From: Stenotrophomonas raiganjensis (SeqCode)
Lineage (GTDB): Bacteria; Pseudomonadota; Gammaproteobacteria; Xanthomonadales; Xanthomonadaceae
DNA: 64,000 nt
Direction of reading: 5' to 3'
Assembly (NCBI RefSeq): GCF_030658505.1
Contig: NZ_JAUTXR010000134.1
Coordinates: 62,001-126,000 of the forward strand
Shown: positions 1 through 64,000 of the stretch, in pieces
How the letters are laid out: the number at the start of each line of letters is the position of its first letter
Position numbering within the stretch: position 1 is the stretch's first letter
Notes under the pieces: model-generated
Seen by the model: the letters and a program-made list of their open reading frames with translations, nothing else
The model's database searches: none
Told to the model about the DNA's origin: nothing
Position numbers and translations under genes: made by a program

Positions 1-153
1 CTGGCGCCGCAGGCATTGGATGCGCCGCAACAGTTCGGCCTGTTCAGCGCCCCGGCCAGCAAGGCGCAGGCAGCGCTGGCAGCGATCGACCCGGACGAAC
101 TGACGCCGAAGCAGGCGTTGGAAGCGCTGTACCGGTTGAAGGCGCTGCTGTAA
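1..153 (+). CDS. mutS: DNA mismatch repair protein MutS, C-terminal end (5' truncated by window)
   Basis: The open frame from base 1 to the TAA at 151-153 encodes 50 residues ending in a helix of the type ELTPKQALEALYRLK. That is the conserved C-terminal tail of MutS (P-D-x-L-T-P-R/K-x-A-L-E-x-L-Y-x-L-K). In full-length MutS this tail contributes to tetramerisation; the ATPase and mismatch-binding domains lie left of the window. The frame is followed by a clear hairpin at 171-198. The call rests on the tail motif alone. Confidence 0.85.
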   Translation: MAPQALDAPQQFGLFSAPASKAQAALAAIDPDELTPKQALEALYRLKALL

Positions 154-170
154 CCGCAGCACGCGCGCAT

Positions 171-198
171 GGCCTCCCGCCGCCCTGCGGGAGGCCTG
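171..198 (+). terminator. Hairpin terminator after mutS
   Basis: Ten-bp perfect arms GGCCTCCCGC and GCGGGAGGCC are separated by CGCCCT, 17 nt after the mutS stop. There is only a weak T-rich tail, so termination is likely but not certain. Confidence 0.6.
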
Positions 199-232
199 TT
201 GAAAGGCTGCGCAAATCCGATTCCGCACTTCA

Positions 233-251
233 ATTGACAGAATCTATCAAT
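233..251. promoter_or_regulatory. LysR-type dyad in catalase promoter region (possible OxyR site)
   Basis: An ATTGA-N9-TCAAT dyad lies in the only AT-rich stretch between mutS and the catalase gene, about 95 bp upstream of the catalase start. The T-N11-A geometry fits LysR-type regulators. OxyR control of catalase is common in this group, so OxyR is a reasonable but unproven guess. Confidence 0.35.
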
Positions 252-345
252 CTGAATGGATCATTCGATTATTCATTTCATCTGGCCCTAGCTACAGTCG
301 AGTGAAGATGTTTTCCACGTCTTCACCGCCACCAGGAGCCAGCCG

Positions 346-1989
346 ATGAGCCAGTCCGACAACAACAACGCCAAGTGCCCGTATCACAGCGCCCCGCCGC
401 CCGCGGAAGGCGCCCAGCAGCAGCGTGAGCTGAGCACCACGCCCAAGCAGAAGCACGGCGATGACCCGGTCACGCCGATGACCACGGCCTTCGGCGCGCC
501 GGTGGTGGACAACCAGAACAGCAAGACCGCCGGCCCGCGCGGCCCGCTGCTGATGGAAGACGTGTGGCTGCTGGAAAAGCTGGCCAACCTCAACCGCGAG
601 ATCATTCCCGAGCGCCGCATGCACGCCAAGGGCTCGGGCGCGTTCGGCACCTTCACCGTCACTCACGACATCAGCAAGTACACCCGCGCCAAGCTGTTCG
701 AGAAGGTCGGCAAGCAGACCGAGATGTTCGCCCGCTTCACCACGGTGGCCGGCGAGCGTGGCGCCGCCGACGCCGAGCGTGACATCCGCGGCTTCGCGCT
801 GAAGTTCTACACCGAAGAAGGCAACTGGGACCTGGTCGGCAACAACACCCCGGTGTTCTTCCTGCGCGATCCGCGCAAGTTCGCCGACCTCAACAAGGCC
901 GTGAAGCGCGACCCGCACACCAACCTGCGCAGCGCGCGCAACAACTGGGACTTCTGGACGCTGCTGCCCGAAGCCCTGCTGCAGGTGACCGTGGTGATGA
1001 GCGACCGCGGCATTCCGCGCAGCTTCCGCCACATGCATGGCTTCGGCTCGCACACCTACAGCTTCACCAACGCCGACAGCGAACGCTTCTGGGTGAAGTT
1101 CCACTTCGTCAGCCAGCAGGGCATCGAATCGCTGACCGACGCGCAGGCGCAGATCCTGGTCGGCCATGACCGCGAAAGCCACGGCCGCGACCTGTTCGCC
1201 GCCATCGAGAAGGGCGACTTCCCGAAGTGGAAGCTGTTCATCCAGGTCATGCCGGAGCTGGACGCGGAAACCTACCGCGTGCATCCGTTCGACCTGACCA
1301 AGGTGTGGCCGAAGAGCGACTACCCGCTGATCGAAGTGGGCCAGTTCGAACTGAACCGCAACCCGGTCAACTGGTACCAGGACGTCGAGCAGTCGGCGTT
1401 CGCACCGAGCAACCTGGTGCCGGGCATCGGTCCGTCGCCGGACAAGATGCTGCAGGCGCGCCTGTTCGCCTATTCCGATGCGCAGCGCTACCGCCTGGGC
1501 GTGAACCACCACCAGATTCCGGTAAACGCCGCGCGCTGCCCGGTGCACAGCAACCACCGCGATGGTGCGATGCGCGTGGATGGCAACTACGGCGGCCTGC
1601 CGCACTACGAACCGAACAGCTACGGCCAGTGGCAGGAGCAGCCGGAGTACCGCGAACCGCCGATGAAGATCCGGGGCGACGCCGACTTCTGGAATTTCCG
1701 CGAGGACGACGCCGACTACTTCAGCCAGCCGGGTGCGCTGTTCCGCAGCTACAACCAGGCCCAGAAGGAGCGCCTGTTCGCCAACACCGCCCGCGCCCTG
1801 GGTGATGCGCCGGACTTCATCAAGCAGCGCCACATCGACAACTGCAGCAAGGCCGACCCGGCCTACGGCGCTGGCGTCGCAGCGGCCCTGAAGGCGCTGG
1901 CCAGCCAGCCATCGGATCCGTTCAAGCCGGCGCAGCCGGAAGCGGACTTCCCCACCGCCACCCCGGGCGCGGAAGACATCGAGCTCTGA
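346..1989 (+). CDS. katA: Monofunctional haem catalase
   Basis: A 547-aa catalase converting hydrogen peroxide to water and oxygen. The catalytic His is in [11 protein letters not shown] (about H93). The distal Asn lies in [11 protein letters not shown] (about N166/N167), and the proximal haem Tyr is in [14 protein letters not shown]. No signal peptide is visible, so it is probably cytoplasmic. The ATG is preceded by AGGAG at a good distance. The length is somewhat above the usual 480-500 aa of small-subunit catalases, with extra sequence in a low-complexity N-terminus of about 40 residues and a Pro/Ala-rich C-terminus. It is monocistronic between two hairpins. The symbol follows the family; several paralogues (katA, katB) exist and the clade was not determined. 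Confidence 0.93.
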
Positions 1990-2010
1990 TCGCCCTCCCC
2001 CGCGTACGGC

Positions 2011-2044
2011 ACGCCGCCTCCCCGTGAGGCGGCGTCGCCGTTTT
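2011..2044 (+). terminator. Rho-independent terminator after catalase
   Basis: Ten-bp arms ACGCCGCCTC and GAGGCGGCGT with a 5-nt loop are followed by CGCCGTTTT, 22 nt after the catalase stop. Confidence 0.8.
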
Positions 2045-2096
2045 AACGGTCCGCGTCGTACCTTCTGCACGCCCACCCCAATCAAGGATTCCGCAG

Positions 2097-2699
2097 ATGA
2101 GCCTGACCGATGAACTTCTCGCCAAACTGCAGGGCGCCCCGCTGCAGCAGGTGTCACAGCAGCTTGGCATCAGCGATACCCAGGCCTCCGGTGCGATCAG
2201 TGCCGCGCTGCCGGTGCTGATGGGCGCGCTGGGCAACAACGCCTCGCAGCCGCAGGGCGCGCAGGCCCTGCTCGGCGCCTTGCAGAACAACCACAGCGGC
2301 CTGGATCTGGGCAGCGTGCTCGGCTCGGTGCTGGGTGGCGGCAACGGCGGTGCCGCCAGCGACGGTGCAGGCATCCTCGGCCACATCTTCGGCGGCAGCC
2401 AGCAGAAGGTGGAAACCGGCCTGGCCCAGGCCACCCAGCTCGACAGCGGCCGTACCAGCCAGCTGCTGCAGATCCTCGCGCCGATCGTGATGGCCTTCCT
2501 CGCCCAGCGTCTCGGCGGCGGCCAGGCCGATGCCGGCTCGCTCAGCCAGGCACTCGGCCAGGAAAAGCAGCAGGTGCAGCAGCAGGGCGGCATCGCCGGC
2601 GGCCTGCTCGGCAGCGTGCTGGACCAGGACGGCGACGGCCAGTTCGGCGTGAGCGACCTGCTCAAGCTCGGTGGCAACCTGCTGGGCGGCAAGCGCTGA
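2097..2699 (+). CDS. DUF937 (YidB-like) protein with EF-hand-like loop
   Basis: A 200-aa protein rich in Gly, Gln and Ala. The first roughly 140 residues fit the DUF937/YidB family: an N-terminal helix LTDELLAKLQG, then repeated Gly-Ser-Val-Leu-Gly segments and a helical region with QILAPIVMAFLAQRL. Near the C-terminus is DQDGDGQFGVSDLL, a D-x-D-x-D-G calcium-binding EF-hand-like loop, followed by GGNLLGG. There is no obvious signal peptide. The function is unknown; the EF-hand suggests calcium or other divalent metal binding. It stands alone downstream of the catalase terminator. Confidence 0.8.
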   Translation: MSLTDELLAKLQGAPLQQVSQQLGISDTQASGAISAALPVLMGALGNNASQPQGAQALLGALQNNHSGLDLGSVLGSVLGGGNGGAASDGAGILGHIFGGSQQKVETGLAQATQLDSGRTSQLLQILAPIVMAFLAQRLGGGQADAGSLSQALGQEKQQVQQQGGIAGGLLGSVLDQDGDGQFGVSDLLKLGGNLLGGKR

Positions 2700-2732
2700 G
2701 GCAGGCGGGCGCCGGGCAGGGTCCGGCGCCCC

Positions 2733-3140
2733 TTACAACGCGTCGATATCGCCCAGCGCTCGGATCAATCGTCGCGCGCGCTTGTCCGGTTTGTGTTCCG
2801 GCGGTTGGAAACCATCGCGCGCGGCGATGCGCAGTGCGCGCTGCTCGGCACGGCGCGCCTTCGAGGCTTCGCTCTCGGCATACAGCAGCTGCGCGGTCGG
2901 CGCCGGGCCACGCTGATCGCTCAGACCCAGCACCTGGATCTCGAAATGCTCCTCGCCGCGGTCGACCTGCAGCTGCTCGCCGACACGCACTGCGCGCGAG
3001 GACTTCGGGCGCTGCCCCGCGACGCTGACCTTGCCGGTTTCGATGGCCTGCTTGGCCAGGCTACGGGTCTTGAAAAAACGGGCCGCCCACAGCCAGATGT
3101 CCAGGCGGACACTGGGCGACAGCGGGGAAAGCTCGGACAT
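2733..3140 (-). CDS. hslR: Hsp15-like RNA-binding S4 domain protein
   Basis: A 135-aa protein with an N-terminal S4 RNA-binding fold: VRLDIWLWAARFFKTRSLAKQAI is followed by KVSVAGQRPKSSRAV. The C-terminus is basic (KPDKRARRLIRAL). Hsp15 binds 50S subunits carrying stalled nascent chains and helps recycle them. Length and domain layout match the family. The start chosen is the first Met before the S4 domain. A small lipoprotein gene lies 9 bp upstream on the same strand and may be co-transcribed. Confidence 0.9.
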   Translation of the reverse strand: MSELSPLSPSVRLDIWLWAARFFKTRSLAKQAIETGKVSVAGQRPKSSRAVRVGEQLQVDRGEEHFEIQVLGLSDQRGPAPTAQLLYAESEASKARRAEQRALRIAARDGFQPPEHKPDKRARRLIRALGDIDAL

Positions 3141-3149
3141 CGGCTGGGA

Positions 3150-3389
3150 CTACTCCGTTCGCTTGTTCAGGGGACGCGGGTTGTCGGGGTCGGTGCGGCA
3201 GCCACTGCCCCCGATCAAGGTGGGTACGCCGGCAGACAGATCCTGGCGCTGGCTGCCGACCAGGCACTCGGGGCGGTCGGTCGGCCGCACCTGGGCATCG
3301 CCCAGCCGGTCACCTGTCGAACATGCGGCCAGTGCGGCGCCGATCAAGGCCAGCGCCAGGGCCCGCGTCACCTGCAGTCGTTGATGCAT
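3150..3389 (-). CDS. Small predicted lipoprotein
   Basis: A 79-aa product with a short basic N-terminus, a hydrophobic stretch and the lipobox LAAC, giving a mature lipoprotein of about 55 residues that contains two further Cys (ECLVG, GSGC). I chose MHQRL as the start because it places the signal peptide at normal length; a start five codons upstream is possible. No family was recognised. It lies directly upstream of the Hsp15 gene and diverges from the MATE gene. Confidence 0.65.
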   Translation of the reverse strand: MHQRLQVTRALALALIGAALAACSTGDRLGDAQVRPTDRPECLVGSQRQDLSAGVPTLIGGSGCRTDPDNPRPLNKRTE

Positions 3390-3451
3390 TGCCACATCCC
3401 GCAAACCGGCTTGGTGCTAGTGTGCGCCTCCCGGGATTCGATCACCACTCC

Positions 3452-4924
3452 ATGGCCAAAGCGCCGCTTGACCTGACCTCCGGCCCGATCGGCCGCAATC
3501 TCCTGCTGTTTTCGCTGCCGATCCTGGCAGGCAACATCGCGCAGTCGCTGAACGGCTCGGTGAATGCGGTCTGGGTCGGACGTTTCCTGGGCGAGGCTGC
3601 ACTGACCGCCACCGCGAACGCCAACAACATCATGTTCTTCCTGATCGGTTCGGTGTTCGGCTTCGGTATGGCCTCGACCATCCTGATCGGCCAGGCGATC
3701 GGCGCGCGCGACATCACCCAGGCGCGGCGCGTGGTCGGCACCAGCGCCACGTTCTTCATCGGCCTGTCGGTGATCATCGCCATCGCCGGCTGGTTCATGG
3801 CCCATCCGCTGCTGGCGGCGATGGGCACGCCGGCCGCCTCGCTGCCACTGGCCGAGGCCTACCTGCAGATCATCTTCCTGGCGATGCCGACGCTGTACGC
3901 GTTCGCCTTCCTCACTGCCGCACTGCGCGGTGCCGGTGATTCGCGCACGCCGTTCCGCTTCCTGATGGTGTCGGTGGCGCTGGATATCGTACTGAACCCG
4001 GTGCTGATCTTCGGCATGGGGCCGTTCCCGGCATTGGGTATTGCTGGCTCGGCCTGGGCCACGCTGGTCGCGCAGTCACTGTCGCTGGCCGGCCTGCTGC
4101 TGTACATGCGGCGCAAGCGCCACATTTTGTGGCTGGGCCGCGCCGACATGCGCCTGTTCAAGCTCGACCTGACCATCCTCAAGGCCCTGGTGCTCAAGGG
4201 CGTGCCGATGGGCCTGCAGATGGTGCTGATCTCGCTGTCGGTAATCCTGCTGATGACCATGGTCAACCAGTACGGCACCGACACCGGCGCGGGCTATGGC
4301 GCTTCCCTGCAGCTGTGGAACTACCTGCAGATGCCGGCGATGGCGATCGGCGCGGCGTGCTCGTCGATGGCCGCACAGAACGTCGGTGCGCAGCGTTGGG
4401 ACCGCGTGCGTGGCACCGCGCGCCAGGGTGTGCTGTTCAACTTCCTGCTGACCGGCGCGCTGATCCTGCCGCTGGTGGTGTTCGACCGGCAGCTGCTGGC
4501 ACTGTTCCTGCCACCGGCCAGCCAGGCGCTGGACATCGCCCGCCACCTCAACCACGTGGCGATCGGCTCGTTCCTGTTCTTCGGCGTCAGCTTCGTGATC
4601 TCCGGGGTGGTGCGCTCGACGGGTGCAGTGATCCCGCCGCTGCTGATCCTGGCTGGCTCACTGTGGGGCGTGCGCGTGCCGTTCGCCGAACTGCTGCAAC
4701 CGTACTGGGGCGCGGATGCGATCTGGTGGAGTTTCCCGGTCAGCTCGCTGGTGTCGATGCTGCTGTCGCTGGCGTATTACCGCTGGGGTGGCTGGCGCAA
4801 GGCGAAGATGATGGGCAAGCCTCCGCACGCCGAAGAACTGGCCACACCCTCGGAGATTCCGGCCTGCCCGCCATCGCCGGTGGCCGACCCGGATGCCGCG
4901 CTGGATGCCACTCCGCCGCGTTGA
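3452..4924 (+). CDS. MATE family efflux transporter
   Basis: A 490-aa polytopic membrane protein with about 12 transmembrane segments in two homologous halves. It begins with the typical MATE motif LTSGPIGRNLLLFSLPILAGN. MATE proteins export cationic drugs or metabolites using Na+ or H+ gradients. The frame stays open upstream, but the ATG at 3452 begins right before the conserved N-terminus and was preferred. The C-terminal 35 residues are Pro/Ala-rich and probably cytoplasmic. The gene diverges from the lipoprotein gene with a short intergenic gap. The substrate cannot be read from the sequence. Confidence 0.92.
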   Translation: MAKAPLDLTSGPIGRNLLLFSLPILAGNIAQSLNGSVNAVWVGRFLGEAALTATANANNIMFFLIGSVFGFGMASTILIGQAIGARDITQARRVVGTSATFFIGLSVIIAIAGWFMAHPLLAAMGTPAASLPLAEAYLQIIFLAMPTLYAFAFLTAALRGAGDSRTPFRFLMVSVALDIVLNPVLIFGMGPFPALGIAGSAWATLVAQSLSLAGLLLYMRRKRHILWLGRADMRLFKLDLTILKALVLKGVPMGLQMVLISLSVILLMTMVNQYGTDTGAGYGASLQLWNYLQMPAMAIGAACSSMAAQNVGAQRWDRVRGTARQGVLFNFLLTGALILPLVVFDRQLLALFLPPASQALDIARHLNHVAIGSFLFFGVSFVISGVVRSTGAVIPPLLILAGSLWGVRVPFAELLQPYWGADAIWWSFPVSSLVSMLLSLAYYRWGGWRKAKMMGKPPHAEELATPSEIPACPPSPVADPDAALDATPPR

Positions 4925-4959
4925 GGTGGATGCGGGCCGTTGGTCCGCACAGGCCTGTC

Positions 4960-4983
4960 AGCCGAGCATGGGCTCGGCTCTAC
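4960..4983 (-). repeat. GTAG palindromic repeat (SMAG-like)
   Basis: Read on the minus strand it begins GTAGAGCCGAGC, then CCATGCTCGGCT: a short stem led by the GTAG tetranucleotide. The same stem sequence recurs at 18346-18474. Confidence 0.65.
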
Positions 4984-4992
4984 AGAAGACGG

Positions 4993-5400
4993 TCAGCGTT
5001 TCTTCTTCGCTGCGTTGAACTTGGCTGCCGCGCGCAGCAGTGCCTTCAACGCCGTGGCATTGGGCATCGCACCTTCAGGGATGTCGATCGCGCGCCGCGT
5101 ATTGCCGTCCAGGCTGGCGTTGAACAGGCCTTTCGGATCGGCCAGCGCCGCCCCGTTGGCGAAGGTCAGTTTCACCGCCTGCTTGTAGGTCTCGCCGGTG
5201 CACAGGATGCCGTTGTGCTCCCACACCGGTGTACCGCGCCACTTCCAGGTTTCCTGCACGTCGGGCAGCGCTTCATGGATCAACGCACGCACGCGTGCCA
5301 GTGTTTCACCGCGCCAGTCGCCCAGCTCGGCAATGCGTGCATCGATCAACTCGGTGGCCGGTGTTCCGGCATCGGCCGGGTTGGGGGCATGCGTGGCCAT
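4993..5400 (-). CDS. DUF1801 domain protein (first of two adjacent)
   Basis: A 135-aa soluble protein of the DUF1801 (YdhG-like) type. It has a helical N-terminus with an ALIHEALPDVQETWKWRGTPVW core, then a beta region containing TYKQAVKLTFANGA, and a Lys-rich C-terminus. The W-x-x-P-V/M-W/Y element matches the neighbouring gene. No catalytic residues are known for the family. It is followed upstream on the same strand by the second DUF1801 gene, 38 bp away, so the two probably form one unit. Confidence 0.8.
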   Translation of the reverse strand: MATHAPNPADAGTPATELIDARIAELGDWRGETLARVRALIHEALPDVQETWKWRGTPVWEHNGILCTGETYKQAVKLTFANGAALADPKGLFNASLDGNTRRAIDIPEGAMPNATALKALLRAAAKFNAAKKKR

Positions 5401-5438
5401 CAGGAGCTCTCGTCGGGAAAGGAATGAGAAGGTCGGGG

Positions 5439-5873
5439 TTACATGCGTTCGCCGGGCAACGCGGCGGCCTGGCGCACCCAGTCGAGGAACCGGGCTTCAT
5501 CCAGTACGCCATCCTGTGCAATGTGCAGGTAGCGCGTATCGGCACTTTTGGACGGCTCCGGCGGCACCGGTTTCAGCGCAGCGCCGCGGAAGAACGCCAC
5601 CTTGATGTAGCGGGTGAAGCAATGGAAGCTGAGAAACCACCCTTCGCCCGGCGCAACCGCATACATCGGCGAGTTCCACTTCACCGCCTTGTGCACGCCC
5701 GGTACGGCCTGCTCGATCAATGCATCCAGTCGCGCGCCGATCGGCCGCTTCCAGTCCGGCATGGCGGCGATATACGCCTGCACCGGGGCATCGCCCTCGC
5801 CCTTGGCGATCTGCGGGTTGCCACCGGACAGCAGCGCGGGCGCAGTGGAAGGCGCGGTTCGCTTGGCGGGCAT
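5439..5873 (-). CDS. DUF1801 domain protein (second of two adjacent)
   Basis: A 144-aa soluble protein with DUF1801 features: an RLDALIEQAVPGVHKAVKW helix, then NSPMYAVAPGEGWF and FTRYIKVAFFRGAAL. It shares the W-x-x-P core with the adjacent gene but is otherwise divergent, so the pair looks like an old duplication or two separately acquired members. The N-terminal 25 residues are low complexity. The function is unknown. Confidence 0.8.
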   Translation of the reverse strand: MPAKRTAPSTAPALLSGGNPQIAKGEGDAPVQAYIAAMPDWKRPIGARLDALIEQAVPGVHKAVKWNSPMYAVAPGEGWFLSFHCFTRYIKVAFFRGAALKPVPPEPSKSADTRYLHIAQDGVLDEARFLDWVRQAAALPGERM

Positions 5874-5951
5874 CGCACGATACGTCCATCGGGATGAAGC
5901 TGCAGCCTAGCGCGGGCCCGCGCGGTGGTCACGGCGCACTGCGCCATCGGC

Positions 5952-6332
5952 TCAGTCCGCCTGCCGCGCGCGGAACTGGCGCCAGTCCGGCAGCTTGCGG
6001 TGGCGGCGCAGCGCGCGCATCAGGGCCGCCATCACCACGCCGAACAGCGCACCGGCCAACAGCCCGGCCACCAGCAGCAACGCGAGCGGGCGTTCGCTGC
6101 CCTGCCACAGCATCAGCCACATCAGCGCGGTCCAGAACAGCCCGAACAACAGGCCCTGCACCACCGCATTGGTACCAAAACCGGCCAGGATCGGCGGCGG
6201 CAATGCGATGCCCATGCGCCACAGCAGGCGATGCAGCAACGGCGCCGACTGCACACGCGCCAGCCCCTTGCCGTCGAGGAAGCGCAACGCCGACTGGATC
6301 ACGGCGGGATAGCGCGGGTTGATGTCGTTCAT
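5952..6332 (-). CDS. DUF6404 family membrane protein
   Basis: A 126-aa protein with an N-terminal soluble part ending in PLLHRLLWRMGIALPPP, the hallmark of the DUF6404 family, then two transmembrane helices and a basic tail. The longer frame upstream overlaps the rplS terminator, so the ATG at 6332 was chosen. The function is unknown. It lies downstream of rplS on the same strand but beyond a hairpin at 6370-6389. Confidence 0.75.
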   Translation of the reverse strand: MNDINPRYPAVIQSALRFLDGKGLARVQSAPLLHRLLWRMGIALPPPILAGFGTNAVVQGLLFGLFWTALMWLMLWQGSERPLALLLVAGLLAGALFGVVMAALMRALRRHRKLPDWRQFRARQAD

Positions 6333-6369
6333 CACCTGATCGTGGCCGATGCGATGCCGGAAACGCAAA

Positions 6370-6389
6370 CGGCCACCCGAAGGTGGCCG
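6370..6389 (-). terminator. Hairpin terminator after rplS
   Basis: Eight-bp arms CGGCCACC and GGTGGCCG enclose a CGAA tetraloop. On the minus strand they are followed by TTTGCGTTT, 26 nt after the rplS stop. Confidence 0.65.
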
Positions 6390-6414
6390 TCGCGGCAACA
6401 ACCGAAGTTGTTTA

Positions 6415-6816
6415 TCAGGCCTTTTCGGCCAGACGGGCAGCCTTGGCGGCAGCAGCGGCAGCCAGGTCTTCCTTGATGCGGGCAGCCTTGCCTTCCAGGC
6501 CACGCAGGTAGTACAGCTTGCCGGCGCGGACCTTACCACGACGCTTCACTTCGACCGAGTCGATGATGGCGCTGTGGGTCTGGAAAACGCGCTCGACGCC
6601 GTAGCCGTGCGAGATCTTGCGGACGGTGAACGAGGAGTTCAGGCCGGCGTTCTTGGTGGCGATGACAACGCCTTCGTAGGCCTGCACGCGCTCGCGGCTG
6701 CCTTCCTTCACCTTCACGTTGACGACAACGGTGTCGCCCTGGCTGAACTTCGGCAGTTCACGGGTGATCTGGGCGGATTCGAATTCCGCGACGATGGACT
6801 TGTTCAGCTTGCTCAT
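6415..6816 (-). CDS. rplS: 50S ribosomal protein L19
   Basis: A 133-aa protein beginning [13 protein letters not shown] and containing [20 protein letters not shown] and [18 protein letters not shown], both L19 signatures. L19 sits at the 30S-50S interface. The C-terminus has an Ala/Lys-rich extension beyond the usual 115 residues, as in other Xanthomonadaceae. It is the last gene of the rpsP-rimM-trmD-rplS operon, 154 bp after trmD. Confidence 0.98.
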
Positions 6817-6970
6817 GGGTTACACCGATTCTTGTTCGGGTGGGCGTGTCGTGTCGACAACGTAGGCTCATGCAGTCACCGGACTGTGCTGCACGTTTGT
6901 TGTGGGTACTGCGCGCGCCGGCCGGGGCTGGCGGTAATTGGCCATGATAGCCGATAAAGCCGGCCCTGCG

Positions 6971-7729
6971 CTAGGGGTCGGCCTTCTGTCTCTGGGCCTG
7001 GCGGGCCTGTTCCAGCAGTTTGCGGTCGGCCTTGCCCAGCGCCTGTTCATCCAGCAGGTCCGGGCGCCGCTGGGCGGTACGGACCAGCGACTGCTGGCGG
7101 CGCCAGGCCGCGATGGCCGCGTGGTTGCCCGAGCGCAGCACGTCCGGCACGTCCCCCAGCGGGTGCTGGGCCGGCTGGCTGTAATGCGGGCAGTCGAGCA
7201 GGCCGAGGTCGCCCTCGAAGCTGTCCTGCGCCGCCGATTCCGCGTCGTTCAGGGCCCCGTCCTGCAGGCGGGCCACGGCGTCGATGATCACTGCCGCACC
7301 CAGTTCGCCGCCAGACAGCACGTAGTCGCCGAGGGAAATCTCTTCGTCCACATTGGCTTCCAGGAAACGCTCGTCGATGCCCTCGTAGCGGCCGCAGAGC
7401 AGGACCATGCGCGGCAATGCCGCCAGTTCCCGCACCTTGGCCTGGGTCAACGGCGCCCCCTGCGGGCTGAGGTAGATCACCCGTGCCGGGGTCGGATCAG
7501 CATCGCGGATCGCCTGCAGGCAGGCCTGCAGCGGCTCGATCAGCATCACCATGCCCGGGCCACCACCGAATGGACGGTCGTCCACCCGGCGGTAGTTGCC
7601 TTCGGCGTAATCACGGGGGTTCCAGCCGTGCAGGCTGAACAGCCCCTTCTCCTGAGCGCGCCCGACCACGCCCAACCCAGCGGACTGGGCGAGGAACTCG
7701 GGGAACAGGGTGATGACGTCGAAACGCAT
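6971..7729 (-). CDS. trmD: tRNA (guanine-37-N1)-methyltransferase
   Basis: A 252-aa SPOUT enzyme that methylates G37 of tRNAs using SAM, preventing +1 frameshifts. [12 protein letters not shown] at the N-terminus, [13 protein letters not shown] and [10 protein letters not shown] are the conserved trefoil-knot SAM-binding segments. The length is normal. It begins 8 nt after the rimM stop, in the standard operon order. Confidence 0.98.
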
Positions 7730-7737
7730 GCGTGTGC

Positions 7738-8250
7738 TCAGAACTCGGGATCCCAGTCGACCACGACCAGGTTGGCCTCGAAGTCGACTGATTTGACGAA
7801 GTCCGGCTGCACGAACGGAATCATCCGCTCGCGGTCGCCACGGACCACCACCACGTCGTTGGCGCCGGTGCTGAACAGGTGCGAGACCTGGCCCAGGGCA
7901 ACGCCCTCGGTGGTCTTCACATCCAGGCCTTCCAGGTCCACCCAGTAATACTCATCGGGCTTCGGTGGCGGCAAGGCACTGCGGGCCACGTAGATCTCGG
8001 TGCCGCGCATCGCTTCGACCGCATCACGGTCCTCGACGCCGGGGAAACGGGCGACCAGGTGCTTGCCACTGTCGCGGCCACGCACACCTTCAATCGTGGT
8101 TTCCACGCCGGACGGGCTGCGCACGATCCACGGCTGGTAACGGAAAATGGCGGAACGTGGCTCGGTCCAGGACTCGAGCTTGATCTCGCCGCGCACACCA
8201 AAAGCGCCGACAACCCTGCCCAGCAGGATGCGGCGCTCGATATCTTTCAT
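7738..8250 (-). CDS. rimM: Ribosome maturation factor RimM
   Basis: A 170-aa 16S rRNA processing factor that acts on the 30S head through protein S19. The RimM N-domain ([19 protein letters not shown]) is followed by a PRC-barrel ([11 protein letters not shown] to VDWDPEF). The frame is open further upstream into rpsP, but the ATG at 8250 precedes the conserved start. A strong hairpin at 8266-8287 lies between rpsP and this start. Confidence 0.97.
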
Positions 8251-8265
8251 CTGCTTCAACCAAGA

Positions 8266-8287
8266 GGGCCACGCCGAAGCGTGGCCC
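8266..8287 (-). promoter_or_regulatory. Hairpin in rpsP-rimM intergenic spacer
   Basis: Nine-bp perfect arms GGGCCACGC and GCGTGGCCC enclose a CGAA tetraloop between the rpsP stop and the rimM ATG. With no U-run it is unlikely to be a full terminator. It probably adjusts rimM expression relative to rpsP by mRNA processing, stability or ribosome access. Confidence 0.55.
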
Positions 8288-8294
8288 GTCAGGA

Positions 8295-8555
8295 TCAGGC
8301 CGCAGCGGCCTGGGACTTGGTCGCTTCCTTGATCAGGTTGCGGACCTTGTCGGTCGGCTGGGCGCCGTTCTTGACCCAATGGTCAACGCGGGCCAGGTCC
8401 AGCTCGATGCGCTTCTCGGCGCCCTGGGCGACCGGGTTGTAGAAGCCAACGCGCTCGATGTTGCGGCCGTCGCGCGCGCTGCGCACGTCGGTGACGATGA
8501 TGTGGTAGAACGGACGCTTCTTGGCGCCGCCGCGGGTCAGTCGAATCTTGACCAT
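8295..8555 (-). CDS. rpsP: 30S ribosomal protein S16
   Basis: An 86-aa protein with the invariant N-terminus [19 protein letters not shown] and [20 protein letters not shown]. It is a primary 30S assembly protein and the first gene of the rpsP-rimM-trmD-rplS operon on the minus strand. Confidence 0.98.
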
Positions 8556-8652
8556 GGTGTTTTTCCTATTGCCCAGTCGCCAGGATGGCGAGGTAAGCGG
8601 GCGATTATAGCGGCAGAGCCCGGCCGAGCCAACCCCGGGGGGCCAACCCGGG

Positions 8653-9465
8653 TCAGCCCCCTTTTGCGCTGCAGAGGGGGTCGGCCCCCAATCCCTGCCA
8701 AGGCACCGCCGCCAGCACCGCCCTGCCCTGTTCAGCCAAGGCCTGCGAGCCCGGCAGGACCTGCCCGTCGATGGCCTCCAGCGCCCACAGGCCGCTGGCG
8801 TTGCAGGCGAAAGCCGCCTTCACACCGGCCAGGGCCGCCCGCGGCAGGGGCCGGGTGACCTGCGGGCCGGGCCAGTGCTGCTTCAGCAGGCTCTCGGCGG
8901 TGCCACGCAGGGCGCGCGCGCGCGGCCAGAGCAACTGGTGACCGTCGTGCACGGCCAGATTCCAGGTCGTGCCCTCGCTGATGCAGTCATCGCTGCCGAC
9001 CAGCAGGGCATCGTCGAAGCCCTCGCCCATCGCCGCGCGACGCTCGGCGAACAGGCCGAAAGTGCCCACATGCTTGATCTGCGGCAGTTCACGCTGCCAC
9101 GCCACGCTGCGCACGCGCTTGGGCGCCGTCAGTGCCACCGGCGCGGACACCGCCACCAGCACGTCCACCGGCACCACCGCCAGCGGGTTGCGGAAATCGA
9201 AGTGGCGCGAGTACACCGTCACCCGCAGCGAGGCATCGGACAGCGCCGCCTGCCGCAGGGCCTGTGCCATCCATGCCTGCACCTGCGCCGTATCCAGCGC
9301 GCTGCCGAACAGTTCGAGCGTCGCCTGCGACAGCCGCGCCATATGCAGGCCCAGCCCCTGCACGGCGTTGTCGCGAACCTGCAGCGAGGTGAAATGGCCG
9401 TAATTCACCAGCGCCGGCAGCAGATCCTCCACCTGCGCCGGCTGGCCATTGCAGATCACCGTCAT
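8653..9465 (-). CDS. Class IV PLP aminotransferase family protein (PabC-like)
   Basis: A 270-aa fold-type IV PLP enzyme. The PLP Lys is probably in [11 protein letters not shown]. It is followed by [21 protein letters not shown], which carries the conserved E-G-T/S-x-x-N phosphate-binding element. Members include 4-amino-4-deoxychorismate lyase (PabC), branched-chain and D-amino-acid aminotransferases. Size and isolation from ilv genes favour a PabC-like role, but I cannot assign the substrate. The start was chosen at the ATG that overlaps the upstream nitronate monooxygenase stop by 4 nt (ATGA), indicating translational coupling. Confidence 0.8.
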
Positions 9466-10538
9466 CGCAGCAGCGCCTGCGCCTGGTTCCACATACCGCG
9501 CAGCACTTCGGCAGCGGGCTCTGCCGGCGCCATCCATGCCGACTGCCCGGCCCAGGCCTGCATCGCGGCCAGGCGGTTTTCCTGCACGGCCTGTTTGCGC
9601 ATCGGCGCGGTCAGGCCGCGCTGCACCGGGTACGGACGCGCCGCCGGGGCACCTTCCGCGGCCGCGGCGCGCACATACGGCGTGGCCAGGCCACGCCCCA
9701 GACGACCACTGAACGCACGGGTCGGCCACGTGTCTTCCGGTTCGCTGGCGGCAAGCCCATCGGCCCACGCCGACGCAATCGCCGCTTCCGGCGTGCGCAG
9801 GAAAGCGGTGCCGATCTGCACGGCACTGGCGCCCAGCGTGAGCGCCGCAGCGATGCCGCGACCATCGGCGATGCCACCGGCGGCGATCACAGGAATCTGC
9901 AGGTGATCGGCCAAGCGCGGCAGCAGCGCGAACAGGCCGACCAGCTGGCGCTCGGCCATCGCCGGATCGAATGAACCACGATGCCCACCCGCTTCCACGC
10001 CCTGCGCCACCACGGCATCGGCGCCGGCATCCTGTGCCGCGCGTGCTTCGGACAACGTGGTCGCGCACGCGATCCAAGCGATGCCGGCGTCCTTCAACTG
10101 CTGCACGTGGCGCGGCAGCAACACACCCATGATGGTCGAGGCCACCGCCGGGCGTGCGGCCAGCAGTGCGGCGAACTGTTCTTCGAAGTCGGCCGGCGTG
10201 GCATCGGCGGCGCTGGCTGGCACGTCCGGGCCCCATTGCGCCAGGAAGGCGCGGCTGGCGGCTTCGGCGGCGACGTCACGGGTTGGCGCCGGGTCCGGCA
10301 CCCACAGATTCACCTGTGCCGGACCGGAGGACGCTGCACGGAAGTCCTGCATCCAGCGGCCGATGTCGGCCGGCGACGACAGCACCGCGCCCATCGCGCC
10401 CATGCTGCCGGCATTGGCCAGCGCAGCCGACAACGGTACCGGGCAGGCACCGGCCATCGGGGCCAGCAGGATCGGAAGCTGCAATGAAAAACGCCGACAG
10501 AAGGTGTCGGCGCGTTCAAGAATCGGCGATGCATTCAC
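9462..10538 (-). CDS. Nitronate monooxygenase (2-nitropropane dioxygenase family)
   Basis: A 358-aa FMN enzyme with a TIM-barrel fold that oxidises alkyl nitronates such as propionate 3-nitronate. Visible signatures are the N-terminal PILLAPMAG, the catalytic-His motif [24 protein letters not shown] and [17 protein letters not shown] near the FMN phosphate site. It is translationally coupled to the downstream aminotransferase. Confidence 0.92.
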
Positions 10539-10618
10539 GCGACATACCTGTGGGAGAAGTCGCCACTCAGCATACGCCAGTCGCTGCGGCCGGATCCTTA
10601 GATCCGGTCACGTCCGGG

Positions 10619-11053
10619 TCAGCGCGCGGCCACCGCGTAGCTGCGCACCAGCTGGCTGTCCATTTCCTCGTTGAACTGGAAGGTCACATAGCGTGCATCG
10701 TCTGCGGCGAACTCCACCTCGGCCGCTGCCCGGCCGATTTCGGTGCCGTCGGCATCCAGCGCACGCGCCACCAGCTTGCCCTTGAAGGCCTTGTCGGCCA
10801 CGACATACACGGCCGCGTCCTTGGAACCCATGCCACGGCTCTTGCCCAGGGTCACGGTCAGGCCACGCGCCGCCAGGCCCGGATCGGCCTGCAGGGTCAC
10901 GCTCATGCGCTTGTCCACGCCTTCGCCCAGGCCAGCAACAAAATCGGCCGCCGTGCCGCTGATGGCACTGCCGGCCTTCTGCGACACCGAGGTGTCGTCC
11001 TTGCATGCGGCCAGGCCCAGGGCCAGGACCATCACTACGATCACTTTGTTCAT
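10619..11053 (-). CDS. Predicted lipoprotein, periplasmic
   Basis: A 144-aa product with a signal peptide and lipobox LAAC immediately followed by KDD. The mature part begins with a helical stretch (AGSAISGTAADFVAGLGEGV) and continues as a beta-rich domain. I chose MNKVIVV as the start; a Met two codons upstream is equally possible. No recognised family. It stands alone between the nitronate monooxygenase gene and ffh, with a small GATC-containing hairpin at 10590-10607 after its stop. Confidence 0.65.
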   Translation of the reverse strand: MNKVIVVMVLALGLAACKDDTSVSQKAGSAISGTAADFVAGLGEGVDKRMSVTLQADPGLAARGLTVTLGKSRGMGSKDAAVYVVADKAFKGKLVARALDADGTEIGRAAAEVEFAADDARYVTFQFNEEMDSQLVRSYAVAAR

Positions 11054-11148
11054 GAACATTCCCTTGTCAGATCCGAAACCTAGTCAAGCAACCCGCGACG
11101 GGGCACGCAAGTGCCGGTTCCGGCACCTGCAGCTCGCCGCCCTCCCGA

Positions 11149-12525
11149 TCAACGGAACGGCATGCCGCGGCCGCCCATGGCGCCCATCATGCCCTTCATG
11201 CTGCGCAACATGCCCTTCATGCCGCCACCGGCCATCTTGCTCATCATCTTTTCCATCTGCATGTACTGCTTCATCAGCTTGTTGACGTCGGCCGGAGTCA
11301 CGCCCGAGCCCTTGGCGATGCGCGCGCGGCGCGAGCCGTTGAGCAGGTTCGGGTTGCGCCGTTCCTTCTTGGTCATCGAGCTGATGATGGCGATCATGCG
11401 CGGCACTTCCTTGCCCTGGCTGACCTGCTGCTTGAGGTGGTCGGGAATGTTGCCCAGACCCGGCAGCTTGTCCATCAGGCCGCCGATGCCGCCCATGTTC
11501 TGCATCTGCTCCAGCTGGTCGCGCATGTCGTTCAGGTCGAACTTCTTGCCCTTGGCGACCTTCTCGGCCAGCTTTGCGGCCTTGTCCTTGTCGACCTGCT
11601 GCTCGACCTGTTCGACCAGCGACAGCACGTCGCCCATGTCGAGGATGCGGCTGGCGATGCGGTCCGGGTGGAACACGTCCAGGCCGTCCGGCTTCTCGCT
11701 GACGCCGACGAACTTGATCGGCTTGCCGGTGATGTAGCGCACGCTCAGCGCGGCGCCGCCACGGGCGTCACCGTCGGTCTTGGTCAGCACCACGCCGGTC
11801 AGCGGCAGCGCATCGCCGAAGGCCTTGGCGGTGTTGGCCGCATCCTGGCCGGTCATGGCGTCGACCACGAACAGGGTTTCGGCCGGATTCACCGCAGCGT
11901 GCAGGGCCTTGATCTCGGCCATCATCGCTTCATCGATGGCCAGGCGGCCGGCGGTATCGACCAGCAGCACGTCGACGAACGACTTGCGTGCATCGTCGAT
12001 GGCGGCGCGGACGATGGCTTCCGGCTTCTGGTCGGCACTGGACGGGAAGAACAGCACGCCGACCTGCTCGGCCAGGGTCTTCAGCTGTTCGATCGCGGCC
12101 GGACGGTAAACGTCGGCCGAGACCACCATCACCTTCTTCTTGCGCTTTTCCTTCAGGTGCTTGGCCAGCTTGCCCACCGTGGTGGTCTTGCCGGCGCCCT
12201 GCAGGCCCGCCATCAGGATGATGGCCGGAGCGGGCACATTGAGGTTCAGGTCGCTGGCTTCGGCGCCCATCACCGCGGTCAGCTCGTCGCGCACGACCTT
12301 GATCAGGGCCTGACCCGGGGTCAGCGACTTCAGCACCTCCTGGCCGACCGCGCGCACCTTGATGCGCTCGATCAGGGCCTGCACCACCGGCAGCGCGACG
12401 TCGGCTTCGAGCAGCGCGATGCGGACCTCACGGGTCGCCTCGCGGATGTTCTCCTCGGTCAGGCGGCCACGGCCACGCAGGCGCTCGATGGTGCCGGAAA
12501 GGCGCTGGGTCAGGGACTCGAACAT
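11149..12525 (-). CDS. ffh: Signal recognition particle protein Ffh (SRP54)
   Basis: A 458-aa SRP GTPase that binds 4.5S RNA and signal sequences of nascent inner-membrane proteins. The N domain is followed by the G domain, with G1 GLQGAGKTTTVGKL, G3 DTAGRL and G4 TKTDGDARGG. The Met-rich M domain ends in a Gly/Met tail (QMEKMMSKMAGGGMKGM). The frame runs open upstream, but the Met beginning MFESLTQRL is the family start. It diverges from ypjD, as in many gammaproteobacteria. Confidence 0.98.
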   Translation of the reverse strand: MFESLTQRLSGTIERLRGRGRLTEENIREATREVRIALLEADVALPVVQALIERIKVRAVGQEVLKSLTPGQALIKVVRDELTAVMGAEASDLNLNVPAPAIILMAGLQGAGKTTTVGKLAKHLKEKRKKKVMVVSADVYRPAAIEQLKTLAEQVGVLFFPSSADQKPEAIVRAAIDDARKSFVDVLLVDTAGRLAIDEAMMAEIKALHAAVNPAETLFVVDAMTGQDAANTAKAFGDALPLTGVVLTKTDGDARGGAALSVRYITGKPIKFVGVSEKPDGLDVFHPDRIASRILDMGDVLSLVEQVEQQVDKDKAAKLAEKVAKGKKFDLNDMRDQLEQMQNMGGIGGLMDKLPGLGNIPDHLKQQVSQGKEVPRMIAIISSMTKKERRNPNLLNGSRRARIAKGSGVTPADVNKLMKQYMQMEKMMSKMAGGGMKGMLRSMKGMMGAMGGRGMPFR

Positions 12526-12647
12526 GCGGCGCAACCTGTCTGAAAGCGGGGGACAATAAGGCAGACAGTATAACGGGTCCGCCCCTGCCCCCGGGCTGCG
12601 ACGCCGCGGCCGTCGCCACCACCGCGGGGGTATGCGAAACTGCAACG

Positions 12648-13442
12648 ATGACAATCGTTCTCATCGCCGTCCTGCTCTACCTGGCTGCCAGTGCCCTGCT
12701 GGTGCGCGCGCTCGGCCGCGATGAGACGACCGGTTCACCTATCTGGCTGTGGCCGGCCCTGCCCGCCATGCTGCTGCACGGCGGCTACCACGTGATGGTG
12801 GCGATGCGTACCAGCGGCGGACCGGACATGCACTTCTTCGCCGCGCTGTCGCTGGTCGGCCTGGGCATGGCCTGGCTGACCTCGCTGGTCGGCGCGCGTG
12901 GGCGGATGTCGGCGCTGGGCGTGGTGGTGTTCCCGCTGGCCGCCGTGCTGCTTCTGGCCTACCACGGCTACGGGCACGAGCCGAGCAAGGTACTGGGCTG
13001 GCGCCTGGCCAGCCATGCCTGGCTGGCGCTGCTGGCCTACGCGACGCTGAGCATCGCCGCACTGCTGGCGATCATGCTGTGGCTGCAGGAGCGTGCCCTG
13101 CGCCGCCGCGAGTTCCGGCCGTGGCTGCGTGCACTGCCGCCGCTGGCCGACCTGGAATCGCTGCTGTTCCGGGTGATCACCGTCGGCTTCGCGCTGCTGA
13201 CCCTCACCCTGGTCACCGGCGTGCTGTTCGTCGACGACCTGCTGGCGCAGAAGCTGGTACACAAGACCGTGCTGAGCGTGCTGTCGTGGATCGTGTTTGG
13301 CGTGCTGCTGATCGGCCGCCGGCGCTACGGCTGGCGCGGCATGAAGGCGGTGCACTGGACGCTGGCGGCGATGCTGTTGCTGCTGCTGGCGTTTTTCGGC
13401 AGCCAGTTCGTGATCGAACTGGTGTTCGGGCATTCGCGATAG
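12648..13442 (+). CDS. ypjD: YpjD/CcsA-family inner-membrane protein
   Basis: A 264-aa protein with about eight transmembrane helices, belonging to the cytochrome c assembly (CcsA/HemX-like) superfamily. The conserved part contains SHAWLALLAYATLSIAALLA and LESLLFRVITVGFALLT. The neighbourhood beside ffh supports the YpjD assignment. Its biochemical role is not settled; haem handling is inferred from the superfamily. Confidence 0.85.
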   Translation: MTIVLIAVLLYLAASALLVRALGRDETTGSPIWLWPALPAMLLHGGYHVMVAMRTSGGPDMHFFAALSLVGLGMAWLTSLVGARGRMSALGVVVFPLAAVLLLAYHGYGHEPSKVLGWRLASHAWLALLAYATLSIAALLAIMLWLQERALRRREFRPWLRALPPLADLESLLFRVITVGFALLTLTLVTGVLFVDDLLAQKLVHKTVLSVLSWIVFGVLLIGRRRYGWRGMKAVHWTLAAMLLLLLAFFGSQFVIELVFGHSR

Positions 13443-13483
13443 GCGGTGTGCCGACCAACGGGCGGCACCCACCGGCGCTACCG

Positions 13484-13942
13484 TCAAGGCTGGGCCAGGA
13501 TCTTCCGCACCGAACGACCACTGTTGGTGAGGATGTCATCGACCTGCCAGCAGCCCTGCCCCTGGCGCACCATCGGCAGGCGGGTCACGTAGGCCTTCTT
13601 CCATACCGAATAGCGCATCTCGACCTGGCCGGCGGTGGCCGACGCCTCTTTCCAGCTGTAACGCACCGGGGTTTCGATGTCGCCGTCCTGGGCATCCAGC
13701 CAGGGATCGGAATCGATCGTGCAGATGCCCTCTTCGCGTACCTGGCAGGCTCGTTCGCCGCGCAGCGCCTTGCCAAAGGCCGCGCTGACCAGTGCGCCCG
13801 GCGGCTCCAGCAGGTCGCCATCGCCCGTCGTGGCCTCGTAGAAGGCACGGGCCACGGCGGTGGGTTCCTGGCAGGCGGGCGCCGCCTGCGCGATGGGGGC
13901 CAGCAGCAGGCCGATGATCACGAACATCCCAGTCTTTCGCAT
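13484..13942 (-). CDS. Exported protein of unknown function (DUF3828-like layout)
   Basis: A 152-aa product with a cleavable signal peptide ending near APIAQAAPA. The mature part has four Cys (PACQE, RACQV, GICTI, GCWQV), likely two disulphides. It contains AVARAFYEATTGDGDLL and SVWKKAYVTRLPMVRQGQGCWQVDDI, a layout seen in small periplasmic DUF3828-type proteins, though I am not sure of the family. The start was placed at MRKTG, after the GTAG repeat at 13958-13980. Confidence 0.6.
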   Translation of the reverse strand: MRKTGMFVIIGLLLAPIAQAAPACQEPTAVARAFYEATTGDGDLLEPPGALVSAAFGKALRGERACQVREEGICTIDSDPWLDAQDGDIETPVRYSWKEASATAGQVEMRYSVWKKAYVTRLPMVRQGQGCWQVDDILTNSGRSVRKILAQP

Positions 13943-13957
13943 GTATTTGTCCTTGAG

Positions 13958-14020
13958 GTAGTGCCGGCCGCTGGCCGGCAACACGGGATCTCATGGCGTT
14001 GCCGGCCAGCGGCCGGCATC
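13958..14020. repeat. Pair of inverted GTAG palindromic repeats (SMAG-like)
   Basis: One unit starts GTAGTGCCGGCCGCTGGCC at 13958. A second unit in opposite orientation (GCCGGCCAGCGGCCGGCA) occupies 14001-14018. The same stem recurs at 22200-22222 and 63117-63172. Confidence 0.75.
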
Positions 14021-14034
14021 GCCCGATACCCGGT

Positions 14035-16341
14035 TTACAGCCCGTAACGCTCGATCACATCCAGATGCGGCTGGCGATCCTGGTCGCAGGCTTCGGCCAG
14101 GCGCAGCCAGCAATGGGGATGCGGCCACTTCGCGGTTTCCTGCTGCAGGAAGCGGTGCAGCGCCAGCGGTGCATGGTCCTGCGGCTGGGCCACGGTGAAC
14201 AGCACGCCCGGCAGGGTGCCCTCCTCCGCATCCGGATCGGTGACGGTGTAGTCCGCACGGCTGTGCGACCACACCTGCCAGCCCCGTGCTTCGGCCGCTT
14301 CGACGAAAGCACTCCAGGCCTCTTCGCCCGGGTGCGCACCGTCGATCAGCCAGCTGCGGGCGAAGCCACCGCGCTCAAGCACGTGTACCTGCGCATAGGT
14401 CGGGATGAAGTGCTCGCGCGCTTCTTCCTCTTCCGGCGCCGGGTGCACCAGCGCGGCATCGAACACCACCCAGTCACCGACCCGCTGGGCGCGGTTGGCC
14501 GGCGCGTTCTCGACGATGCGCGCCGTCACCGGGCCGCTGCGACGGGCGTAGTACTCCATCGGTTCGCCGTTCTCTTCACTGCGGATGATCACCCAGCCCC
14601 ACGGCTCTTCGACCACGCCTTCCTGGCTGGACAGCTCCATGCCGATCGCTGCCGCCGAGCGGCGCACCGCGTCCCAGTCGCGCGCCGCGCTGGCCGCACT
14701 CATGTGGTCCCAGTGCGCAGCATTGGGTTCTTCCAGCAGCTCCACCAGCTGTGCATAGCAAGCCTGGGCCTCGCTGAAGCGGCCGGTTTCCATGTACATC
14801 CGTGCCAGCGTGCCACGCGCACCGTGCGAACCCGGAGACAGCTCCAGAAGGGATCGGGCCGCCCGCTCCAGCGCCGGCCAGTCGGACACGCGACGGGCAC
14901 GCTGCACCTCGCACCAGTGCGCGAACACCGGCACGCTGCCGCGATAGAGTTCGGCCAGCTGGCGCAGGCCATCGTCGTCGCCCTGCTCGGCCAGCCAGCG
15001 CATCAACGTATAGGCTGCGGGACCGTCATCCTGCGCATGCGCGCGCACGAAGCGCCACAGCAATGCACGCGCTTCCTCCTGCGCACCACAGGCGCTCAAC
15101 GCGGAGGCAGCCATCTCGGCCAGCGCCTCGTCATCGGGCCGCTCGGCATGCGCCTGCAGCAACCACTGCGCCTCGCGCTCCGGGTCACGCGACTGGTTCT
15201 GCTCGCCCTGCGCGTCCAGCCAGGCCAGCAGTTCGCCCGCCGGCACCGGCAGCGGCGCGACGTCCGGCAACGCGTCGATGCGTGCGGCCAGGCCAGCCAC
15301 CAGCGCCGCTGCACCACGGTCCTGGCGCAACTGCGCCAGATGGGTGCGGGCCAGTTCCAGCTGGCGCTGCGCCACCCAGCGTGCGCCACGTTGCAGGGCC
15401 AGCTCCAGGCTCAGCGCGGCGACTTCGATCAGCAGGCGATGCGAGCCAACCTCGGCGAAGTGCTCGATGATGGTGTTGTAGCGCGTGCCCAGATCCCAGG
15501 TATTGCGTGCGGGATCGCGCTGGCACAGCGCTGCGGCAGTATTCGCCCACAGCCGCCAATAGGTCGGTGTCAGTTCGCTCCACGGCACCAGCTGCTGCAG
15601 CGCTTCTTCATCACGGCCGAGCTGGGCCAGCGCCCACGCCTTGGACAGGCGACGCGGCACCGTGCAGTTGGCCGGCTCATACTCACCGGACGCGGCCACG
15701 TCGGCCTCGCGCTTCTCGATCAGCGCCAACGCTTCTTCGGCACGGCCCATGCCCAGCAGGATCTTGATCTGCATCTCCGGGAAGCTGTCGAATACTTCCT
15801 TGCCGCAGGCTTCGATCGCATCGGACTGCACCTGCAGGTAATCCAGCGCATCCTGGCCGCGGCCATCGTCGAGCAGGGCATCAGCTTTCTCGCAGCTCAG
15901 GCATTGGAAGCAGGCCCAGCTCGGATCGATGCGCGCCAGCGTTTCATCGCACACCTCGATGCGCTCGGGCACCCAGCCCGGGCCATCGATGTTGCCGTAG
16001 CAGGCCGCCAGGTCCTGGGTCACGCAGATCGACTGCGGGCACTCCAGCGTGTCCTCACGGTGCGCACGCTCGAACAGCGCCACGGCTTCGCCCAGCGCGC
16101 TCTCCCCTTCAACGCGGTTGCCGACGCGGTTGCGCAGCGCCCAGTGGCCGACGTAGACGTCGACCCACGGATTATCCAGCGCCTTGCCCAGCGCACGGGC
16201 TTCGGGCAGCAATGCGTCGACGCGATCGACGCGCAGTTCGCTCACCTCGTCGGCGAGGCGGTTCAGCAGGTGCGCATTCTGCGCCTGGCCGGCCTGGCGC
16301 AGGTCACCCTGCAGTTTTTCGACCCAGTTCCAGATGTCCAT
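14035..16341 (-). CDS. Large tetratricopeptide-repeat protein, partner of Hsp90 paralogue
   Basis: A 768-aa soluble protein without signal peptide. Residues roughly 30-560 are helical repeats of TPR type (for example EEALALIEKREADV, SKAWALAQLGRDEEALQQLVP, TLARMYMETGRFSEAQACYAQL). The C-terminal 230 residues form an alpha/beta part with EEPWGWVIIRSEENGEPMEY and HVLERGGFARSWLIDGAHPG. It lies 47 bp downstream of a non-canonical Hsp90 gene on the same strand, so co-expression is very likely. By analogy with eukaryotic TPR co-chaperones it could act with that Hsp90, but this is inference. An upstream extension of the frame overlaps the Hsp90 gene and was rejected. Confidence 0.75.
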   Translation of the reverse strand: MDIWNWVEKLQGDLRQAGQAQNAHLLNRLADEVSELRVDRVDALLPEARALGKALDNPWVDVYVGHWALRNRVGNRVEGESALGEAVALFERAHREDTLECPQSICVTQDLAACYGNIDGPGWVPERIEVCDETLARIDPSWACFQCLSCEKADALLDDGRGQDALDYLQVQSDAIEACGKEVFDSFPEMQIKILLGMGRAEEALALIEKREADVAASGEYEPANCTVPRRLSKAWALAQLGRDEEALQQLVPWSELTPTYWRLWANTAAALCQRDPARNTWDLGTRYNTIIEHFAEVGSHRLLIEVAALSLELALQRGARWVAQRQLELARTHLAQLRQDRGAAALVAGLAARIDALPDVAPLPVPAGELLAWLDAQGEQNQSRDPEREAQWLLQAHAERPDDEALAEMAASALSACGAQEEARALLWRFVRAHAQDDGPAAYTLMRWLAEQGDDDGLRQLAELYRGSVPVFAHWCEVQRARRVSDWPALERAARSLLELSPGSHGARGTLARMYMETGRFSEAQACYAQLVELLEEPNAAHWDHMSAASAARDWDAVRRSAAAIGMELSSQEGVVEEPWGWVIIRSEENGEPMEYYARRSGPVTARIVENAPANRAQRVGDWVVFDAALVHPAPEEEEAREHFIPTYAQVHVLERGGFARSWLIDGAHPGEEAWSAFVEAAEARGWQVWSHSRADYTVTDPDAEEGTLPGVLFTVAQPQDHAPLALHRFLQQETAKWPHPHCWLRLAEACDQDRQPHLDVIERYGL

Positions 16342-16388
16342 GGGTAAGTGCTCCTGTCTAGCGAAGGCTGGATGAGAGGGGGCGGTGC

Positions 16389-18245
16389 TCAGCGCAGCAT
16401 CTGCTGCAGGGCGCCGGCGATATCGGTGAAGGCGCCGTTGAGATCCGCGCCAGGCGTGGCGGTCGCGCGTGCCAGCGGACGGCCCTGCGCGGCGACGATG
16501 ATCTTCAGCGAACGCAGCAGGCGCGCGGCGGCATCGGCCTGCGGATGACCGTCGCGTTGGGCGCGCAGCAGCGCCTGCACGGCGGGATTGTCGAGGTTGA
16601 GGTACAGCCGCGACGGCGCGCGCGATTCGATGCGCGCGGTGAACTGCCGGGCCAGGCGCAGCGCCGCCATCGAGACGCGCTTGTCGTTCTCGTCGTCTTC
16701 CAGCCGCTGCTTCAGCTCGGCCTCGCGGTCGGGTACCACCACCACCGGCAGCGCCTCCGGGCTGAAACGGGCGGGCAGCAGCTGCTCGCCATCGCCCAGC
16801 TGTTCGCGCAGCCACGCCAGCTGCGCCTCGTCGAGGCTGTCATCACTGCGGAACAGTGCGCGGTTGCCCTGCTCGGTGCCGAGCTCGACCAGGCGCAGGC
16901 CCTTGGCCTGGGCCCAACGGCGCAGGAACGGCACCACCGCGTAGCGATGGCCATGTGCCACCGGTACGCCCATCGCGCGGAACAGCATCTCTTCAAAGCC
17001 ACCGCCGTTGTCGAGGATGACATGCACGGCACCACGCGCCGGCAACGCGCTGGCCGGCAGGTCGCCCTGCGAGGTCGGCACGCGCACGTGTTCCAGCAAC
17101 AGGTCGAACAGGCGGTCATCGCACAGGGCTGCGCCCAGCAAGGCCTCATTGTGGCGCGTGAGAACGCGGCGCCAGGCTTCCGGCTGCTGCCGCGCGACGT
17201 CGGCCAGGCCGTCGATCAGCGCTTCCAGCAGAGCATGCTGCACGGCGCGGTACTGGTCATCGCGCTGCAGGTCTTCGCGGCTGGCGGTGGGCGTCAGCCG
17301 CGAGGATTCGATCACCCCGCCGATGAAGCCGGCCCACGGCGGCAGCAGGTCGCGGGCATCGTCATCCAGCAGCATGCCGCGCACGAACACCGACAGGTTG
17401 CGGTTGTCGCTGGTGCCATAGGTGGCACCATCCTGCACCCACAGCAGGCCGGTGGCATCGCTGTTGCCATCGGCGCGCAGCGGTACGGTGACGATCGGTT
17501 CGAAATCGTGCTCGAACCGCGCGGCGAACTGCAGCGCCTGCCGGCGGGCCTGCACCGGATGCACCGCGACATCGCCCTGGCCGCGCCACGGCGGCGGCTC
17601 GGGATTGAGCGCCTCGCCCGCAGCCCCGATGAAGATCGGCTCTGACAGCAGCGCGCAGTAGCGGCCCAGCACGTCGTGCAGGCGCGCTTCGTTGGCCAGC
17701 GGCAGGAAGTCCGGATGCAGCTCCAGCTCCACCTCGGTACCCACTGCGCGTGCCGGTACTTCGCTGACGGTGTACTGCTCGGCGTTGCTGGACACGTACA
17801 GATGGCCCAGTTCCGGCGTCTGGTACGAGGTGGTACGCACGCTGACCCGGCGCGCCAGCACGAAGGCCGACAGGAAGCCGAGGCCGAACATGCCGATCAG
17901 GCCTTCATCGTCCTCGCCGCACTGGCGCAGGCCACGGGTATAGCCGACGCCGACGGTGGCCAGGTAATCGTGGATTTCCTGGCGGGTCAGGCCGGCGCCG
18001 GTATCGGTGATGCGCAGCACGCCGGCAGCGGCATCGACCTGCACCGAAATGCGCGAGGGCACCTCGACGCCGGGCTGTTCGATACGGCGGCGGATGATCG
18101 AGTCGTGCGCGTTCTGCACCAGCTCACGCAGCGCTACCACCGGGGTGGAATACAGGTGCTTGCCCAGCACCGTCATCAGTCCATTGAGATCGACCCCGGC
18201 GCGACGGATTTCGGCGTTGGGGGCGGTGAGCGCGGTGTCCTGCAT
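16389..18245 (-). CDS. Non-canonical HtpG/Hsp90-family ATPase
   Basis: A 618-aa protein with an N-terminal GHKL ATPase domain: ELVQNAHDS (E41, N45 for catalysis and Mg-ATP), ITDTGAGLT (D81) and GMFGLGFLSAF (about 119-128). It has an Hsp90-like middle domain with FVRGMLLDDDARDLLPPWAGF and SRLTPTASREDLQRDDQ, the conserved middle-domain segment. The C-terminal part diverges from HtpG and lacks a recognisable MEEVD-type tail. It heads an operon with the TPR gene. It is probably a second Hsp90 distinct from housekeeping HtpG; the clients are unknown. Confidence 0.85.
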   Translation of the reverse strand: MQDTALTAPNAEIRRAGVDLNGLMTVLGKHLYSTPVVALRELVQNAHDSIIRRRIEQPGVEVPSRISVQVDAAAGVLRITDTGAGLTRQEIHDYLATVGVGYTRGLRQCGEDDEGLIGMFGLGFLSAFVLARRVSVRTTSYQTPELGHLYVSSNAEQYTVSEVPARAVGTEVELELHPDFLPLANEARLHDVLGRYCALLSEPIFIGAAGEALNPEPPPWRGQGDVAVHPVQARRQALQFAARFEHDFEPIVTVPLRADGNSDATGLLWVQDGATYGTSDNRNLSVFVRGMLLDDDARDLLPPWAGFIGGVIESSRLTPTASREDLQRDDQYRAVQHALLEALIDGLADVARQQPEAWRRVLTRHNEALLGAALCDDRLFDLLLEHVRVPTSQGDLPASALPARGAVHVILDNGGGFEEMLFRAMGVPVAHGHRYAVVPFLRRWAQAKGLRLVELGTEQGNRALFRSDDSLDEAQLAWLREQLGDGEQLLPARFSPEALPVVVVPDREAELKQRLEDDENDKRVSMAALRLARQFTARIESRAPSRLYLNLDNPAVQALLRAQRDGHPQADAAARLLRSLKIIVAAQGRPLARATATPGADLNGAFTDIAGALQQMLR

Positions 18246-18345
18246 GTAATCGTTTACTCCTGGGCACGGAAAGACGCCAGAGGGCGTCTTCGTCGAGCGG
18301 GAAAAACTAGCACAGTGAAGCTGACCGTTACTGCATTGGACACGT

Positions 18346-18474
18346 GTAGAGCCGAGCCGATGCTCGGCTGCTCTTCGCTCTGTGTAGAGTCAAGCCATGC
18401 TCGACTGATGTTTGGCCACCCGTCGAGCATGGCTCGGCGCTACAAAAAGCAGCCGAGCGTGGACTCGGCTCTAC
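18346..18474. repeat. Cluster of four GTAG palindromic repeats (SMAG-like)
   Basis: Units beginning GTAG lie at 18346-18370 and 18384-18407. Two inverted units ending CTAC lie at 18422-18443 and 18450-18474. Stems are variants of GCCGAGC...GCTCGGC. The arrangement would let the whole stretch fold into a long hairpin between radA and the Hsp90 gene. Confidence 0.75.
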
Positions 18475-18484
18475 AGTACCGGCA

Positions 18485-19861
18485 TCACGCTGCGTCGATG
18501 GCCTCGGACAGCCGCTCCACCGCGATCACTTCCATTCCCTTCACCGAACCGCCCTTGGGCGCATTGGCCTTGGGCACGATGGCACGCTTGAAGCCGTGGG
18601 TGGCCGCCTCGCGCAGGCGGTCTTCGCCATTGGGCACCGGGCGGATCTCGCCGGACAGACCGACTTCGCCAAACGCAATCGTCTTCTCCGCAAGCGGCCG
18701 GTCCTGCAGAGAGGACAGCACCGCCAGCAGCACCGGCAGGTCGGCAGCGGTTTCCTGCACGCGGATGCCGCCCACGACGTTGACAAACACGTCCTGGTCG
18801 CCGACCAGCACGCCACCGTGGCGGTGCAGCACCGCCAGCAGCATGGCCAGGCGGTTCTGCTCCAGGCCGACCGCGACACGACGCGGATTCGACAGGGGCG
18901 ACGCATCCACCAGCGCCTGCACTTCCACCAGCAGCGGCCGGGTACCCTCGCGGGTGACCATCACGCAGCTGCCCGGCTGGTGGGTGCTGCCACCGGACAG
19001 GAAGATCGCCGACGGATTGGAGACTTCCTTCAGGCCCTTGTCGCCCATCGCGAACACGCCCAGCTCGTTGACCGCACCGAAGCGATTCTTGAACGCACGC
19101 AACAGGCGGAAGCGGCTGCCACTCTCACCTTCGAAATACAGCACCGCATCGACCATGTGCTCGAGCACGCGCGGGCCGGCGATACCGCCCTCCTTGGTCA
19201 CGTGGCCGACCAGGAACACGGCGGTGCCGGTTTCCTTGGCGAAGCGCACCAGGCGCGCCGCGCTCTCGCGCACCTGGCTGACCGAACCCGGCGCGGCGGT
19301 CAGGCTCTCGGTCCACAGGGTCTGCACGGAATCGGCCACGATCAGCCGCGGGCCGGCCTTGGACGCATGCTGCAGGATCGACTCGACCCCGGTCTCGGCC
19401 AGCGCATTGACCCCGTCCAGCGGTAGTTCCAGCCGGTGCGCGCGGCCGGCCACCTGGGCCAGCGACTCCTCGCCGGTGACGTACAGCACCGGCAGCTCGG
19501 CCGCCATCTTCGCCACCGCCTGCAGCAGCAGGGTCGACTTTCCGATGCCCGGGTCGCCGCCGACCAGCACCACCGCGCCCTCGACCAGGCCCCCGCCGAG
19601 CACGCGATCGAACTCGCCGATGCCAGTGGAGACCCGGCGATGCTCGGTCTGCTCCACGTCCTTCAGCGCGGTGATCTTCGGCGGATCGATCTTGCCGGCC
19701 CAGCCCGCCCGCCGCGAAGCTGGTGCCTTGGCTGCCGCCGCACTCTCCAGCACGATTTCAGACAGCGAGTTCCAGGCGTTGCACTCCGTGCACTGGCCCT
19801 GCCATTTGCTGAATTCGGCGCCGCATTCATTGCAGACGTAGGCGGTGCGGGCTTTGGCCAT
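18485..19861 (-). CDS. radA: DNA repair protein RadA
   Basis: A 458-aa RecA-like helicase that drives branch migration during recombinational repair. It has an N-terminal C4 zinc finger (CNECG and CTECN), Walker A GGDPGIGKSTLL, the RadA-specific KNRFG motif in FKNRFGAVNE, and a C-terminal Lon-like domain (DVFVNVVGGIRVQE to VGLSGEIRPV). The length is normal. It diverges from the c-di-GMP gene. Confidence 0.97.
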   Translation of the reverse strand: MAKARTAYVCNECGAEFSKWQGQCTECNAWNSLSEIVLESAAAAKAPASRRAGWAGKIDPPKITALKDVEQTEHRRVSTGIGEFDRVLGGGLVEGAVVLVGGDPGIGKSTLLLQAVAKMAAELPVLYVTGEESLAQVAGRAHRLELPLDGVNALAETGVESILQHASKAGPRLIVADSVQTLWTESLTAAPGSVSQVRESAARLVRFAKETGTAVFLVGHVTKEGGIAGPRVLEHMVDAVLYFEGESGSRFRLLRAFKNRFGAVNELGVFAMGDKGLKEVSNPSAIFLSGGSTHQPGSCVMVTREGTRPLLVEVQALVDASPLSNPRRVAVGLEQNRLAMLLAVLHRHGGVLVGDQDVFVNVVGGIRVQETAADLPVLLAVLSSLQDRPLAEKTIAFGEVGLSGEIRPVPNGEDRLREAATHGFKRAIVPKANAPKGGSVKGMEVIAVERLSEAIDAA

Positions 19862-20011
19862 CGGATGATTTCCAGCAACGGGAACAGGCGTGGCAGGATA
19901 GCCGAGCCGGGTCGCAGGTGCTGCGACCGCTCAAGTCCCACCCACCCGCGCCGATAGGGGTCGCGGGCGTGCGCCTTGCGGGCGCCCCCTCCCTCCCCCA
20001 CTGGATTCAAC

Positions 20012-22069
20012 ATGACTGGCAGTTACAGTCAGAGCCTGGTCATCATCTCGCTGCTGGTGGCCATTCTTGCTTCGTACACGGCGCTGGACATGGCCGGGCG
20101 CCTGGCTACGGCCGAGGGCCGCGTGGCCCGCTGGTGGCTGGCCGGTGGCGCGGCAGCGATGGGCCTGGGCATCTGGTCGATGCACTTCATCGGCATGCTC
20201 GCCTTCGACCTGCCGATCCCGGTCGGCTATGACCTCGGCATCACCCTGTACTCGCTGGCGGTCTCGATCGGCGCCTCGGCCTATGCGCTGTGGCTGGTGT
20301 CGCGGCCCAGCCTGCCGTGGCGGCGGTTGCTGGCCGGCGCGGTGCTGATGGGGCTGGGCATCGCCACCATGCATTACCTGGGCATGGCCGCGATGCGCAT
20401 GCAGCCGGGCATCGACTATCACCCGGGCTGGTTCGCCGCCTCCATCGCGGTAGCCATCGGTGCCGCGGGTGCCGCACTGTGGATCGCCTTCCGCCTGCGC
20501 ACGGAGCGGCGCAATACCCTGATGCTGCGCGCGCTCGCATCGCTGGTGATGGGCCTGGCCATTGTCGGCATGCACTACACCGGCATGGCGGCCGCGCGCT
20601 TCCCCGAAGGCAGCATCTGCGGCGCGGTCGGCAGTGGCGGCATCGACACCCGCTGGCTGGCGGTGCTGGTGATCGTCACCACCGTGGCCACGCTGGGTAT
20701 CGCCCTGGTCGCCTCGCTGTTCGACCGGCAGATGCGCGTGCGCACCGGGCTGCTGGCCGACTCGCTGGCACACGCCAATGACAAGCTGATCCAGGCCGCG
20801 CTGCATGATCCGCTGACCCAGCTGCCCAACCGCATGCTGCTGCAGGACCGCATCGAGCAGGCCATCGAGAAGGCGCGACGCCGCAGCCATGCGGTGGCAG
20901 TGATGTTCTGCGACCTGGACGGCTTCAAGGCCGTCAACGATGCCTATGGCCACCAGCTCGGCGACCGCCTGCTGGTGGCGGTGGCCCAGCGCATCGGCGG
21001 CCTGCTGCGCCCGCAGGACACCTTCGCCCGTCTCGGCGGCGACGAGTTCGTGATCGTGCTGGCCATCGATATTCCCGACGATGCGGTGGTGGTGGCCGAG
21101 CGCATCATCGCTGCGGCGGGCGAGCCGTTCACCCTGGATGCGGCCGAACTGCAGGTCAGTGCCAGCCTCGGCATCGCCCTGTACCCGGACGACGCCAGCA
21201 ACGAGCGCGAACTGATGGCGCACGCCGATGCGGCGATGTACCACACCAAGGAAACCGGACGGAACGGCTATACCTTCTTCACGCCATCGATGCAGCTGAG
21301 CGCCAACCGCCAGCTGCGCCTGCTGCAGGACCTGCGCAAGGCGATCGCGCGTGGCGAACTGGTGCTGCACTACCAGCCCAAGTTCCCGGCGGCGGGTGCA
21401 CCGGCCACCGGCGCCGAGGCCCTGCTGCGCTGGCAGCACCCGGAGCTGGGCCTGCTGGCACCGGATGTGTTCATTCCCATTGCCGAACGCAGTGGCCTGA
21501 TCCTGCCGATCGGCGACTGGGTACTGGACCGCGCCTGCGCGCAGCTGCGTGCGTGGCACGATGCCGGGCATGCCGAATGGTCGATGGCGGTGAACCTTTC
21601 GCCACTTCAGTTCTCCTCGCCGGCCCTGTTGGACAGCGTGCGCGAGGCACTGGAGCGGCACCGGATCGAACCGGCGCGGCTGACCCTGGAGATCACCGAG
21701 ACCACGGCGATGAAGGACGTCGATGCCAGCCTGGCGATCCTCAACGCCCTGACCGCGATGGGGGTGCACATCGCCATCGATGATTTCGGCACCGGCTATT
21801 CCAGCCTGCTGTATCTCAAGCGCATGCCCGCCACCGAACTGAAGATCGACCGTGCATTCGTGCACGATCTGGAGTGCAACGCCGAAGATGCCGCCATCGT
21901 CTCGTCGATCATCGCACTGGGCCGCACCCTGCAGCTGCAGGTGGTGGCCGAAGGCGTGGAGACGCAGGCGCAGCGTGAATACCTGAGCGAGCTGGGCTGC
22001 GACCAGTTGCAGGGCTACCACCTGGGCCGGCCGATGGAGGCCGAGGAGTTCCTGCGCCGGGTGGGGTGA
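20012..22069 (+). CDS. MHYT-GGDEF-EAL membrane c-di-GMP protein
   Basis: A 685-aa protein. The N-terminal MHYT sensor (residues about 1-245) has seven transmembrane helices and the motif copies MHFIGM, MHYLGM and MHYTGM, thought to bind copper and sense gas or redox. The GGDEF domain has an intact RLGGDEFVIVL. The EAL domain has intact EALLRW, EITET, DDFGTGYSS and EGVET. Both catalytic centres look competent, so it may both make and break c-di-GMP. The ATG at 20012 starts right before the first membrane helix. Confidence 0.93.
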   Translation: MTGSYSQSLVIISLLVAILASYTALDMAGRLATAEGRVARWWLAGGAAAMGLGIWSMHFIGMLAFDLPIPVGYDLGITLYSLAVSIGASAYALWLVSRPSLPWRRLLAGAVLMGLGIATMHYLGMAAMRMQPGIDYHPGWFAASIAVAIGAAGAALWIAFRLRTERRNTLMLRALASLVMGLAIVGMHYTGMAAARFPEGSICGAVGSGGIDTRWLAVLVIVTTVATLGIALVASLFDRQMRVRTGLLADSLAHANDKLIQAALHDPLTQLPNRMLLQDRIEQAIEKARRRSHAVAVMFCDLDGFKAVNDAYGHQLGDRLLVAVAQRIGGLLRPQDTFARLGGDEFVIVLAIDIPDDAVVVAERIIAAAGEPFTLDAAELQVSASLGIALYPDDASNERELMAHADAAMYHTKETGRNGYTFFTPSMQLSANRQLRLLQDLRKAIARGELVLHYQPKFPAAGAPATGAEALLRWQHPELGLLAPDVFIPIAERSGLILPIGDWVLDRACAQLRAWHDAGHAEWSMAVNLSPLQFSSPALLDSVREALERHRIEPARLTLEITETTAMKDVDASLAILNALTAMGVHIAIDDFGTGYSSLLYLKRMPATELKIDRAFVHDLECNAEDAAIVSSIIALGRTLQLQVVAEGVETQAQREYLSELGCDQLQGYHLGRPMEAEEFLRRVG

Positions 22070-22142
22070 GGCCCCGGTTTCGAGGTCGGGCCCCTTGCCG
22101 CAGGCAAGCGCTCTGCCCCCGGATGGATCGTGCGCGCGGTTC

Positions 22143-22222
22143 ATCCACGCATGGCGTGGATCTACGGGTAGCGCCGGCCGGGGGCCGGCTACCCGGGTTT
22201 GCCGGCCAGCGGCCGGCACTAC
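22143..22222. repeat. Three GTAG palindromic repeats (SMAG-like)
   Basis: An inverted unit with stem ATCCACGC/GCGTGGAT occupies 22143-22165. A direct unit starting GTAGCGCCGGCC occupies 22168-22190, and an inverted unit (GCCGGCCAGCGGCCGGC) ends CTAC at 22222. They fill the gap between two convergent genes. Confidence 0.75.
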
Positions 22223-22238
22223 CGGACGACGGAAAAAC

Positions 22239-22266
22239 AGAAAGGCCGCCCGGGGGCGGCCTTTCT
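22239..22266. terminator. Bidirectional terminator for cyo operon and the c-di-GMP gene
   Basis: Twelve-bp perfect arms AGAAAGGCCGCC and GGCGGCCTTTCT enclose a CGGG loop, with a run of A on the left giving a U-run for the minus-strand cyo transcript. Confidence 0.85.
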
Positions 22267-22288
22267 GCGTGGCAACGTCGCAGGGACG

Positions 22289-22630
22289 TCAGTGCATCAT
22301 GTGCACGTTCATGTTGTGCATGACCCACAGGGTGCCGATCACGATGATGCCGATCACCACCACGGTGAAGGCCGCAGCGTTGACGTTCCAGCGGCTTTCC
22401 GAAGAGCGGTCCAGGTGCAGGAAGAACACCAGGTGGACCAGCATCTGCAGCACCGCGGTGACCGCGATCACCACACCGTTGACGGTGCGCGAGAAGTCGC
22501 CCGACATCACCATCCAGAACGGGATGACGGTCAGCACCACCGCCAGCACGAAGCCGATCAGGTAGGACTTGACGCTGCCGTGGCTCTCGCCGCCGGCTGC
22601 GTGGTCGTGTGCATGGTTGTCATGTGCCAT
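22289..22630 (-). CDS. cyoD: Cytochrome o ubiquinol oxidase subunit IV
   Basis: A 113-aa protein with three transmembrane helices and the family segment LVHLVFFLHLDRSSESRWN. It is the accessory subunit IV of the bo3 terminal oxidase, needed for CuB assembly in E. coli. The N-terminus is His-rich ([14 protein letters not shown]), an unusual extension shared with other subunits here. The start overlaps the cyoC stop by one base. Confidence 0.95.
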   Translation of the reverse strand: MAHDNHAHDHAAGGESHGSVKSYLIGFVLAVVLTVIPFWMVMSGDFSRTVNGVVIAVTAVLQMLVHLVFFLHLDRSSESRWNVNAAAFTVVVIGIIVIGTLWVMHNMNVHMMH

Positions 22631-23268
22631 TACAGCGCTCCATTGAGGTAGACGACGGAGAACACGCCGATCCAGATCAGGTCCAGGAAGTGCCAGAACA
22701 GGCTCAGGCACGCCATGCGGGTCTTGTTGGTCGGGGTCAGGCCGTACTTCTTCAGCTGCACGAACATCACCAGCAGCCACAGCAGGCCGGCGCTGACGTG
22801 CAGGCCGTGGGTACCGACCAGGGCGAAGAACGCCGACAGGAAGGCACTGCGGTCCGGACCGTAGCCCTGATGGATCAGGTGCTGGAACTCCCACACTTCC
22901 ATGCACATGAAGCCGAAGCCCAGCAGCCAGGTGATGCCCAGCCACAGGTACATCTGGCCCATCTGCTTGCGGTGCATGGCAATCATGCCCAGGCCGAAGG
23001 TCAGCGACGAGGTCAGCAGCAGCGCGGTTTCCCACGCCACGAACGGCAGCTCGAACAGGTCCTTCGCGGTGGGACCGCCATCGGTACCGCCTGCCAGCAC
23101 CACGTAGGTGGCGAACAGCGAGGCGAAGATGAGGCAGTCGCTCATCAGGTACACCCAGAAACCGAAGACGGTATTGCCGCCGGTGTCGTGGTGCTCGTGG
23201 TCGTCATGGCCATGGGCCGCCGCGTGCGCGGCGTGCCCGTGGCTCAGGGTCGAGGTATTGGTGCTCAT
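22630..23268 (-). CDS. cyoC: Cytochrome o ubiquinol oxidase subunit III
   Basis: A 212-aa protein with five transmembrane helices. Family landmarks are [21 protein letters not shown] and [14 protein letters not shown]. The first 30 residues are His-rich ([19 protein letters not shown]). The true start lies inside cyoB's 3' end by 4 nt (ATGA overlap), which fixes it against longer frames and indicates translational coupling. Confidence 0.96.
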
Positions 23269-25268
23269 GCCTTCAGCTCCGACTTCACCAGGCCCTGGGC
23301 TTCCAGGTGCTTGCGGTGTTCGTTCTCGATGCGTTCCACCTCGGCGGCCGGGACCCAGTAGTCCACGTCCTGGTCGAAGGTGCGGTAGATGAACGTGGCG
23401 ATCATGCCGACAAAGCCGACGATGGCCAGCCACCAGATGTGCCAGATCATCGCGAAGCCGAACACCAGGCTGAAGGCACCGATGACAACGCCCGTGCCGG
23501 TGTTGCGCGGCATGTGGATGTCGGTGTACTTGGCCGGCTTCGGCCAGGCTTCACCGCGCTGCTTGCGCTCCCAGAAATCGTCCAGCTCGGTGACTTCCGG
23601 CAGCGTGCCGAAGTTGTAGAAGGCCGGCGGCGAAGAGGTTTCCCACTCCAGCGTACGGGCATCCCACGGGTCGCCGGTCAGGTCGACGGTCTTCTTGCGG
23701 TCGCGGATCGACACGGCCACCTGGATGATCTGGCACAGGATGCCGGCGCCAACGATGAAGGCACCTGCGGCGGCGATCAGCAGCAGCGGCTCGTAGGCCG
23801 GGTTGACCGTGCTCTGCAGGCGACGGGTCATGCCCATGAAGCCCAGCACGTACATCGGCATGAAGGTCACGTAGAAGCCGATGAACCAGCACCAGAACGC
23901 GCACTTGCCCCAGAACTCGTTGAGGCGGAAGCCGAACATCTTCGGCCACCAGTAGGTGATGCCGGCGAACATGCCGAACACCACGCCGCCGATGATGACG
24001 TTGTGGAAGTGGGCGATCAGGAACAGGCTGTTGTGCAGCACGAAGTCGATGGCCGGAATCGCCAGCATCACGCCGGTCATGCCGCCGATGACGAAGGTGA
24101 CCATGAAGCCGATGGTCCACAGCACCGGGGTGGTGAAGTGCACGCGACCGCGGAACATGGTGAACAGCCAGTTGAAGATCTTCACGCCGGTCGGGATCGA
24201 GATGATCATCGTCGTGATGCCGAAGAAGGCATTGACGTTGGCACCCGAACCCATGGTGAAGAAGTGGTGCAGCCACACGATGAACGACAGCACGCCGATG
24301 CAGGCGGTGGCGTAGACCATGCCCTTGTAGCCGAACAGCGCCTTGCGCGAGAAGGTCGCGATGACTTCGGAGAACACACCGAACGCCGGCAGGACCAGGA
24401 TGTACACCTCCGGGTGCCCCCAGATCCAGATCAGGTTGATGTACAGCATGGCGTTGCCGCCACCGTCATTGGTGAAGAAGTGCGTACCCAGGTAACGGTC
24501 CAGGGTCAGCAGCACCAGGGTGATGGTCAGCACCGGGAAGGCAGCGACGATCAGCACGTTGGTCACCAGGGCGGTCCAGGTGAACACTGGCATCTGCATC
24601 AGCTTCATGCTCGGGGTGCGCATCTTGAGGATGGTGATGAAGAAGTTGATACCACTGAGCGTGGTACCCAAGCCCGCCACCTGTAGACCCCAGATGTAGT
24701 AGTCCATGCCGACGCTTGGACTGTATTCGATGCCCGACAGTGGCGGGAATGCCAGCCAGCCGGTGGCAGCGAACTCACCGATCCACAGCGACAGCATGAT
24801 CAGCACCGCGCCGGACACGAACAGCCAGAAGCTGAGCGAGTTGACGAACGGGAACGCGACGTCGCGCGCACCGATCTGCAGCGGCACGGCCAGGTTCATC
24901 AGGCCGGTGATCAGCGGCATCGCCACGAAGAAGATCATGATCACGCCGTGGGCGGTGAAGATCTGGTCGTAGTGGTGCGGCGGCAGGTAACCCTCGGACC
25001 CGCCGACGGCGAGCGCCTGCTGGGTACGCATCATGATGGCGTCGGAGAAACCGCGCAGCAGCATGACGAAGGCGACGATGAGGTACATCACGCCGATCTT
25101 CTTGTGATCCACCGAGGTGAACCACTCCTTCCACAGATAGCCCCACAGCTTGAACTTGGTGATCAGGGCCATGACGCCCAGGCCACCCAGCACCGCGCCG
25201 ACCAGGGTGGTCAGCACGATCGGATCGTGGGGGATCGACTCAATTGAGAGTTTACCCAACATGTTCAT
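23265..25268 (-). CDS. cyoB: Cytochrome o ubiquinol oxidase subunit I
   Basis: A 667-aa haem-copper oxidase catalytic subunit that reduces oxygen to water and pumps protons in the inner membrane. Visible features are [15 protein letters not shown] (CuB His and the cross-linked Tyr), the HH pair in [14 protein letters not shown], and [13 protein letters not shown] (haem ligands). Length and about 15 helices fit CyoB rather than the shorter aa3 subunit I. The ATG overlaps the cyoA stop (ATGA). Confidence 0.97.
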
Positions 25269-26320
25269 TCTCCCGAGCCCGCGTGGCCGGCGTGACCGGC
25301 GGCGGCGTGCTCGTCAGCAGTGTGTCCGGCGTGTTCGGCCGGAGCGGCGGCAGCGTCGGTGTGGCCTTCATGGCCCTCGTGACCCGCATGGGCATCATGG
25401 CCTTCAGCAGCGGCGCCATCGGCCGGGGCCTTGTGCTCGTGCTTCATGCCGTAATGCTTGTTGTCGCCCATGTGCTTGGCGATGACCCAGTCGAACAGGC
25501 CTTCTTCGGTCTTGCCGAAGTAAGTGACCGGATACCACTCGGCGTTGCGTGCTTCACCCAGGGCCTTGAACGAGGCCTTGTCCAGGGTCTGCTCGCCGGC
25601 ACGGACCTGGTCCAGCCACTGGCGGTATTCGGCATCGGTGACCGAGTAGGCGGTGAAGTGCATCTTGGCGAAGCCTGCGCCACTGTAGTGCGAGGACATG
25701 CCCGGGAATTCACCGGTCTCGTTGGCGATCAGATGGAGCTTGGTCTCCATCGCAGCCATCGAGTAGATCATGCTGCCCAGGTGCGGGATGAAGAAGGCAT
25801 TCATCACCGAATCGGACGTGATCTTGAAGTTCAGCGGCGTGTTGACCGGGAACTTGATTTCGTTGACGACCGCCACCTTCTCTTCCGGATAGATGAACAG
25901 CCACTTCCAGTCCAGCGAGATCGCCTCGATGGTGACCGGCTTGACGTCCGATTCCAGCGGACGATACGGGTCCAGCGCGTGCGACGAACGCCAGGTCAGG
26001 ACCGCCAGCACCAGCACGATCATGCAGGGAATGGACCACACCACCACCTCGATCGCCGTCGAGTGGGACCACTTCGGCTCGTAACGGGCCTTGGTGTTGG
26101 AGGCGCGATACTTCCACGCGAAGGTCAGGGTCATGATGATGACCGGGATGACGACCAGCAGCATGAGCACGGTGGCCGTGATCAGCAGGGTCTTCTCATC
26201 CTGGCCGATCTGGCCCTTCGGACTGAGGATGGCCACGGCATCGCAGCCGGTGAGCATCACCAGCAACGACAGCAGCAGGCCCGGGCGCAACCAGCGCCCA
26301 AGGGTTTTCAACGGAATCAT
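25265..26320 (-). CDS. cyoA: Cytochrome o ubiquinol oxidase subunit II, His-rich tail
   Basis: A 351-aa lipoprotein subunit with lipobox LTGC, two membrane helices and a periplasmic cupredoxin domain. The CuA Cys ligands are absent ([13 protein letters not shown] where cytochrome c oxidases have CSxxCG), so quinol rather than cytochrome c is the donor. The last 60 residues are a His/Ala/Gly-rich tail with many GHxGH-like units, not found in E. coli CyoA. It is the first gene of cyoABCD. Confidence 0.96.
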
Positions 26321-26670
26321 CGGTCGATCCAATTGCGAGGGAATGCCGTTCCCCGTCCTGCCTGTTCCGGCCAAAGCCGGTCCCACCGGTCCGGGAGACA
26401 GGTAGGGAGGTGGGTCGAGTCAGCCTTTCAATTTTAGGCCGTCACCCATCATTTAAGAAAGGCATTGACATTGATCGAGCGCAGGAAAGGTCCGATTCTG
26501 GCTGCGACACGTTGTCGCACCGCGCGGGCGCGGCGGGCAGGACGCCCGGGGGCGGCATCCTGGCATCGGGTGCTGGCCGGCGGTCCGCCCTCGTTCGGCA
26601 AAGTCATCTGAACCTGTTCAGGCGTGCTGACAGGTGCCCGGCATGGGATGCTCGGCGCTGGAGGAAGCCC
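26321..26670. other. Divergent intergenic region, cyoA / GyrI-like gene
   Basis: This 350-bp gap must hold the cyo promoter (minus) and the GyrI-like gene promoter (plus). A TTGACA element sits at 26465-26470 without a convincing -10 at the right distance. A CCGGCC-AAAG-CCGG mini-hairpin occurs near 26368. No coding capacity was supported. Confidence 0.4.
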
Positions 26671-27291
26671 ATGGACAAGATCGACTTCAAGAAGCGCGAT
26701 CGCGCGTTGTACCAGCCCCCGGTGGGCCGGTTCGTGACGGTGGACGTACCGCCCCTGCCCTACGTGATGGTTGATGGTCGCGGCGACCCGAACACGGCCC
26801 CCGCCTACCTGCAGGCCGTGCAGTGGCTGTATTCGGTGAGCTATGCACTGAAGTTCGCACTGAAAGCCACGGGCCAGGATTACGTGGTGCCACCGCTGGA
26901 AGCGCTGTGGAGCGCCGAGGATCCGGCCAGCTTCGTCGCTCGGCGGAAGGATGAGTGGGCCTGGACCGTAATGATCCGCACGCCGGAGGGGATCGGTCCA
27001 GCGCAGTGGCAGGCCGCGATCAGCAAAGCGCGCACGAAGCTGGGGGATGCGCCGCCGAGCCTTCGCCATGAAATCCTTGCCGAGGGCCCCAGCCTGCAGA
27101 CCTTGCATGTGGGTGCCTACGATGACGAGGGCCCGATCCTGGCCCATCTGCACGGCGAGCTGATGCCCGCACTGGGTTACACCTTTGCCGGCCCCCATCA
27201 TGAGATCTACCTGAGCGACCCGCGCAGGACTGACGCGGCGCGGTTGAAAACCGTGCTGCGGCAGTCGGTGCGGCCGATTGGACCTGATTGA
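26671..27291 (+). CDS. GyrI-like small-molecule-binding domain protein
   Basis: A 206-aa soluble protein of the GyrI-like family, the ligand-binding fold of SoxS/BmrR-type regulators without a DNA-binding part. It has MDKIDFKKRDRALYQPP then PPLPYVMVDGRGDPN, the conserved beta start, and ends HHEIYLSDPRRTDAARLKTVLRQ. The ATG at 26671 follows a GGAGGAAG ribosome-binding site. The ligand is unknown. Confidence 0.85.
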   Translation: MDKIDFKKRDRALYQPPVGRFVTVDVPPLPYVMVDGRGDPNTAPAYLQAVQWLYSVSYALKFALKATGQDYVVPPLEALWSAEDPASFVARRKDEWAWTVMIRTPEGIGPAQWQAAISKARTKLGDAPPSLRHEILAEGPSLQTLHVGAYDDEGPILAHLHGELMPALGYTFAGPHHEIYLSDPRRTDAARLKTVLRQSVRPIGPD

Positions 27292-27319
27292 GGTTCACGC
27301 ACATGACACAAGGAACGCC

Positions 27320-27652
27320 ATGCGCCTGATCAACCGGCTGCTGAACTGGACCACCCTGCCCGCTGGGCGCCGCCTGATGGCCGTGCTGGGTGCTGCGCTG
27401 GTGATCGTGCTGGCCTGCAATCCGGCGCTGTCGCCGTTGCTGCCGGTGGTGGACGCGCTCGGGCTGGACGTGCTGGTGCTGTTGCTGGGTGCGCAGATGG
27501 TGGCGGTACTGCCTTGGGTGCGGGAGCGGGCCGCGCGCGGGACCAAGGTGCTCGCACGCCTGCTGATCGGCGCATCGGCGGGAGCAGCAGGTGGCTATCT
27601 CCGGCAGCTCGCGTGGTGGCTGGCACGGGGCGCAGGGATGACGAGGCGTTGA
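27320..27652 (+). CDS. Small membrane protein
   Basis: A 110-aa product with two or three hydrophobic segments (LMAVLGAALVIVLACNPALS, LDVLVLLLGAQMVAVLP) and a basic C-terminus. The ATG follows AGGAACGCC. It is the last chromosomal gene before the island and may be co-transcribed with the GyrI-like gene 28 bp upstream. No family recognised. Confidence 0.55.
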   Translation: MRLINRLLNWTTLPAGRRLMAVLGAALVIVLACNPALSPLLPVVDALGLDVLVLLLGAQMVAVLPWVRERAARGTKVLARLLIGASAGAAGGYLRQLAWWLARGAGMTRR

Positions 27653-27712
27653 TGAAGGCTTGCAGCCTTCGGTGAGGTGGTCATCCAATGATCACCGGCG
27701 GGCACAAACAAA

Positions 27713-27737
27713 AAGCCCCAACCAAAGGTTGGGGCTT
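27713..27737 (-). terminator. Original chromosomal terminator of tRNA-Thr, displaced to left island end
   Basis: Eleven-bp arms AAGCCCCAACC and GGTTGGGGCTT with an AAA loop are followed on the minus strand by TTTTTGTTTG. It lies directly downstream of the truncated tRNA 3' copy and resembles the different hairpin behind the intact tRNA at 41919-41940. Confidence 0.75.
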
Positions 27738-27745
27738 CTCATTAC

Positions 27746-27793
27746 AACTGGTGCCGGAAACAGGAGTCGAACCTGCGACCTACGCATTACGAA
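27746..27793. repeat. Left attachment repeat (48-bp tRNA-Thr 3' copy)
   Basis: It is identical over 48 bp to 41949-41996. It contains the tRNA 3' end from just beyond CCA through the acceptor, T arm and anticodon 3' stem to the anticodon loop. Identity stops after GCATTACGAA. It is not a functional tRNA because the 5' half is missing. Confidence 0.92.
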
Positions 27794-28236
27794 CCCACGC
27801 CAGATCAGCGACTTACCGGCAAAGTACAGTACGTGCGACCTCCGAGCCGACCACGCCGGGATGGGCCGACACGCCGGGATGGCTCGCTGGGATCGACCCA
27901 AGCAGATCAGGACAAGACAGCCTGTACAACCATAAGTGCCAACTAAGCCAGAGCCCGACGCGCGCCGAGGCTGACGTCAACGCATAAGATCGAAAGCGAC
28001 TCGGCTTATACAACCCGATCACAACTAAGCATGAGACTCGAACTCCGCCATTCGAGTGCGACTTGTAACGACATACCCGCCACATGGAAGAACTTGATGA
28101 GCCTCACCGACGGATAGCCCAGACCAATTAGCCCTTCAGTTGCGGTCGTCAATGGTGTTTAATCGCTACGGGGCCAACCAGCCTTGCAACCAGGCAACTT
28201 ACGCCAGCAGTAAAACTACAGCAAGAGGGAACGCTA
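27794..28236. other. Non-coding left end of island
   Basis: No supported gene. It has a 12-bp tandem repeat (ACGCCGGGATGG, twice near 27855-27885) and a stretch around 28030-28050 (TGAGACTCGAACTCCGCC) that resembles the complement of a tRNA T arm. It probably includes recombinase arm sites, tRNA debris and the hamA promoter. Confidence 0.4.
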
Positions 28237-29202
28237 GTGGTGAATGCACAGGACTTGGCATTTGAAAAGCTTCTGGACCGGATTGACGGGCTCGACAATG
28301 TTCTGAAGGAGGTTGAGGCCAGCCCCCGACTCGAACAGCCTCGCCTGCTCTTCCTGAGGTTTCGCCAAGAAGAACCTGAGCTAGATGCGCTTGCTGAGTT
28401 GCTGACCGATCTACTGGTGGACTACGCGATTCCGCTAAGCAAGCGCCAGCAGGCAAACGTTGCCGGTAGCAATTCGGCCACACAAGGCAGCACTGTAATG
28501 CACGTTCGGCTTTACAGAGAAGCCAAAAGGTTGCTCATCGAATATGAGAGGGCTAACCAAGGCCGGTATGGCGAACTAGGAGAGCTGCTATCGTACGCTA
28601 TTGCTGTGCACTACCTCGGCGCGGCACAGATCGGGTCTAAGATGGCCCTCAAGACGTCTCAAGGCATGCCTATTCACGGCGTCGATGGCTTGCATGTGAG
28701 GGCCAACGACGACGGCACGGTGTCTTTTTTCTTTCTAGAGTCGAAGATGATGCCCGATGCAACCGATGCCTCGAGGGACATGGTTGCGTCAATTGTGGAC
28801 TATCGGGCAGACCGCTCAAAGAAGCTCAACGAACTCAGGTTAGTTACTGACCTTTCCAACTTTGACGCACTTACCGGCGAGCAGCGCGACGCCGCGAAGT
28901 CGTTCTTCAATTCCTATCAAGGGAACGGAAGTCATCTGAAGCGTCGCGATGTGCATGTCGGCAGCTTGGTCTTCAGTGAATCTGCATACAGGGATAAGCT
29001 CCCCGTTGACCACGGAAAGCCCATAACGATCCACGAAGATCACCTTGAAAAGCTGTACATGAAACAACATGAGCGCTTCAAGGCGAACCTTGAACGACAG
29101 GCAATGGCGAAGAATCTCGACTTGGCGAGCTGCATAGTGTTCTTTGTGGCCGTTCCAGACATCAATGAACTGAAGAGAGTGTTCGCGGAACTCAACAAAT
29201 GA
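28237..29202 (+). CDS. hamA: Hachiman anti-phage system nuclease HamA (DUF1837)
   Basis: A 321-aa protein matching the DUF1837/HamA layout. The segment YGELGELLSYAIAVHYLGA is followed by SKMALKTSQGMPIHGVDGLH and FFFLESK. D150, E168 and K170 form a PD-(D/E)XK-type nuclease core. In Hachiman, HamA is held inactive by HamB and degrades DNA when HamB senses damage. Start codon GTG at 28237 (another GTG at 28240) follows AGAGGGA. It overlaps hamB by 4 nt (ATGA). The family call is by motif and partner; I could not run a profile search. Confidence 0.85.
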   Translation: MVNAQDLAFEKLLDRIDGLDNVLKEVEASPRLEQPRLLFLRFRQEEPELDALAELLTDLLVDYAIPLSKRQQANVAGSNSATQGSTVMHVRLYREAKRLLIEYERANQGRYGELGELLSYAIAVHYLGAAQIGSKMALKTSQGMPIHGVDGLHVRANDDGTVSFFFLESKMMPDATDASRDMVASIVDYRADRSKKLNELRLVTDLSNFDALTGEQRDAAKSFFNSYQGNGSHLKRRDVHVGSLVFSESAYRDKLPVDHGKPITIHEDHLEKLYMKQHERFKANLERQAMAKNLDLASCIVFFVAVPDINELKRVFAELNK

Positions 29203-31856
29203 CGAGCTTTGCATCTGAGCTTGCCCATGACATTCGCCAAGAACCTTCGTTCTGGGCAGACCTTGCTTCGCTGCGAGCCGCTGGAATTCGATCCACGTTG
29301 CTTCCCTCAAGCGCGGGCACTCGTTCCTCGGAGGTCGCGGTGGTCCAAGGGCCAGATCTGAACGAACAGGCTTTAGTCAGGCTCTTGAATTCAGCAAGCA
29401 TCTTCGCCCAGGCAACCGACGCGACGAGTCTCGACCTCGCGCAGCAGATCGCCGTGTTTGCATCCCTTGCCTCTGATGACACAGGGACTTATGACGCTGC
29501 GGTCCATATTCTCACCGGTCTAGGCAATTTCCCAGGATTGACCAAGCTTCGAGCGCAAAGAGCCGAAGATCAGGGTCTACAAAGTCGCATCCGCACCGCC
29601 CTGTTGCGGGAACTTAACTCGGTAGACATGGCCGGCAAGCGTGTGGCGCTCACGAACTTTCAGTTCGGCGTCTGGGATAGCCTTCAAAACAGAGGCTCAA
29701 CGGCCATATCTGCCCCGACGTCAGCGGGAAAATCCTACGTTGTCATGGAGCACCTCTGCGAAAGCGCCATAGCCGCCGAGAAATTTGTTGCGCTCTACAT
29801 AGCTCCTACTCGAGCATTATTGACGGAGATTCAAGGAAAGCTCGAGAAGCGCTTAGCCGCGATCACTGACAAGCTGCGAGTTACGACCGTGCCAGTTCTC
29901 GATCCTGAGGATCGGCCCAAGCAGATTTATGTTTTGACGCAAGAGCGAGCTCAGCTGCTGCTTTCTACCGTAAACGTGAGTGGTCTGATTGACCTGGTCA
30001 TCATCGATGAGGCTCAGGCCATTGGCGATGATAGCCGCGGCATGATCCTCCAAGACGCCGTGGAGAAAGTTCATGCGGCCAACTCCGGTGCGCGTTTCCT
30101 CTTCCTCGCACCTGGCGCTAGTGGTTTTGAGTTAGTCGGGGATAGCGTCGGAATCTCTGAGCTTGACGTGAGGGAGACCAGTCTGTCGCCGGTCGTGCAG
30201 AATCGCATCAGCGTTAGCTTCCCAGTCGCAAACGAACACCTGGTTGAGCTTGACCTAGTTACCGCCACTGGCCTTGAGCGCATTGGCTCCTATACCTTTG
30301 AAAGGGGCTTCGCCCTCACAGAAGACGCGAAGCTTGCTGCTGTGGCGGAGGAGTTTGGCTCCTCCGGAAGGTCGCTCGTGTACGCCACCGGCGCAAAGAA
30401 CGCGGAAGACCTGACTGCATTGATTGCGCTGAATCGCAAGCCTCACGATTCGCCCTACCTCAAGGAACTGGCTAAGTTCATCGAGGAGCATGTTCACAAG
30501 CAATACTCGTTGGCGGGATTCGTGCGCCGTGGTGTGGCGTTCCACTACGGCAACATGCCAAGCCTTCTTCGTGAGGGGATCGAGGCGAGCTTTCGAGATG
30601 GACATCTCGACTACCTTTGCTGCACAACAACGTTGTTCCAAGGTGTCAATCTACCTGCACGGAATGTGTTCATCGATACTCCAACCCGAGGAAAAGGGGA
30701 TCTACTGGACGAAGCAGCGCTTTGGAACTTCGCCGGGCGCGCCGGTCGGCTTGGCGAAGAGATCGTGGGAAACGTTTTCCTGGTCGACTACGAGAACTGG
30801 GAAACGCAGCCGCTGACCATACGAAAGCCGTTCGAAATCAAGGTCGCCTTCAAAGAAACGCTTGAGGCTAAATTTGAAGAAATCCTAGATTTCCTTGAGA
30901 CGGCAAGCAGACCGGCACCCGACGAAGTGCGCAAGCGAGCGGAAGACCGCGTCACCGCTGCGGCAGGACTGGTGCTCTTCCGTGCAGCTCAGGGCAATCT
31001 AGACGCACTTCTTGGAAGAGCAAGCCTTTCCCTCAGTGCAGATCAAAAGACAAGGCTTTCTAGTAACGCTAGGGAAGCGCTGACGCAACTTGGCCTACCG
31101 TCGGCAGTTCTGACGAGCAGCTGGATGGTCGATCCCGTGGCACTGGCCAGTCTCCTAACAAGACAGAAAGAGCTGATCCGCAAGGGCGAGTTCAGCAAAC
31201 TGATGCCGGTGAATCCGGCATCGGACGCATACACCGTTTACAACAGCATCATTCGCCGTATGTACAAGCATCTTGGCGGGATGACTCTCAGCGGCGAAGA
31301 AGGCAAGAAGGCGCGCGGTTTTGTAAATCACGTCACGGTGACCGCTCTCAGCTGGATGCGAGGCGATCCTCTTACAAAACTGGTTCGAGATGCAGTGAAG
31401 TACCGCGTTTCCGTTGCCAAGCAAGGCCCTAGACTCAAGCCTGAACAGGCCGTAGTCGACGCGGCAATACGGGAGATGTTCACCTTAATCGAACAGACTA
31501 TCCGCTTTAAGCTCGTCCAGTGGGCTAAAGCTTATGTAGATCTCCTTAAGTTTGCGCTTGAGGTTGAGGGAAGGCCCGAGATGGTTGCGCAGGTGTATGA
31601 CTTTTCACTAGCGCTAGAGCTTGGAGTGTCAACAAAGACCGGCAGGTCGCTCGTAGAGTTTGGACTCTCCCGAATCACGGCTTCCGCAGTTGCAGCGCTT
31701 ATTACCGACTCTTCGCTCCCCCCTGACAAGGTAAAAGCCTGGATCGGGGCTCAGCCGCCTGAAATGCTGTCAAAACTATCCGGCCTGATCCTTGCAGAGC
31801 TGCGCGCCAAAGAACTCTTGGGGAGCGAATTGGAGGATGACAACCTCAGTTCATAG
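29199..31856 (+). CDS. hamB: Hachiman system helicase HamB (DEAD/DEAH, Ski2-like)
   Basis: An 885-aa superfamily 2 helicase. Walker A APTSAGKS is at 172-179, the IIDEAQ box at 268-273, motif V QGVNLPA at 481-487 and motif VI FAGRAGRLGEE at 511-521. These are Ski2-type signatures. An N-terminal helical region of about 145 residues precedes the core and a helical C-terminal region of about 340 follows. In Hachiman, HamB is the ATP-dependent DNA-scanning partner of HamA. The translational overlap with hamA supports a stoichiometric complex. Base composition is clearly lower in GC than the core genome. Confidence 0.87.
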   Translation: MTSFASELAHDIRQEPSFWADLASLRAAGIRSTLLPSSAGTRSSEVAVVQGPDLNEQALVRLLNSASIFAQATDATSLDLAQQIAVFASLASDDTGTYDAAVHILTGLGNFPGLTKLRAQRAEDQGLQSRIRTALLRELNSVDMAGKRVALTNFQFGVWDSLQNRGSTAISAPTSAGKSYVVMEHLCESAIAAEKFVALYIAPTRALLTEIQGKLEKRLAAITDKLRVTTVPVLDPEDRPKQIYVLTQERAQLLLSTVNVSGLIDLVIIDEAQAIGDDSRGMILQDAVEKVHAANSGARFLFLAPGASGFELVGDSVGISELDVRETSLSPVVQNRISVSFPVANEHLVELDLVTATGLERIGSYTFERGFALTEDAKLAAVAEEFGSSGRSLVYATGAKNAEDLTALIALNRKPHDSPYLKELAKFIEEHVHKQYSLAGFVRRGVAFHYGNMPSLLREGIEASFRDGHLDYLCCTTTLFQGVNLPARNVFIDTPTRGKGDLLDEAALWNFAGRAGRLGEEIVGNVFLVDYENWETQPLTIRKPFEIKVAFKETLEAKFEEILDFLETASRPAPDEVRKRAEDRVTAAAGLVLFRAAQGNLDALLGRASLSLSADQKTRLSSNAREALTQLGLPSAVLTSSWMVDPVALASLLTRQKELIRKGEFSKLMPVNPASDAYTVYNSIIRRMYKHLGGMTLSGEEGKKARGFVNHVTVTALSWMRGDPLTKLVRDAVKYRVSVAKQGPRLKPEQAVVDAAIREMFTLIEQTIRFKLVQWAKAYVDLLKFALEVEGRPEMVAQVYDFSLALELGVSTKTGRSLVEFGLSRITASAVAALITDSSLPPDKVKAWIGAQPPEMLSKLSGLILAELRAKELLGSELEDDNLSS

Positions 31857-32018
31857 CAGGACTTCAACTGTGAGGTGTCGCCCTTTTAGTTAACAAGCAC
31901 TCTTAGGTCAAGTCACCAATCACGTGAATTAGCTTCAGGCTTCGCGCACCTACCATCCGGTCGCGCGAGATATCGAGTGTCTGGCGACTCTCAGTGAGAG
32001 CCGCAAGCGATAGCCACC

Positions 32019-33293
32019 TCATCCCACTTGACTTACTCTGGCTCCGAAGTACCGCAAGACCTTTGTCGTTCTGCCATTGATGATCGGCAGCTCATCTCGG
32101 TTGGTCCAGCCAACCAGTTCTTGTACGTTCGCCCGCCCAAACTCATTCAACTTGAACTTCGGCGAATAAATGGCGTTTGCCATCCTCTCTACGATGTCTC
32201 CTCGGCCATGCACGATGTATGCGAGAGTCTTCCTCGTCTTGGCCGGGTCATTGAAGCTTGGAAACTGCTTCTTCCAGGTTGGCAGTCCTCCCTCAAAGAA
32301 CCTGAATCGATCATGGAACGAGTGCAGCGTTGCCAATGCATCGAACAACTCCGAGTCGTCGGCCTTACTAATCGAATCTTCGGTTGAGAAGATAGACTTT
32401 AAGCGAGGATAATTATCGGCGACAATCCTTCCCTCAAAATGCGGCCAAGGAGTTCGGCTCCAGGCTTCAATCAGTGGCTCAAGCATCGACCGCTGCTCAG
32501 TCTCTGAACGTAACGGCGCACTCGCCCAAGAGTCGCCACTTGCCGCAGTCTCGCGCACATAGCTGAGAAATGAGTCGATCTCGATGCGCAGAGGAATTTT
32601 CTCCTCAGAAATTTTTCTATATCCACTAGCCTCATAGATCCGTCTGACGACATTGAAGGCTGAAGTGGTTTCTTGATAGCTACGCCTAAAGCCATCAATG
32701 AAGGCAGAGCGCACATCCTTCTTGGCTTCACTGCGATCGATGTTTGCAGGTGATGTCTCACCAAGTACTCCAAGGACGTTCTGCTCCAGAGCTCCAATTT
32801 CATGGTCGAGCTTGGAGTATTGTCGATAGAAGTCTCTATAAGCGGCCAATTCCGAGTCAGTCGGCACTGTTGCGCCGGCCCAATAGTCATCAAATATCGA
32901 TACAAGATCCTGAAGGCAGTCGTCATGCTGATCGATGTGAACAACAACCTCCTGGTTCGTCACCAGAGCGGATCGAGTCAGATTCGCAGATCCGACCAAG
33001 GCCTCCTCATCCCCTAGTATGTAAAGCTTTGGATGGAAGGTTCTGCTTGTATAGACTCGCAAGTTCATGTTCGGGTGCTTTCGCACACGGTCTATCGCAT
33101 CAGGACTAGTAGGGAATCCAAGTCTAACGACCATATAGACGCTGCAACCCTTGTACAACAGTTTCTCGACCACTTCAGCGTCCGTGAAGAATGCGGACGC
33201 AATGTAGACAGAAAGACCGCGATTTGCCCATCGCTCCAGCTCGTTCAGTAGAAAATCGCCCTTGGAATTCCTGTTCGCATAGATCGATCTCAT
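32019..33293 (-). CDS. Phospholipase D-like (HKD) domain protein, putative nuclease
   Basis: A 424-aa protein without signal peptide. An N-terminal PLD domain has the motif HPKLYILGDEEALVGSANLT (H87, K89, D95 region, then G-S-x-N), the single-HKD form seen in nucleases such as BfiI-type restriction enzymes and in helicase-associated PLD domains. A helical middle region follows. The C-terminus contains FGRANVQELVGW and PIINGRTTKVLRYFG, reminiscent of helical domains attached to defence nucleases. It converges on hamB with a 162-bp gap, so it is a separate transcript. A role in phage defence is inferred from context. Confidence 0.65.
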   Translation of the reverse strand: MRSIYANRNSKGDFLLNELERWANRGLSVYIASAFFTDAEVVEKLLYKGCSVYMVVRLGFPTSPDAIDRVRKHPNMNLRVYTSRTFHPKLYILGDEEALVGSANLTRSALVTNQEVVVHIDQHDDCLQDLVSIFDDYWAGATVPTDSELAAYRDFYRQYSKLDHEIGALEQNVLGVLGETSPANIDRSEAKKDVRSAFIDGFRRSYQETTSAFNVVRRIYEASGYRKISEEKIPLRIEIDSFLSYVRETAASGDSWASAPLRSETEQRSMLEPLIEAWSRTPWPHFEGRIVADNYPRLKSIFSTEDSISKADDSELFDALATLHSFHDRFRFFEGGLPTWKKQFPSFNDPAKTRKTLAYIVHGRGDIVERMANAIYSPKFKLNEFGRANVQELVGWTNRDELPIINGRTTKVLRYFGARVSQVG

Positions 33294-33650
33294 GCAAGCC
33301 CCTAGCTCGCGGTGTGAATGGAACGATTGTATAGCCGCCCAAAGCACTGGCAGGGGCCGCCAATCCGGGAGGTGCACTCTTCGCTCGCATCAGACCCACA
33401 CTCGCCGCACAAAGGGGCACGCAGTACTGATGCAGTTACTCATGGCACCACAGGCGGCCAGAAGTCCTTTTGGAACAATGACTTAGCCAACCCCAACTGG
33501 CAGCCATGGTGCCGATAAGTGCCTTGTAAGCCGGGGAGCCATCACTTTGAGCTGATTCGGGCCCATGAAGCCCCAGGGAAAGCCAGGTAGGGCTCACGCC
33601 TGCTTTCAAGGCGGACAGCGGCCTGTGGTGTACGTGCCCCGGAATCGAAC
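33294..33650. other. Island non-coding gap with tRNA-like remnant
   Basis: No convincing gene. Short frames on both strands lack family signals. At about 33630-33655 the text TGCCCCGGAATCGAACCTACG resembles a reversed tRNA T arm, but the stem does not pair. Confidence 0.35.
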
Positions 33651-33989
33651 CTACGTGTAGTACCTCTCATTGACGTTACGGCGACAGGCAAGACACTTCC
33701 GATACAACCCATATCTCCCGTCGCGCTCCCGTCCCAGCAAGCCACCGCATTCGCAAACCAAGGCGCTGCGCCCTTGGTCCCAGCGCCAAAGCTCTAGAGT
33801 AGCGACAAGTGCAAGGGTGACCGATACCGCGATAGCCAACGCTGGGAGCCATCGCGCCATCGCATACACCCCTGCAAGCACCGGACTCTCCCGGAGCATT
33901 CCCAACGGCAGCATCAGCAGCAACCCCAGCGCCAAAGCCCCAAGTGCGGGCGCATACATCCTTACCATCATCCACGTCCAACGATCCAT
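33651..33989 (-). CDS. Small membrane protein with C-terminal zinc ribbon
   Basis: A 112-aa product. Two hydrophobic segments (APALGALALGLLLMLPLGML and LPALAIAVSVTLALVATLEL) are followed by a cytosolic C-terminus with CECGG and CLACR, four Cys that could bind zinc. No family recognised. It is isolated between two gaps. A second zinc-ribbon membrane gene with the domains in opposite order lies at 37358-37699. Confidence 0.5.
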   Translation of the reverse strand: MDRWTWMMVRMYAPALGALALGLLLMLPLGMLRESPVLAGVYAMARWLPALAIAVSVTLALVATLELWRWDQGRSALVCECGGLLGRERDGRYGLYRKCLACRRNVNERYYT

Positions 33990-34393
33990 GTAGCCGTCCC
34001 GGTGATTGTTTTATGCATCCTTAAGCAAATCGATCGCAGGGGATGAGACTTGAACGGCGAACTTTCTTTGCCGCCCGTACAAGGCCGAACACCACCGTAC
34101 GCTTCATACATGGCCACCATGTCTTACGACTGCAGGCACCTGCTCATACACCGCCGCCCACGTCCTGCGTGCTTAACTTAGGCAGCATGCGCTTTTGTAG
34201 CGCTTAGCATGGGGCAGACGGCAGCACTCATTGCGCTCGCGAAAGTGACGGTTAGCCCTACCCGCTCTGGCACCCGATCGGCAGAGAGAGACTTGCGCTA
34301 TCCATGCTTGAACCACAACCGCATTACCCAGATCTCCGGCTAATGATCACGTCATATAGGCTAGGTATGACGCGGATCGGCAGCAGCGCTTCA
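33990..34393. other. Non-coding island segment
   Basis: No gene supported. The sequence around 34040-34060 (GATGAGACTTGAACGGCG) looks like the complement of a tRNA T arm, again without a complete tRNA. The stretch runs into the structured region at 34394-34594. Confidence 0.35.
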
Positions 34394-34594
34394 TGCATGG
34401 CAGAGGCCGCAAGGGCATGCAGAGCTCCCGAGACAGGGTCCTAACGGACGGGAAACCGGTGTGCCTCCAAAAGGCCGGAGGATCGCCTACGAGCGATCCA
34501 GCCGAGGGAGAATTCCTAAGGAGATGCAAATTGAACACCAACTCGTACCCTCCCGGGGGGGGCGTCGGGGCGGCAGCGCCTGCCGGAAGCCGAC
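34394..34594 (+). ncRNA. Candidate structured RNA region
   Basis: About 200 nt packed with complementary segments. TGCATG (34394-34399) pairs with CATGCA (34416-34421), and CTCCC (34425-34429) with GGGAG (34506-34510) as a closing stem. Inside are GTCC-TAAC-GGAC (34438-34449), CCTCC with GGAGG (34464-34481) and GGATCGC with GCGATCC (34480-34499). Next comes a two-part hairpin: GTCGG (34564) with CCGAC (34590) around CGGCAG-CGC-CTGCCG. No family matched; the strand is uncertain. GC-rich sequence forms hairpins by chance, so this is a candidate only. Confidence 0.35.
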
Positions 34595-34630
34595 CTCTAC
34601 AGCGCTAGGATCTCCGGGCTGTGAGGCCTC

Positions 34631-34701
34631 GATGTCACGCTTCCCTATATATGTTAGAGCTTATAAATAAGAGCTAATAAATATTAGGGAAGCGTGACAT
34701 C
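34631..34701. repeat. 17-bp perfect inverted repeat with AT-rich loop
   Basis: Arms GATGTCACGCTTCCCTA (34631-34647) and TAGGGAAGCGTGACATC (34685-34701) are exact complements. The 37-nt loop is AT-rich and has its own weak inner stem (CTTAT-AA-ATAAG). It lies 23 bp after the stop of the 368-aa gene. It could be a terminator-like hairpin, a miniature inverted-repeat element or a protein-binding dyad. Confidence 0.85.
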
Positions 34702-34724
34702 TCGGCCAGTGCTGGGAGCCTCGC

Positions 34725-35831
34725 CTATTCTTGGCTCTTGCGTTTCTTCCCATCCCGGCGCTGTTTGTCCCTCTCGCGCCTCTGGATCACCTTGGGATCC
34801 GCTGCCTCCTTCAGCACACGGTGAAGCTCCTGATCCGTCATAGCGGCCCCACTGCGCTCTCGCTCTCGCTGTCGACGCTTGCGGTCTCGGGCCGCAATGC
34901 GCTTACGCTCCTTCGGAACGTTCAGCACCCCGAATCGCTCCTGGACGCTTTTCTCGACTGCGGCACGAAATTCGGTGCAACGCTGGGCTACCGGACATTG
35001 GCTGCAGATTGCATGCCCTTCGGTGCGCATACCAAAGCAGGCTGGATCGGAGGGCCCGGGGGCATCAAGCACCACCGGAGTGCGCGACGTGTAACCCCCT
35101 CGGTGGGCCTTAGCCTCATCGACGAGCTCCTGCCCAAACCGGCGCGTAGCCTCTGCTTCCGAAATCAGCTGTTCGACGCACATGAAGCGGTGAAGCAACA
35201 CTGGTTTGCGAGCACGTCCGGCCTTAGCAATCTGCTCCTCGATCCACGCCAGGGCGTCCAGCTGCTGTTGGTCGCCCACGAAGTTAGCCGCATAGAATCG
35301 CGGGTCGAAGTCCTTTGCAAAGGGATCGAAAACACCTTCCGCCCGCTTCTCCTCCAAGCGCTCGAGCAGCATGGGCAGCTTGGAATCACTGCAAAGCTGA
35401 TTCGGGCGTGGCAGCTGTCGCGTCCCGCTAGCGTCAGCATCCAGCATCAGCTCAATGACATACCGTTCGTAGGGCACCCCCATCGCATCCGCGCGCTGGC
35501 GTGCCCGCCAGATGCTAGCGAAATCGCCTGCCTCAAGGCCATTAATACGGCTCGGGAACCCCTGCGGCTCGCGCCCCTTACGTCGCAAGAAGCGATGCAC
35601 GTAGTGTTTTCGATACGCTTCATAGAAGCTCTGCGTGCGGTCGTACGCACTCATGTATCGGTACGTCAGATGTGCAGATCGCGCAAAGTCCGGTTCTTCA
35701 TCAAAGTCGCCCGGCATAAGCCATTCCCGTGCCTGCACCATTTTCTCCGTCGCCAGCGCATCGGCGCCAACCTTCTTGGCCGCGGCCAATTTCTTGGCGC
35801 GACAATATCCTTCCATACTCATTCCTGACAT
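34725..35831 (-). CDS. Unknown protein with four-Cys cluster and GVPY motif
   Basis: A 368-aa soluble basic protein. Residues 108-121 are WRARQRADAMGVPY, a motif also present in the 154-aa neighbour. C265-x10-C276-x2-C279-x5-C285 (CFGMRTEGHAICSQCPVAQRC, shown in part: SQCPVAQRC) could bind a 4Fe-4S cluster or zinc; the spacing resembles WhiB-like and other small Fe-S clusters. The C-terminal 70 residues are strongly charged (RDRKRRQRERERSG), typical of nucleic-acid binding. No family recognised. Lower GC and island position indicate transfer. Confidence 0.6.
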   Translation of the reverse strand: MSGMSMEGYCRAKKLAAAKKVGADALATEKMVQAREWLMPGDFDEEPDFARSAHLTYRYMSAYDRTQSFYEAYRKHYVHRFLRRKGREPQGFPSRINGLEAGDFASIWRARQRADAMGVPYERYVIELMLDADASGTRQLPRPNQLCSDSKLPMLLERLEEKRAEGVFDPFAKDFDPRFYAANFVGDQQQLDALAWIEEQIAKAGRARKPVLLHRFMCVEQLISEAEATRRFGQELVDEAKAHRGGYTSRTPVVLDAPGPSDPACFGMRTEGHAICSQCPVAQRCTEFRAAVEKSVQERFGVLNVPKERKRIAARDRKRRQRERERSGAAMTDQELHRVLKEAADPKVIQRRERDKQRRDGKKRKSQE

Positions 35832-35947
35832 CTCGTATCCGTTGCCCCTCAGTGAGGAGTGAAGCTAATGCGCTAGCAGCGCCGTCATTTGATTACGTCG
35901 ATAGATGCGGTGGGCCCTCCGCATACAGGACTATCGCCCCAATACAA

Positions 35948-36412
35948 TCAGTTCTGCCGCTCAGCGACGCGGTCGACGGACATCTCCGCGTTCCAGCGAT
36001 CCATCACATGCAGTTGCACGTCCGGCGCGATGAGCATTTTCGGAGTGATCCGCTTCTTCCCCTTCATATCCCGCAGGTAGCGCACCGCAACGTCAATGTA
36101 GACCCCATAAGGGACACCGAGCATGTCAGCAGCCTGACGCGCCGCCCAAAGCATGCGGAACATGGAGACATCGCATACGCGCATATCGTGCCTCAGCGAG
36201 CGATCACCTACGTGGGCTGCGAACAGCTCCGCGAAATTGGACGTCGCGCGGAACGGGGACAGGTCGCTGCACTCGAAGGAGCGGCGTTGCGCACATGCAT
36301 TCTCCCTTGCCATTGCGGCCTCCCCCACAATTTCGAGCGCGGTCTCGTGTTCAACCTGCTCGACCGAACCACCCGCCCCAAACATCGAAATTGCACGAAT
36401 CAGGTCAGTCAT
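35948..36412 (-). CDS. Unknown protein sharing the GVPY motif
   Basis: A 154-aa soluble protein. W89-AARQAADMLGVPY102 matches the motif in the 368-aa downstream gene (W-x-ARQ-x-AD-M/L-GVPY-x-x-Y), and both place it after a region with an aromatic-rich helix, so the two share a domain. It lacks the four-Cys cluster and basic tail. The ATG at 36412 was chosen because the upstream part of the frame runs through an inverted repeat at 36470-36502. The genes are 116 bp apart on the same strand and diverge from a MarR-like regulator. Confidence 0.55.
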   Translation of the reverse strand: MTDLIRAISMFGAGGSVEQVEHETALEIVGEAAMARENACAQRRSFECSDLSPFRATSNFAELFAAHVGDRSLRHDMRVCDVSMFRMLWAARQAADMLGVPYGVYIDVAVRYLRDMKGKKRITPKMLIAPDVQLHVMDRWNAEMSVDRVAERQN

Positions 36413-36469
36413 CTCATTGCCTCTCGTAAGCACAGCCAGTCGCTGTACGAGCAGCCTAGCGACTGCAAT

Positions 36470-36502
36470 ATGGCGGGATGTACGATACGGACATCCCGCC
36501 AT
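36470..36502. promoter_or_regulatory. 12-bp perfect inverted repeat between divergent genes (operator or hairpin)
   Basis: Arms ATGGCGGGATGT and ACATCCCGCCAT enclose 9 nt (ACGATACGG) and are followed by TTTTTC. It lies 14 bp before the start of the MarR-like gene and 58 bp before the divergent 154-aa gene. It could be the regulator's own operator or a leader terminator. Confidence 0.75.
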
Positions 36503-36515
36503 TTTTCACTCATGT

Positions 36516-36986
36516 ATGAAGCCTGGATCCAGAAAGTTCCCAGAGATTGAGCAACTATTGGCACTGGCAAGGCTAGTTCGGAAAAGGCTCGATGAGCAGC
36601 TGGATGAAATCGGTTTGGACACCAACATGTATTTGGCAATGAGCGAAATTGATCGCCTCTGCAAGCGGGGATCACACGCAATCAGAGCTAATGTGGCGAA
36701 GAGCTTGGGTATGTCACCGACCTCGATGACAGGCATCTATAGGCGGTTGGATGCCGCTGGTCTGATCGAAGAGCGGCAAGACGAGCCGATTTTTTTTGAC
36801 TCCACCCGACAGAAGTACGCAAGGCTCTCTGACAATGGCAAGAAGCTTCTAGGCCGCGCCAATGATGCCTGGGAGAAGATCAATGTCAGCTACCTGGGAG
36901 ATCTGAAGGACAGGCAGCTGAGAGACTTCTCATCGTCCATGGCAGTCATTCGCTCAGCACTGGAATCTAACGACGGTTTGGCGTAG
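36516..36986 (+). CDS. MarR-like winged-helix regulator
   Basis: A 156-aa protein. A helical N-terminus (LARLVRKRLDEQLDEIGLD) is followed by a winged helix: IRANVAKSLGMSPTSMTGIYRRL as recognition region, AAGLIEERQDEPIFFD and RQKYARLSDNGKKLLGRA as wing and following helix, in MarR order. A C-terminal dimerisation helix follows. The ATG at 36516 has no Shine-Dalgarno; upstream is a 12-bp inverted repeat plus T-run, so translation may be leaderless or regulated. It likely controls the divergent unknown genes. Confidence 0.65.
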   Translation: MKPGSRKFPEIEQLLALARLVRKRLDEQLDEIGLDTNMYLAMSEIDRLCKRGSHAIRANVAKSLGMSPTSMTGIYRRLDAAGLIEERQDEPIFFDSTRQKYARLSDNGKKLLGRANDAWEKINVSYLGDLKDRQLRDFSSSMAVIRSALESNDGLA

Positions 36987-37308
36987 CAGCCAAGCACGAT
37001 GCACGCTCCGGCTGTATGGAGTGCCTCAGGCGTCAACCCCAATTCGGCAGCGAGGTAACGCGACTTCCCCAACTCACCTAGGACTTCGCGACTTGGATGC
37101 GGATGATCCTGACCCTCTGCTCGATAGGAGCCTCAGCAATGCCAACCAATCGCGTCATAGCGCGCGTCGGACTGAGCAGCTACATCCCTGCATGCATAGT
37201 CGACGGAGCGCCCCACATCGCGCGTCAGGGCGTGCCAGTGCGCCTCTGACTACGGATAGCACACCCAAAAGAAGTTGGACCCAGATCGCAGACGTCGGCA
37301 CATACGAA
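36987..37308. other. Island gap without supported gene
   Basis: A short plus-strand frame crosses this gap (from 37021), but its product is low complexity, lacks a ribosome-binding site and overlaps a terminator and a real gene. I see nothing else in it. Confidence 0.4.
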
Positions 37309-37338
37309 AGGCCCGCTGACATCTCTGCCAACGGGCCT
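37309..37338 (-). terminator. Hairpin terminator after zinc-ribbon gene
   Basis: Seven-bp arms AGGCCCG and CGGGCCT with a 16-nt loop, followed on the minus strand by TTTCG, 19 nt after the stop of the gene at 37358-37699. Confidence 0.55.
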
Positions 37339-37357
37339 GATCAAGCTAGCGAGCAAG

Positions 37358-37699
37358 TTATCGGGGGCGAATGCCGAACCCAAGCAAGACAGCCCCAGCG
37401 ACGGTCAGAGCTTGCCCCACTGCGAGCGCGTGCATGTTCGCGATGTTGCTGTAGCCGTTTACTGATGGGTTGATCAGGAAGTAGAGCCCGATCCCAAGCC
37501 CAGCTAGGCCCAACACCACGCACAACGTCGCGGAGCCAAGCTCCTGCCTCGTGCTTGTAGCGGCGCGATTCGATTCAACAATTGCCTTGGGCAGGTCCGC
37601 ATAGCACTTAGGACACTTCGCGGATGATCTGCCCGAGGGGATCGCAGCATGACAAGCCGGGCATTGATAGAGATTAATTGCTGAATCGCTAGTTTGCAT
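37358..37699 (-). CDS. Zinc-ribbon membrane protein
   Basis: A 113-aa product. An N-terminal zinc ribbon (YQCPACH and KCPKCYADLP) is followed by two transmembrane helices (ATLCVVLGLAGLGIGLYFLI and VGQALTVAGAVLLGFGI). The ATG is preceded by GGAGAGAAC, a strong ribosome-binding site, which fixes the start against the longer frame. It lies 40 bp downstream of the exported-protein gene and is probably its operon partner. Function unknown. Confidence 0.65.
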   Translation of the reverse strand: MQTSDSAINLYQCPACHAAIPSGRSSAKCPKCYADLPKAIVESNRAATSTRQELGSATLCVVLGLAGLGIGLYFLINPSVNGYSNIANMHALAVGQALTVAGAVLLGFGIRPR

Positions 37700-37739
37700 G
37701 TTCTCTCCTCCATGATTGGATGTACGAAGGCTTTCGACA

Positions 37740-38273
37740 TCAGCCACCGGTTGAACTACCCATCTGAGCGTCCTTGACCAGATCACGCAGTGCAGCGCGT
37801 TGCTCATCGTCCAGGCTGTATTCGGTATCGCAGACCCGGACCTCGATCCTCTTGGCACCGGCGAAGGCCCCTGCTTCTGTCAAGGTCATCTTCTTGCCGA
37901 ACGAAAGGATGGCGTACTCGTATCGATTGAAAGCGGGCATGTCGCTGGGAAGCGAAACAGCCCTTCCATCCACGAGCATGTCAAAGCTCGTACCGGCACA
38001 GCGAACGTCATAGGACATGTTGAAGGTGACGATGGCTGAGACGGTGAAAGAGTCCGACTTCGTTACAGCGCGGTCTCCGTCTACCACGCTTTGCAGGCTC
38101 AGAGAAATGCCCCTGCTGGTCTTGGACAGCTCCGATAGCTCCACTTTGGCCTCGTAGGAGGTTCGATCCTTGAAACGGTCGTATGAGCGCTGTTGTTGGG
38201 CCACTACCACCCCGGGAACAACAGCCGTCAGCACCAACGACATGACGGCAACATGCGTAATCCGGTTCTTCAT
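37740..38273 (-). CDS. Exported protein of unknown function
   Basis: A 177-aa product with a clear signal peptide (MKNRITHVAVMSLVLTAVV, cleavage near VVVAQQ). The mature beta-rich domain has two Cys (VRCAGTS and VRVCDTEYS) and ends with an acidic helix (DDEQRAALRDLV). No family recognised. It precedes the zinc-ribbon membrane gene and diverges from the XRE regulator across an inverted-repeat region. Confidence 0.6.
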   Translation of the reverse strand: MKNRITHVAVMSLVLTAVVPGVVVAQQQRSYDRFKDRTSYEAKVELSELSKTSRGISLSLQSVVDGDRAVTKSDSFTVSAIVTFNMSYDVRCAGTSFDMLVDGRAVSLPSDMPAFNRYEYAILSFGKKMTLTEAGAFAGAKRIEVRVCDTEYSLDDEQRAALRDLVKDAQMGSSTGG

Positions 38274-38340
38274 CTCAACGTCCCCGACTGAGCGCTAACG
38301 GGCCCGGCCACCCCTTGCGGCCGGTCATACCTCGCACAAC

Positions 38341-38386
38341 GCCATATACTGCTATGGTAATTACTTCTACTGATCAGGTATATGGC
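38341..38386. promoter_or_regulatory. Inverted repeat in XRE divergent promoter
   Basis: Nine-bp arms GCCATATAC (38341-38349) and GTATATGGC (38378-38386) flank an AT-rich 28-bp centre. It lies between the exported-protein gene and the XRE gene. It is probably an operator for the XRE protein. Confidence 0.5.
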
Positions 38387-38422
38387 CCATGCTGCTGCAG
38401 GTTCACAGACCGTTACCTCCGC

Positions 38423-38764
38423 GTGCCCTCGCCCACTGTTATTACTGCAACGTTTTCCAAGCGGCTGTCCGAAGCTCGAGCACTGCGCGGGCTGTCCCAG
38501 CGCGCGCTGGGGGCGCTGGTGGATAAGGACCAGGACAAGAACCGGGGCGCTGTGCTGATCAACAGGTACGAGCGCGAACGAAACCAAGCCGACATGACCA
38601 AGGCTGCGGAGTTAGCCAAGGCATTGGATGTCCCGGTCGCCTACCTGTTCGCTGAGGACGATGACCTAGCTGCGGCGATCTTGGCTTTCGCCAAGCTTCC
38701 CTCTGCGGAGCGCCAAAGGATGCGAGAAGAGCTCGAGCGTTTGGCTGGAACGCAGAGGGGCTAG
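38423..38764 (+). CDS. XRE-family helix-turn-helix regulator
   Basis: A 113-aa protein with an N-terminal Cro/C1-type HTH: FSKRLSEARALRGLSQRALG, then NRYERERNQADMTKAAELAKAL. A C-terminal helix (SAERQRMREELERLAG) follows. I chose the GTG at 38423, which gives the common 10-residue lead before the HTH; an ATG at 38354 is possible but would run through the inverted repeat. It converges on the integrase gene. It probably regulates island genes or excision. Confidence 0.75.
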   Translation: MPSPTVITATFSKRLSEARALRGLSQRALGALVDKDQDKNRGAVLINRYERERNQADMTKAAELAKALDVPVAYLFAEDDDLAAAILAFAKLPSAERQRMREELERLAGTQRG

Positions 38765-38769
38765 CGCTC

Positions 38770-39972
38770 TCAAGCCGCCAGCTTGGCAACTGCCGCCGCC
38801 AGGGTGTCCGGGGCCAGGTGGGCGTAGCGAAGAGTCATGGTGATGTCTGCGTGTCCCAAGAGCTCCCGCACGGTGTTCAGGTCCACCCCTGCCCGCACCA
38901 GGCGCGATGCGAAGTGGTGCCGCAGGTCATGGAACCGGAACTGTTCAATGCGGGCATCGGCTATGAGTTTTCCCCACCCCTTCTTGATGTCGGTCACGTC
39001 GAAGACCTTGCCTGCGCGGCGCTCGCCCGCTTGCCTAGCCCAACGCTGCAGAACTTCCATGGCTTCGGCATTCAACGGGATGTGGCGCTGCCTACCCGAC
39101 TTAGCATTCGCCGCCTGGATGGTCAGCATCTTGGCTTCCCAATTGATGTCAGACCAGGTCATCGACAGCAACTCACCCCGTCTCATGCCGGTATTGATGG
39201 CCATAAGAACCACCGGAGTCAGGTGATCAACATAGCCGTCCATCGGCAGATCAGGCAGAACCGCTTGCCGATACCGGCGACGAGTAGCGTTGGCATTTGC
39301 CCTCCCTTCAACCCCGGCTAGATCGCGCGCTGCCAGTGCAGCCCGGAGCATCGCTTCTTCGTCCGGAGACAGGAACCGAACCACCTTGCGGCTAGCTGCT
39401 GATCGCTGACGCATGCCCATCAAAGGATTCGTCTCGATCAACTTCCACTCGACCGCACGGGACAAGGCAGACCGCAGGCAAGCGAAGTCGCGCGCTGCAG
39501 TGGCCTTGGTGACGGCATCGGGGCCACTGACACGCCCGCGCCACCATCGCTCCATCGTGGGCACGTCGATTTCGATGATCTGACGGCGTAACAGCCACGG
39601 GAACACTGATCGAATGCGGTCTGGGTACTGACGACCGCCCTTGAGCTCAGCCACGGCCCAAGGCTCGAAGTGATCGTTGAGCAGCGCTTCGAGGGTGCAG
39701 CTAGTGGGCTTCGACCTCGCGAGCGCGGGCAGCCCAGACTGAACGTACTCAGCAACTGCTTGACGGGCTTGGTCCCGGGCCTGGTCGAGCGTCAAGTGCT
39801 CGACCGACCCCAAGGTACGACGCTTACCGTGCGCCCAGGTGACGATCCAAGCTTTGTGGCCCGAGGGCTGCACTCGCAGGATCAGGCCGCGAACCTGAGC
39901 GTCCCTGAGCTCGTAGGGGCGATCTCGGGGCTCCGCCGTCAGAACTATGCGTTTGGTGAGCGCGGATGACAT
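38770..39972 (-). CDS. int: Tyrosine recombinase / island integrase
   Basis: A 400-aa phage-type integrase. The N-terminal arm-binding part (about 1-90) is of DUF4102 type (RDAQVRGLILRVQPSG), with a SAM-like core-binding region at about 95-190. The catalytic domain has R264 (NTGMRRGE), K291 (AKSGRQRHIPL), H348-x-x-R351 (FHDLRHHF), H374 (LLGHADI) and Y383 (LRYAHL), all present. It should recombine at the tRNA-Thr site. The start MSSALTKR was chosen; an extra 11 codons upstream are possible. The gene lies 2 kb from the intact tRNA, not adjacent, because an OLD-like gene intervenes. Confidence 0.93.
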   Translation of the reverse strand: MSSALTKRIVLTAEPRDRPYELRDAQVRGLILRVQPSGHKAWIVTWAHGKRRTLGSVEHLTLDQARDQARQAVAEYVQSGLPALARSKPTSCTLEALLNDHFEPWAVAELKGGRQYPDRIRSVFPWLLRRQIIEIDVPTMERWWRGRVSGPDAVTKATAARDFACLRSALSRAVEWKLIETNPLMGMRQRSAASRKVVRFLSPDEEAMLRAALAARDLAGVEGRANANATRRRYRQAVLPDLPMDGYVDHLTPVVLMAINTGMRRGELLSMTWSDINWEAKMLTIQAANAKSGRQRHIPLNAEAMEVLQRWARQAGERRAGKVFDVTDIKKGWGKLIADARIEQFRFHDLRHHFASRLVRAGVDLNTVRELLGHADITMTLRYAHLAPDTLAAAVAKLAA

Positions 39973-40056
39973 TGATCGGTGTCTCGTAAGTGGCGATAAG
40001 GCCAACTTAGGACAGGATGCGAGGCGGTGTTTGGATGCGGATCGTCCGCATGACGA

Positions 40057-41562
40057 CTACCTACCTCCGCGAAGAATGGGACCGAACTGCTGAAGAACCG
40101 CCGCTCTTGAGTTCCTGTAAGTATGATCAGCCAACAACTTGAGCAGAATGGTTCTGACATCGAACGATGTTGCGTTCGCAAGCTGATCGGCTAGCACCTT
40201 GCAAACACGATCAACAATGGCCTTACTCTCTTTCCGAGGCTTTACTGCTCCTTGAGGGACAGCAGGGACGTCTCCCGCGCGCAAGCTTAGAGTATTGAGC
40301 ATAAAGTGTTCCCTCAATGCCACTTGAACGTCTGCCCGGTTGGCATGCATGTAAGCGACAAGCCCCACTTCCGGAGTGAATGGAAGATATGAGATCTTCG
40401 CAGCTTGCCGCACTGCAATATCTACGATCTCAGGAACCGTGGCGTCCGCTATAGATTGCTCAGCATCTGCATCGAGGACGGCATAGGCCCGCGTGATTGC
40501 TGGGAGGAGCGGGGCTTGGCGCACAAAGAATCTGAGAACGTTTGCGAACCCTCCTACCGGGACTGCACTCACACTCGGTGAAAGAGCCCCGTCCGCATAA
40601 AAATGCGTGATCGCGTGATAAGCGAGTCGTTCTGCGACAATCCGCGCAGACTCATCTTCAACGTACATCAGAACGTCGGACGCGGCCTCTTCACGATAGG
40701 CGAGCGCGCCCAGTACGTATGAAGGGAAGCAGCCTTTCGTACATTGGACAACACCGTCTTCTGCCTCCTGAAGAAACAGTATGCTTTCACGTGACGCTTG
40801 CTTGATCAACGTGGAAGAATGCGTAGACACAATCACGGTCAAAGACTTGCTGCCTGCAATCTCACCCAGATGGCTAAGCAACTCTGCCTGCGCTGTAGGA
40901 TGAAGCGCAAGCTCAAGCTCATCTATCAACAAGAGGGAGTTGTCAGGGCAATCCTGCAGCATCCGCAGCAGCTTAATGATACACAGCTCACCCAAGCTAA
41001 GGTTCTTTTCTGAGAAGTAATGCTTCTTCCCCTCCACGTCCGGAAGCTCAATCAAGAATGCCTGACTCCCCACTCCTCGGCGCACATTAATTGTCTTCAG
41101 AGCGTCGAACTTGTTCGTGCAGAATATTCTGTTAGCCGCATCGATTATTCCTCGCGGGGCCGCGCGCACTCTTCTTGGCGAGAAATCTTCCCGACTCGGC
41201 TCGATTCGATCTGCATTCGCCCCGATGTAGAGCACGTTCGGGTACGGCAAGCGCGATAGAACTTTGCTGTTCTTCTTCGGCGTAGGAACCCACCGCTCAG
41301 TTCTGTACGTGTACGAAACGTTTCCGCCTGGCGTTTCGTAAGAGATTTTCGCTCCCTCGTAGGAATCCAATCGATCAGATTTTTTTGAAGCAGGGAAATG
41401 GAGAGGAAAGGAGTTACTAAATCCGATACGCCTGATGCACCCGAGCAGCGAAGTCTTCCCCGTGCCATTTGCACCAGTGAGCAGCCACAATCCCTGATTC
41501 GGGATTTCAAACTCTAGACGTTTGATATGGCGCAGGTTTTCAATGATGATCTTCGAAGGCAT
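40057..41562 (-). CDS. OLD-like ATPase with TOPRIM nuclease domain
   Basis: A 501-aa protein. The ABC-type ATPase has Walker A TGANGTGKTSLL (30-38), a signature-like LSLGEL (188-193), Walker B LLLIDELELALHP (210-222) and H248 in STHSSTL. The TOPRIM part has YVEDESAR (E302), VGGFANVL and VLDADAEQS (D364, D366). This order is the OLD family, whose members act in phage defence alone (class 1), or with a UvrD-like helicase (Gabija GajA) or reverse transcriptase partners. No such partner is encoded nearby. The ATG at 41562 is just before the conserved beta strand. A defence role is inferred. Confidence 0.8.
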   Translation of the reverse strand: MPSKIIIENLRHIKRLEFEIPNQGLWLLTGANGTGKTSLLGCIRRIGFSNSFPLHFPASKKSDRLDSYEGAKISYETPGGNVSYTYRTERWVPTPKKNSKVLSRLPYPNVLYIGANADRIEPSREDFSPRRVRAAPRGIIDAANRIFCTNKFDALKTINVRRGVGSQAFLIELPDVEGKKHYFSEKNLSLGELCIIKLLRMLQDCPDNSLLLIDELELALHPTAQAELLSHLGEIAGSKSLTVIVSTHSSTLIKQASRESILFLQEAEDGVVQCTKGCFPSYVLGALAYREEAASDVLMYVEDESARIVAERLAYHAITHFYADGALSPSVSAVPVGGFANVLRFFVRQAPLLPAITRAYAVLDADAEQSIADATVPEIVDIAVRQAAKISYLPFTPEVGLVAYMHANRADVQVALREHFMLNTLSLRAGDVPAVPQGAVKPRKESKAIVDRVCKVLADQLANATSFDVRTILLKLLADHTYRNSRAAVLQQFGPILRGGR

Positions 41563-41918
41563 TCCATTCCCCTGTATCGACACTCGTGAGAGTGTAGCCG
41601 GTATGATCCGGCCAGAGGGGTGTATTCGACCGGAGCTTAAGGACGGCGGCCTTTCTCGTGAGTCATCTATCGGAACTCCAAGAGCGTCGCGCTCATCAGT
41701 CTTTGGCTCAGCTGCATCCCGCATCTCACGAATAGCGGCTGTACAGCGAACTGCCGTATCCAGCTAAGTCAGCCTGAAGCCACCCTGTTGATGGAGCCGC
41801 CGCCTCCGGCGCGGACACGATCCATCCGCAACCAGCAGCAGTGACGCCGAGCAAGCAATCTGTCCGGCAGCGAATCCCTCACCAATCAGTGACTTCCAAC
41901 GCCCCGCCACAAACAAAA
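41563..41918. other. Right-end island gap
   Basis: No supported gene. It contains the promoter region of the OLD-like gene, with a small dyad (CCGGTATGATCCGG near 41600), and the distal part of the attachment region. Confidence 0.4.
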
Positions 41919-41940
41919 AGCCCCGACCAAGGCCGGGGCT
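41919..41940 (-). terminator. Terminator of tRNA-Thr, supplied by the island
   Basis: Arms AGCCCCG and CGGGGCT are followed on the minus strand by TTTTTGTTTG, directly downstream of the intact tRNA. Stem bases differ from the left copy at 27713-27737. Confidence 0.8.
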
Positions 41941-41948
41941 CTTCATGG

Positions 41949-41996
41949 AACTGGTGCCGGAAACAGGAGTCGAACCTGCGACCTACGCATTACGAA
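41949..41996. repeat. Right attachment repeat (48 bp, within tRNA-Thr)
   Basis: Identical to 27746-27793. It covers the tRNA 3' half to the anticodon loop, so integration preserved a complete tRNA here. Confidence 0.92.
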
Positions 41997-42027
41997 TGCG
42001 CCGCTCTACCAACTGAGCTATTCCGGC
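41952..42027 (-). tRNA. tRNA-Thr (anticodon CGT)
   Basis: A 76-nt cloverleaf on the minus strand including encoded CCA. The acceptor stem is GCCGGAA/TTCCGGC. The D arm is GCTC-AGTTGGTA-GAGC. The anticodon stem is GCGCA/TGCGT around TTCGTAA, giving anticodon CGT. The T arm has GGTTCGACTCC. It serves as the island's integration site and lies 50 bp after ldhA on the same strand. Confidence 0.95.
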
Positions 42028-42077
42028 GGAGCCCGCGATTTTACGGGCTGGGCGCCCCGGCGGTCAATCCACCCGGC

Positions 42078-43082
42078 TCAGCCCGCCTCCACCCGGTTGG
42101 CGCAGGGCCGCCCGGCGGCGAAATCGGCCAAGTTCCCCAGCGTGATCGCCGAGATCTCCTGCAGCGCCTCCACAGTGAAGAAGCCCTGGTGGCCGGTCAC
42201 CAGCACGTTGGGGAAGGTCATCAGGCGCTGGAAGGCCTCATCATCGATGATCTCGCCGGACAGGTCCTGGAAGAACAGCGCGCTTTCCTGCTCGTAGACA
42301 TCGATGGCCAGATGGCCGAGCCGCCGCGACTTCAGCGCACGGATCACCGCATGGGTATCGACCAACCCGCCGCGCGAGGTATTGACCAGCATCGCGCCCG
42401 GCTTCATCCGCGCCAGCGAGGCGTCATTGATCAGGTGGTGGGTCTCAGGCGTCAGCGGGCAATGCAGCGAGACGATGTCGGCGCGCGACAGCAGTTCATC
42501 CCGTTCAACCATGTCGCCCACGCCGGCGAAGGCCGGCGATGGATACGGGTCGTGCCCCAGCACGGTGCAGCCCATGCCCTTGAAGATGCGCGCGGTGGCC
42601 AGGCCGATCTTGCCGGTACCGACGATGCCGACCGTGCGCCCATGCAGGGTGCGCCCGAGCAGGCCATCGAGCATGAAGTTGCCCTCGCGCACGCGGTTGT
42701 AGGCGCGATGGGTCTGCCGGTTGAGGGTCATCACCAGCGCCAGTGCATGCTCGGCCACCGCTTCGGGGGAATAGGCCGGCACACGCGCGACGAACAGGTC
42801 CAGTGCTTTCGCCTCCCCCAGATCCACATTGTTGAAGCCCGCACAGCGCAGCAGCACGGCCCGCACACCCAACGTGTGCAGCGCGCGCAGCACCTGCGCA
42901 TCAAGTCGATCGTTGACGAACACGCAGACCGCAGCGCAATCCTGCGCCAGCGCGGCCGTATGCACATCCAGCGCGGCATCGAAATAGACGAACGCAAAGC
43001 CCTTTCCAGCGGCATCGCGCTGGTTGGCTTCCTCAAGGAAACGACGATCATAAGGGCGGGCGCTGAAGACGGCGATCTGCAT
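42078..43082 (-). CDS. ldhA: D-lactate dehydrogenase (NAD-dependent 2-hydroxyacid dehydrogenase)
   Basis: A 334-aa enzyme reducing pyruvate to D-lactate with NADH. The Rossmann motif GRTVGIVGTGKIG, the substrate Arg in NTSRGGLVDT, and Glu/His in IDVYEQES and TGHQGFFTVEAL match the LdhA group (DLDH with VYE and H-x-x-F/Y). LLRCAGFNNVDL is also typical. The start MQIAVFS was chosen over an 11-codon upstream extension. Confidence 0.94.
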   Translation of the reverse strand: MQIAVFSARPYDRRFLEEANQRDAAGKGFAFVYFDAALDVHTAALAQDCAAVCVFVNDRLDAQVLRALHTLGVRAVLLRCAGFNNVDLGEAKALDLFVARVPAYSPEAVAEHALALVMTLNRQTHRAYNRVREGNFMLDGLLGRTLHGRTVGIVGTGKIGLATARIFKGMGCTVLGHDPYPSPAFAGVGDMVERDELLSRADIVSLHCPLTPETHHLINDASLARMKPGAMLVNTSRGGLVDTHAVIRALKSRRLGHLAIDVYEQESALFFQDLSGEIIDDEAFQRLMTFPNVLVTGHQGFFTVEALQEISAITLGNLADFAAGRPCANRVEAG

Positions 43083-43140
43083 GGACGGGCCTGGGTGGAA
43101 TGCCACGCCGACCATACCGCAGCAACGCGCCCTCTGGGGA

Positions 43141-43172
43141 TGGCACCGGCGATGCAGGCATCGCCGGTGCCA
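43141..43172. terminator. Hairpin between ldhA and autotransporter genes
   Basis: Fourteen-bp perfect arms TGGCACCGGCGATG and CATCGCCGGTGCCA enclose a CAGG loop, 9 bp after the autotransporter stop on the minus strand. No long T-run follows. It may work as a terminator or be a REP-type element. Confidence 0.6.
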
Positions 43173-43180
43173 CGTGCCAC

Positions 43181-46051
43181 TTAGAACCGGTAGCCCAGGC
43201 CCAGCATCACGCCGTTCTGGATCTGCCCATCGCGGCGCTCGCCCACGTAGTCGGCCATGATCGACAGGCGCTCGCTGGCACGGCTGGTCACGCCCACGTT
43301 CCAGGCCAGCACCTGCTCGCCCACGGCCTGGCTGCTGGCACCGAACAGCAGGTCCGGAGCTGCGGCGAAGCCGGTGCTGTAGCGTGCCTGGGTGTCACCC
43401 AGTTCCTTCTGCCAGACCACGCGCGCACGCGGGGTGATGCGCTCGCCGTTGTTGCCCTCGAAGGTCTTGAACAGCTGCAGACCGGCACCCACGCGGATGC
43501 TCTCCAGGCTGCCGCTGCGGCCCACCAGTGCACCGGCGCCCTGCCCTTCATTGAAGCGGGTGGCCGAGGTACGCGCGTAGTCCACCACCGGCAGCAGCGG
43601 CTGGATCACCAGGCCGTTGCCGGTGGTGAACGAAAACGCGTGTTCTACACGCGCGGAGATCGCATCGTTGCTGTATTTCGCGCGCAGGGGCTGCTGCAGG
43701 CCATCGATACCACCGACACTGCGACGGGTGTCATGGCGCAGGTCGGTGTAGCGCACCGCTGCCGACAGGTAGCCGCGCGAGTACGTCGCATCCAGGTAAC
43801 CGCCCACGTCCAGCGCACGCACGTCACCGCTGAAACCGGAACCATCACTGGCCTTGGTCGACATGTCCGCCGCGGCCACGCTGACCCCCAGCGTGACGCG
43901 GTCATCGGCCACGCGGGTATCGGCACCGATCACGATGCCCCCGACATTGTGGCTCAGGCCGGCCACGCCGCCGTCGGCATCGATGCGGCCATGACTGGCA
44001 AAACCGCGCGCCCACAGCCCACGGCTGTGCCCGGCCTCATTGCCGCCAGCACCGTCGCCGGCCGGCTCGACCAGATGCATGGCCAGCTGGTTGAACAGGC
44101 TGCCATGGCGCATGCCCGGCTGCGACGAGACCGACTGCGCAGCCTGCGAAGCCAGCCCGTCTGCATCACCGCCACTGCGCATCGCCGCCTGGTGCTGTTG
44201 CACGACGTTGCCGATGCTGCCGATCACTGCATTGTCGGCCAGTCGCAGGCTGGCGTGCGCGTCACCACGCAGGACACCGGCCTGCTGCGCGATCACATCA
44301 CGGTCGGCGAACTGCAGCGCGCCGAGCAGTGACTTCAGGCCGCTGTCCTGGCGGTCCGATGCAGCGGCCAGCGCGCGGCCCAGACCATCGCCGGACGTGC
44401 CATTGGCGAACAGGCCCAGCTGGTCAAAGCCGGGGTTGGCGGTCAGCCACAGGCCGTCGGCGGTCTGGTTGACGTTGAAGCTGAGCAGCGAATTGTGGCG
44501 CGGGCGGAACACTTCACCGGCCGTGATGCTGGCACTGTAGCCGGCGTCCCCCAGCCGCACGACATTCTGGAAGCCCCCCTGGTAGATCGGCCCTTCCACC
44601 AGATCACGGCGGTAGGCACCGGCATAGAAGCCCTGGGCGACGTTCAACGCCAGGTGTGCGCCCTGCGCGATCACCAGCGCGCCCTCCTCGGTGCCGCCAT
44701 CGTAGAAGCTGCCGACGCGCAGGCGGCCGCTGCCGGTACCACCGGTTTCGGTAACATCGAACAGCACCTGCCCGCCGGGCATGATGTTGACGTAGCCGTG
44801 GGTCACCAGATCCCCACCGCGCGGCATCAGCGTGCCGAACACGCGCAGGCGGTTGAAGCCATCTTCGCGGTAGGACGGGCCGGTGCCATCCAGCAGCGCA
44901 TCGCTGTCGGTGCCGACCGATGCGATATCACCGTGGCCGACCACGATGCTGCCCGGCATCACCCGCAGCTCGGGGGTACGCATCGCACCACCCTCCAGTG
45001 CGATGGTGCCGTTGTCCACCAGAATGAAATCGGCACCGGTGGTTTCGGCGGTGCGCCAGGTGGCGCCATTGCTGACACGGATCACGCCAGCGGAGTTGGC
45101 CAGGGTCGAGGCATCCAGATCGGCCAGCCGCAGCTGGCCGCGCAGTTCATCCTGGAGGTCGGGGTCGGCAAGCAGCTGCTGCAACGACTGCGCGCCGATA
45201 CCGTTCGCCCCCCGCGTGGAGAAGTTGTACAGGCTCACCGCATAGTTGATGTAGGTGCTGGCCCAATCGGTGCTCCAGCGCGCGAAATCGTCGTCGACGA
45301 AGGCCTGCAGCTGGCGCGCGGTGCGCAGGTAGCCCGGGTTGATGTCGCCGCTGACGTTGCTGGTGACATGCAGGGTGTCGCCCGGATCGCGATAGCCTGC
45401 CGTGTTGATGATGTTGTTGCCGCGGATGTCCTGGCCCGGGAACGACTCCAGCTTGCTGCCGCTGCCATCCGGATCGAAGGTGACCGACGTACCCGTGGTG
45501 CGCGCCGGGTCGCGGAACACCAGCAGGCCATTGGGCTGCACCACTTCATACATGGCCTTGTGCAACAGGCCCGCATCCATGCCGCCGCCGTAGTTGCCGG
45601 TGTAGATCTGGGTCATGCGCGCCGACGGTGCGTAGGTGATCTTGCCGCCACTGCTGGCGGCATGGATCTGCACCGAGTCGACCACCGGCAGATCGCCGCC
45701 GAGGTAACGGTTGACGCCACCGGACTGCATGATCGAGCAGGACGAAATGCAGTGGCCGGACACGATGGTGTCCAGGCCCTGGGTACGGATGACCGCCTGC
45801 AGCCACTCGCCGGCGATCAGCGCGCCACCGTTGGACGTTCGCAGCACGACTTCGCGGATCGGACGGCCTTCAGCCTGCGCCTTGGCCAGCAGTGCGGGCA
45901 GCGCCACCACATCGGCGACGGTGACGCCGCCGCTGAGGAAGACGCGATCGTCCTGCACGTGATAACTCATTGCCATGACGTCATCAGCCGCCGCGATGGC
46001 GCCAACGCCGATCAGCCCGGCCAGGGCCAGGCTCAACTTCGAATGCTTCAT
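43181..46051 (-). CDS. Autotransporter with ClpP/SppA-like N-terminal region
   Basis: A 956-aa type Va secretion protein. A signal peptide (about 1-28) is followed at about 65-135 by a segment like periplasmic ClpP-fold (COG3904-type) proteins: IREVVLRTSNGGALIAG, then VSGHCISSCSIMQSGG and VDSVQIHAASSGG. Ser102/Ser103 between two Cys sit where such folds place the nucleophile. A beta-helix-like passenger follows. The C-terminal beta barrel starts near residue 678 (GLWARGFASHGRIDAD) and ends GLGYRF with a terminal Phe. The start lies after a GAGAGAGAA ribosome-binding site. It diverges from the ECF sigma gene. Protease activity is inference. Confidence 0.85.
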   Translation of the reverse strand: MKHSKLSLALAGLIGVGAIAAADDVMAMSYHVQDDRVFLSGGVTVADVVALPALLAKAQAEGRPIREVVLRTSNGGALIAGEWLQAVIRTQGLDTIVSGHCISSCSIMQSGGVNRYLGGDLPVVDSVQIHAASSGGKITYAPSARMTQIYTGNYGGGMDAGLLHKAMYEVVQPNGLLVFRDPARTTGTSVTFDPDGSGSKLESFPGQDIRGNNIINTAGYRDPGDTLHVTSNVSGDINPGYLRTARQLQAFVDDDFARWSTDWASTYINYAVSLYNFSTRGANGIGAQSLQQLLADPDLQDELRGQLRLADLDASTLANSAGVIRVSNGATWRTAETTGADFILVDNGTIALEGGAMRTPELRVMPGSIVVGHGDIASVGTDSDALLDGTGPSYREDGFNRLRVFGTLMPRGGDLVTHGYVNIMPGGQVLFDVTETGGTGSGRLRVGSFYDGGTEEGALVIAQGAHLALNVAQGFYAGAYRRDLVEGPIYQGGFQNVVRLGDAGYSASITAGEVFRPRHNSLLSFNVNQTADGLWLTANPGFDQLGLFANGTSGDGLGRALAAASDRQDSGLKSLLGALQFADRDVIAQQAGVLRGDAHASLRLADNAVIGSIGNVVQQHQAAMRSGGDADGLASQAAQSVSSQPGMRHGSLFNQLAMHLVEPAGDGAGGNEAGHSRGLWARGFASHGRIDADGGVAGLSHNVGGIVIGADTRVADDRVTLGVSVAAADMSTKASDGSGFSGDVRALDVGGYLDATYSRGYLSAAVRYTDLRHDTRRSVGGIDGLQQPLRAKYSNDAISARVEHAFSFTTGNGLVIQPLLPVVDYARTSATRFNEGQGAGALVGRSGSLESIRVGAGLQLFKTFEGNNGERITPRARVVWQKELGDTQARYSTGFAAAPDLLFGASSQAVGEQVLAWNVGVTSRASERLSIMADYVGERRDGQIQNGVMLGLGYRF

Positions 46052-46289
46052 ACGTTCTCTCTCTCCACCCGCAACACGCGGGTAGTGAGTCAAACGGCAG
46101 AGCAGCGCAATCTCCCCCAGCGGCCCCGGCCACAAAAGATGAACGCATTCACAATGAGAAGGCCAGGACGACACACTCTTCCCCATCCGGTCATCGTCGC
46201 GTAAAACTCGATGACGCATCCGCCAATGTCAGTCGAGGCCAGCCCTGTCCGCCCCGTCCCCCCTGATCCATCACGCGCCGGCACCGCCC

Positions 46290-46817
46290 GTGCCTGCGGA
46301 CGCTTTCATCGCGTTCGTACGCGAGGAACGCGCGCCGTTGTGTGCGTTCCTGCGCACGCGGGGTGTCGGGCCGGAGGATGCGGAGGACATTGCACAGGAC
46401 TGCATGGAACGGCTGATCCGCTATCGCGCGCATGCCCCGGACGAACTGCGCCTGCTGCTGTATCGTATCGCCCGCAACCGCCTGGCCGATCGCGGCCGAT
46501 CGCCGCAATCGCGACCGCACCTGCCACTGGCCGAACACGATGGCAGCGACGAGCCCACCAGCCTGACGCCGGATCCACTGCGCCAGGCCGAGTCCGGGCA
46601 GATGCTGTCGCTGTTGCGGCAGGCCCTTTTCAAACTGCCCGAGCGTGCGCGCGAGGTGTACCTGCTCAACCGGATCACCGGCATGAGCTATACACAGATC
46701 GCGCGGCACTGTGGAATTACAGCCAAGACCGTGGAAAAACACATCGCCCGCGCCCTGCAGGGCCTGCGCCAGGAGTTGGGACCAGACCCACTGCACAACG
46801 ACAGGGATACGGAATGA
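46290..46817 (+). CDS. ECF RNA polymerase sigma factor (FecI-like)
   Basis: A 175-aa sigma-70 family protein. Region 2 (EDAEDIAQDCMERLIRYR) and region 4 (LPERAREVYLLNRITGMSYTQIARH as two parts, then CGITAKTVEKHIARAL) are both present. The start is a GTG at 46290 giving the usual lead before region 2. It is followed by a fecR-like and a TonB-receptor gene, with the fecR start overlapping its stop (ATGA). It is therefore the sigma factor of a cell-surface signalling system, activated by the anti-sigma partner when the receptor binds its substrate. Confidence 0.92.
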   Translation: MPADAFIAFVREERAPLCAFLRTRGVGPEDAEDIAQDCMERLIRYRAHAPDELRLLLYRIARNRLADRGRSPQSRPHLPLAEHDGSDEPTSLTPDPLRQAESGQMLSLLRQALFKLPERAREVYLLNRITGMSYTQIARHCGITAKTVEKHIARALQGLRQELGPDPLHNDRDTE

Positions 46818-47782
46818 ACAGCCAACGGCACAGGGAAGACGCCCCGCTGTTCGAGCGCGCCAGCATCTGGGTGGCGCGCCTGGAAGCCCCGGACTGCACG
46901 CCGGCCGAGCGCGAGTCGTTCGAAGACTGGCTGGCCGAAGACCCTGCCCACGTCAAAGCGTGGGTGCAGGCCGAGAACCTGTTCCAACAGGGGCTGGGCC
47001 TGGCGGCGGACCCGTGGCTGCGCACCGCAGCGGCACGTGCGGCGCGCCCTCCCGGTCGCCGCTGGCTGCCCGCGCTCGCCACGGCCGCCGGCATCTGCCT
47101 GGCCATCGGCGTGGGCTGGATGATTGCCGTGGACGGCAATCCGACGCCCCAGCGCTATGCCAATGACGGCCAACAGCCGCAACAGCTGACCTTGGCCGAT
47201 GGCAGCGTGGCGACGCTGGATGCCGGCACCACGCTGCGTGCCCGTTTCGGTTGGCGCCATCGCGAGCTGGACCTTGAACGCGGACGCCTGCAGCTGCAGG
47301 TCGCGCCGTCGAGCAAGGCGCTGCAGCTGCATGCCGGCAACAGCACGATCCGCGATATCGGCACCACCTTCCAGGTCGAGCGCCTGCGCGACGGGCGGAT
47401 CGAAGTCGCATTGCTGGAGGGTGCGGTGGAAGTCAGCAGTGGCGCGGCCCAGCATACGCTGGCCCCAGGCCAGCAACTGCAGGTACTGCCTTCCGGGCGC
47501 ATCCAGCCGGGTCCGGCGCTGTCGTCCACGATGGCGGCCGAGGGCTGGCTGCATGGGCAACTGGTCTTCGATGCCACGCCGCTGTCGATCGTGGTCGAAC
47601 GCATGAACCGCTATGGCCATGCGCCACTGGTGATCGCCGATCCGGAGATCGCCGATCTGGCGGTCAGCGGTACGTTCCGCGCGGGCGATGCACAGGAGTT
47701 GCTGTCCGCCCTGGAACTGGGCTGGTCCGTCGCTGGCCAGACGCGCCCGGATGGCGCGCTGGAACTGCGCCGCACGTACTGA
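46814..47782 (+). CDS. FecR-family anti-sigma/signal transducer
   Basis: A 322-aa inner-membrane protein. An N-terminal DUF4880 part (ASIWVARLEAPDCTPAERES, FEDWLAEDPAHVKAWVQAE) precedes one transmembrane helix (LPALATAAGICLAIGVGWMI, about 86-107) and a periplasmic FecR domain (LTLADGSVATLDAGTTLRA, RDIGTTFQVERLRDG). The C-terminal domain resembles an STN fold. It relays the receptor signal to the sigma factor. The ATG overlaps the sigma gene stop. Confidence 0.92.
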   Translation: MNSQRHREDAPLFERASIWVARLEAPDCTPAERESFEDWLAEDPAHVKAWVQAENLFQQGLGLAADPWLRTAAARAARPPGRRWLPALATAAGICLAIGVGWMIAVDGNPTPQRYANDGQQPQQLTLADGSVATLDAGTTLRARFGWRHRELDLERGRLQLQVAPSSKALQLHAGNSTIRDIGTTFQVERLRDGRIEVALLEGAVEVSSGAAQHTLAPGQQLQVLPSGRIQPGPALSSTMAAEGWLHGQLVFDATPLSIVVERMNRYGHAPLVIADPEIADLAVSGTFRAGDAQELLSALELGWSVAGQTRPDGALELRRTY

Positions 47783-47793
47783 GGAGGCAGGCG

Positions 47794-50583
47794 GTGATGG
47801 CAGGACCGGGGGCGTTGCAGGGCGGGCTGCTCCGCTCCCTGCTGTGCCTGGCGTTGCTGGTGCAGCAGCTGCCCGTGGCGATCGCGGGCGAATCCGCTGC
47901 CACGCCCGACTACCGGATCAGTGCCGGTCCATTGCCATCGGCGCTGCAGCAATGGGCACGCCAGAGCGGCATCGCCCTGCTGTTCGATGCCCGCGAGCTG
48001 GCAGAACTGCGTACCGATGGAACCGAGGGCCGGGCCGCCCCAGCCGTCGCACTGAAGCGGCTGGTTGCCGGCATGCCGGTGACCATCCTGCAGACACCCT
48101 CCGGTGGTTTCGTGATCCGGCGTACCCGTGCCGTTCCGGCCCCGGCTCCACTGCCGCCGGCAACCCAGGCGCCGCGCCCTGCGGCGCCTGCGCAATCGCC
48201 ACCGCAGGTGGAACTGGCGCCGATCCATGTCACTGGCAGCCGCCTGCCCCGCACCTCGGTGCAGACCACCCTGCCGGTAACCACGATCGATCGGGCAGAC
48301 ATCCTGCGCAGCGGCTACGGCAGCCTGTTCGACCTGTTGCGGCACCTGCCCGGCATGAACGGACTGCCGGCGATGAGCAGCGCGCGCAGCGGCGATTCGC
48401 AGTACCTGCCGGTCGGTGCCGCGGCCACCACCAGCCTCGATGGCATGGGGCCGCGCGCCACCCTGTTCCTGGTCAATGGCCGACGCCTGCCACGCTATCC
48501 GATGGTGTCGCTGGAGCAGGGCGGGCTTACCGACCTGGGCGGCATTCCGCTCAGCTTCGTCGAACGCATCGAACTGGTACGCGGCGGTGCCTCGGCCATC
48601 TACGGCGCCGATGCCATGTCCGGTGTGGTCAACATCATCCTGCGTGACCAGGCCGATGGCCCCGAGGCCATGCTGCAGACCGGCCTGAGCAGCCGTGGCG
48701 ACGCCGGCCAGTACCGCCTGCAGGCCGCCACCGGGGGAATGCGCGGCGCTGGTGATCGCTGGTTTGCGGGCGTGGACCTGCACCGTGTCGAGCATGTGGC
48801 CGGTGACCAGCGCGACTGGCATGCGGAAACCTCGCTGTATCCGATCGGCGCGATCTTCGGCAACTGGTATGCCCCGGCGACCCGCTGCGAGGCACCACTG
48901 CAGCAACGCGAGGATGGCTGCTGGTTCGACAGTGCGCGGCCCCGCTCGCTGCAGCCCGCCTCGGATACCGCGTCGGCGTACCTGCGCTACCGGCACGAAC
49001 GCGGCCAAGGCCGCTACGCCTATGTGGAGGCGCGCGCCAGCCACAACCGCCAGCGTTTCGATCTGGGCCCGACCGCCGTCGCGGTCGTCTCGCGGGGCAT
49101 CACCTTCAACAGTGTCCTGCGCGAAGCCGGCAATGTGCGCCCCCACGTCCGCGCCACCGATGCCGATGTCACCGTCGGCATCGGCCGCGATCAGGGCCGA
49201 CGCAGCTGGGAGGCGGGAATCAGCGCGCAACGCAGCGAGGTCACGCTGTCCACTGCAGGTACCGTACGCACCACCCGGCTGCTGGAAGCGACGCAGGCAC
49301 ACAGGTTCTGGCCGGGGTTCGATGCACCTCCGGCGGCCGAGGTGGACAGCTTGTTCCCGTCCATCCGCAACCGCGGCAGCACCACACAATGGCAAGGCTG
49401 GTGGGGAGTGCAGCGTGAACTGATGGCGATGCCGGGCGGGCGGGCGCAGCTGGCCACCGGCGTCGACCTTCGCCACGAACGCTGGGTCTCGCGTCCCGAC
49501 GCACTGCTGAGCGAAGGTGACCTCGCGCTGGGCCTGCCGCAGCAGCAACGCAGCCTGTCGCGGCAGAGCAGCGGTGTCTACGCTGAGCTTGGCCTGCCGC
49601 TCGCACCTGCGCTGCGCGCTGACGTCGCCGCCCGCTGGGACCGCGATGGCGGATTCATGGCATTCTCGCCACGTGCAGGACTGCGCTGGAGCCCAACCGC
49701 GCAGTGGTCGTTCCTGCTGGCCAGTGGGCGCGGCTACCGTGCCCCCAGCCTGTTCGAGCAACGGCGGCCTCCCGGCTACTTCGGCTCGCTCACGCTTCCT
49801 GTTTCCAGTGCGCTGCCCGAGTGCGCCACGCCCACACGCAGTGGTGGCTGCAGTGTCACCGCAGACGTGGTGGAGAACGGTGCACTGAAGGCCGAGCGGT
49901 CGCGCAGCCATTCGCTGGCGGCCACCTGGACGCCCAACGACACGTTCTCGCTGTCGCTGACCCACAACATCGTCGAACTGCGCAACGAGATCCTCGCCCT
50001 GCAGCCGAGCGACGCCGTGTGGAATCGAAGCACCTGGGAACTGGATGAAGACGGCCACCTGAGCAGCCTGCGACTGTCGTTCGACAACATCGGCCGCACC
50101 ACGTCCCGCAACTGGGTGCTGCGTGGCGAGTACCGCATCGACAGCGGCAGCAACGGCCAATGGTTGTTTTCGCTCGATGCGCTGAAACAGCAGGAACTGC
50201 GTCGCCGCCGTGACCACGAGGCCGCCGTGGACCTGCGCGGCCATGTGACGCCCGAGCTGGCGGCGGTGTTGAACGTTCAATGGCAGAACAGCAACTGGGA
50301 CATCGCCCTGCGCGGCAACCAGGTCGGTCGCACCCGTGCCTGGCTGCCGGGGGCCGAGTGCCCGCAGGATCAGGTCGACCGGAACCACTGCATGAATCCA
50401 CGCCAGCTGCGCTGGAACCTGCACCTGGCACGCCGCCTCGGCCCACGCATCGTCGCGGCACTGGACGTGCACAATGTGCTTGATGCACAACCGGTGAACT
50501 ATCTGGTCGGCAATGGCGGGCAGATGCCGGGGCTGGACGATCCGCTCGGCCGCTACTACCTGCTTACCCTGCAGTTCCGCTGA
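47794..50583 (+). CDS. TonB-dependent receptor with N-terminal signalling (STN) domain
   Basis: A 929-aa outer-membrane receptor. A signal peptide (about 1-31) is followed by an STN domain (about 38-110, ISAGPLPSALQQWARQSG), a Pro/Ala linker, a TonB-box-like region, a plug (VTGSRLPRTSVQT, RATLFLVNGRRL, RIELVRGGASAIYGADAMSG) and a 22-strand barrel ending YYLLTLQFR. The STN domain contacts the FecR protein. Start is GTG at 47794 or the next ATG at 47797, 10 bp after the fecR stop with GAGGAGG upstream. The ligand is unknown, probably a siderophore or other large nutrient. Confidence 0.92.
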   Translation: MMAGPGALQGGLLRSLLCLALLVQQLPVAIAGESAATPDYRISAGPLPSALQQWARQSGIALLFDARELAELRTDGTEGRAAPAVALKRLVAGMPVTILQTPSGGFVIRRTRAVPAPAPLPPATQAPRPAAPAQSPPQVELAPIHVTGSRLPRTSVQTTLPVTTIDRADILRSGYGSLFDLLRHLPGMNGLPAMSSARSGDSQYLPVGAAATTSLDGMGPRATLFLVNGRRLPRYPMVSLEQGGLTDLGGIPLSFVERIELVRGGASAIYGADAMSGVVNIILRDQADGPEAMLQTGLSSRGDAGQYRLQAATGGMRGAGDRWFAGVDLHRVEHVAGDQRDWHAETSLYPIGAIFGNWYAPATRCEAPLQQREDGCWFDSARPRSLQPASDTASAYLRYRHERGQGRYAYVEARASHNRQRFDLGPTAVAVVSRGITFNSVLREAGNVRPHVRATDADVTVGIGRDQGRRSWEAGISAQRSEVTLSTAGTVRTTRLLEATQAHRFWPGFDAPPAAEVDSLFPSIRNRGSTTQWQGWWGVQRELMAMPGGRAQLATGVDLRHERWVSRPDALLSEGDLALGLPQQQRSLSRQSSGVYAELGLPLAPALRADVAARWDRDGGFMAFSPRAGLRWSPTAQWSFLLASGRGYRAPSLFEQRRPPGYFGSLTLPVSSALPECATPTRSGGCSVTADVVENGALKAERSRSHSLAATWTPNDTFSLSLTHNIVELRNEILALQPSDAVWNRSTWELDEDGHLSSLRLSFDNIGRTTSRNWVLRGEYRIDSGSNGQWLFSLDALKQQELRRRRDHEAAVDLRGHVTPELAAVLNVQWQNSNWDIALRGNQVGRTRAWLPGAECPQDQVDRNHCMNPRQLRWNLHLARRLGPRIVAALDVHNVLDAQPVNYLVGNGGQMPGLDDPLGRYYLLTLQFR

Positions 50584-50629
50584 AGCGTAGTAATCTACGC
50601 GCCCTGTTCCACCGCGGTCCCCTTCCCCC

Positions 50630-51586
50630 ATGAAAGCCTATCTCTGGTTCTGGGGCGCGTTCCTGCTGTTCTTCGCGTTGCCATTTCCCTGCATTCTCTA
50701 TTTCGGCACCTCGTGGCCGGTGGCCCTGGTCGACCGCAGTGCACCGTGGCTGGCACTGTTGCTGCTCATACTGTCGATGGCCCTGTGGCTGACGCTGCTG
50801 TTCGCCTTCCTGCACTACCTGCTGCTGGGGCCGCCGCGCGCACTGCACCGGGTGCAGTCGATCCTGGCCGACGGTGAACCGCGCAGTGCGCTGATCGAGC
50901 AAGCCGAACAGACCGGCGTGCAGGTGCGCGGCTTCGCGCAATGGAAACTGCAGTTGGCCTTCAAGAACCTGTCCGGTACGCCGATCCGCGAACAGATGCT
51001 GGTGGTCGACAGCAAACCCCAGCTGCATCGCTTCGAGGTGGGCAGGCACATCGATGCGCGCCTGGGCCGGACGCCCGGGGCATTCCCCAACATCGTGCTC
51101 GACGGTGCCCAGCCCGAACTGAATGTCGCCAGCCTGTGGCGGCGCGGCATCGGTGCAGCACTCGGCATCGCCACCGTTGCTGCTGCCTATGTGTTGGCCT
51201 ACCGGCTGCAGAGCGAGGGGCTGGGCTGGACCTTCCTGTCGTTCGGTCACCCGCTGCTGGTGTGCCCGCTGGTGCTGTGTGGCTATGCGCTGGGCCTGCG
51301 CCTGCTCGGCCGCCTGCTGCACGCCGATGCCCGCGGCGACGCGCTGAAGTATCGCGGCATCGGCGTGGAGGCCAGGGTGTTGAAGGTGCGTCAGACCGGC
51401 ACCTACCTCAACGAACAACCGCAGGTGGAGTTCCAGCTGGAATACATCGACCGCGAAGGCAACGTGCAGCAGGCCCGCGTGCGCCGCTTCGTCCCGCTGA
51501 TTGAACTGGCCAACATCCCGCGCGAGCACGTGACGCTGCTGTACGACCCGGACGACCGCAGCAACGTGCGCCTGGAGGGAGTATGA
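50630..51586 (+). CDS. Membrane protein with DUF3592-like C-terminus
   Basis: A 318-aa protein with four transmembrane helices (two before residue 70, two around 175-230). A soluble middle and C-terminal part contain GVEARVLKVRQTGTYLNEQP and VEFQLEYIDREGN, the pattern of DUF3592 beta domains (V-x-G-x-V-x-x-V...P.V.Y..). The stop overlaps the next gene by ATGA. Function unknown. Confidence 0.7.
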   Translation: MKAYLWFWGAFLLFFALPFPCILYFGTSWPVALVDRSAPWLALLLLILSMALWLTLLFAFLHYLLLGPPRALHRVQSILADGEPRSALIEQAEQTGVQVRGFAQWKLQLAFKNLSGTPIREQMLVVDSKPQLHRFEVGRHIDARLGRTPGAFPNIVLDGAQPELNVASLWRRGIGAALGIATVAAAYVLAYRLQSEGLGWTFLSFGHPLLVCPLVLCGYALGLRLLGRLLHADARGDALKYRGIGVEARVLKVRQTGTYLNEQPQVEFQLEYIDREGNVQQARVRRFVPLIELANIPREHVTLLYDPDDRSNVRLEGV

Positions 51587-52302
51587 AACAGCCGCCCTCG
51601 ACCCGCACCGTGTTCCTGGTACTGCTGCTGGTTCTGGCGGGCGTGGCCATTGCCGGCGGCGCAGTACAGACCATCAGCGAAACGCTGGGGCATTCGGTAC
51701 AGCCGGACCGGATGCCATCCTCCGTCTCGTCTCAGTCGCCGCGCGAACAACCCGTATCGCTTGTGCCATCCCCGGCGCCCTTCCCTGCGGCGAGTACCGC
51801 TGCGGCGCCCGAGCGCAACAATCGCCTGTTCGATGCGGACTACCTGCTGGCTGCGCGCCAGGCACTGGAGCAGTTGCCAGCACTGGCCGGCCAGCGGCTG
51901 ACGGTCTTCCACAGCATCCACTTCTACGACGATGGCCGCATCAACCTCGATCTGGTCGATCCGCAACAGCCGGGCCACGTCGACAGCTATCACTTTGAAC
52001 GTGGCCAGTGGCGCAAGGGCAATCCGGTGAACCCGCAGCAGTTCGCGCCGACCATCAGCCTGCAGCGCAGCAGCACCTCCCTGGCCAGCATCGATTTCGA
52101 GGCCGTGCCGCGCGTGGCACAGGCACTGCAGGAACAGCGCAATGCCCTGCAGAACCCTGCATCCGAAGTCGGCCACGTGTACGTGATCGTGCGCAAAGGC
52201 GGCAAGCTGATGTGGCTGCCGGACGAAGTGGCCGGTGATCGCGAATCCGTGCGGCTGCAGTTCGATGCACAGGGCAACGCCCGCGGCGTAAGCCGCCGGT
52301 AG
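51583..52302 (+). CDS. Membrane-anchored periplasmic protein of unknown function
   Basis: A 239-aa product. One N-terminal helix (TVFLVLLLVLAGVAIAGGAV) acts as anchor or uncleaved signal, then comes a Pro/Ser-rich linker and a periplasmic domain. That domain contains LTVFHSIHFYDDGRINLDLV and VYVIVRKGGKLMWLPDEV, suggesting a beta fold that resembles a duplicated small domain. It is translationally coupled to the DUF3592-like gene, so the two probably work together. Confidence 0.6.
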   Translation: MKQPPSTRTVFLVLLLVLAGVAIAGGAVQTISETLGHSVQPDRMPSSVSSQSPREQPVSLVPSPAPFPAASTAAAPERNNRLFDADYLLAARQALEQLPALAGQRLTVFHSIHFYDDGRINLDLVDPQQPGHVDSYHFERGQWRKGNPVNPQQFAPTISLQRSSTSLASIDFEAVPRVAQALQEQRNALQNPASEVGHVYVIVRKGGKLMWLPDEVAGDRESVRLQFDAQGNARGVSRR

Positions 52303-52418
52303 ACAGCGCGATCCAGTCCAGCCCCGGCAGACGGTACGCCAGCAGGTAGAGCAAGCCATTTGTTCGCTGACCAGAAGACTGGAACTAGCGGGCAGCCAAT
52401 GCGGATGCCCTCAATGGA

Positions 52419-52925
52419 TCACAACTCCCAGTACTTGGAGCCTTGGGCTTCATGCAGCCGGGATAGGAAGCCTGCAAGCGAGTCCGATGCTTCAGGCCAG
52501 TCTTTTCGCTCGTCCAAAGGCAGGCAGACCAGCACCGAACCAAAGGCGTTCATAACCAGTAGATCTGAGTCGCCGTAGAAGCGGCCAAATACGACATCGC
52601 CGCTCCGGAAATCCAACGGACGCGAACCAGCGAGAATGGCCGTCTGAACGTGTGCATCCTCGACGCTGAGCATCTCCACACCCCATTGACTGAATTGCTC
52701 GTCCTTGAACAACTCTGCCGAAGCGTACATCTTCCAGAATGCGAGCAACTGCGCTGAACAGCCCTGGGATCGTCGGTCCTCTGGTACTGCAGTACTGCGC
52801 TGTACAAAGGAGGATCGAAGCAGGAAAGGACACTCCCCATGCTGATGCATGGCGACCCGAGGCTGTGACCACTCCGCCCGGATGGTATCGATAACTGCAG
52901 CCAGCGCGTTGATTTCCCTATCCAT
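52419..52925 (-). CDS. SMI1/KNR4 (SUKH) family protein
   Basis: A 168-aa soluble protein. The SUKH pattern is visible: LLAFWKMYASAELFKDEQ followed by WGVEMLSVEDAH, then FGRFYGDSDLLVMNAFG near the middle. SUKH proteins are often immunity proteins against polymorphic toxins, but no toxin gene is adjacent. The gene is more AT-rich than its neighbours, hinting at transfer. The start MDREIN was chosen after rejecting a long upstream extension through the lysoplasmalogenase gene. Confidence 0.7.
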   Translation of the reverse strand: MDREINALAAVIDTIRAEWSQPRVAMHQHGECPFLLRSSFVQRSTAVPEDRRSQGCSAQLLAFWKMYASAELFKDEQFSQWGVEMLSVEDAHVQTAILAGSRPLDFRSGDVVFGRFYGDSDLLVMNAFGSVLVCLPLDERKDWPEASDSLAGFLSRLHEAQGSKYWEL

Positions 52926-52948
52926 CAGAAAATCATAACGAGGCCAGG

Positions 52949-53626
52949 CTATCGATGGCCAGGCATAACCGAACGGGCGATGGCGTACTGCGCGCCGTAG
53001 TAGGTGAACAGCACCAGCAGGCTGGCCAGCGGCAGGCCGCCGGCGAAGCGGTCCCAGGCCAGCAGCGAATCGCTGGCGACGAACAGCAGCGCGCCGGCGG
53101 CGGCCCAGCGTGCGCTGCGCGCCTCCACGGCATCGGGCTGCGGTCGGCGCCACTGCCGTGCAAGCGCCAACACCGCCATCGATGCCAGCACCACCACGTA
53201 GGCCAGCACCGGGATGCGCATCGGCGCCGGCAGGTGCGGCCACAGCCCCATTACATTAAGCACGGCGAATGCACCCAGCAGCACGGTGGCGGCAAGCAAT
53301 CCACCGCCCGCTCGCAGGCCCTCGCGGAAGGCAGCGATGTAGCAGACGTGGGCGAGCAGGAAAGCGACCAGCCCCGGCACAAATGCGTCCACCGGCAGCA
53401 TCAGCGCGATATCGCCCACGCACGACGACAGCATGCCGACCAGCACTGCGCGCCGGTAGAACGGACGCGCGGGATCGTGCACCTGCCAGGCGATGGCGGC
53501 GATCAGCAGCGTGGTCGCCGGCTTGGCCAGCCAGTGCAGCCAGCGCCCGTCGCCCTGCAGGAACGCACCAGCGATGGCGAGGACCGCCATCACAAGGATC
53601 GCGCCGTCGCGCACGCGCGGTTTCAT
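52949..53626 (-). CDS. YhhN/TMEM86-family lysoplasmalogenase
   Basis: A 225-aa protein with seven to eight transmembrane helices. Family landmarks are KPATTLLIAAIAW, VGMLSSCVGDIALMLP, FVPGLVAFLLAHVCYIAAF and ALLFVASDSLLAW, with the conserved Asp residues. Members hydrolyse the vinyl-ether bond of lysoplasmalogens or act on related lipids. The start overlaps the M61 peptidase stop (ATGA). Confidence 0.88.
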   Translation of the reverse strand: MKPRVRDGAILVMAVLAIAGAFLQGDGRWLHWLAKPATTLLIAAIAWQVHDPARPFYRRAVLVGMLSSCVGDIALMLPVDAFVPGLVAFLLAHVCYIAAFREGLRAGGGLLAATVLLGAFAVLNVMGLWPHLPAPMRIPVLAYVVVLASMAVLALARQWRRPQPDAVEARSARWAAAGALLFVASDSLLAWDRFAGGLPLASLLVLFTYYGAQYAIARSVMPGHR

Positions 53627-55506
53627 CGCGCCTTCCACAGGTCCGCCAGGCGGTCGGGCTTGCCGGCGATGCGCTCCAGCACCGGGTACTGCAGGCCACC
53701 GTGGTAGTCGATGTTCATCGTCTCGATGCGGTCGAACTGCTTCACCAGCAGCACGATCGGCGCCTTGTCCTTCGCTGCCGCAGCCACCGCGTCCTTCAGG
53801 CGCTGGCTGCTGTACTCGCGCCCGCCCACCGCGATCACCTTCATGCCCGGCGCCAGGCCGGCATTGAAGGCCGGGCTGTCCCAGATCACATCGCCGACCG
53901 TGCCGCTGTCGAGCACGGTCGCGCCCAGCGAATAGGCCAGCAATGCCGCTTTGGCGCGCTTTTCCTGTGCCTTGTAGGCATCGTTCGGGGTATCGCGGTA
54001 GACCAGCTTCCAGCCCGCCAGTTCCAGGCCACCGATCAACGAACCATGCCCATCCAGGCGGCCGCGCAGGAATGACGCCCAGTCGTACGGCGCGATGCCG
54101 TTCAAGGTCGCCACCACGTCGTCGAAGGTGTACGGGTTGACGTCCCAGTCGCCGTTGCCGACGCCGAAAAACGCACGCGCGAAGTCATCCAGGCTGCGAC
54201 GGTTGCCGCTCAGTTCGCGCAGCTTGCCCTCCACTTCCAGCCACAGCATCTGCCCGCCGGAGTAGTAGTCCTCGCTCATCTGGTAGTTGCGGTACGGCAA
54301 CGTGCGGCGCTGGGCGATGGTCGGGTCGTTGGTGGTGTCCTGCAGCGGGCGCCAGGCCAGGCCGGGACGGCCGCGGTCATAGGTCGCCGCCACATTGGCC
54401 AGCATGTCGCGTGCCTGTGCGACCGACCACAGTCCCGAACGCGCCGCCAGCACTTGGCCCCAGAACTGGGTCTGGCCTTCGTACACCCACAGCAGGCTGT
54501 CGCCCATCGGCACGTTGAAGTTGGCGGTAGCCAGATCGGCGCCACGGCGGTACTTGCCGTTCCACGAATGGGTGTACTCGTGCGGCAACAGGTCACGCAT
54601 CCAGGCGTTGCTGTCCCACTCGGTGAAGTAACCCGGATCGGCGCTGTTCTCGCTGGAGCGGTGATGCTCCAGGCCGATGCCACCGAGGCGGTCGCTCAAC
54701 GCCAGCAGGAATTCATAGTGGTTGTAGTGGCGCGCACCGTAGAGCTTGTCGGCCTGTTGCACCAGCGCGCGGTGCATCGTGATCTGAGCGTCGGTCGGCT
54801 TCAGCGACTTGGCGTCGTCGGCGAACACGTTGAGGTGCACCGGCACCTTCGCGCCCGGGTCGAGGTCGATGCGCTGGTAGTGTTCGCCGGCAAACAATGG
54901 CGAGTCGACCAGATGGTCATAGGAAATCGGCTTGAACACCACGGTGTCGCCGTCGCGGCGCGCGGTCTCCAGTGCGGTGGCGAACGACCAGCCCTTGGGC
55001 AGCGTCACGCTGGCCTGCGCCTGCAGTTGCCGCGCATCGACACCGGCCGGATACAGCGAATTGGCGCTCCATTGCAGGTTGAGCATCTCCGGGGTCATCA
55101 CCACCCGGCCCTGGCTGCCGCCCTGCGAGGACAGGAAATCGAAGTGGGCGACGATTTCGCCCACGCCCTCGGGCACGTTCACCTTGAACGCATAGACGTT
55201 GAACTGGTCGCGCTGCCAGGCCAGCGGCTTGCCGTTGGCGGTCACGCGAAGGCCGGCCAGTTTGTCGATCGGGCCGGTAGGCGAATGGTTGCCGGGAATC
55301 CACTGCGGGTACAGCAGGGTGACCGGGCCGGGCGTGACCGGTACCGTGGCAGTGACCTTGAAGATGCGCCGGGCCAGATCGCGCGCGTCCACGTCGATGC
55401 GCAGCAGGCCAGGAGCCGCGGCGTCGGCAGGCGGCGAGGTCTGCGCCAGTGCAGGCGAAGCAGCCAACGCGAACAGCACGGACATCACCAGGGCTCGGGT
55501 CTTCAT
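53623..55506 (-). CDS. M61-family glycyl aminopeptidase with PDZ domain
   Basis: A 627-aa exported metallopeptidase. The signal peptide (1-21) ends ALA-Q. An N-terminal beta-sandwich is followed by the zinc motif HEYTH (H309, E310, H313, in LLPHEYTHSWNGK) and a Gly-rich GGIGLEHHRSS segment typical of M61. A C-terminal PDZ-like domain (GTVGDVIWDSPAFNAGLAPGM, split: AFNAGLAPGMKVIAVGG) follows. It cleaves N-terminal Gly or Ala from peptides. It heads a two-gene unit with the lysoplasmalogenase. Confidence 0.92.
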   Translation of the reverse strand: MKTRALVMSVLFALAASPALAQTSPPADAAAPGLLRIDVDARDLARRIFKVTATVPVTPGPVTLLYPQWIPGNHSPTGPIDKLAGLRVTANGKPLAWQRDQFNVYAFKVNVPEGVGEIVAHFDFLSSQGGSQGRVVMTPEMLNLQWSANSLYPAGVDARQLQAQASVTLPKGWSFATALETARRDGDTVVFKPISYDHLVDSPLFAGEHYQRIDLDPGAKVPVHLNVFADDAKSLKPTDAQITMHRALVQQADKLYGARHYNHYEFLLALSDRLGGIGLEHHRSSENSADPGYFTEWDSNAWMRDLLPHEYTHSWNGKYRRGADLATANFNVPMGDSLLWVYEGQTQFWGQVLAARSGLWSVAQARDMLANVAATYDRGRPGLAWRPLQDTTNDPTIAQRRTLPYRNYQMSEDYYSGGQMLWLEVEGKLRELSGNRRSLDDFARAFFGVGNGDWDVNPYTFDDVVATLNGIAPYDWASFLRGRLDGHGSLIGGLELAGWKLVYRDTPNDAYKAQEKRAKAALLAYSLGATVLDSGTVGDVIWDSPAFNAGLAPGMKVIAVGGREYSSQRLKDAVAAAAKDKAPIVLLVKQFDRIETMNIDYHGGLQYPVLERIAGKPDRLADLWKAR

Positions 55507-55604
55507 CGGGCAGCATCCAACAGCGGAGAATCCTCCGATGCTAGGCCTGTAAAGTGCCCTGCCCCATGGCCAAAGGTCATGGGCGGGCCGGCCATCCGCG
55601 CATG

Positions 55605-55634
55605 CCAAAAAAGCGTGCGAACCAAGGTTCGCAC
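55605..55634 (-). terminator. Rho-independent terminator after ispH
   Basis: Nine-bp arms GTGCGAACC and GGTTCGCAC are followed on the minus strand by GCTTTTTT. Confidence 0.8.
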
Positions 55635-55651
55635 CCACCAGAGCAGTTTCA

Positions 55652-55674
55652 GTAGATCCACGCCATGCGTGGAT
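55652..55674 (+). repeat. GTAG palindromic repeat (SMAG-like)
   Basis: Begins GTAGATCCACGCC, then ATGCGTGGAT. The same stem as the unit at 22143-22165. Confidence 0.7.
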
Positions 55675-55688
55675 GAGGCGCTTCCCGG

Positions 55689-56639
55689 TCAGTCGACCAG
55701 GCGCAGGCGCAGTTCCTTCGGCAGCGCGAACACCATCGATTCCGGTTCGCCGTCCAGCTCGCCGACGCCGGTCGCGCCCAGCTCGGCCAGGCGCGCCAGC
55801 ACGCCATCGACCAGCACCTGCGGCGCCGAGGCGCCGGCGGTGACGCCGATGTGCTGCTTGCCGGCCACCCATGCCGGATCGATCTCGTGCGCACCGTCGA
55901 TCAGGTACGACTCCACGCCTTCGCGGCGGGCCAGCTCACTCAAGCGGTTGGAGTTGGAGCTGTTCGGCGAACCGACCACCAGCACCAGGTCGCAGCGCTT
56001 GGCCAGGTCGCGCACGGCGTCCTGGCGGTTCTGCGTGGCGTAGCAGATATCGTCGTTCTTCGGGCCCTGCATCGCCGGGAAACGCTCGCGCAGCGCATCG
56101 ATGATGCCGCGCGTATCGTCCACCGACAGCGTGGTCTGGGTGGTGTAGGCAAAGTTGTCCGGCTGGTTGATGTGCAGCGTGGCAACCTGCTCCACGTCTT
56201 CCACCAGATAGATCTGGCCGGTCCCCGCTTCGCGGTTCCACTGGCCCATGGTGCCTTCCACTTCCGGATGACCGGCATGGCCGATCAGCACCACGTCACG
56301 GCCGGCACGGCAATGGCGGGCAACTTCGAAATGAACCTTGGTCACCAGCGGGCAGGTGGCATCGAACACCTTCAGGCCACGGCGCTCGGCTTCCTGGCGC
56401 ACGGCCTGCGACACGCCGTGCGCGCTGAAGATCACCGTGTTGTTGTCCGGCACTTCGTCGAGTTCCTCGACGAAGATCGCCCCGCGCTGCTTCAGGTCGT
56501 CGACCACGAAGCGGTTGTGCACCACTTCATGGCGGACGTAGATGGGCGCGCCCAGCGTTTCGATCGCGCGCTTGACGATCTCGATCGCACGATCGACACC
56601 GGCACAGAAACCACGCGGGTTGGCGAGCAGCACATCCAT
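55689..56639 (-). CDS. ispH: 4-hydroxy-3-methylbut-2-enyl diphosphate reductase
   Basis: A 316-aa Fe-S enzyme, last step of the MEP isoprenoid pathway, making IPP and DMAPP from HMBPP. The N-terminal [16 protein letters not shown] carries the first cluster Cys, [12 protein letters not shown] the second, and [12 protein letters not shown] the third ([11 protein letters not shown]). [15 protein letters not shown] is also a family signature. It is the last gene of the ribF-ileS-lspA-ispH run, 27 bp after lspA. Confidence 0.97.
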
Positions 56640-56666
56640 CAGTTCAATCTCCCGGCAGCGGCCGGC

Positions 56667-57191
56667 TTACGGTTTCGGGTTGGCATTATCCGCCTTTTTG
56701 GCGGACTTGCCGTCGAACAGGCCAAACAGGGCAATGCCGATGGCACCCACCACGATGGCCGAATCGGCGATGTTGAACGAGGGCCAGGTGTAGCTGCCCA
56801 CGTACCACTGGATGAAATCGACCACGTGACCATGCACCTGGCGGTCGATCACGTTGCCGATGGCGCCGCCGATGATCAGCGCATACGGCACCGCGGCCTT
56901 CCAGTTGCCGCGGGCGGTGCCGCGCAGCCACCAGGCCATCAGGCCGCTGATGGCGATGGCCAGCGCGGTGAAGAAGTACTTCTGCCAGCCACCGGCATCG
57001 CTCAGGAAACTGAACGCCGCACCGGTGTTGTAGGTGCGGTACCAGTTCCAGAAGCCATCAATGACCACCACCGGCTGGAACTCCGGCAGGCTCGACAGCA
57101 CCCAGGCCTTGGACCACTGGTCCAGGCCGATGATGGCCGCCGACAGCAGCAGCCAGACCAGGGCGTTCGGATGCGGACGGGGCGCGGCCAT
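56667..57191 (-). CDS. lspA: Lipoprotein signal peptidase II
   Basis: A 174-aa inner-membrane aspartyl protease that removes the signal peptide of prolipoproteins. Four transmembrane helices; the catalytic Asp residues lie in [17 protein letters not shown] and [21 protein letters not shown] is also conserved. The ATG overlaps the ileS stop by one base, which fixes the start. Confidence 0.96.
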
Positions 57192-60022
57192 CAGAACCAG
57201 CTCCGCACTTCGCCAGCACCGGTCACGTTGCTCACGCAGCGGCCGCACAGTTCCGGATGGTCGGCGTTGCTGCCGACATCGGCACGGTGGTGCCAGCAGC
57301 GCACGCACTTGGCCTTGGTAGTCGCCTGGGCGCTGACGAACACCTCGTCGGTGGTCGCCGGGCGCACCTGCACGTCGCCACTGATGAACAGGAAACGCAG
57401 TTCATCGGCCAGCGGCTGCCAGCGCGCAGCCTGCTCTTCGTTGGCAGCGATGGTGATTTCTGCTTCCAGCGCGGCACCGATCGCGCCGTTGGCACGCATC
57501 GGCTCGAGCACCTTGGCCACCTGCTCGCGCACGGCCAGCAACTGATCGAAGTCGGCGGCGTTGAGCTGGGCATCGGCCGGCAGCGGCACCAGGCCGTCGT
57601 ACCAGGTGGTGAACAGCACGTGGCCGGCATGCTCGCCCGGCAGGTAGCCCCACAGCTCGTCGGCGGTGAAGGTCAGGATCGGTGCGACCCAGCGGGTGAA
57701 CGCTTCGGCGATGTGGTACATCGCGCTCTGTGCCGAACGGCGACCGTGCGAATCGGCCGGCATCGTGTACAGGCGGTCCTTGGTCACGTCCAGGTACAGC
57801 GAGCCCAGGTCCACGCTGCAGAAGTTCAGCAGCAGCTGCACGATCTCGGCCATGTTGTAGCCGTCGTAGGCTGCCTTGATCTTCTCCTGCAGCTCCCACG
57901 CGCGATGCACGATCCAGCGGTCCAGCGCGACCATCTGGTCGAGCGGGCGCAGGTGCTGGGCCGGGTCGAAGCCGTCCAGGTTGCCGAGCAGGAAGCGTGC
58001 GGTGTTGCGCAGGCGACGGTAGGCGTCGGCGTTGCGCTTGAGGATCTCCTGCGACAGCGACATCTCGTTGCTGTAGTCGGCCGAGGCGATCCACAGGCGC
58101 AGGATGTCCGCGCCCAGCTTGTTCATGATGTCCTGCGGCTCGATGCCGTTGCCCAGCGACTTGGACATCTTGCGGCCGTGCTCGTCCACGGTGAAGCCGT
58201 GGGTCAGGCACTGCTTGTACGGCGCGCGCTTGTCGATCGCCACGCCGGTCAGCAGCGAGGACTGGAACCAGCCGCGGTGCTGGTCGGAACCCTCCAGGTA
58301 CAGATCGGCCGGCTTGCCGAAGCCGCGCGCGGCGAGCACGCCTTCATGGGTCACGCCCGAATCGAACCAGACGTCGAGGATGTCGGTGACCTTCTCGTAG
58401 TCGGCGGCTTCGGCGCCGAGCAGTTCGGCGGCATCCAGCGAGTACCACACGTCGATGCCCTCGGCTTCGACGCGATCGGCGACCTGCTGCATCAGCTCCA
58501 CCGAACGCGGGTGGATCTCGCCGGTCTGGCGATGGGTGAACAGTGCGATCGGCACGCCCCAGGTGCGCTGGCGCGAGATGGTCCAGTCCGGACGACCGTC
58601 AACCATGCTCTGGATACGCGCCTTGCCCCAGGTCGGGAACCAGCCCACGGTATCGATGGCGGCCAGCGCATCGCTGCGCAGGTTGGCCTTGTCCATCGAG
58701 ATGAACCACTGCGGAGTGGCGCGGAACACCACCGGCGTCTTGTGGCGCCAGCAATGCGGGTAGCTGTGGCGGATCGGGTGGAAGGCCAGCAGCGCGCCGC
58801 TGTCGCGCAGCACGCCGACGATGGCCTCCTGCGCCTTCCACAGATGCTGGCCGGCCAGCACCACGTCACCGGCCGGCGGGGTGGATTCCAGATACACGCC
58901 ACGGCCGTCGATCGGAGTCACCTGGCCAGCGTTGTACTTGTCCAGCAGGCCGTACTTCTGGCTGACCACGAAGTCTTCCTGGCCGTGGCCAGGAGCGGTG
59001 TGCACCGCACCGGTACCGTCCTCGTCGGACACATGGTCGCCGTTGAGCACCAGGATCTCGCGTTCCGGGTAGAACGGGTGCGCCAGCAGCTGGTTCTCCA
59101 GCGCCGCGCCGGTGGTTTCACCGTGCAGCACCACGTTTTCGACGCCATAGCGCTGCAGTGCACGCTCGGCCAGGGCAGCGGCCAGCACCAGCCAACGGCG
59201 CTTGCCGTTGTGCGCCGGGCCCTCGGCCAGCACGTAGTTGATTTCCGCACCCAGCGACACCGCCAGCGAGGCCGGCAGCGTCCACGGGGTGGTGGTCCAG
59301 ATCGGCACGGCCACTTCGACGTCGGCCGGCACGCTCACGCCGAACGCCTGGCCGATGGCCTGTGCATCACGCGCGGCGTAGGCCACGTCGATCGCCGGCG
59401 ATTCCTTTTCCTGGTACTCGATCTCGGCCTCGGCCAGCGCGGAGCCACAGTCGAAGCACCAGTACACCGGCTTGGCGCCACGCACCAGGTGGCCGTTGGC
59501 CACCACCTTGGCCAGCGCACGGATCTCGTTGGCTTCGAAGTCGAAGCTCAGGGTCTTGTACGGGTTGTCCCAGTCACCGGTCACGCCCAGGCGCTTGAAG
59601 TCCACGCGCTGGATGTTGATCTGCTCTTCGGCGAACTCGCGGCACTTCTGGCGGAATTCAACGGCGTCGAGCTTGGTGCCGACCTTGCCCCACTTCTTCT
59701 CGACCGCGATCTCGATCGGCAGGCCGTGGCAGTCCCAGCCCGGCACGTACGGGGCATCGAAGCCGGCCAGGTAGCGCGACTTGACGATGATGTCCTTCAG
59801 GATCTTGTTGACCGCGTGGCCCAGGTGGATGCGGCCGTTGGCGTAGGGCGGGCCATCGTGCAGCACGAACAGCGGGCGGCCGGCGGCGTTGTCGCGCAGC
59901 TGCTGGTAGAGCCCCTGCGCTTCCCACTGCGCCAGAATGCCCGGCTCGCGCTTGGGCAGGTCGCCGCGCATCGGGAATTCGGTGGCTGGCAGGTTCAGGG
60001 TGGTCTTGTAGTCCTGGCTCAC
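57191..60022 (-). CDS. ileS: Isoleucyl-tRNA synthetase
   Basis: A 943-aa class I synthetase. The HIGH motif appears as [11 protein letters not shown] and KMSKS as [10 protein letters not shown]. The editing domain lies between. The C-terminal zinc site has CVRCW and CGRCVSN. Length is normal for the bacterial type. The start overlaps the ribF stop (ATGA). Confidence 0.98.
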
Positions 60023-60966
60023 GCAGTGGCTCGCAATCTATGTTCGGAAAGGATGGCGCGCGCCTGTTCGGCGTCGCGGTGCATCTGGTCGGTCAGCGCC
60101 GCCAGATCATTGAATTTTTCTTCGTCGCGCAGCTTGGCGACGAATTCCACGTCGATGTGGCGCCCGTACAGGTCGCCCTGGAAATCGAACAGGTGGGCTT
60201 CCAGCAGCGGCTCCACGCCCTCCACCGTCGGCCGTGTACCGAAGCTGGACACCGACGGCCAAGGCTGGTCGAACACGCCGTGCACCCAGGTTGCGTAGAT
60301 GCCCGACAGCGCCGGGGTCTTCGGGAAGCGCAGGTTGGCGGTCGGGAAACCCAGCGTACGGCCAAGCTGGCGACCGCGCACCACCCGCCCGCTGATCGCG
60401 TACGGTCGGCCCAGCAGATCGTTGGCGCGGGCGAAGTCGCCCTCCTGCAGCAGCTGGCGGATGCGGGTGCTGGAGATGCGCTCGCCATGCAGGTCGACCG
60501 CTTCGATTTCACCCGCGGTGAAGCCCAGTTCGGCCCCCATCTGCTGCAGCAGTGCCAGATCGCCACGGCGGCGGTTGCCGAAGCAGAACTCCGGGCCGAT
60601 CCACACTTCGCGTGCGCCCAGCCGGTGCACCAGCAACTGGCGCACAAAGGTCTCGGCCGGCATCGCCGCCATCGCCGCATCGAAACGCAGCAGGCCGATC
60701 GCATCGACGCCGAGCTCGCGCAGGATCTCGACCTTGCTGCGCGCCAGGGTCAGCCGCGGCGGCGGCGTGCCCTGGGCGAAGAATTCACGCGGCAGCGGCT
60801 CGAATGCCACGGCCACCGCGGCCACGCCCAAGGCGCGCGCGCGGGCAACCGCGTGGCGCACCAGCGCACGATGGCCCAGGTGGAGGCCGTCGAATGCACC
60901 GATACAGACCACGCTTCCGTTGGGGAACAGCTCCCCGCCCTCGACGCTTCTGAACAGCCTGCTCAT
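60019..60966 (-). CDS. ribF: Bifunctional riboflavin kinase / FAD synthetase
   Basis: A 315-aa enzyme that phosphorylates riboflavin to FMN and adenylates it to FAD. The N-terminal nucleotidyltransferase has [15 protein letters not shown] and [13 protein letters not shown]. The C-terminal flavokinase has [14 protein letters not shown] and [11 protein letters not shown]. The start MSRLFRS was chosen over an upstream extension. It is translationally coupled to ileS. Confidence 0.96.
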
Positions 60967-61041
60967 CAACTCTCGTTCCGGCCCGACCTGGGCCGCCGCT
61001 TCAATGGTGTAACCCTGAAGTATAGCCGCCACAAGCGGTGA

Positions 61042-62661
61042 TCAATGCCCGCGCAGATCGCGCGGGCGGAAGCCCATCGCCACCATGGCCACCGCGTAGG
61101 TGGCGCCGCCACCGCCGACCAGCAGCGACAGGCTGCCGATCCGCTCCCACACACCCATCGTCGAGAAGGCCGGCAGCCAGTGCAGCAGGGCCAGCAGCGC
61201 GCCAACCATGGCCGCGCAGGCCAGCACCAGGCGTAGCAGATAGCCACCCCAGCCCGGCCGGCGCTGGTAGACATCGGTCTTGCCCAGCCAATACCAGAGC
61301 AGGCCCAGGTTCAGGTAACTGGACAGCGCGCTGGCGATGCCCAGTGCCAGGTGCAGGCCCGGCTGCTTGCCGATGGCCGCCATCACGCCCTGCGCCTTCA
61401 GCTCGTCCGACACCATCACCTGATACAGCACCGCCAGCAGGGCGAAGTTGAACACCATGTTGGCCACCAGCGCGGCCACACCGGCGCGCACCGGAGTCTT
61501 GGTGTCCTGGCGGGCGTAGAAGGCCGGCAGCACCACCTTCAGCAAGGCGAACGCCGGCAGGCCGAAGCTCAGGCCGTACACTGACAGCGCGGTCATGCGG
61601 GTATCGAAAGCGCTGAACTGGCCATGCTGGAAGATGGTCGCGATCAGCGGCTCGGCCAGCAGCAGCAGGCCCAGCATGGCCGGCACCGAAATCAGCAGGG
61701 TCATGCGCAGGCCCCAGTCCAGCGAGCGCGAGAAGCCGTCGCGGTCGGTGCTGACGTGGTGGCGGGCCAGCGCCGGCAGGATCACCGTGCCCAGCGCCAC
61801 GCCGAACACGCCCAGCGGCAACTCCAGGAAGCGGTCGGCCAGCGACAGCCAGGACTGCGAGCCATCGGTCAGCTTGGCGGCGATGACCGTGTCCAGCAGC
61901 AGGTTGATCTGCGCCACCGAGGAACCGAACAGCGTCGGCACCATCAGCGTCATCACCTTGCGCACGCCTGGGTGGCTCCAGCCCCAGCGCGGCAGGGTCA
62001 GCAGGTTGATGCCCTTCAGCGAGGGCAGCTGGAACAGCAGTTGCAGGATGCCGGCGGCAAGCACCGCCCAGCCCAGCGCCAGGATCTGCTTCTCCGGGGT
62101 GCCGCCCAGTCGCGGTGCCAGCCACAGCGCGCCGGCGATCATGCACAGGTTGAGGATGACCGGGGTCAGCGCCGGCATCGCGAAGCGCTGGAAGCTGTTC
62201 AGCGCGCCACCGGCCAGGGCGGTCAGCGAGACGAACAGCAGGAACGGGAAGGTCAGGCGGAACAGGTCGACCAGCAGGCCCTGCTTGACCGGGTCGGTAT
62301 CAACGCCACTGGAAAAGACCGAAGCCAGCTGCGGCGCGAAGATCAGCGCCAGCGCGGTGACCAGCATCAGCACGCCGCCCAGGGTACCGGCGGTGCGGGC
62401 CATCAGTTCACGCAGCTCGGCGTGGCTGCGGGTTTCCTTCACTTCCGTGAACACCGGCACGAAAGCGGTGGCAAAAGACCCTTCGGCGAACAACCGGCGC
62501 AGGAAATTGGGTACCCTGAAGGCGACCCAGAAAGCATCAGTGATGGCGTTGGTGCCGAACGTGGTGGTCACCACGAAGTCCCGGACAAGTCCGAGAACGC
62601 GCGAGACCATGGTCATGCTGCTGAACGACAGCAGGCCCCGCAACAACTTGGGTGAACTCAC
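61042..62661 (-). CDS. murJ: Lipid II flippase MurJ
   Basis: A 539-aa MOP-superfamily protein with about 14 transmembrane helices that flips lipid-linked peptidoglycan precursor. The N-terminus LLSFSSMTMVSRVLGLVRDF and AFRVPNFLRRLFAEGSF are MurJ signatures. Normal length. It lies 75 bp upstream of ribF on the same strand and diverges from rpsT. Confidence 0.96.
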   Translation of the reverse strand: MSSPKLLRGLLSFSSMTMVSRVLGLVRDFVVTTTFGTNAITDAFWVAFRVPNFLRRLFAEGSFATAFVPVFTEVKETRSHAELRELMARTAGTLGGVLMLVTALALIFAPQLASVFSSGVDTDPVKQGLLVDLFRLTFPFLLFVSLTALAGGALNSFQRFAMPALTPVILNLCMIAGALWLAPRLGGTPEKQILALGWAVLAAGILQLLFQLPSLKGINLLTLPRWGWSHPGVRKVMTLMVPTLFGSSVAQINLLLDTVIAAKLTDGSQSWLSLADRFLELPLGVFGVALGTVILPALARHHVSTDRDGFSRSLDWGLRMTLLISVPAMLGLLLLAEPLIATIFQHGQFSAFDTRMTALSVYGLSFGLPAFALLKVVLPAFYARQDTKTPVRAGVAALVANMVFNFALLAVLYQVMVSDELKAQGVMAAIGKQPGLHLALGIASALSSYLNLGLLWYWLGKTDVYQRRPGWGGYLLRLVLACAAMVGALLALLHWLPAFSTMGVWERIGSLSLLVGGGGATYAVAMVAMGFRPRDLRGH

Positions 62662-62685
62662 TCAGCGTCCCTCTTGACAATCGAC

Positions 62686-62714
62686 TTGACGTGCATTTCT
62701 TACGCCATCATACT
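62686..62714 (+). promoter_or_regulatory. Sigma-70 promoter for rpsT
   Basis: TTGACG at 62686-62691, 17-bp spacer, CATACT at 62709-62714, about 50 bp before the rpsT start. Confidence 0.7.
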
Positions 62715-62763
62715 AGCTAGCTTGCTGTTCCCATAACACCGATTTTTTCAGGAAACCACCACC

Positions 62764-63033
62764 GTGGCCAATATCAAGTCCGCCAAGAAGCGCGCCAAGC
62801 AGACCGTCGTGCGCAACGCGCGCAACGTGGCTCAGCGCTCGATGCTGCGCACCGCTGTCAAGAAAGTGATCAAGGCGCTGGACGCCAACGATGCCGCCGG
62901 CGCCGAAGCCGCCTTCGCCGTTGCCCAGCCGATCCTGGATCGCTTCAGCGCGCGTGGCCTGATCCACAAGAACAAGGCTGCTCGCCACAAGAGCCGCCTG
63001 AACGACCGCATCAAGGCCCTCAAGGCCGCCTGA
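62764..63033 (+). CDS. rpsT: 30S ribosomal protein S20
   Basis: An 89-aa protein starting with GTG ([17 protein letters not shown] follows), the conserved S20 N-terminus, and continuing as a three-helix bundle with [18 protein letters not shown]. It binds 16S rRNA in early assembly. AGGAAACC lies upstream as ribosome-binding site; the GTG start may limit its expression, as the UUG start does in E. coli. Confidence 0.97.
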
Positions 63034-63077
63034 TCCGGCGTTGCCGCCCCGCCCGTCAGGGCTGGGCTGCAGACAAG

Positions 63078-63101
63078 AACCCGGCCCCGGCCGGGTTTTT
63101 T
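63078..63101 (+). terminator. Rho-independent terminator after rpsT
   Basis: Nine-bp arms AACCCGGCC and GGCCGGGTT with a CC loop, then TTTTTT. Confidence 0.85.
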
Positions 63102-63116
63102 GTTGCCTGCGATCCG

Positions 63117-63172
63117 GTAGCGCCGGCCACTGGCCGGCAACCCCGAGGAATGCCGGCCAGCGGCCGGCACTA
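63117..63172. repeat. Pair of inverted GTAG palindromic repeats (SMAG-like)
   Basis: A unit beginning GTAGCGCCGGCCACTGGCC (63117-63139) and an inverted unit TGCCGGCCAGCGGCCGGCAC (63151-63170) lie between convergent rpsT and obgE terminators. Confidence 0.75.
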
Positions 63173-63181
63173 TCGGAAAAT

Positions 63182-63209
63182 GAAAAACCCGGCCGAAGCC
63201 GGGTTTTTC
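63182..63209 (-). terminator. Terminator after obgE
   Basis: Twelve-bp arms GAAAAACCCGGC and GCCGGGTTTTTC enclose CGAA, with T-runs on both strands, so probably bidirectional. Confidence 0.85.
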
Positions 63210-63229
63210 GCATGGAACCACGACAGGCA

Positions 63230-64000
63230 TTACTGCGCGTCGCGGGCTTCCTGTTCTTCTTCCTTCTGGCGATCGAAGAAGGCCATGATCCGGCTCATGA
63301 TCGGGAAGGTGCCTTCGCGGCCCAGTGCGGAGACCAGGAACCACGGCTCCTTCCAGCCCAGCTCGGCGACGATCTGTTCGGCCGCGGCCTGCGCCTCGTC
63401 CTCGAACATCAGGTCGGCCTTGTTCAGCACCAGCCAGCGCGGCTTGTTCAGCAGCTCCGGATCGTGCTTCTCCAGCTCGCGCTCGATCGCACGCACCTGC
63501 TCGACCGGCGAAATGCCTTCCACCCCACCCTCCATCGGCGAGATGTCCACCAGGTGCAGCAGCAGGCGGGTGCGCTGCAGGTGGCGCAGGAACTGCGCGC
63601 CCAGGCCAGCACCATCGGCCGCACCCTCGATCAGGCCCGGGATATCGGCGATCACGAAGCTGCGGTGGTTCTCCACCTTCACCACACCCAGGTTCGGGTA
63701 CAGCGTGGTGAACGGGTAATCAGCCACCTTCGGCGTCGCCGCCGAAACGGCGCGGATCAGGGTGCTCTTGCCGGCATTGGGGAAGCCCAGCAGGCCAACG
63801 TCGGCCAGCAGCTTCAGCTCCAGCTTCAGCGTGCGCTCCTCGCCCGGCTCACCCGGCAGCGCCTGGCGCGGCGAGCGGTTGGTCGAGCTCTTGAAGTGCA
63901 TGTTGCCCAGGCCGCCACGGCCACCCTTGGCCACCAGCAGGCGATCGTTGTGCCGGGTCAGGTCACCGATGACCTCATCGGTGGCAACGTTGATGACCAC
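63230..64000 (-). CDS. obgE: GTPase ObgE/CgtA, C-terminal part (5' end beyond window)
   Basis: 256 residues of an essential GTPase linked to 50S assembly and stress control. The end of the Gly-rich Obg fold is visible ([20 protein letters not shown]). The G domain has G1 [14 protein letters not shown]3 [13 protein letters not shown]4 LNKADLM and G5 LVSALG. The acidic C-terminus ([12 protein letters not shown]) is typical. The start lies to the right of the window. Confidence 0.95.

Follow-up and report, generated by a model that had tools for sequence, protein, structure and literature searches.

Integrase-only defence islands have been described in passages of an E. coli pan-genome study, in which the way they move is called unclear (PMC10121019). 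The island reported here resembles them in its hotspot insertion, in its integrase and defence genes and in having no recognised transfer genes; what differs is that here one family of the Xanthomonadales is resolved, with a named core, two slots, apparent cross-species transfer and tandem arrays. It also resembles the P4-like satellites covered in PMC10121019 and the P2-like phages covered in PMC12629846, in that defence systems occupy variable positions of a conserved backbone. Unlike these, the island has no recognised P4 hallmark gene, and its slot A lies between an attachment arm and the integrase. In modular islands of Pseudomonas, too, defence modules are reported to be exchanged at set positions (PMC12629846), but those are PAPI, PAGI and LESGI islands, several of them ICE-derived, and the main text of that paper gave no hit for Stenotrophomonas. 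In S. maltophilia, 27 defence islands were described by their flanking core genes (PMC11680222). They are also defence islands with integrases and come from the same species complex; "Hachiman" is absent from the main text of that paper, and its main-text passages describe no tRNA-Thr element family. Among the titles and opening lines of abstracts listed in literature searches, no description of the element family was found. As far as these sources go, integrase-only defence islands and island defence hotspots are already known, and the tRNA-Thr family itself is without a description.

The window, that is the whole stretch of 64,000 nt analysed, contains one such island next to a tRNA-Thr gene. 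Its ends are marked by the following features (window coordinates):

27713..27737, minus strand: native tRNA-Thr terminator, displaced by the insertion (in G049, whose site is empty, sequence like the window's left flank comes after the terminator)
27746..27793, minus strand: distal attachment repeat, the displaced 3′ half of tRNA-Thr (48/48 against 41949-41996)
41919..41940, minus strand: island-supplied terminator, now serving the tRNA (comparison with G049)
41949..41996, minus strand: proximal attachment repeat, the 3′ half of the intact tRNA (48/48)
41952..42027, minus strand: intact tRNA-Thr(CGT), the integration target (ARAGORN)

An earlier note on this DNA had described a perfect 48-bp direct repeat ending in the anticodon loop of an intact tRNA-Thr, and this description was exact. 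The two copies, 14,203 bp apart, are identical at all 48 positions; chance would not be expected to produce an exact match of this length in 64 kb. On the right, the copy forms the 3′ half of the intact tRNA-Thr(CGT), with identity opening at base 1 of the anticodon loop (TTCGTAA). ARAGORN found this tRNA as the sole one in the window, so the left copy is only the 3′ half of a tRNA-Thr. The repeat as two tRNA genes, and with it a second, unrelated tRNA gene as its explanation, was thereby ruled out. From the anticodon loop the shared block extends as far as the tRNA does, and beyond it an imperfect similarity persists through the terminator (90% over 91 nt, with 22 of 23 positions matching in one stretch). 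Because similarity continues through the terminator, the two terminators are diverged copies of one sequence and not unrelated ones. The sequence after the terminator in G049 corresponds to the left flank of the window, which identifies the terminator at 27713-27737 as native and that at 41919-41940 as island-supplied. The earlier view that the displaced chromosomal terminator survives beside the left repeat and that the tRNA now uses one brought by the island was therefore borne out, although the two are copies of one sequence. GC content was also below that of the flanks, as had been noted: per 1 kb it was 0.51-0.62 inside the island (28000-41999), against 0.61-0.65 in the left flank (22000-27999) and 0.65-0.70 in the right flank (42000-49999).

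The survey comprised 91 Stenotrophomonas genomes, one per species and that of the window included, in which the flanks were searched and the tRNA-Thr locus was extracted. The tRNA-Thr region was covered in 87 of them (G028, G037, G068 and G077 were left out). Most loci were covered over 20 kb or to the contig end, so that the lengths given for arrays are minimum values. G063, G049 and G044 have empty sites consisting of tRNA-Thr, a single copy of the repeat core and one terminator, and the window's left-flank genes follow 68-100 nt past the tRNA. The distance from the tRNA to the first flank gene is ~750-785 nt in seven genomes (G025, G035, G036, G039, G045, G054 and G090). An empty site with a single repeat copy, which the earlier note had proposed to look for in relatives, was thus found; the opposite picture, most relatives carrying the same 14 kb and none an empty site, was not seen, for none of the 86 other loci has the same 14 kb. 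By these alignments the island boundaries are fixed by the empty sites of three other species. Lineage-ancestral DNA was ruled out by the empty sites together with the identity across species given below. The locus has what marks a tRNA-integrated island: an intact tRNA at one end, a fragment of it at the other, an intact tyrosine recombinase and an empty site in relatives.

The island interior is arranged as follows:

27794..33420, no strand: slot B (variable), here with Hachiman and the phospholipase-D-type (PLD) gene (left boundary 33418-33421 in 4/11 comparisons)
28237..29202, plus strand: HamA, Hachiman nuclease (DUF1837) with D...ESK motif (PADLOC PDLC00172, 1.4e-132; Pfam HamA, 2.2e-34)
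29199..31856, plus strand: HamB, Hachiman helicase with GKS, DEAQ and GRAGR motifs (PADLOC PDLC00187, E=0; Pfam DEAD)
32019..33377, minus strand: phospholipase-D-type nuclease-like protein with one HxK motif (Pfam PLDc_2, 1.4e-11)
33651..33989, minus strand: M112, small membrane protein with a Cys-rich end, core (74-95% in relatives)
34725..35831, minus strand: U368, core, phrog_2500 N-domain and C-terminal C-X10-C-X2-C-X5-C, WhiB-like (pLDDT 85.9)
35948..36502, minus strand: U184, core, with a phrog_2500 segment in common with U368
36516..36986, plus strand: MarR-like regulator (weak Pfam MarR match, 0.012; 90% in G075)
37358..37858, minus strand: Zn-ribbon/membrane protein, an ORF (scanned against PHROGs only, no match)
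37740..38273, minus strand: U177, core, signal-peptide-like start (82-98% in 9 other genomes of the genus)
38315..38764, plus strand: XRE-type regulator, core (Pfam HTH_3, 1.6e-6; 91-99% in relatives)
38770..40005, minus strand: tyrosine integrase (Arm-DNA-bind_3 and Phage_integrase), full length
39982..40050, minus strand: leader of ~70 nt before int, the slot A border (30 copies in 20/87 genomes)
40051..41764, no strand: slot A (variable), between conserved arm and leader
40057..41724, minus strand: AAA ATPase with Toprim-like tail, OLD/retron I-B effector-like (PADLOC ATPase-Toprim_I-B, 1.8e-37)
41765..41905, minus strand: proximal arm with GGAA..TGATTGG-like motif and arm module (aligned in 13 elements, HMM)

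The core set consists of leader, integrase, XRE regulator, U177, U184, U368 and M112, parts of which are lost in some members; the core region of the window also holds the MarR-like gene and the Zn-ribbon/membrane ORF. The complete tyrosine recombinase reported earlier inside the repeats proved full-length and carries an R-HxxR-LGH-Y signature; its true start is likely the ATG near 39972. SSU5-type phage-plasmids encode proteins related to the N-domain of U368. The four C-terminal cysteines of U368 are invariant across 12 aligned homologues, and the likeness to WhiB is weak (Pfam 0.0015, under the curated cut-off); the protein combines a WhiB-like four-cysteine motif, here in a gammaproteobacterial island, with a partner domain known from those phage-plasmids. 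The structural model of U368 is good, but none of the PDB chains it was compared with matched convincingly. A role as a helicase loader of the phage lambda P type was considered and rejected, as profile similarity to the P family was not found.

The defence-like content claimed for the island is confirmed by the PADLOC matches of HamA, HamB and the AAA/Toprim ATPase. HamA with its D-ExK motif and the adjacent HamB helicase with intact motifs correspond to the Hachiman HamAB pair, a DUF1837 nuclease with a D-E(X)K motif and, next to it, an SF2 helicase, of which HamB senses damaged DNA and HamA degrades DNA according to passages of PMC12278908. The difference from that account is that in the island they are ordinary cargo, with nothing new seen in either protein. 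HamB at E<=1e-60 occurred in 1 of the 91 genus genomes, the window's own; a source outside the genus representatives is therefore probable for the Hachiman module. Copies of the PLD-type protein in the G038 and G062 islands are 90% identical. The slot A ATPase has Walker A/B motifs and a DAD stretch.

In the relatives the two slots hold different modules, mostly anti-phage ones, which were typed by PADLOC on selected proteins. G062 has PDC-M36A in slot A (5.7e-45) and the RT-TIR of retron XII in slot B (1.7e-152). Slot A of G032 is weakly PDC-M36A-like (1.3e-10), and its slot B is OLD-like, split over two ORFs. G075 has Drt8 in slot A (1.7e-129) and a type IIG RM (E=0) with Ppl (2.3e-149) in slot B; G024 has bSEFIR in slot B (1e-45). 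Slot A of G080 holds an ORC-CDC6-like protein and a 149-aa protein without a PADLOC match, and its slot B a type II methyltransferase with four genes without a match. G033 and G015 have Rhs-type ORFs in slot A, and G444 has a type II restriction enzyme and methyltransferase upstream of int. In total, 8 of 10 islands carry a PADLOC defence gene, G038 and G015 being counted through near-identity to a scanned relative, and the sole match in G080 and G015 being the type II methyltransferase. No PADLOC defence gene was found in G033 and G083, with one cargo protein scanned in each.

Two slot modules were seen in more than one species. A five-gene block in slot B of G080 (L071:11370-16631) and G015 (L156:418-5682) is 95.8% identical between the two species; it encodes proteins of 228 aa and 428 aa, an HD protein, the type II methyltransferase and an AIRS-domain protein. 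PADLOC matched the methyltransferase only, and the block is a candidate undescribed defence system. In slot A of L060 and L071, from two species and on different cores, a 501-aa ORC-CDC6-like ATPase stands with proteins of 149 and 166 aa; the two proteins of this module that were scanned had no PADLOC match.

XRE and U177 occur together at the locus in 10 of 87 genomes (G000, G015, G024, G032, G033, G038, G062, G075, G080 and G083), and in nine of these ten loci the integrase match spans 390 aa or more. Island sizes are 11-18 kb, with 9.9 kb for the broken island of G083, in which U368 is cut by an Rhs insertion; the G033 island runs to the contig end. The integrase of G075 (Stenotrophomonas sp. 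Ste86, L094) is split between frames, yet recognised defence genes stand in both slots. U177 is found in 11 of the 91 genomes, window included, ten of them at >=82%; the remaining copy, in G076, is 47% identical and lies away from the locus. Among 398 genomes of the order, integrase relatives at E<=1e-90 were present in 15, six of Stenotrophomonas and nine of other genera at 43-60% identity, and U368 relatives at E<=1e-5 in ten, five outside Stenotrophomonas. G444 retains integrase, XRE, U177 and U368. The element of G453 (Luteimonas) is at tRNA-Thr(CGT), and G347 and the second element of G309 (G309b) are at tRNA-Ala(CGC), with the integrase directly after the tRNA terminator and with a leader-like sequence. 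At the other end of the G453 island (Luteimonas sp. 4-12, L153) there is a 232-bp, 99.6% duplication of the tRNA-Thr 5′ half and its upstream region, which differs from the 3′-half repeats of Stenotrophomonas.

Comparison of the elements revealed recurring slot borders. In all 11 comparisons, with elements from nine genomes, homology to the window resumes at island position 1942-1948 (window ~40050), the first base of the ~70-nt leader before int. Slot B starts at 8576-8579 (window ~33420) in 4/11 comparisons (G015, G032, G033 and G080). In G038 and G062 the part shared with the window extends through the PLD gene to 9985; in G024 and G075 it ends earlier, and the other three elements have no match there. 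G038 and G062 are 98.3% identical from the leader to the distal att and have different slot A modules. G038 and G080 agree at 95.2% over 6.3 kb through att, slot A and integrase and are different downstream. G015 and G038 share 3.05 kb of core (U184 to M112) at 99.0%, with 90.8% in the leader-integrase part, and G015 and G080 are 95.8% identical from M112 through slot B. Flank identity is 86.9-90.5% for G038/G062 and 88.2% for G015/G038. Near-identical island stretches between flanks ~10% apart indicate recent movement, and on these identities the family has evidently moved between species.

When an att copy was counted from 28 matching bases of the 45-base core upwards, two or more copies were present in 24 of 87 loci. 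Rhs-core ORFs were found in 20 of 87 tRNA-Thr loci (e.g. L036, L051, L057 and L066), many of them orphan C-terminal ORFs in arrayed segments that end with a tRNA-Thr 3′ piece and terminator. The short att-bounded segments often contain an Rhs C-terminal ORF and a putative immunity ORF, sometimes with a truncated integrase. The tRNA pieces of the segments are often shorter than the 45-nt core, so not all need stem from the island's integrase. In G038 two elements stand in tandem, of which the second has the slot A module of G062 beside a truncated integrase (95.9% over 3 kb). We infer that a tandem of this sort could serve as an intermediate in which recombination across the leader/integrase repeat exchanges slot A. 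A different terminator type follows tRNA-Thr in L040, L072 and L073 (G024, G015 and G062), pointing to a second kind of element; in G024 the next att copy among those listed is ~77 kb from the tRNA. Taken together, the alignments place the window island in a modular family whose two slots are exchangeable, at a tRNA where elements accumulate in tandem.

The sharp border of slot A calls for an explanation of its own. In 13 elements the terminator is followed by a common arm made up of two conserved parts, a GGAA..TGATTGG-like motif and a further module. The arm-module profile matched the leader in register in G062, G015, G000 and G024 (E 0.14-3.9, low scores) and in part in G038b; G309b matched at E=5e-4, in a search of two short sequences only. 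When 16 leaders were scored alone, ten matched in register (four at full length) and six gave no match, the best reaching 6.3 bits. In a control of 1,600 shuffled sequences, 14 reached 0.4 bits, the weakest real score, one reached 4.6, and one, at 9.5 bits, exceeded the best leader. Direct pairwise tests of arm against leader mostly failed. With moderate to weak confidence, the leader may thus be a second copy of the integrase arm module, with slot A between the two copies, and with the same confidence this two-arm state may be derived from the tRNA-arm-integrase order of G309b and G347.

It is fairly probable that the border is simply the edge of a selected integrase promoter or arm, cargo being swapped by ordinary homologous or illegitimate recombination; the leader-like sequence that precedes an integrase right after the tRNA terminator in other genera, where slot A cargo is lacking (G309b and G347), fits this account, whereas the leader kept before truncated integrases, and the two related arm copies that may flank slot A, do not. 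We consider it improbable that the tRNA-Thr(CGT) locus is an integron-like cassette platform, in which the integrase would act both on the tRNA att sites and on the arm and leader sequences bracketing slot A. If it were one, single modules, either anti-phage or Rhs toxin/immunity pairs, could be inserted and exchanged behind one core, and att-bounded segments without an integrase could be moved in trans.

As to the element as a whole, the 14.2 kb is very probably a non-conjugative, integrase-encoding mobile island at tRNA-Thr, with a shared core and two variable slots. Of the 12 island ORFs taken as genes, each compared with at least one of Pfam, PHROGs, PADLOC and NCBIfam, none was recognised as a relaxase, T4SS, capsid or packaging gene. 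No excised circle or attP was seen, and no close relative of the island turned up among the viral contigs or plasmids searched; hence transfer is read from sequence identity alone. The ORF scans thus found neither the relaxase and/or T4SS genes of an ICE or relaxase-bearing IME nor the capsid-hijack/packaging genes and alpha-type replication protein of a P4-like satellite. In P4 the capsid-hijack/packaging genes are psu, sid and delta. The phage-like pair of XRE repressor and integrase, and the relatives of the U368 N-domain in 110-kb SSU5-type phage-plasmids and in Pseudomonas and Rhizobium phages, would also suit a decayed prophage or ICE with the core as its residue. This is very unlikely: one small core, in which structural, relaxase and T4SS genes were not recognised, recurs in 10 Stenotrophomonas species, parts of it are present in other genera (G444, G453 and G309), and its spread is recent. 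Elements decaying independently would not all end up with one gene set.

Packaging by a helper phage after excision and replication, that is a phage satellite, is a tentative possibility to which the size of 11-18 kb, the integrase with XRE and the phage-type domain of U368 would lend themselves, as would defence cargo, common in satellites according to passages of PMC10121019. Against it, PHROG and Pfam scans gave no P4 or PICI hallmark, and no IMG/VR contig carried U177 or the integrase, one 31-aa match being taken as spurious. Integrated elements carrying just oriT are described in passages of PMC11389934, so that conjugative movement by a resident plasmid or ICE has a precedent; here, where no relaxase was recognised, we regard such an oriT-only IME as rather unlikely.

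For the mobile island itself, the integrase would recombine a circular form with tRNA-Thr, the incoming copy rebuilding the tRNA and supplying a terminator while the old 3′ half would be pushed to the far end. New elements entering the same site would give tandem arrays. Recombination in these between repeated leader/integrase and arm sequences would swap slot A or delete an integrase, and such deletion would leave short att-bounded segments. Hachiman and the ATPase-Toprim protein would defend the host, by which the island would be kept, and transfer from cell to cell would need a helper, either a phage or a conjugative element.

The family offers a tractable case for how integrase-only defence islands move, through its precise empty and occupied sites, shared core, recurring slot borders and near-identical stretches across species. 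The tandem arrays look like exchange intermediates, and the slot modules without an assignment are candidates for undescribed defence systems.
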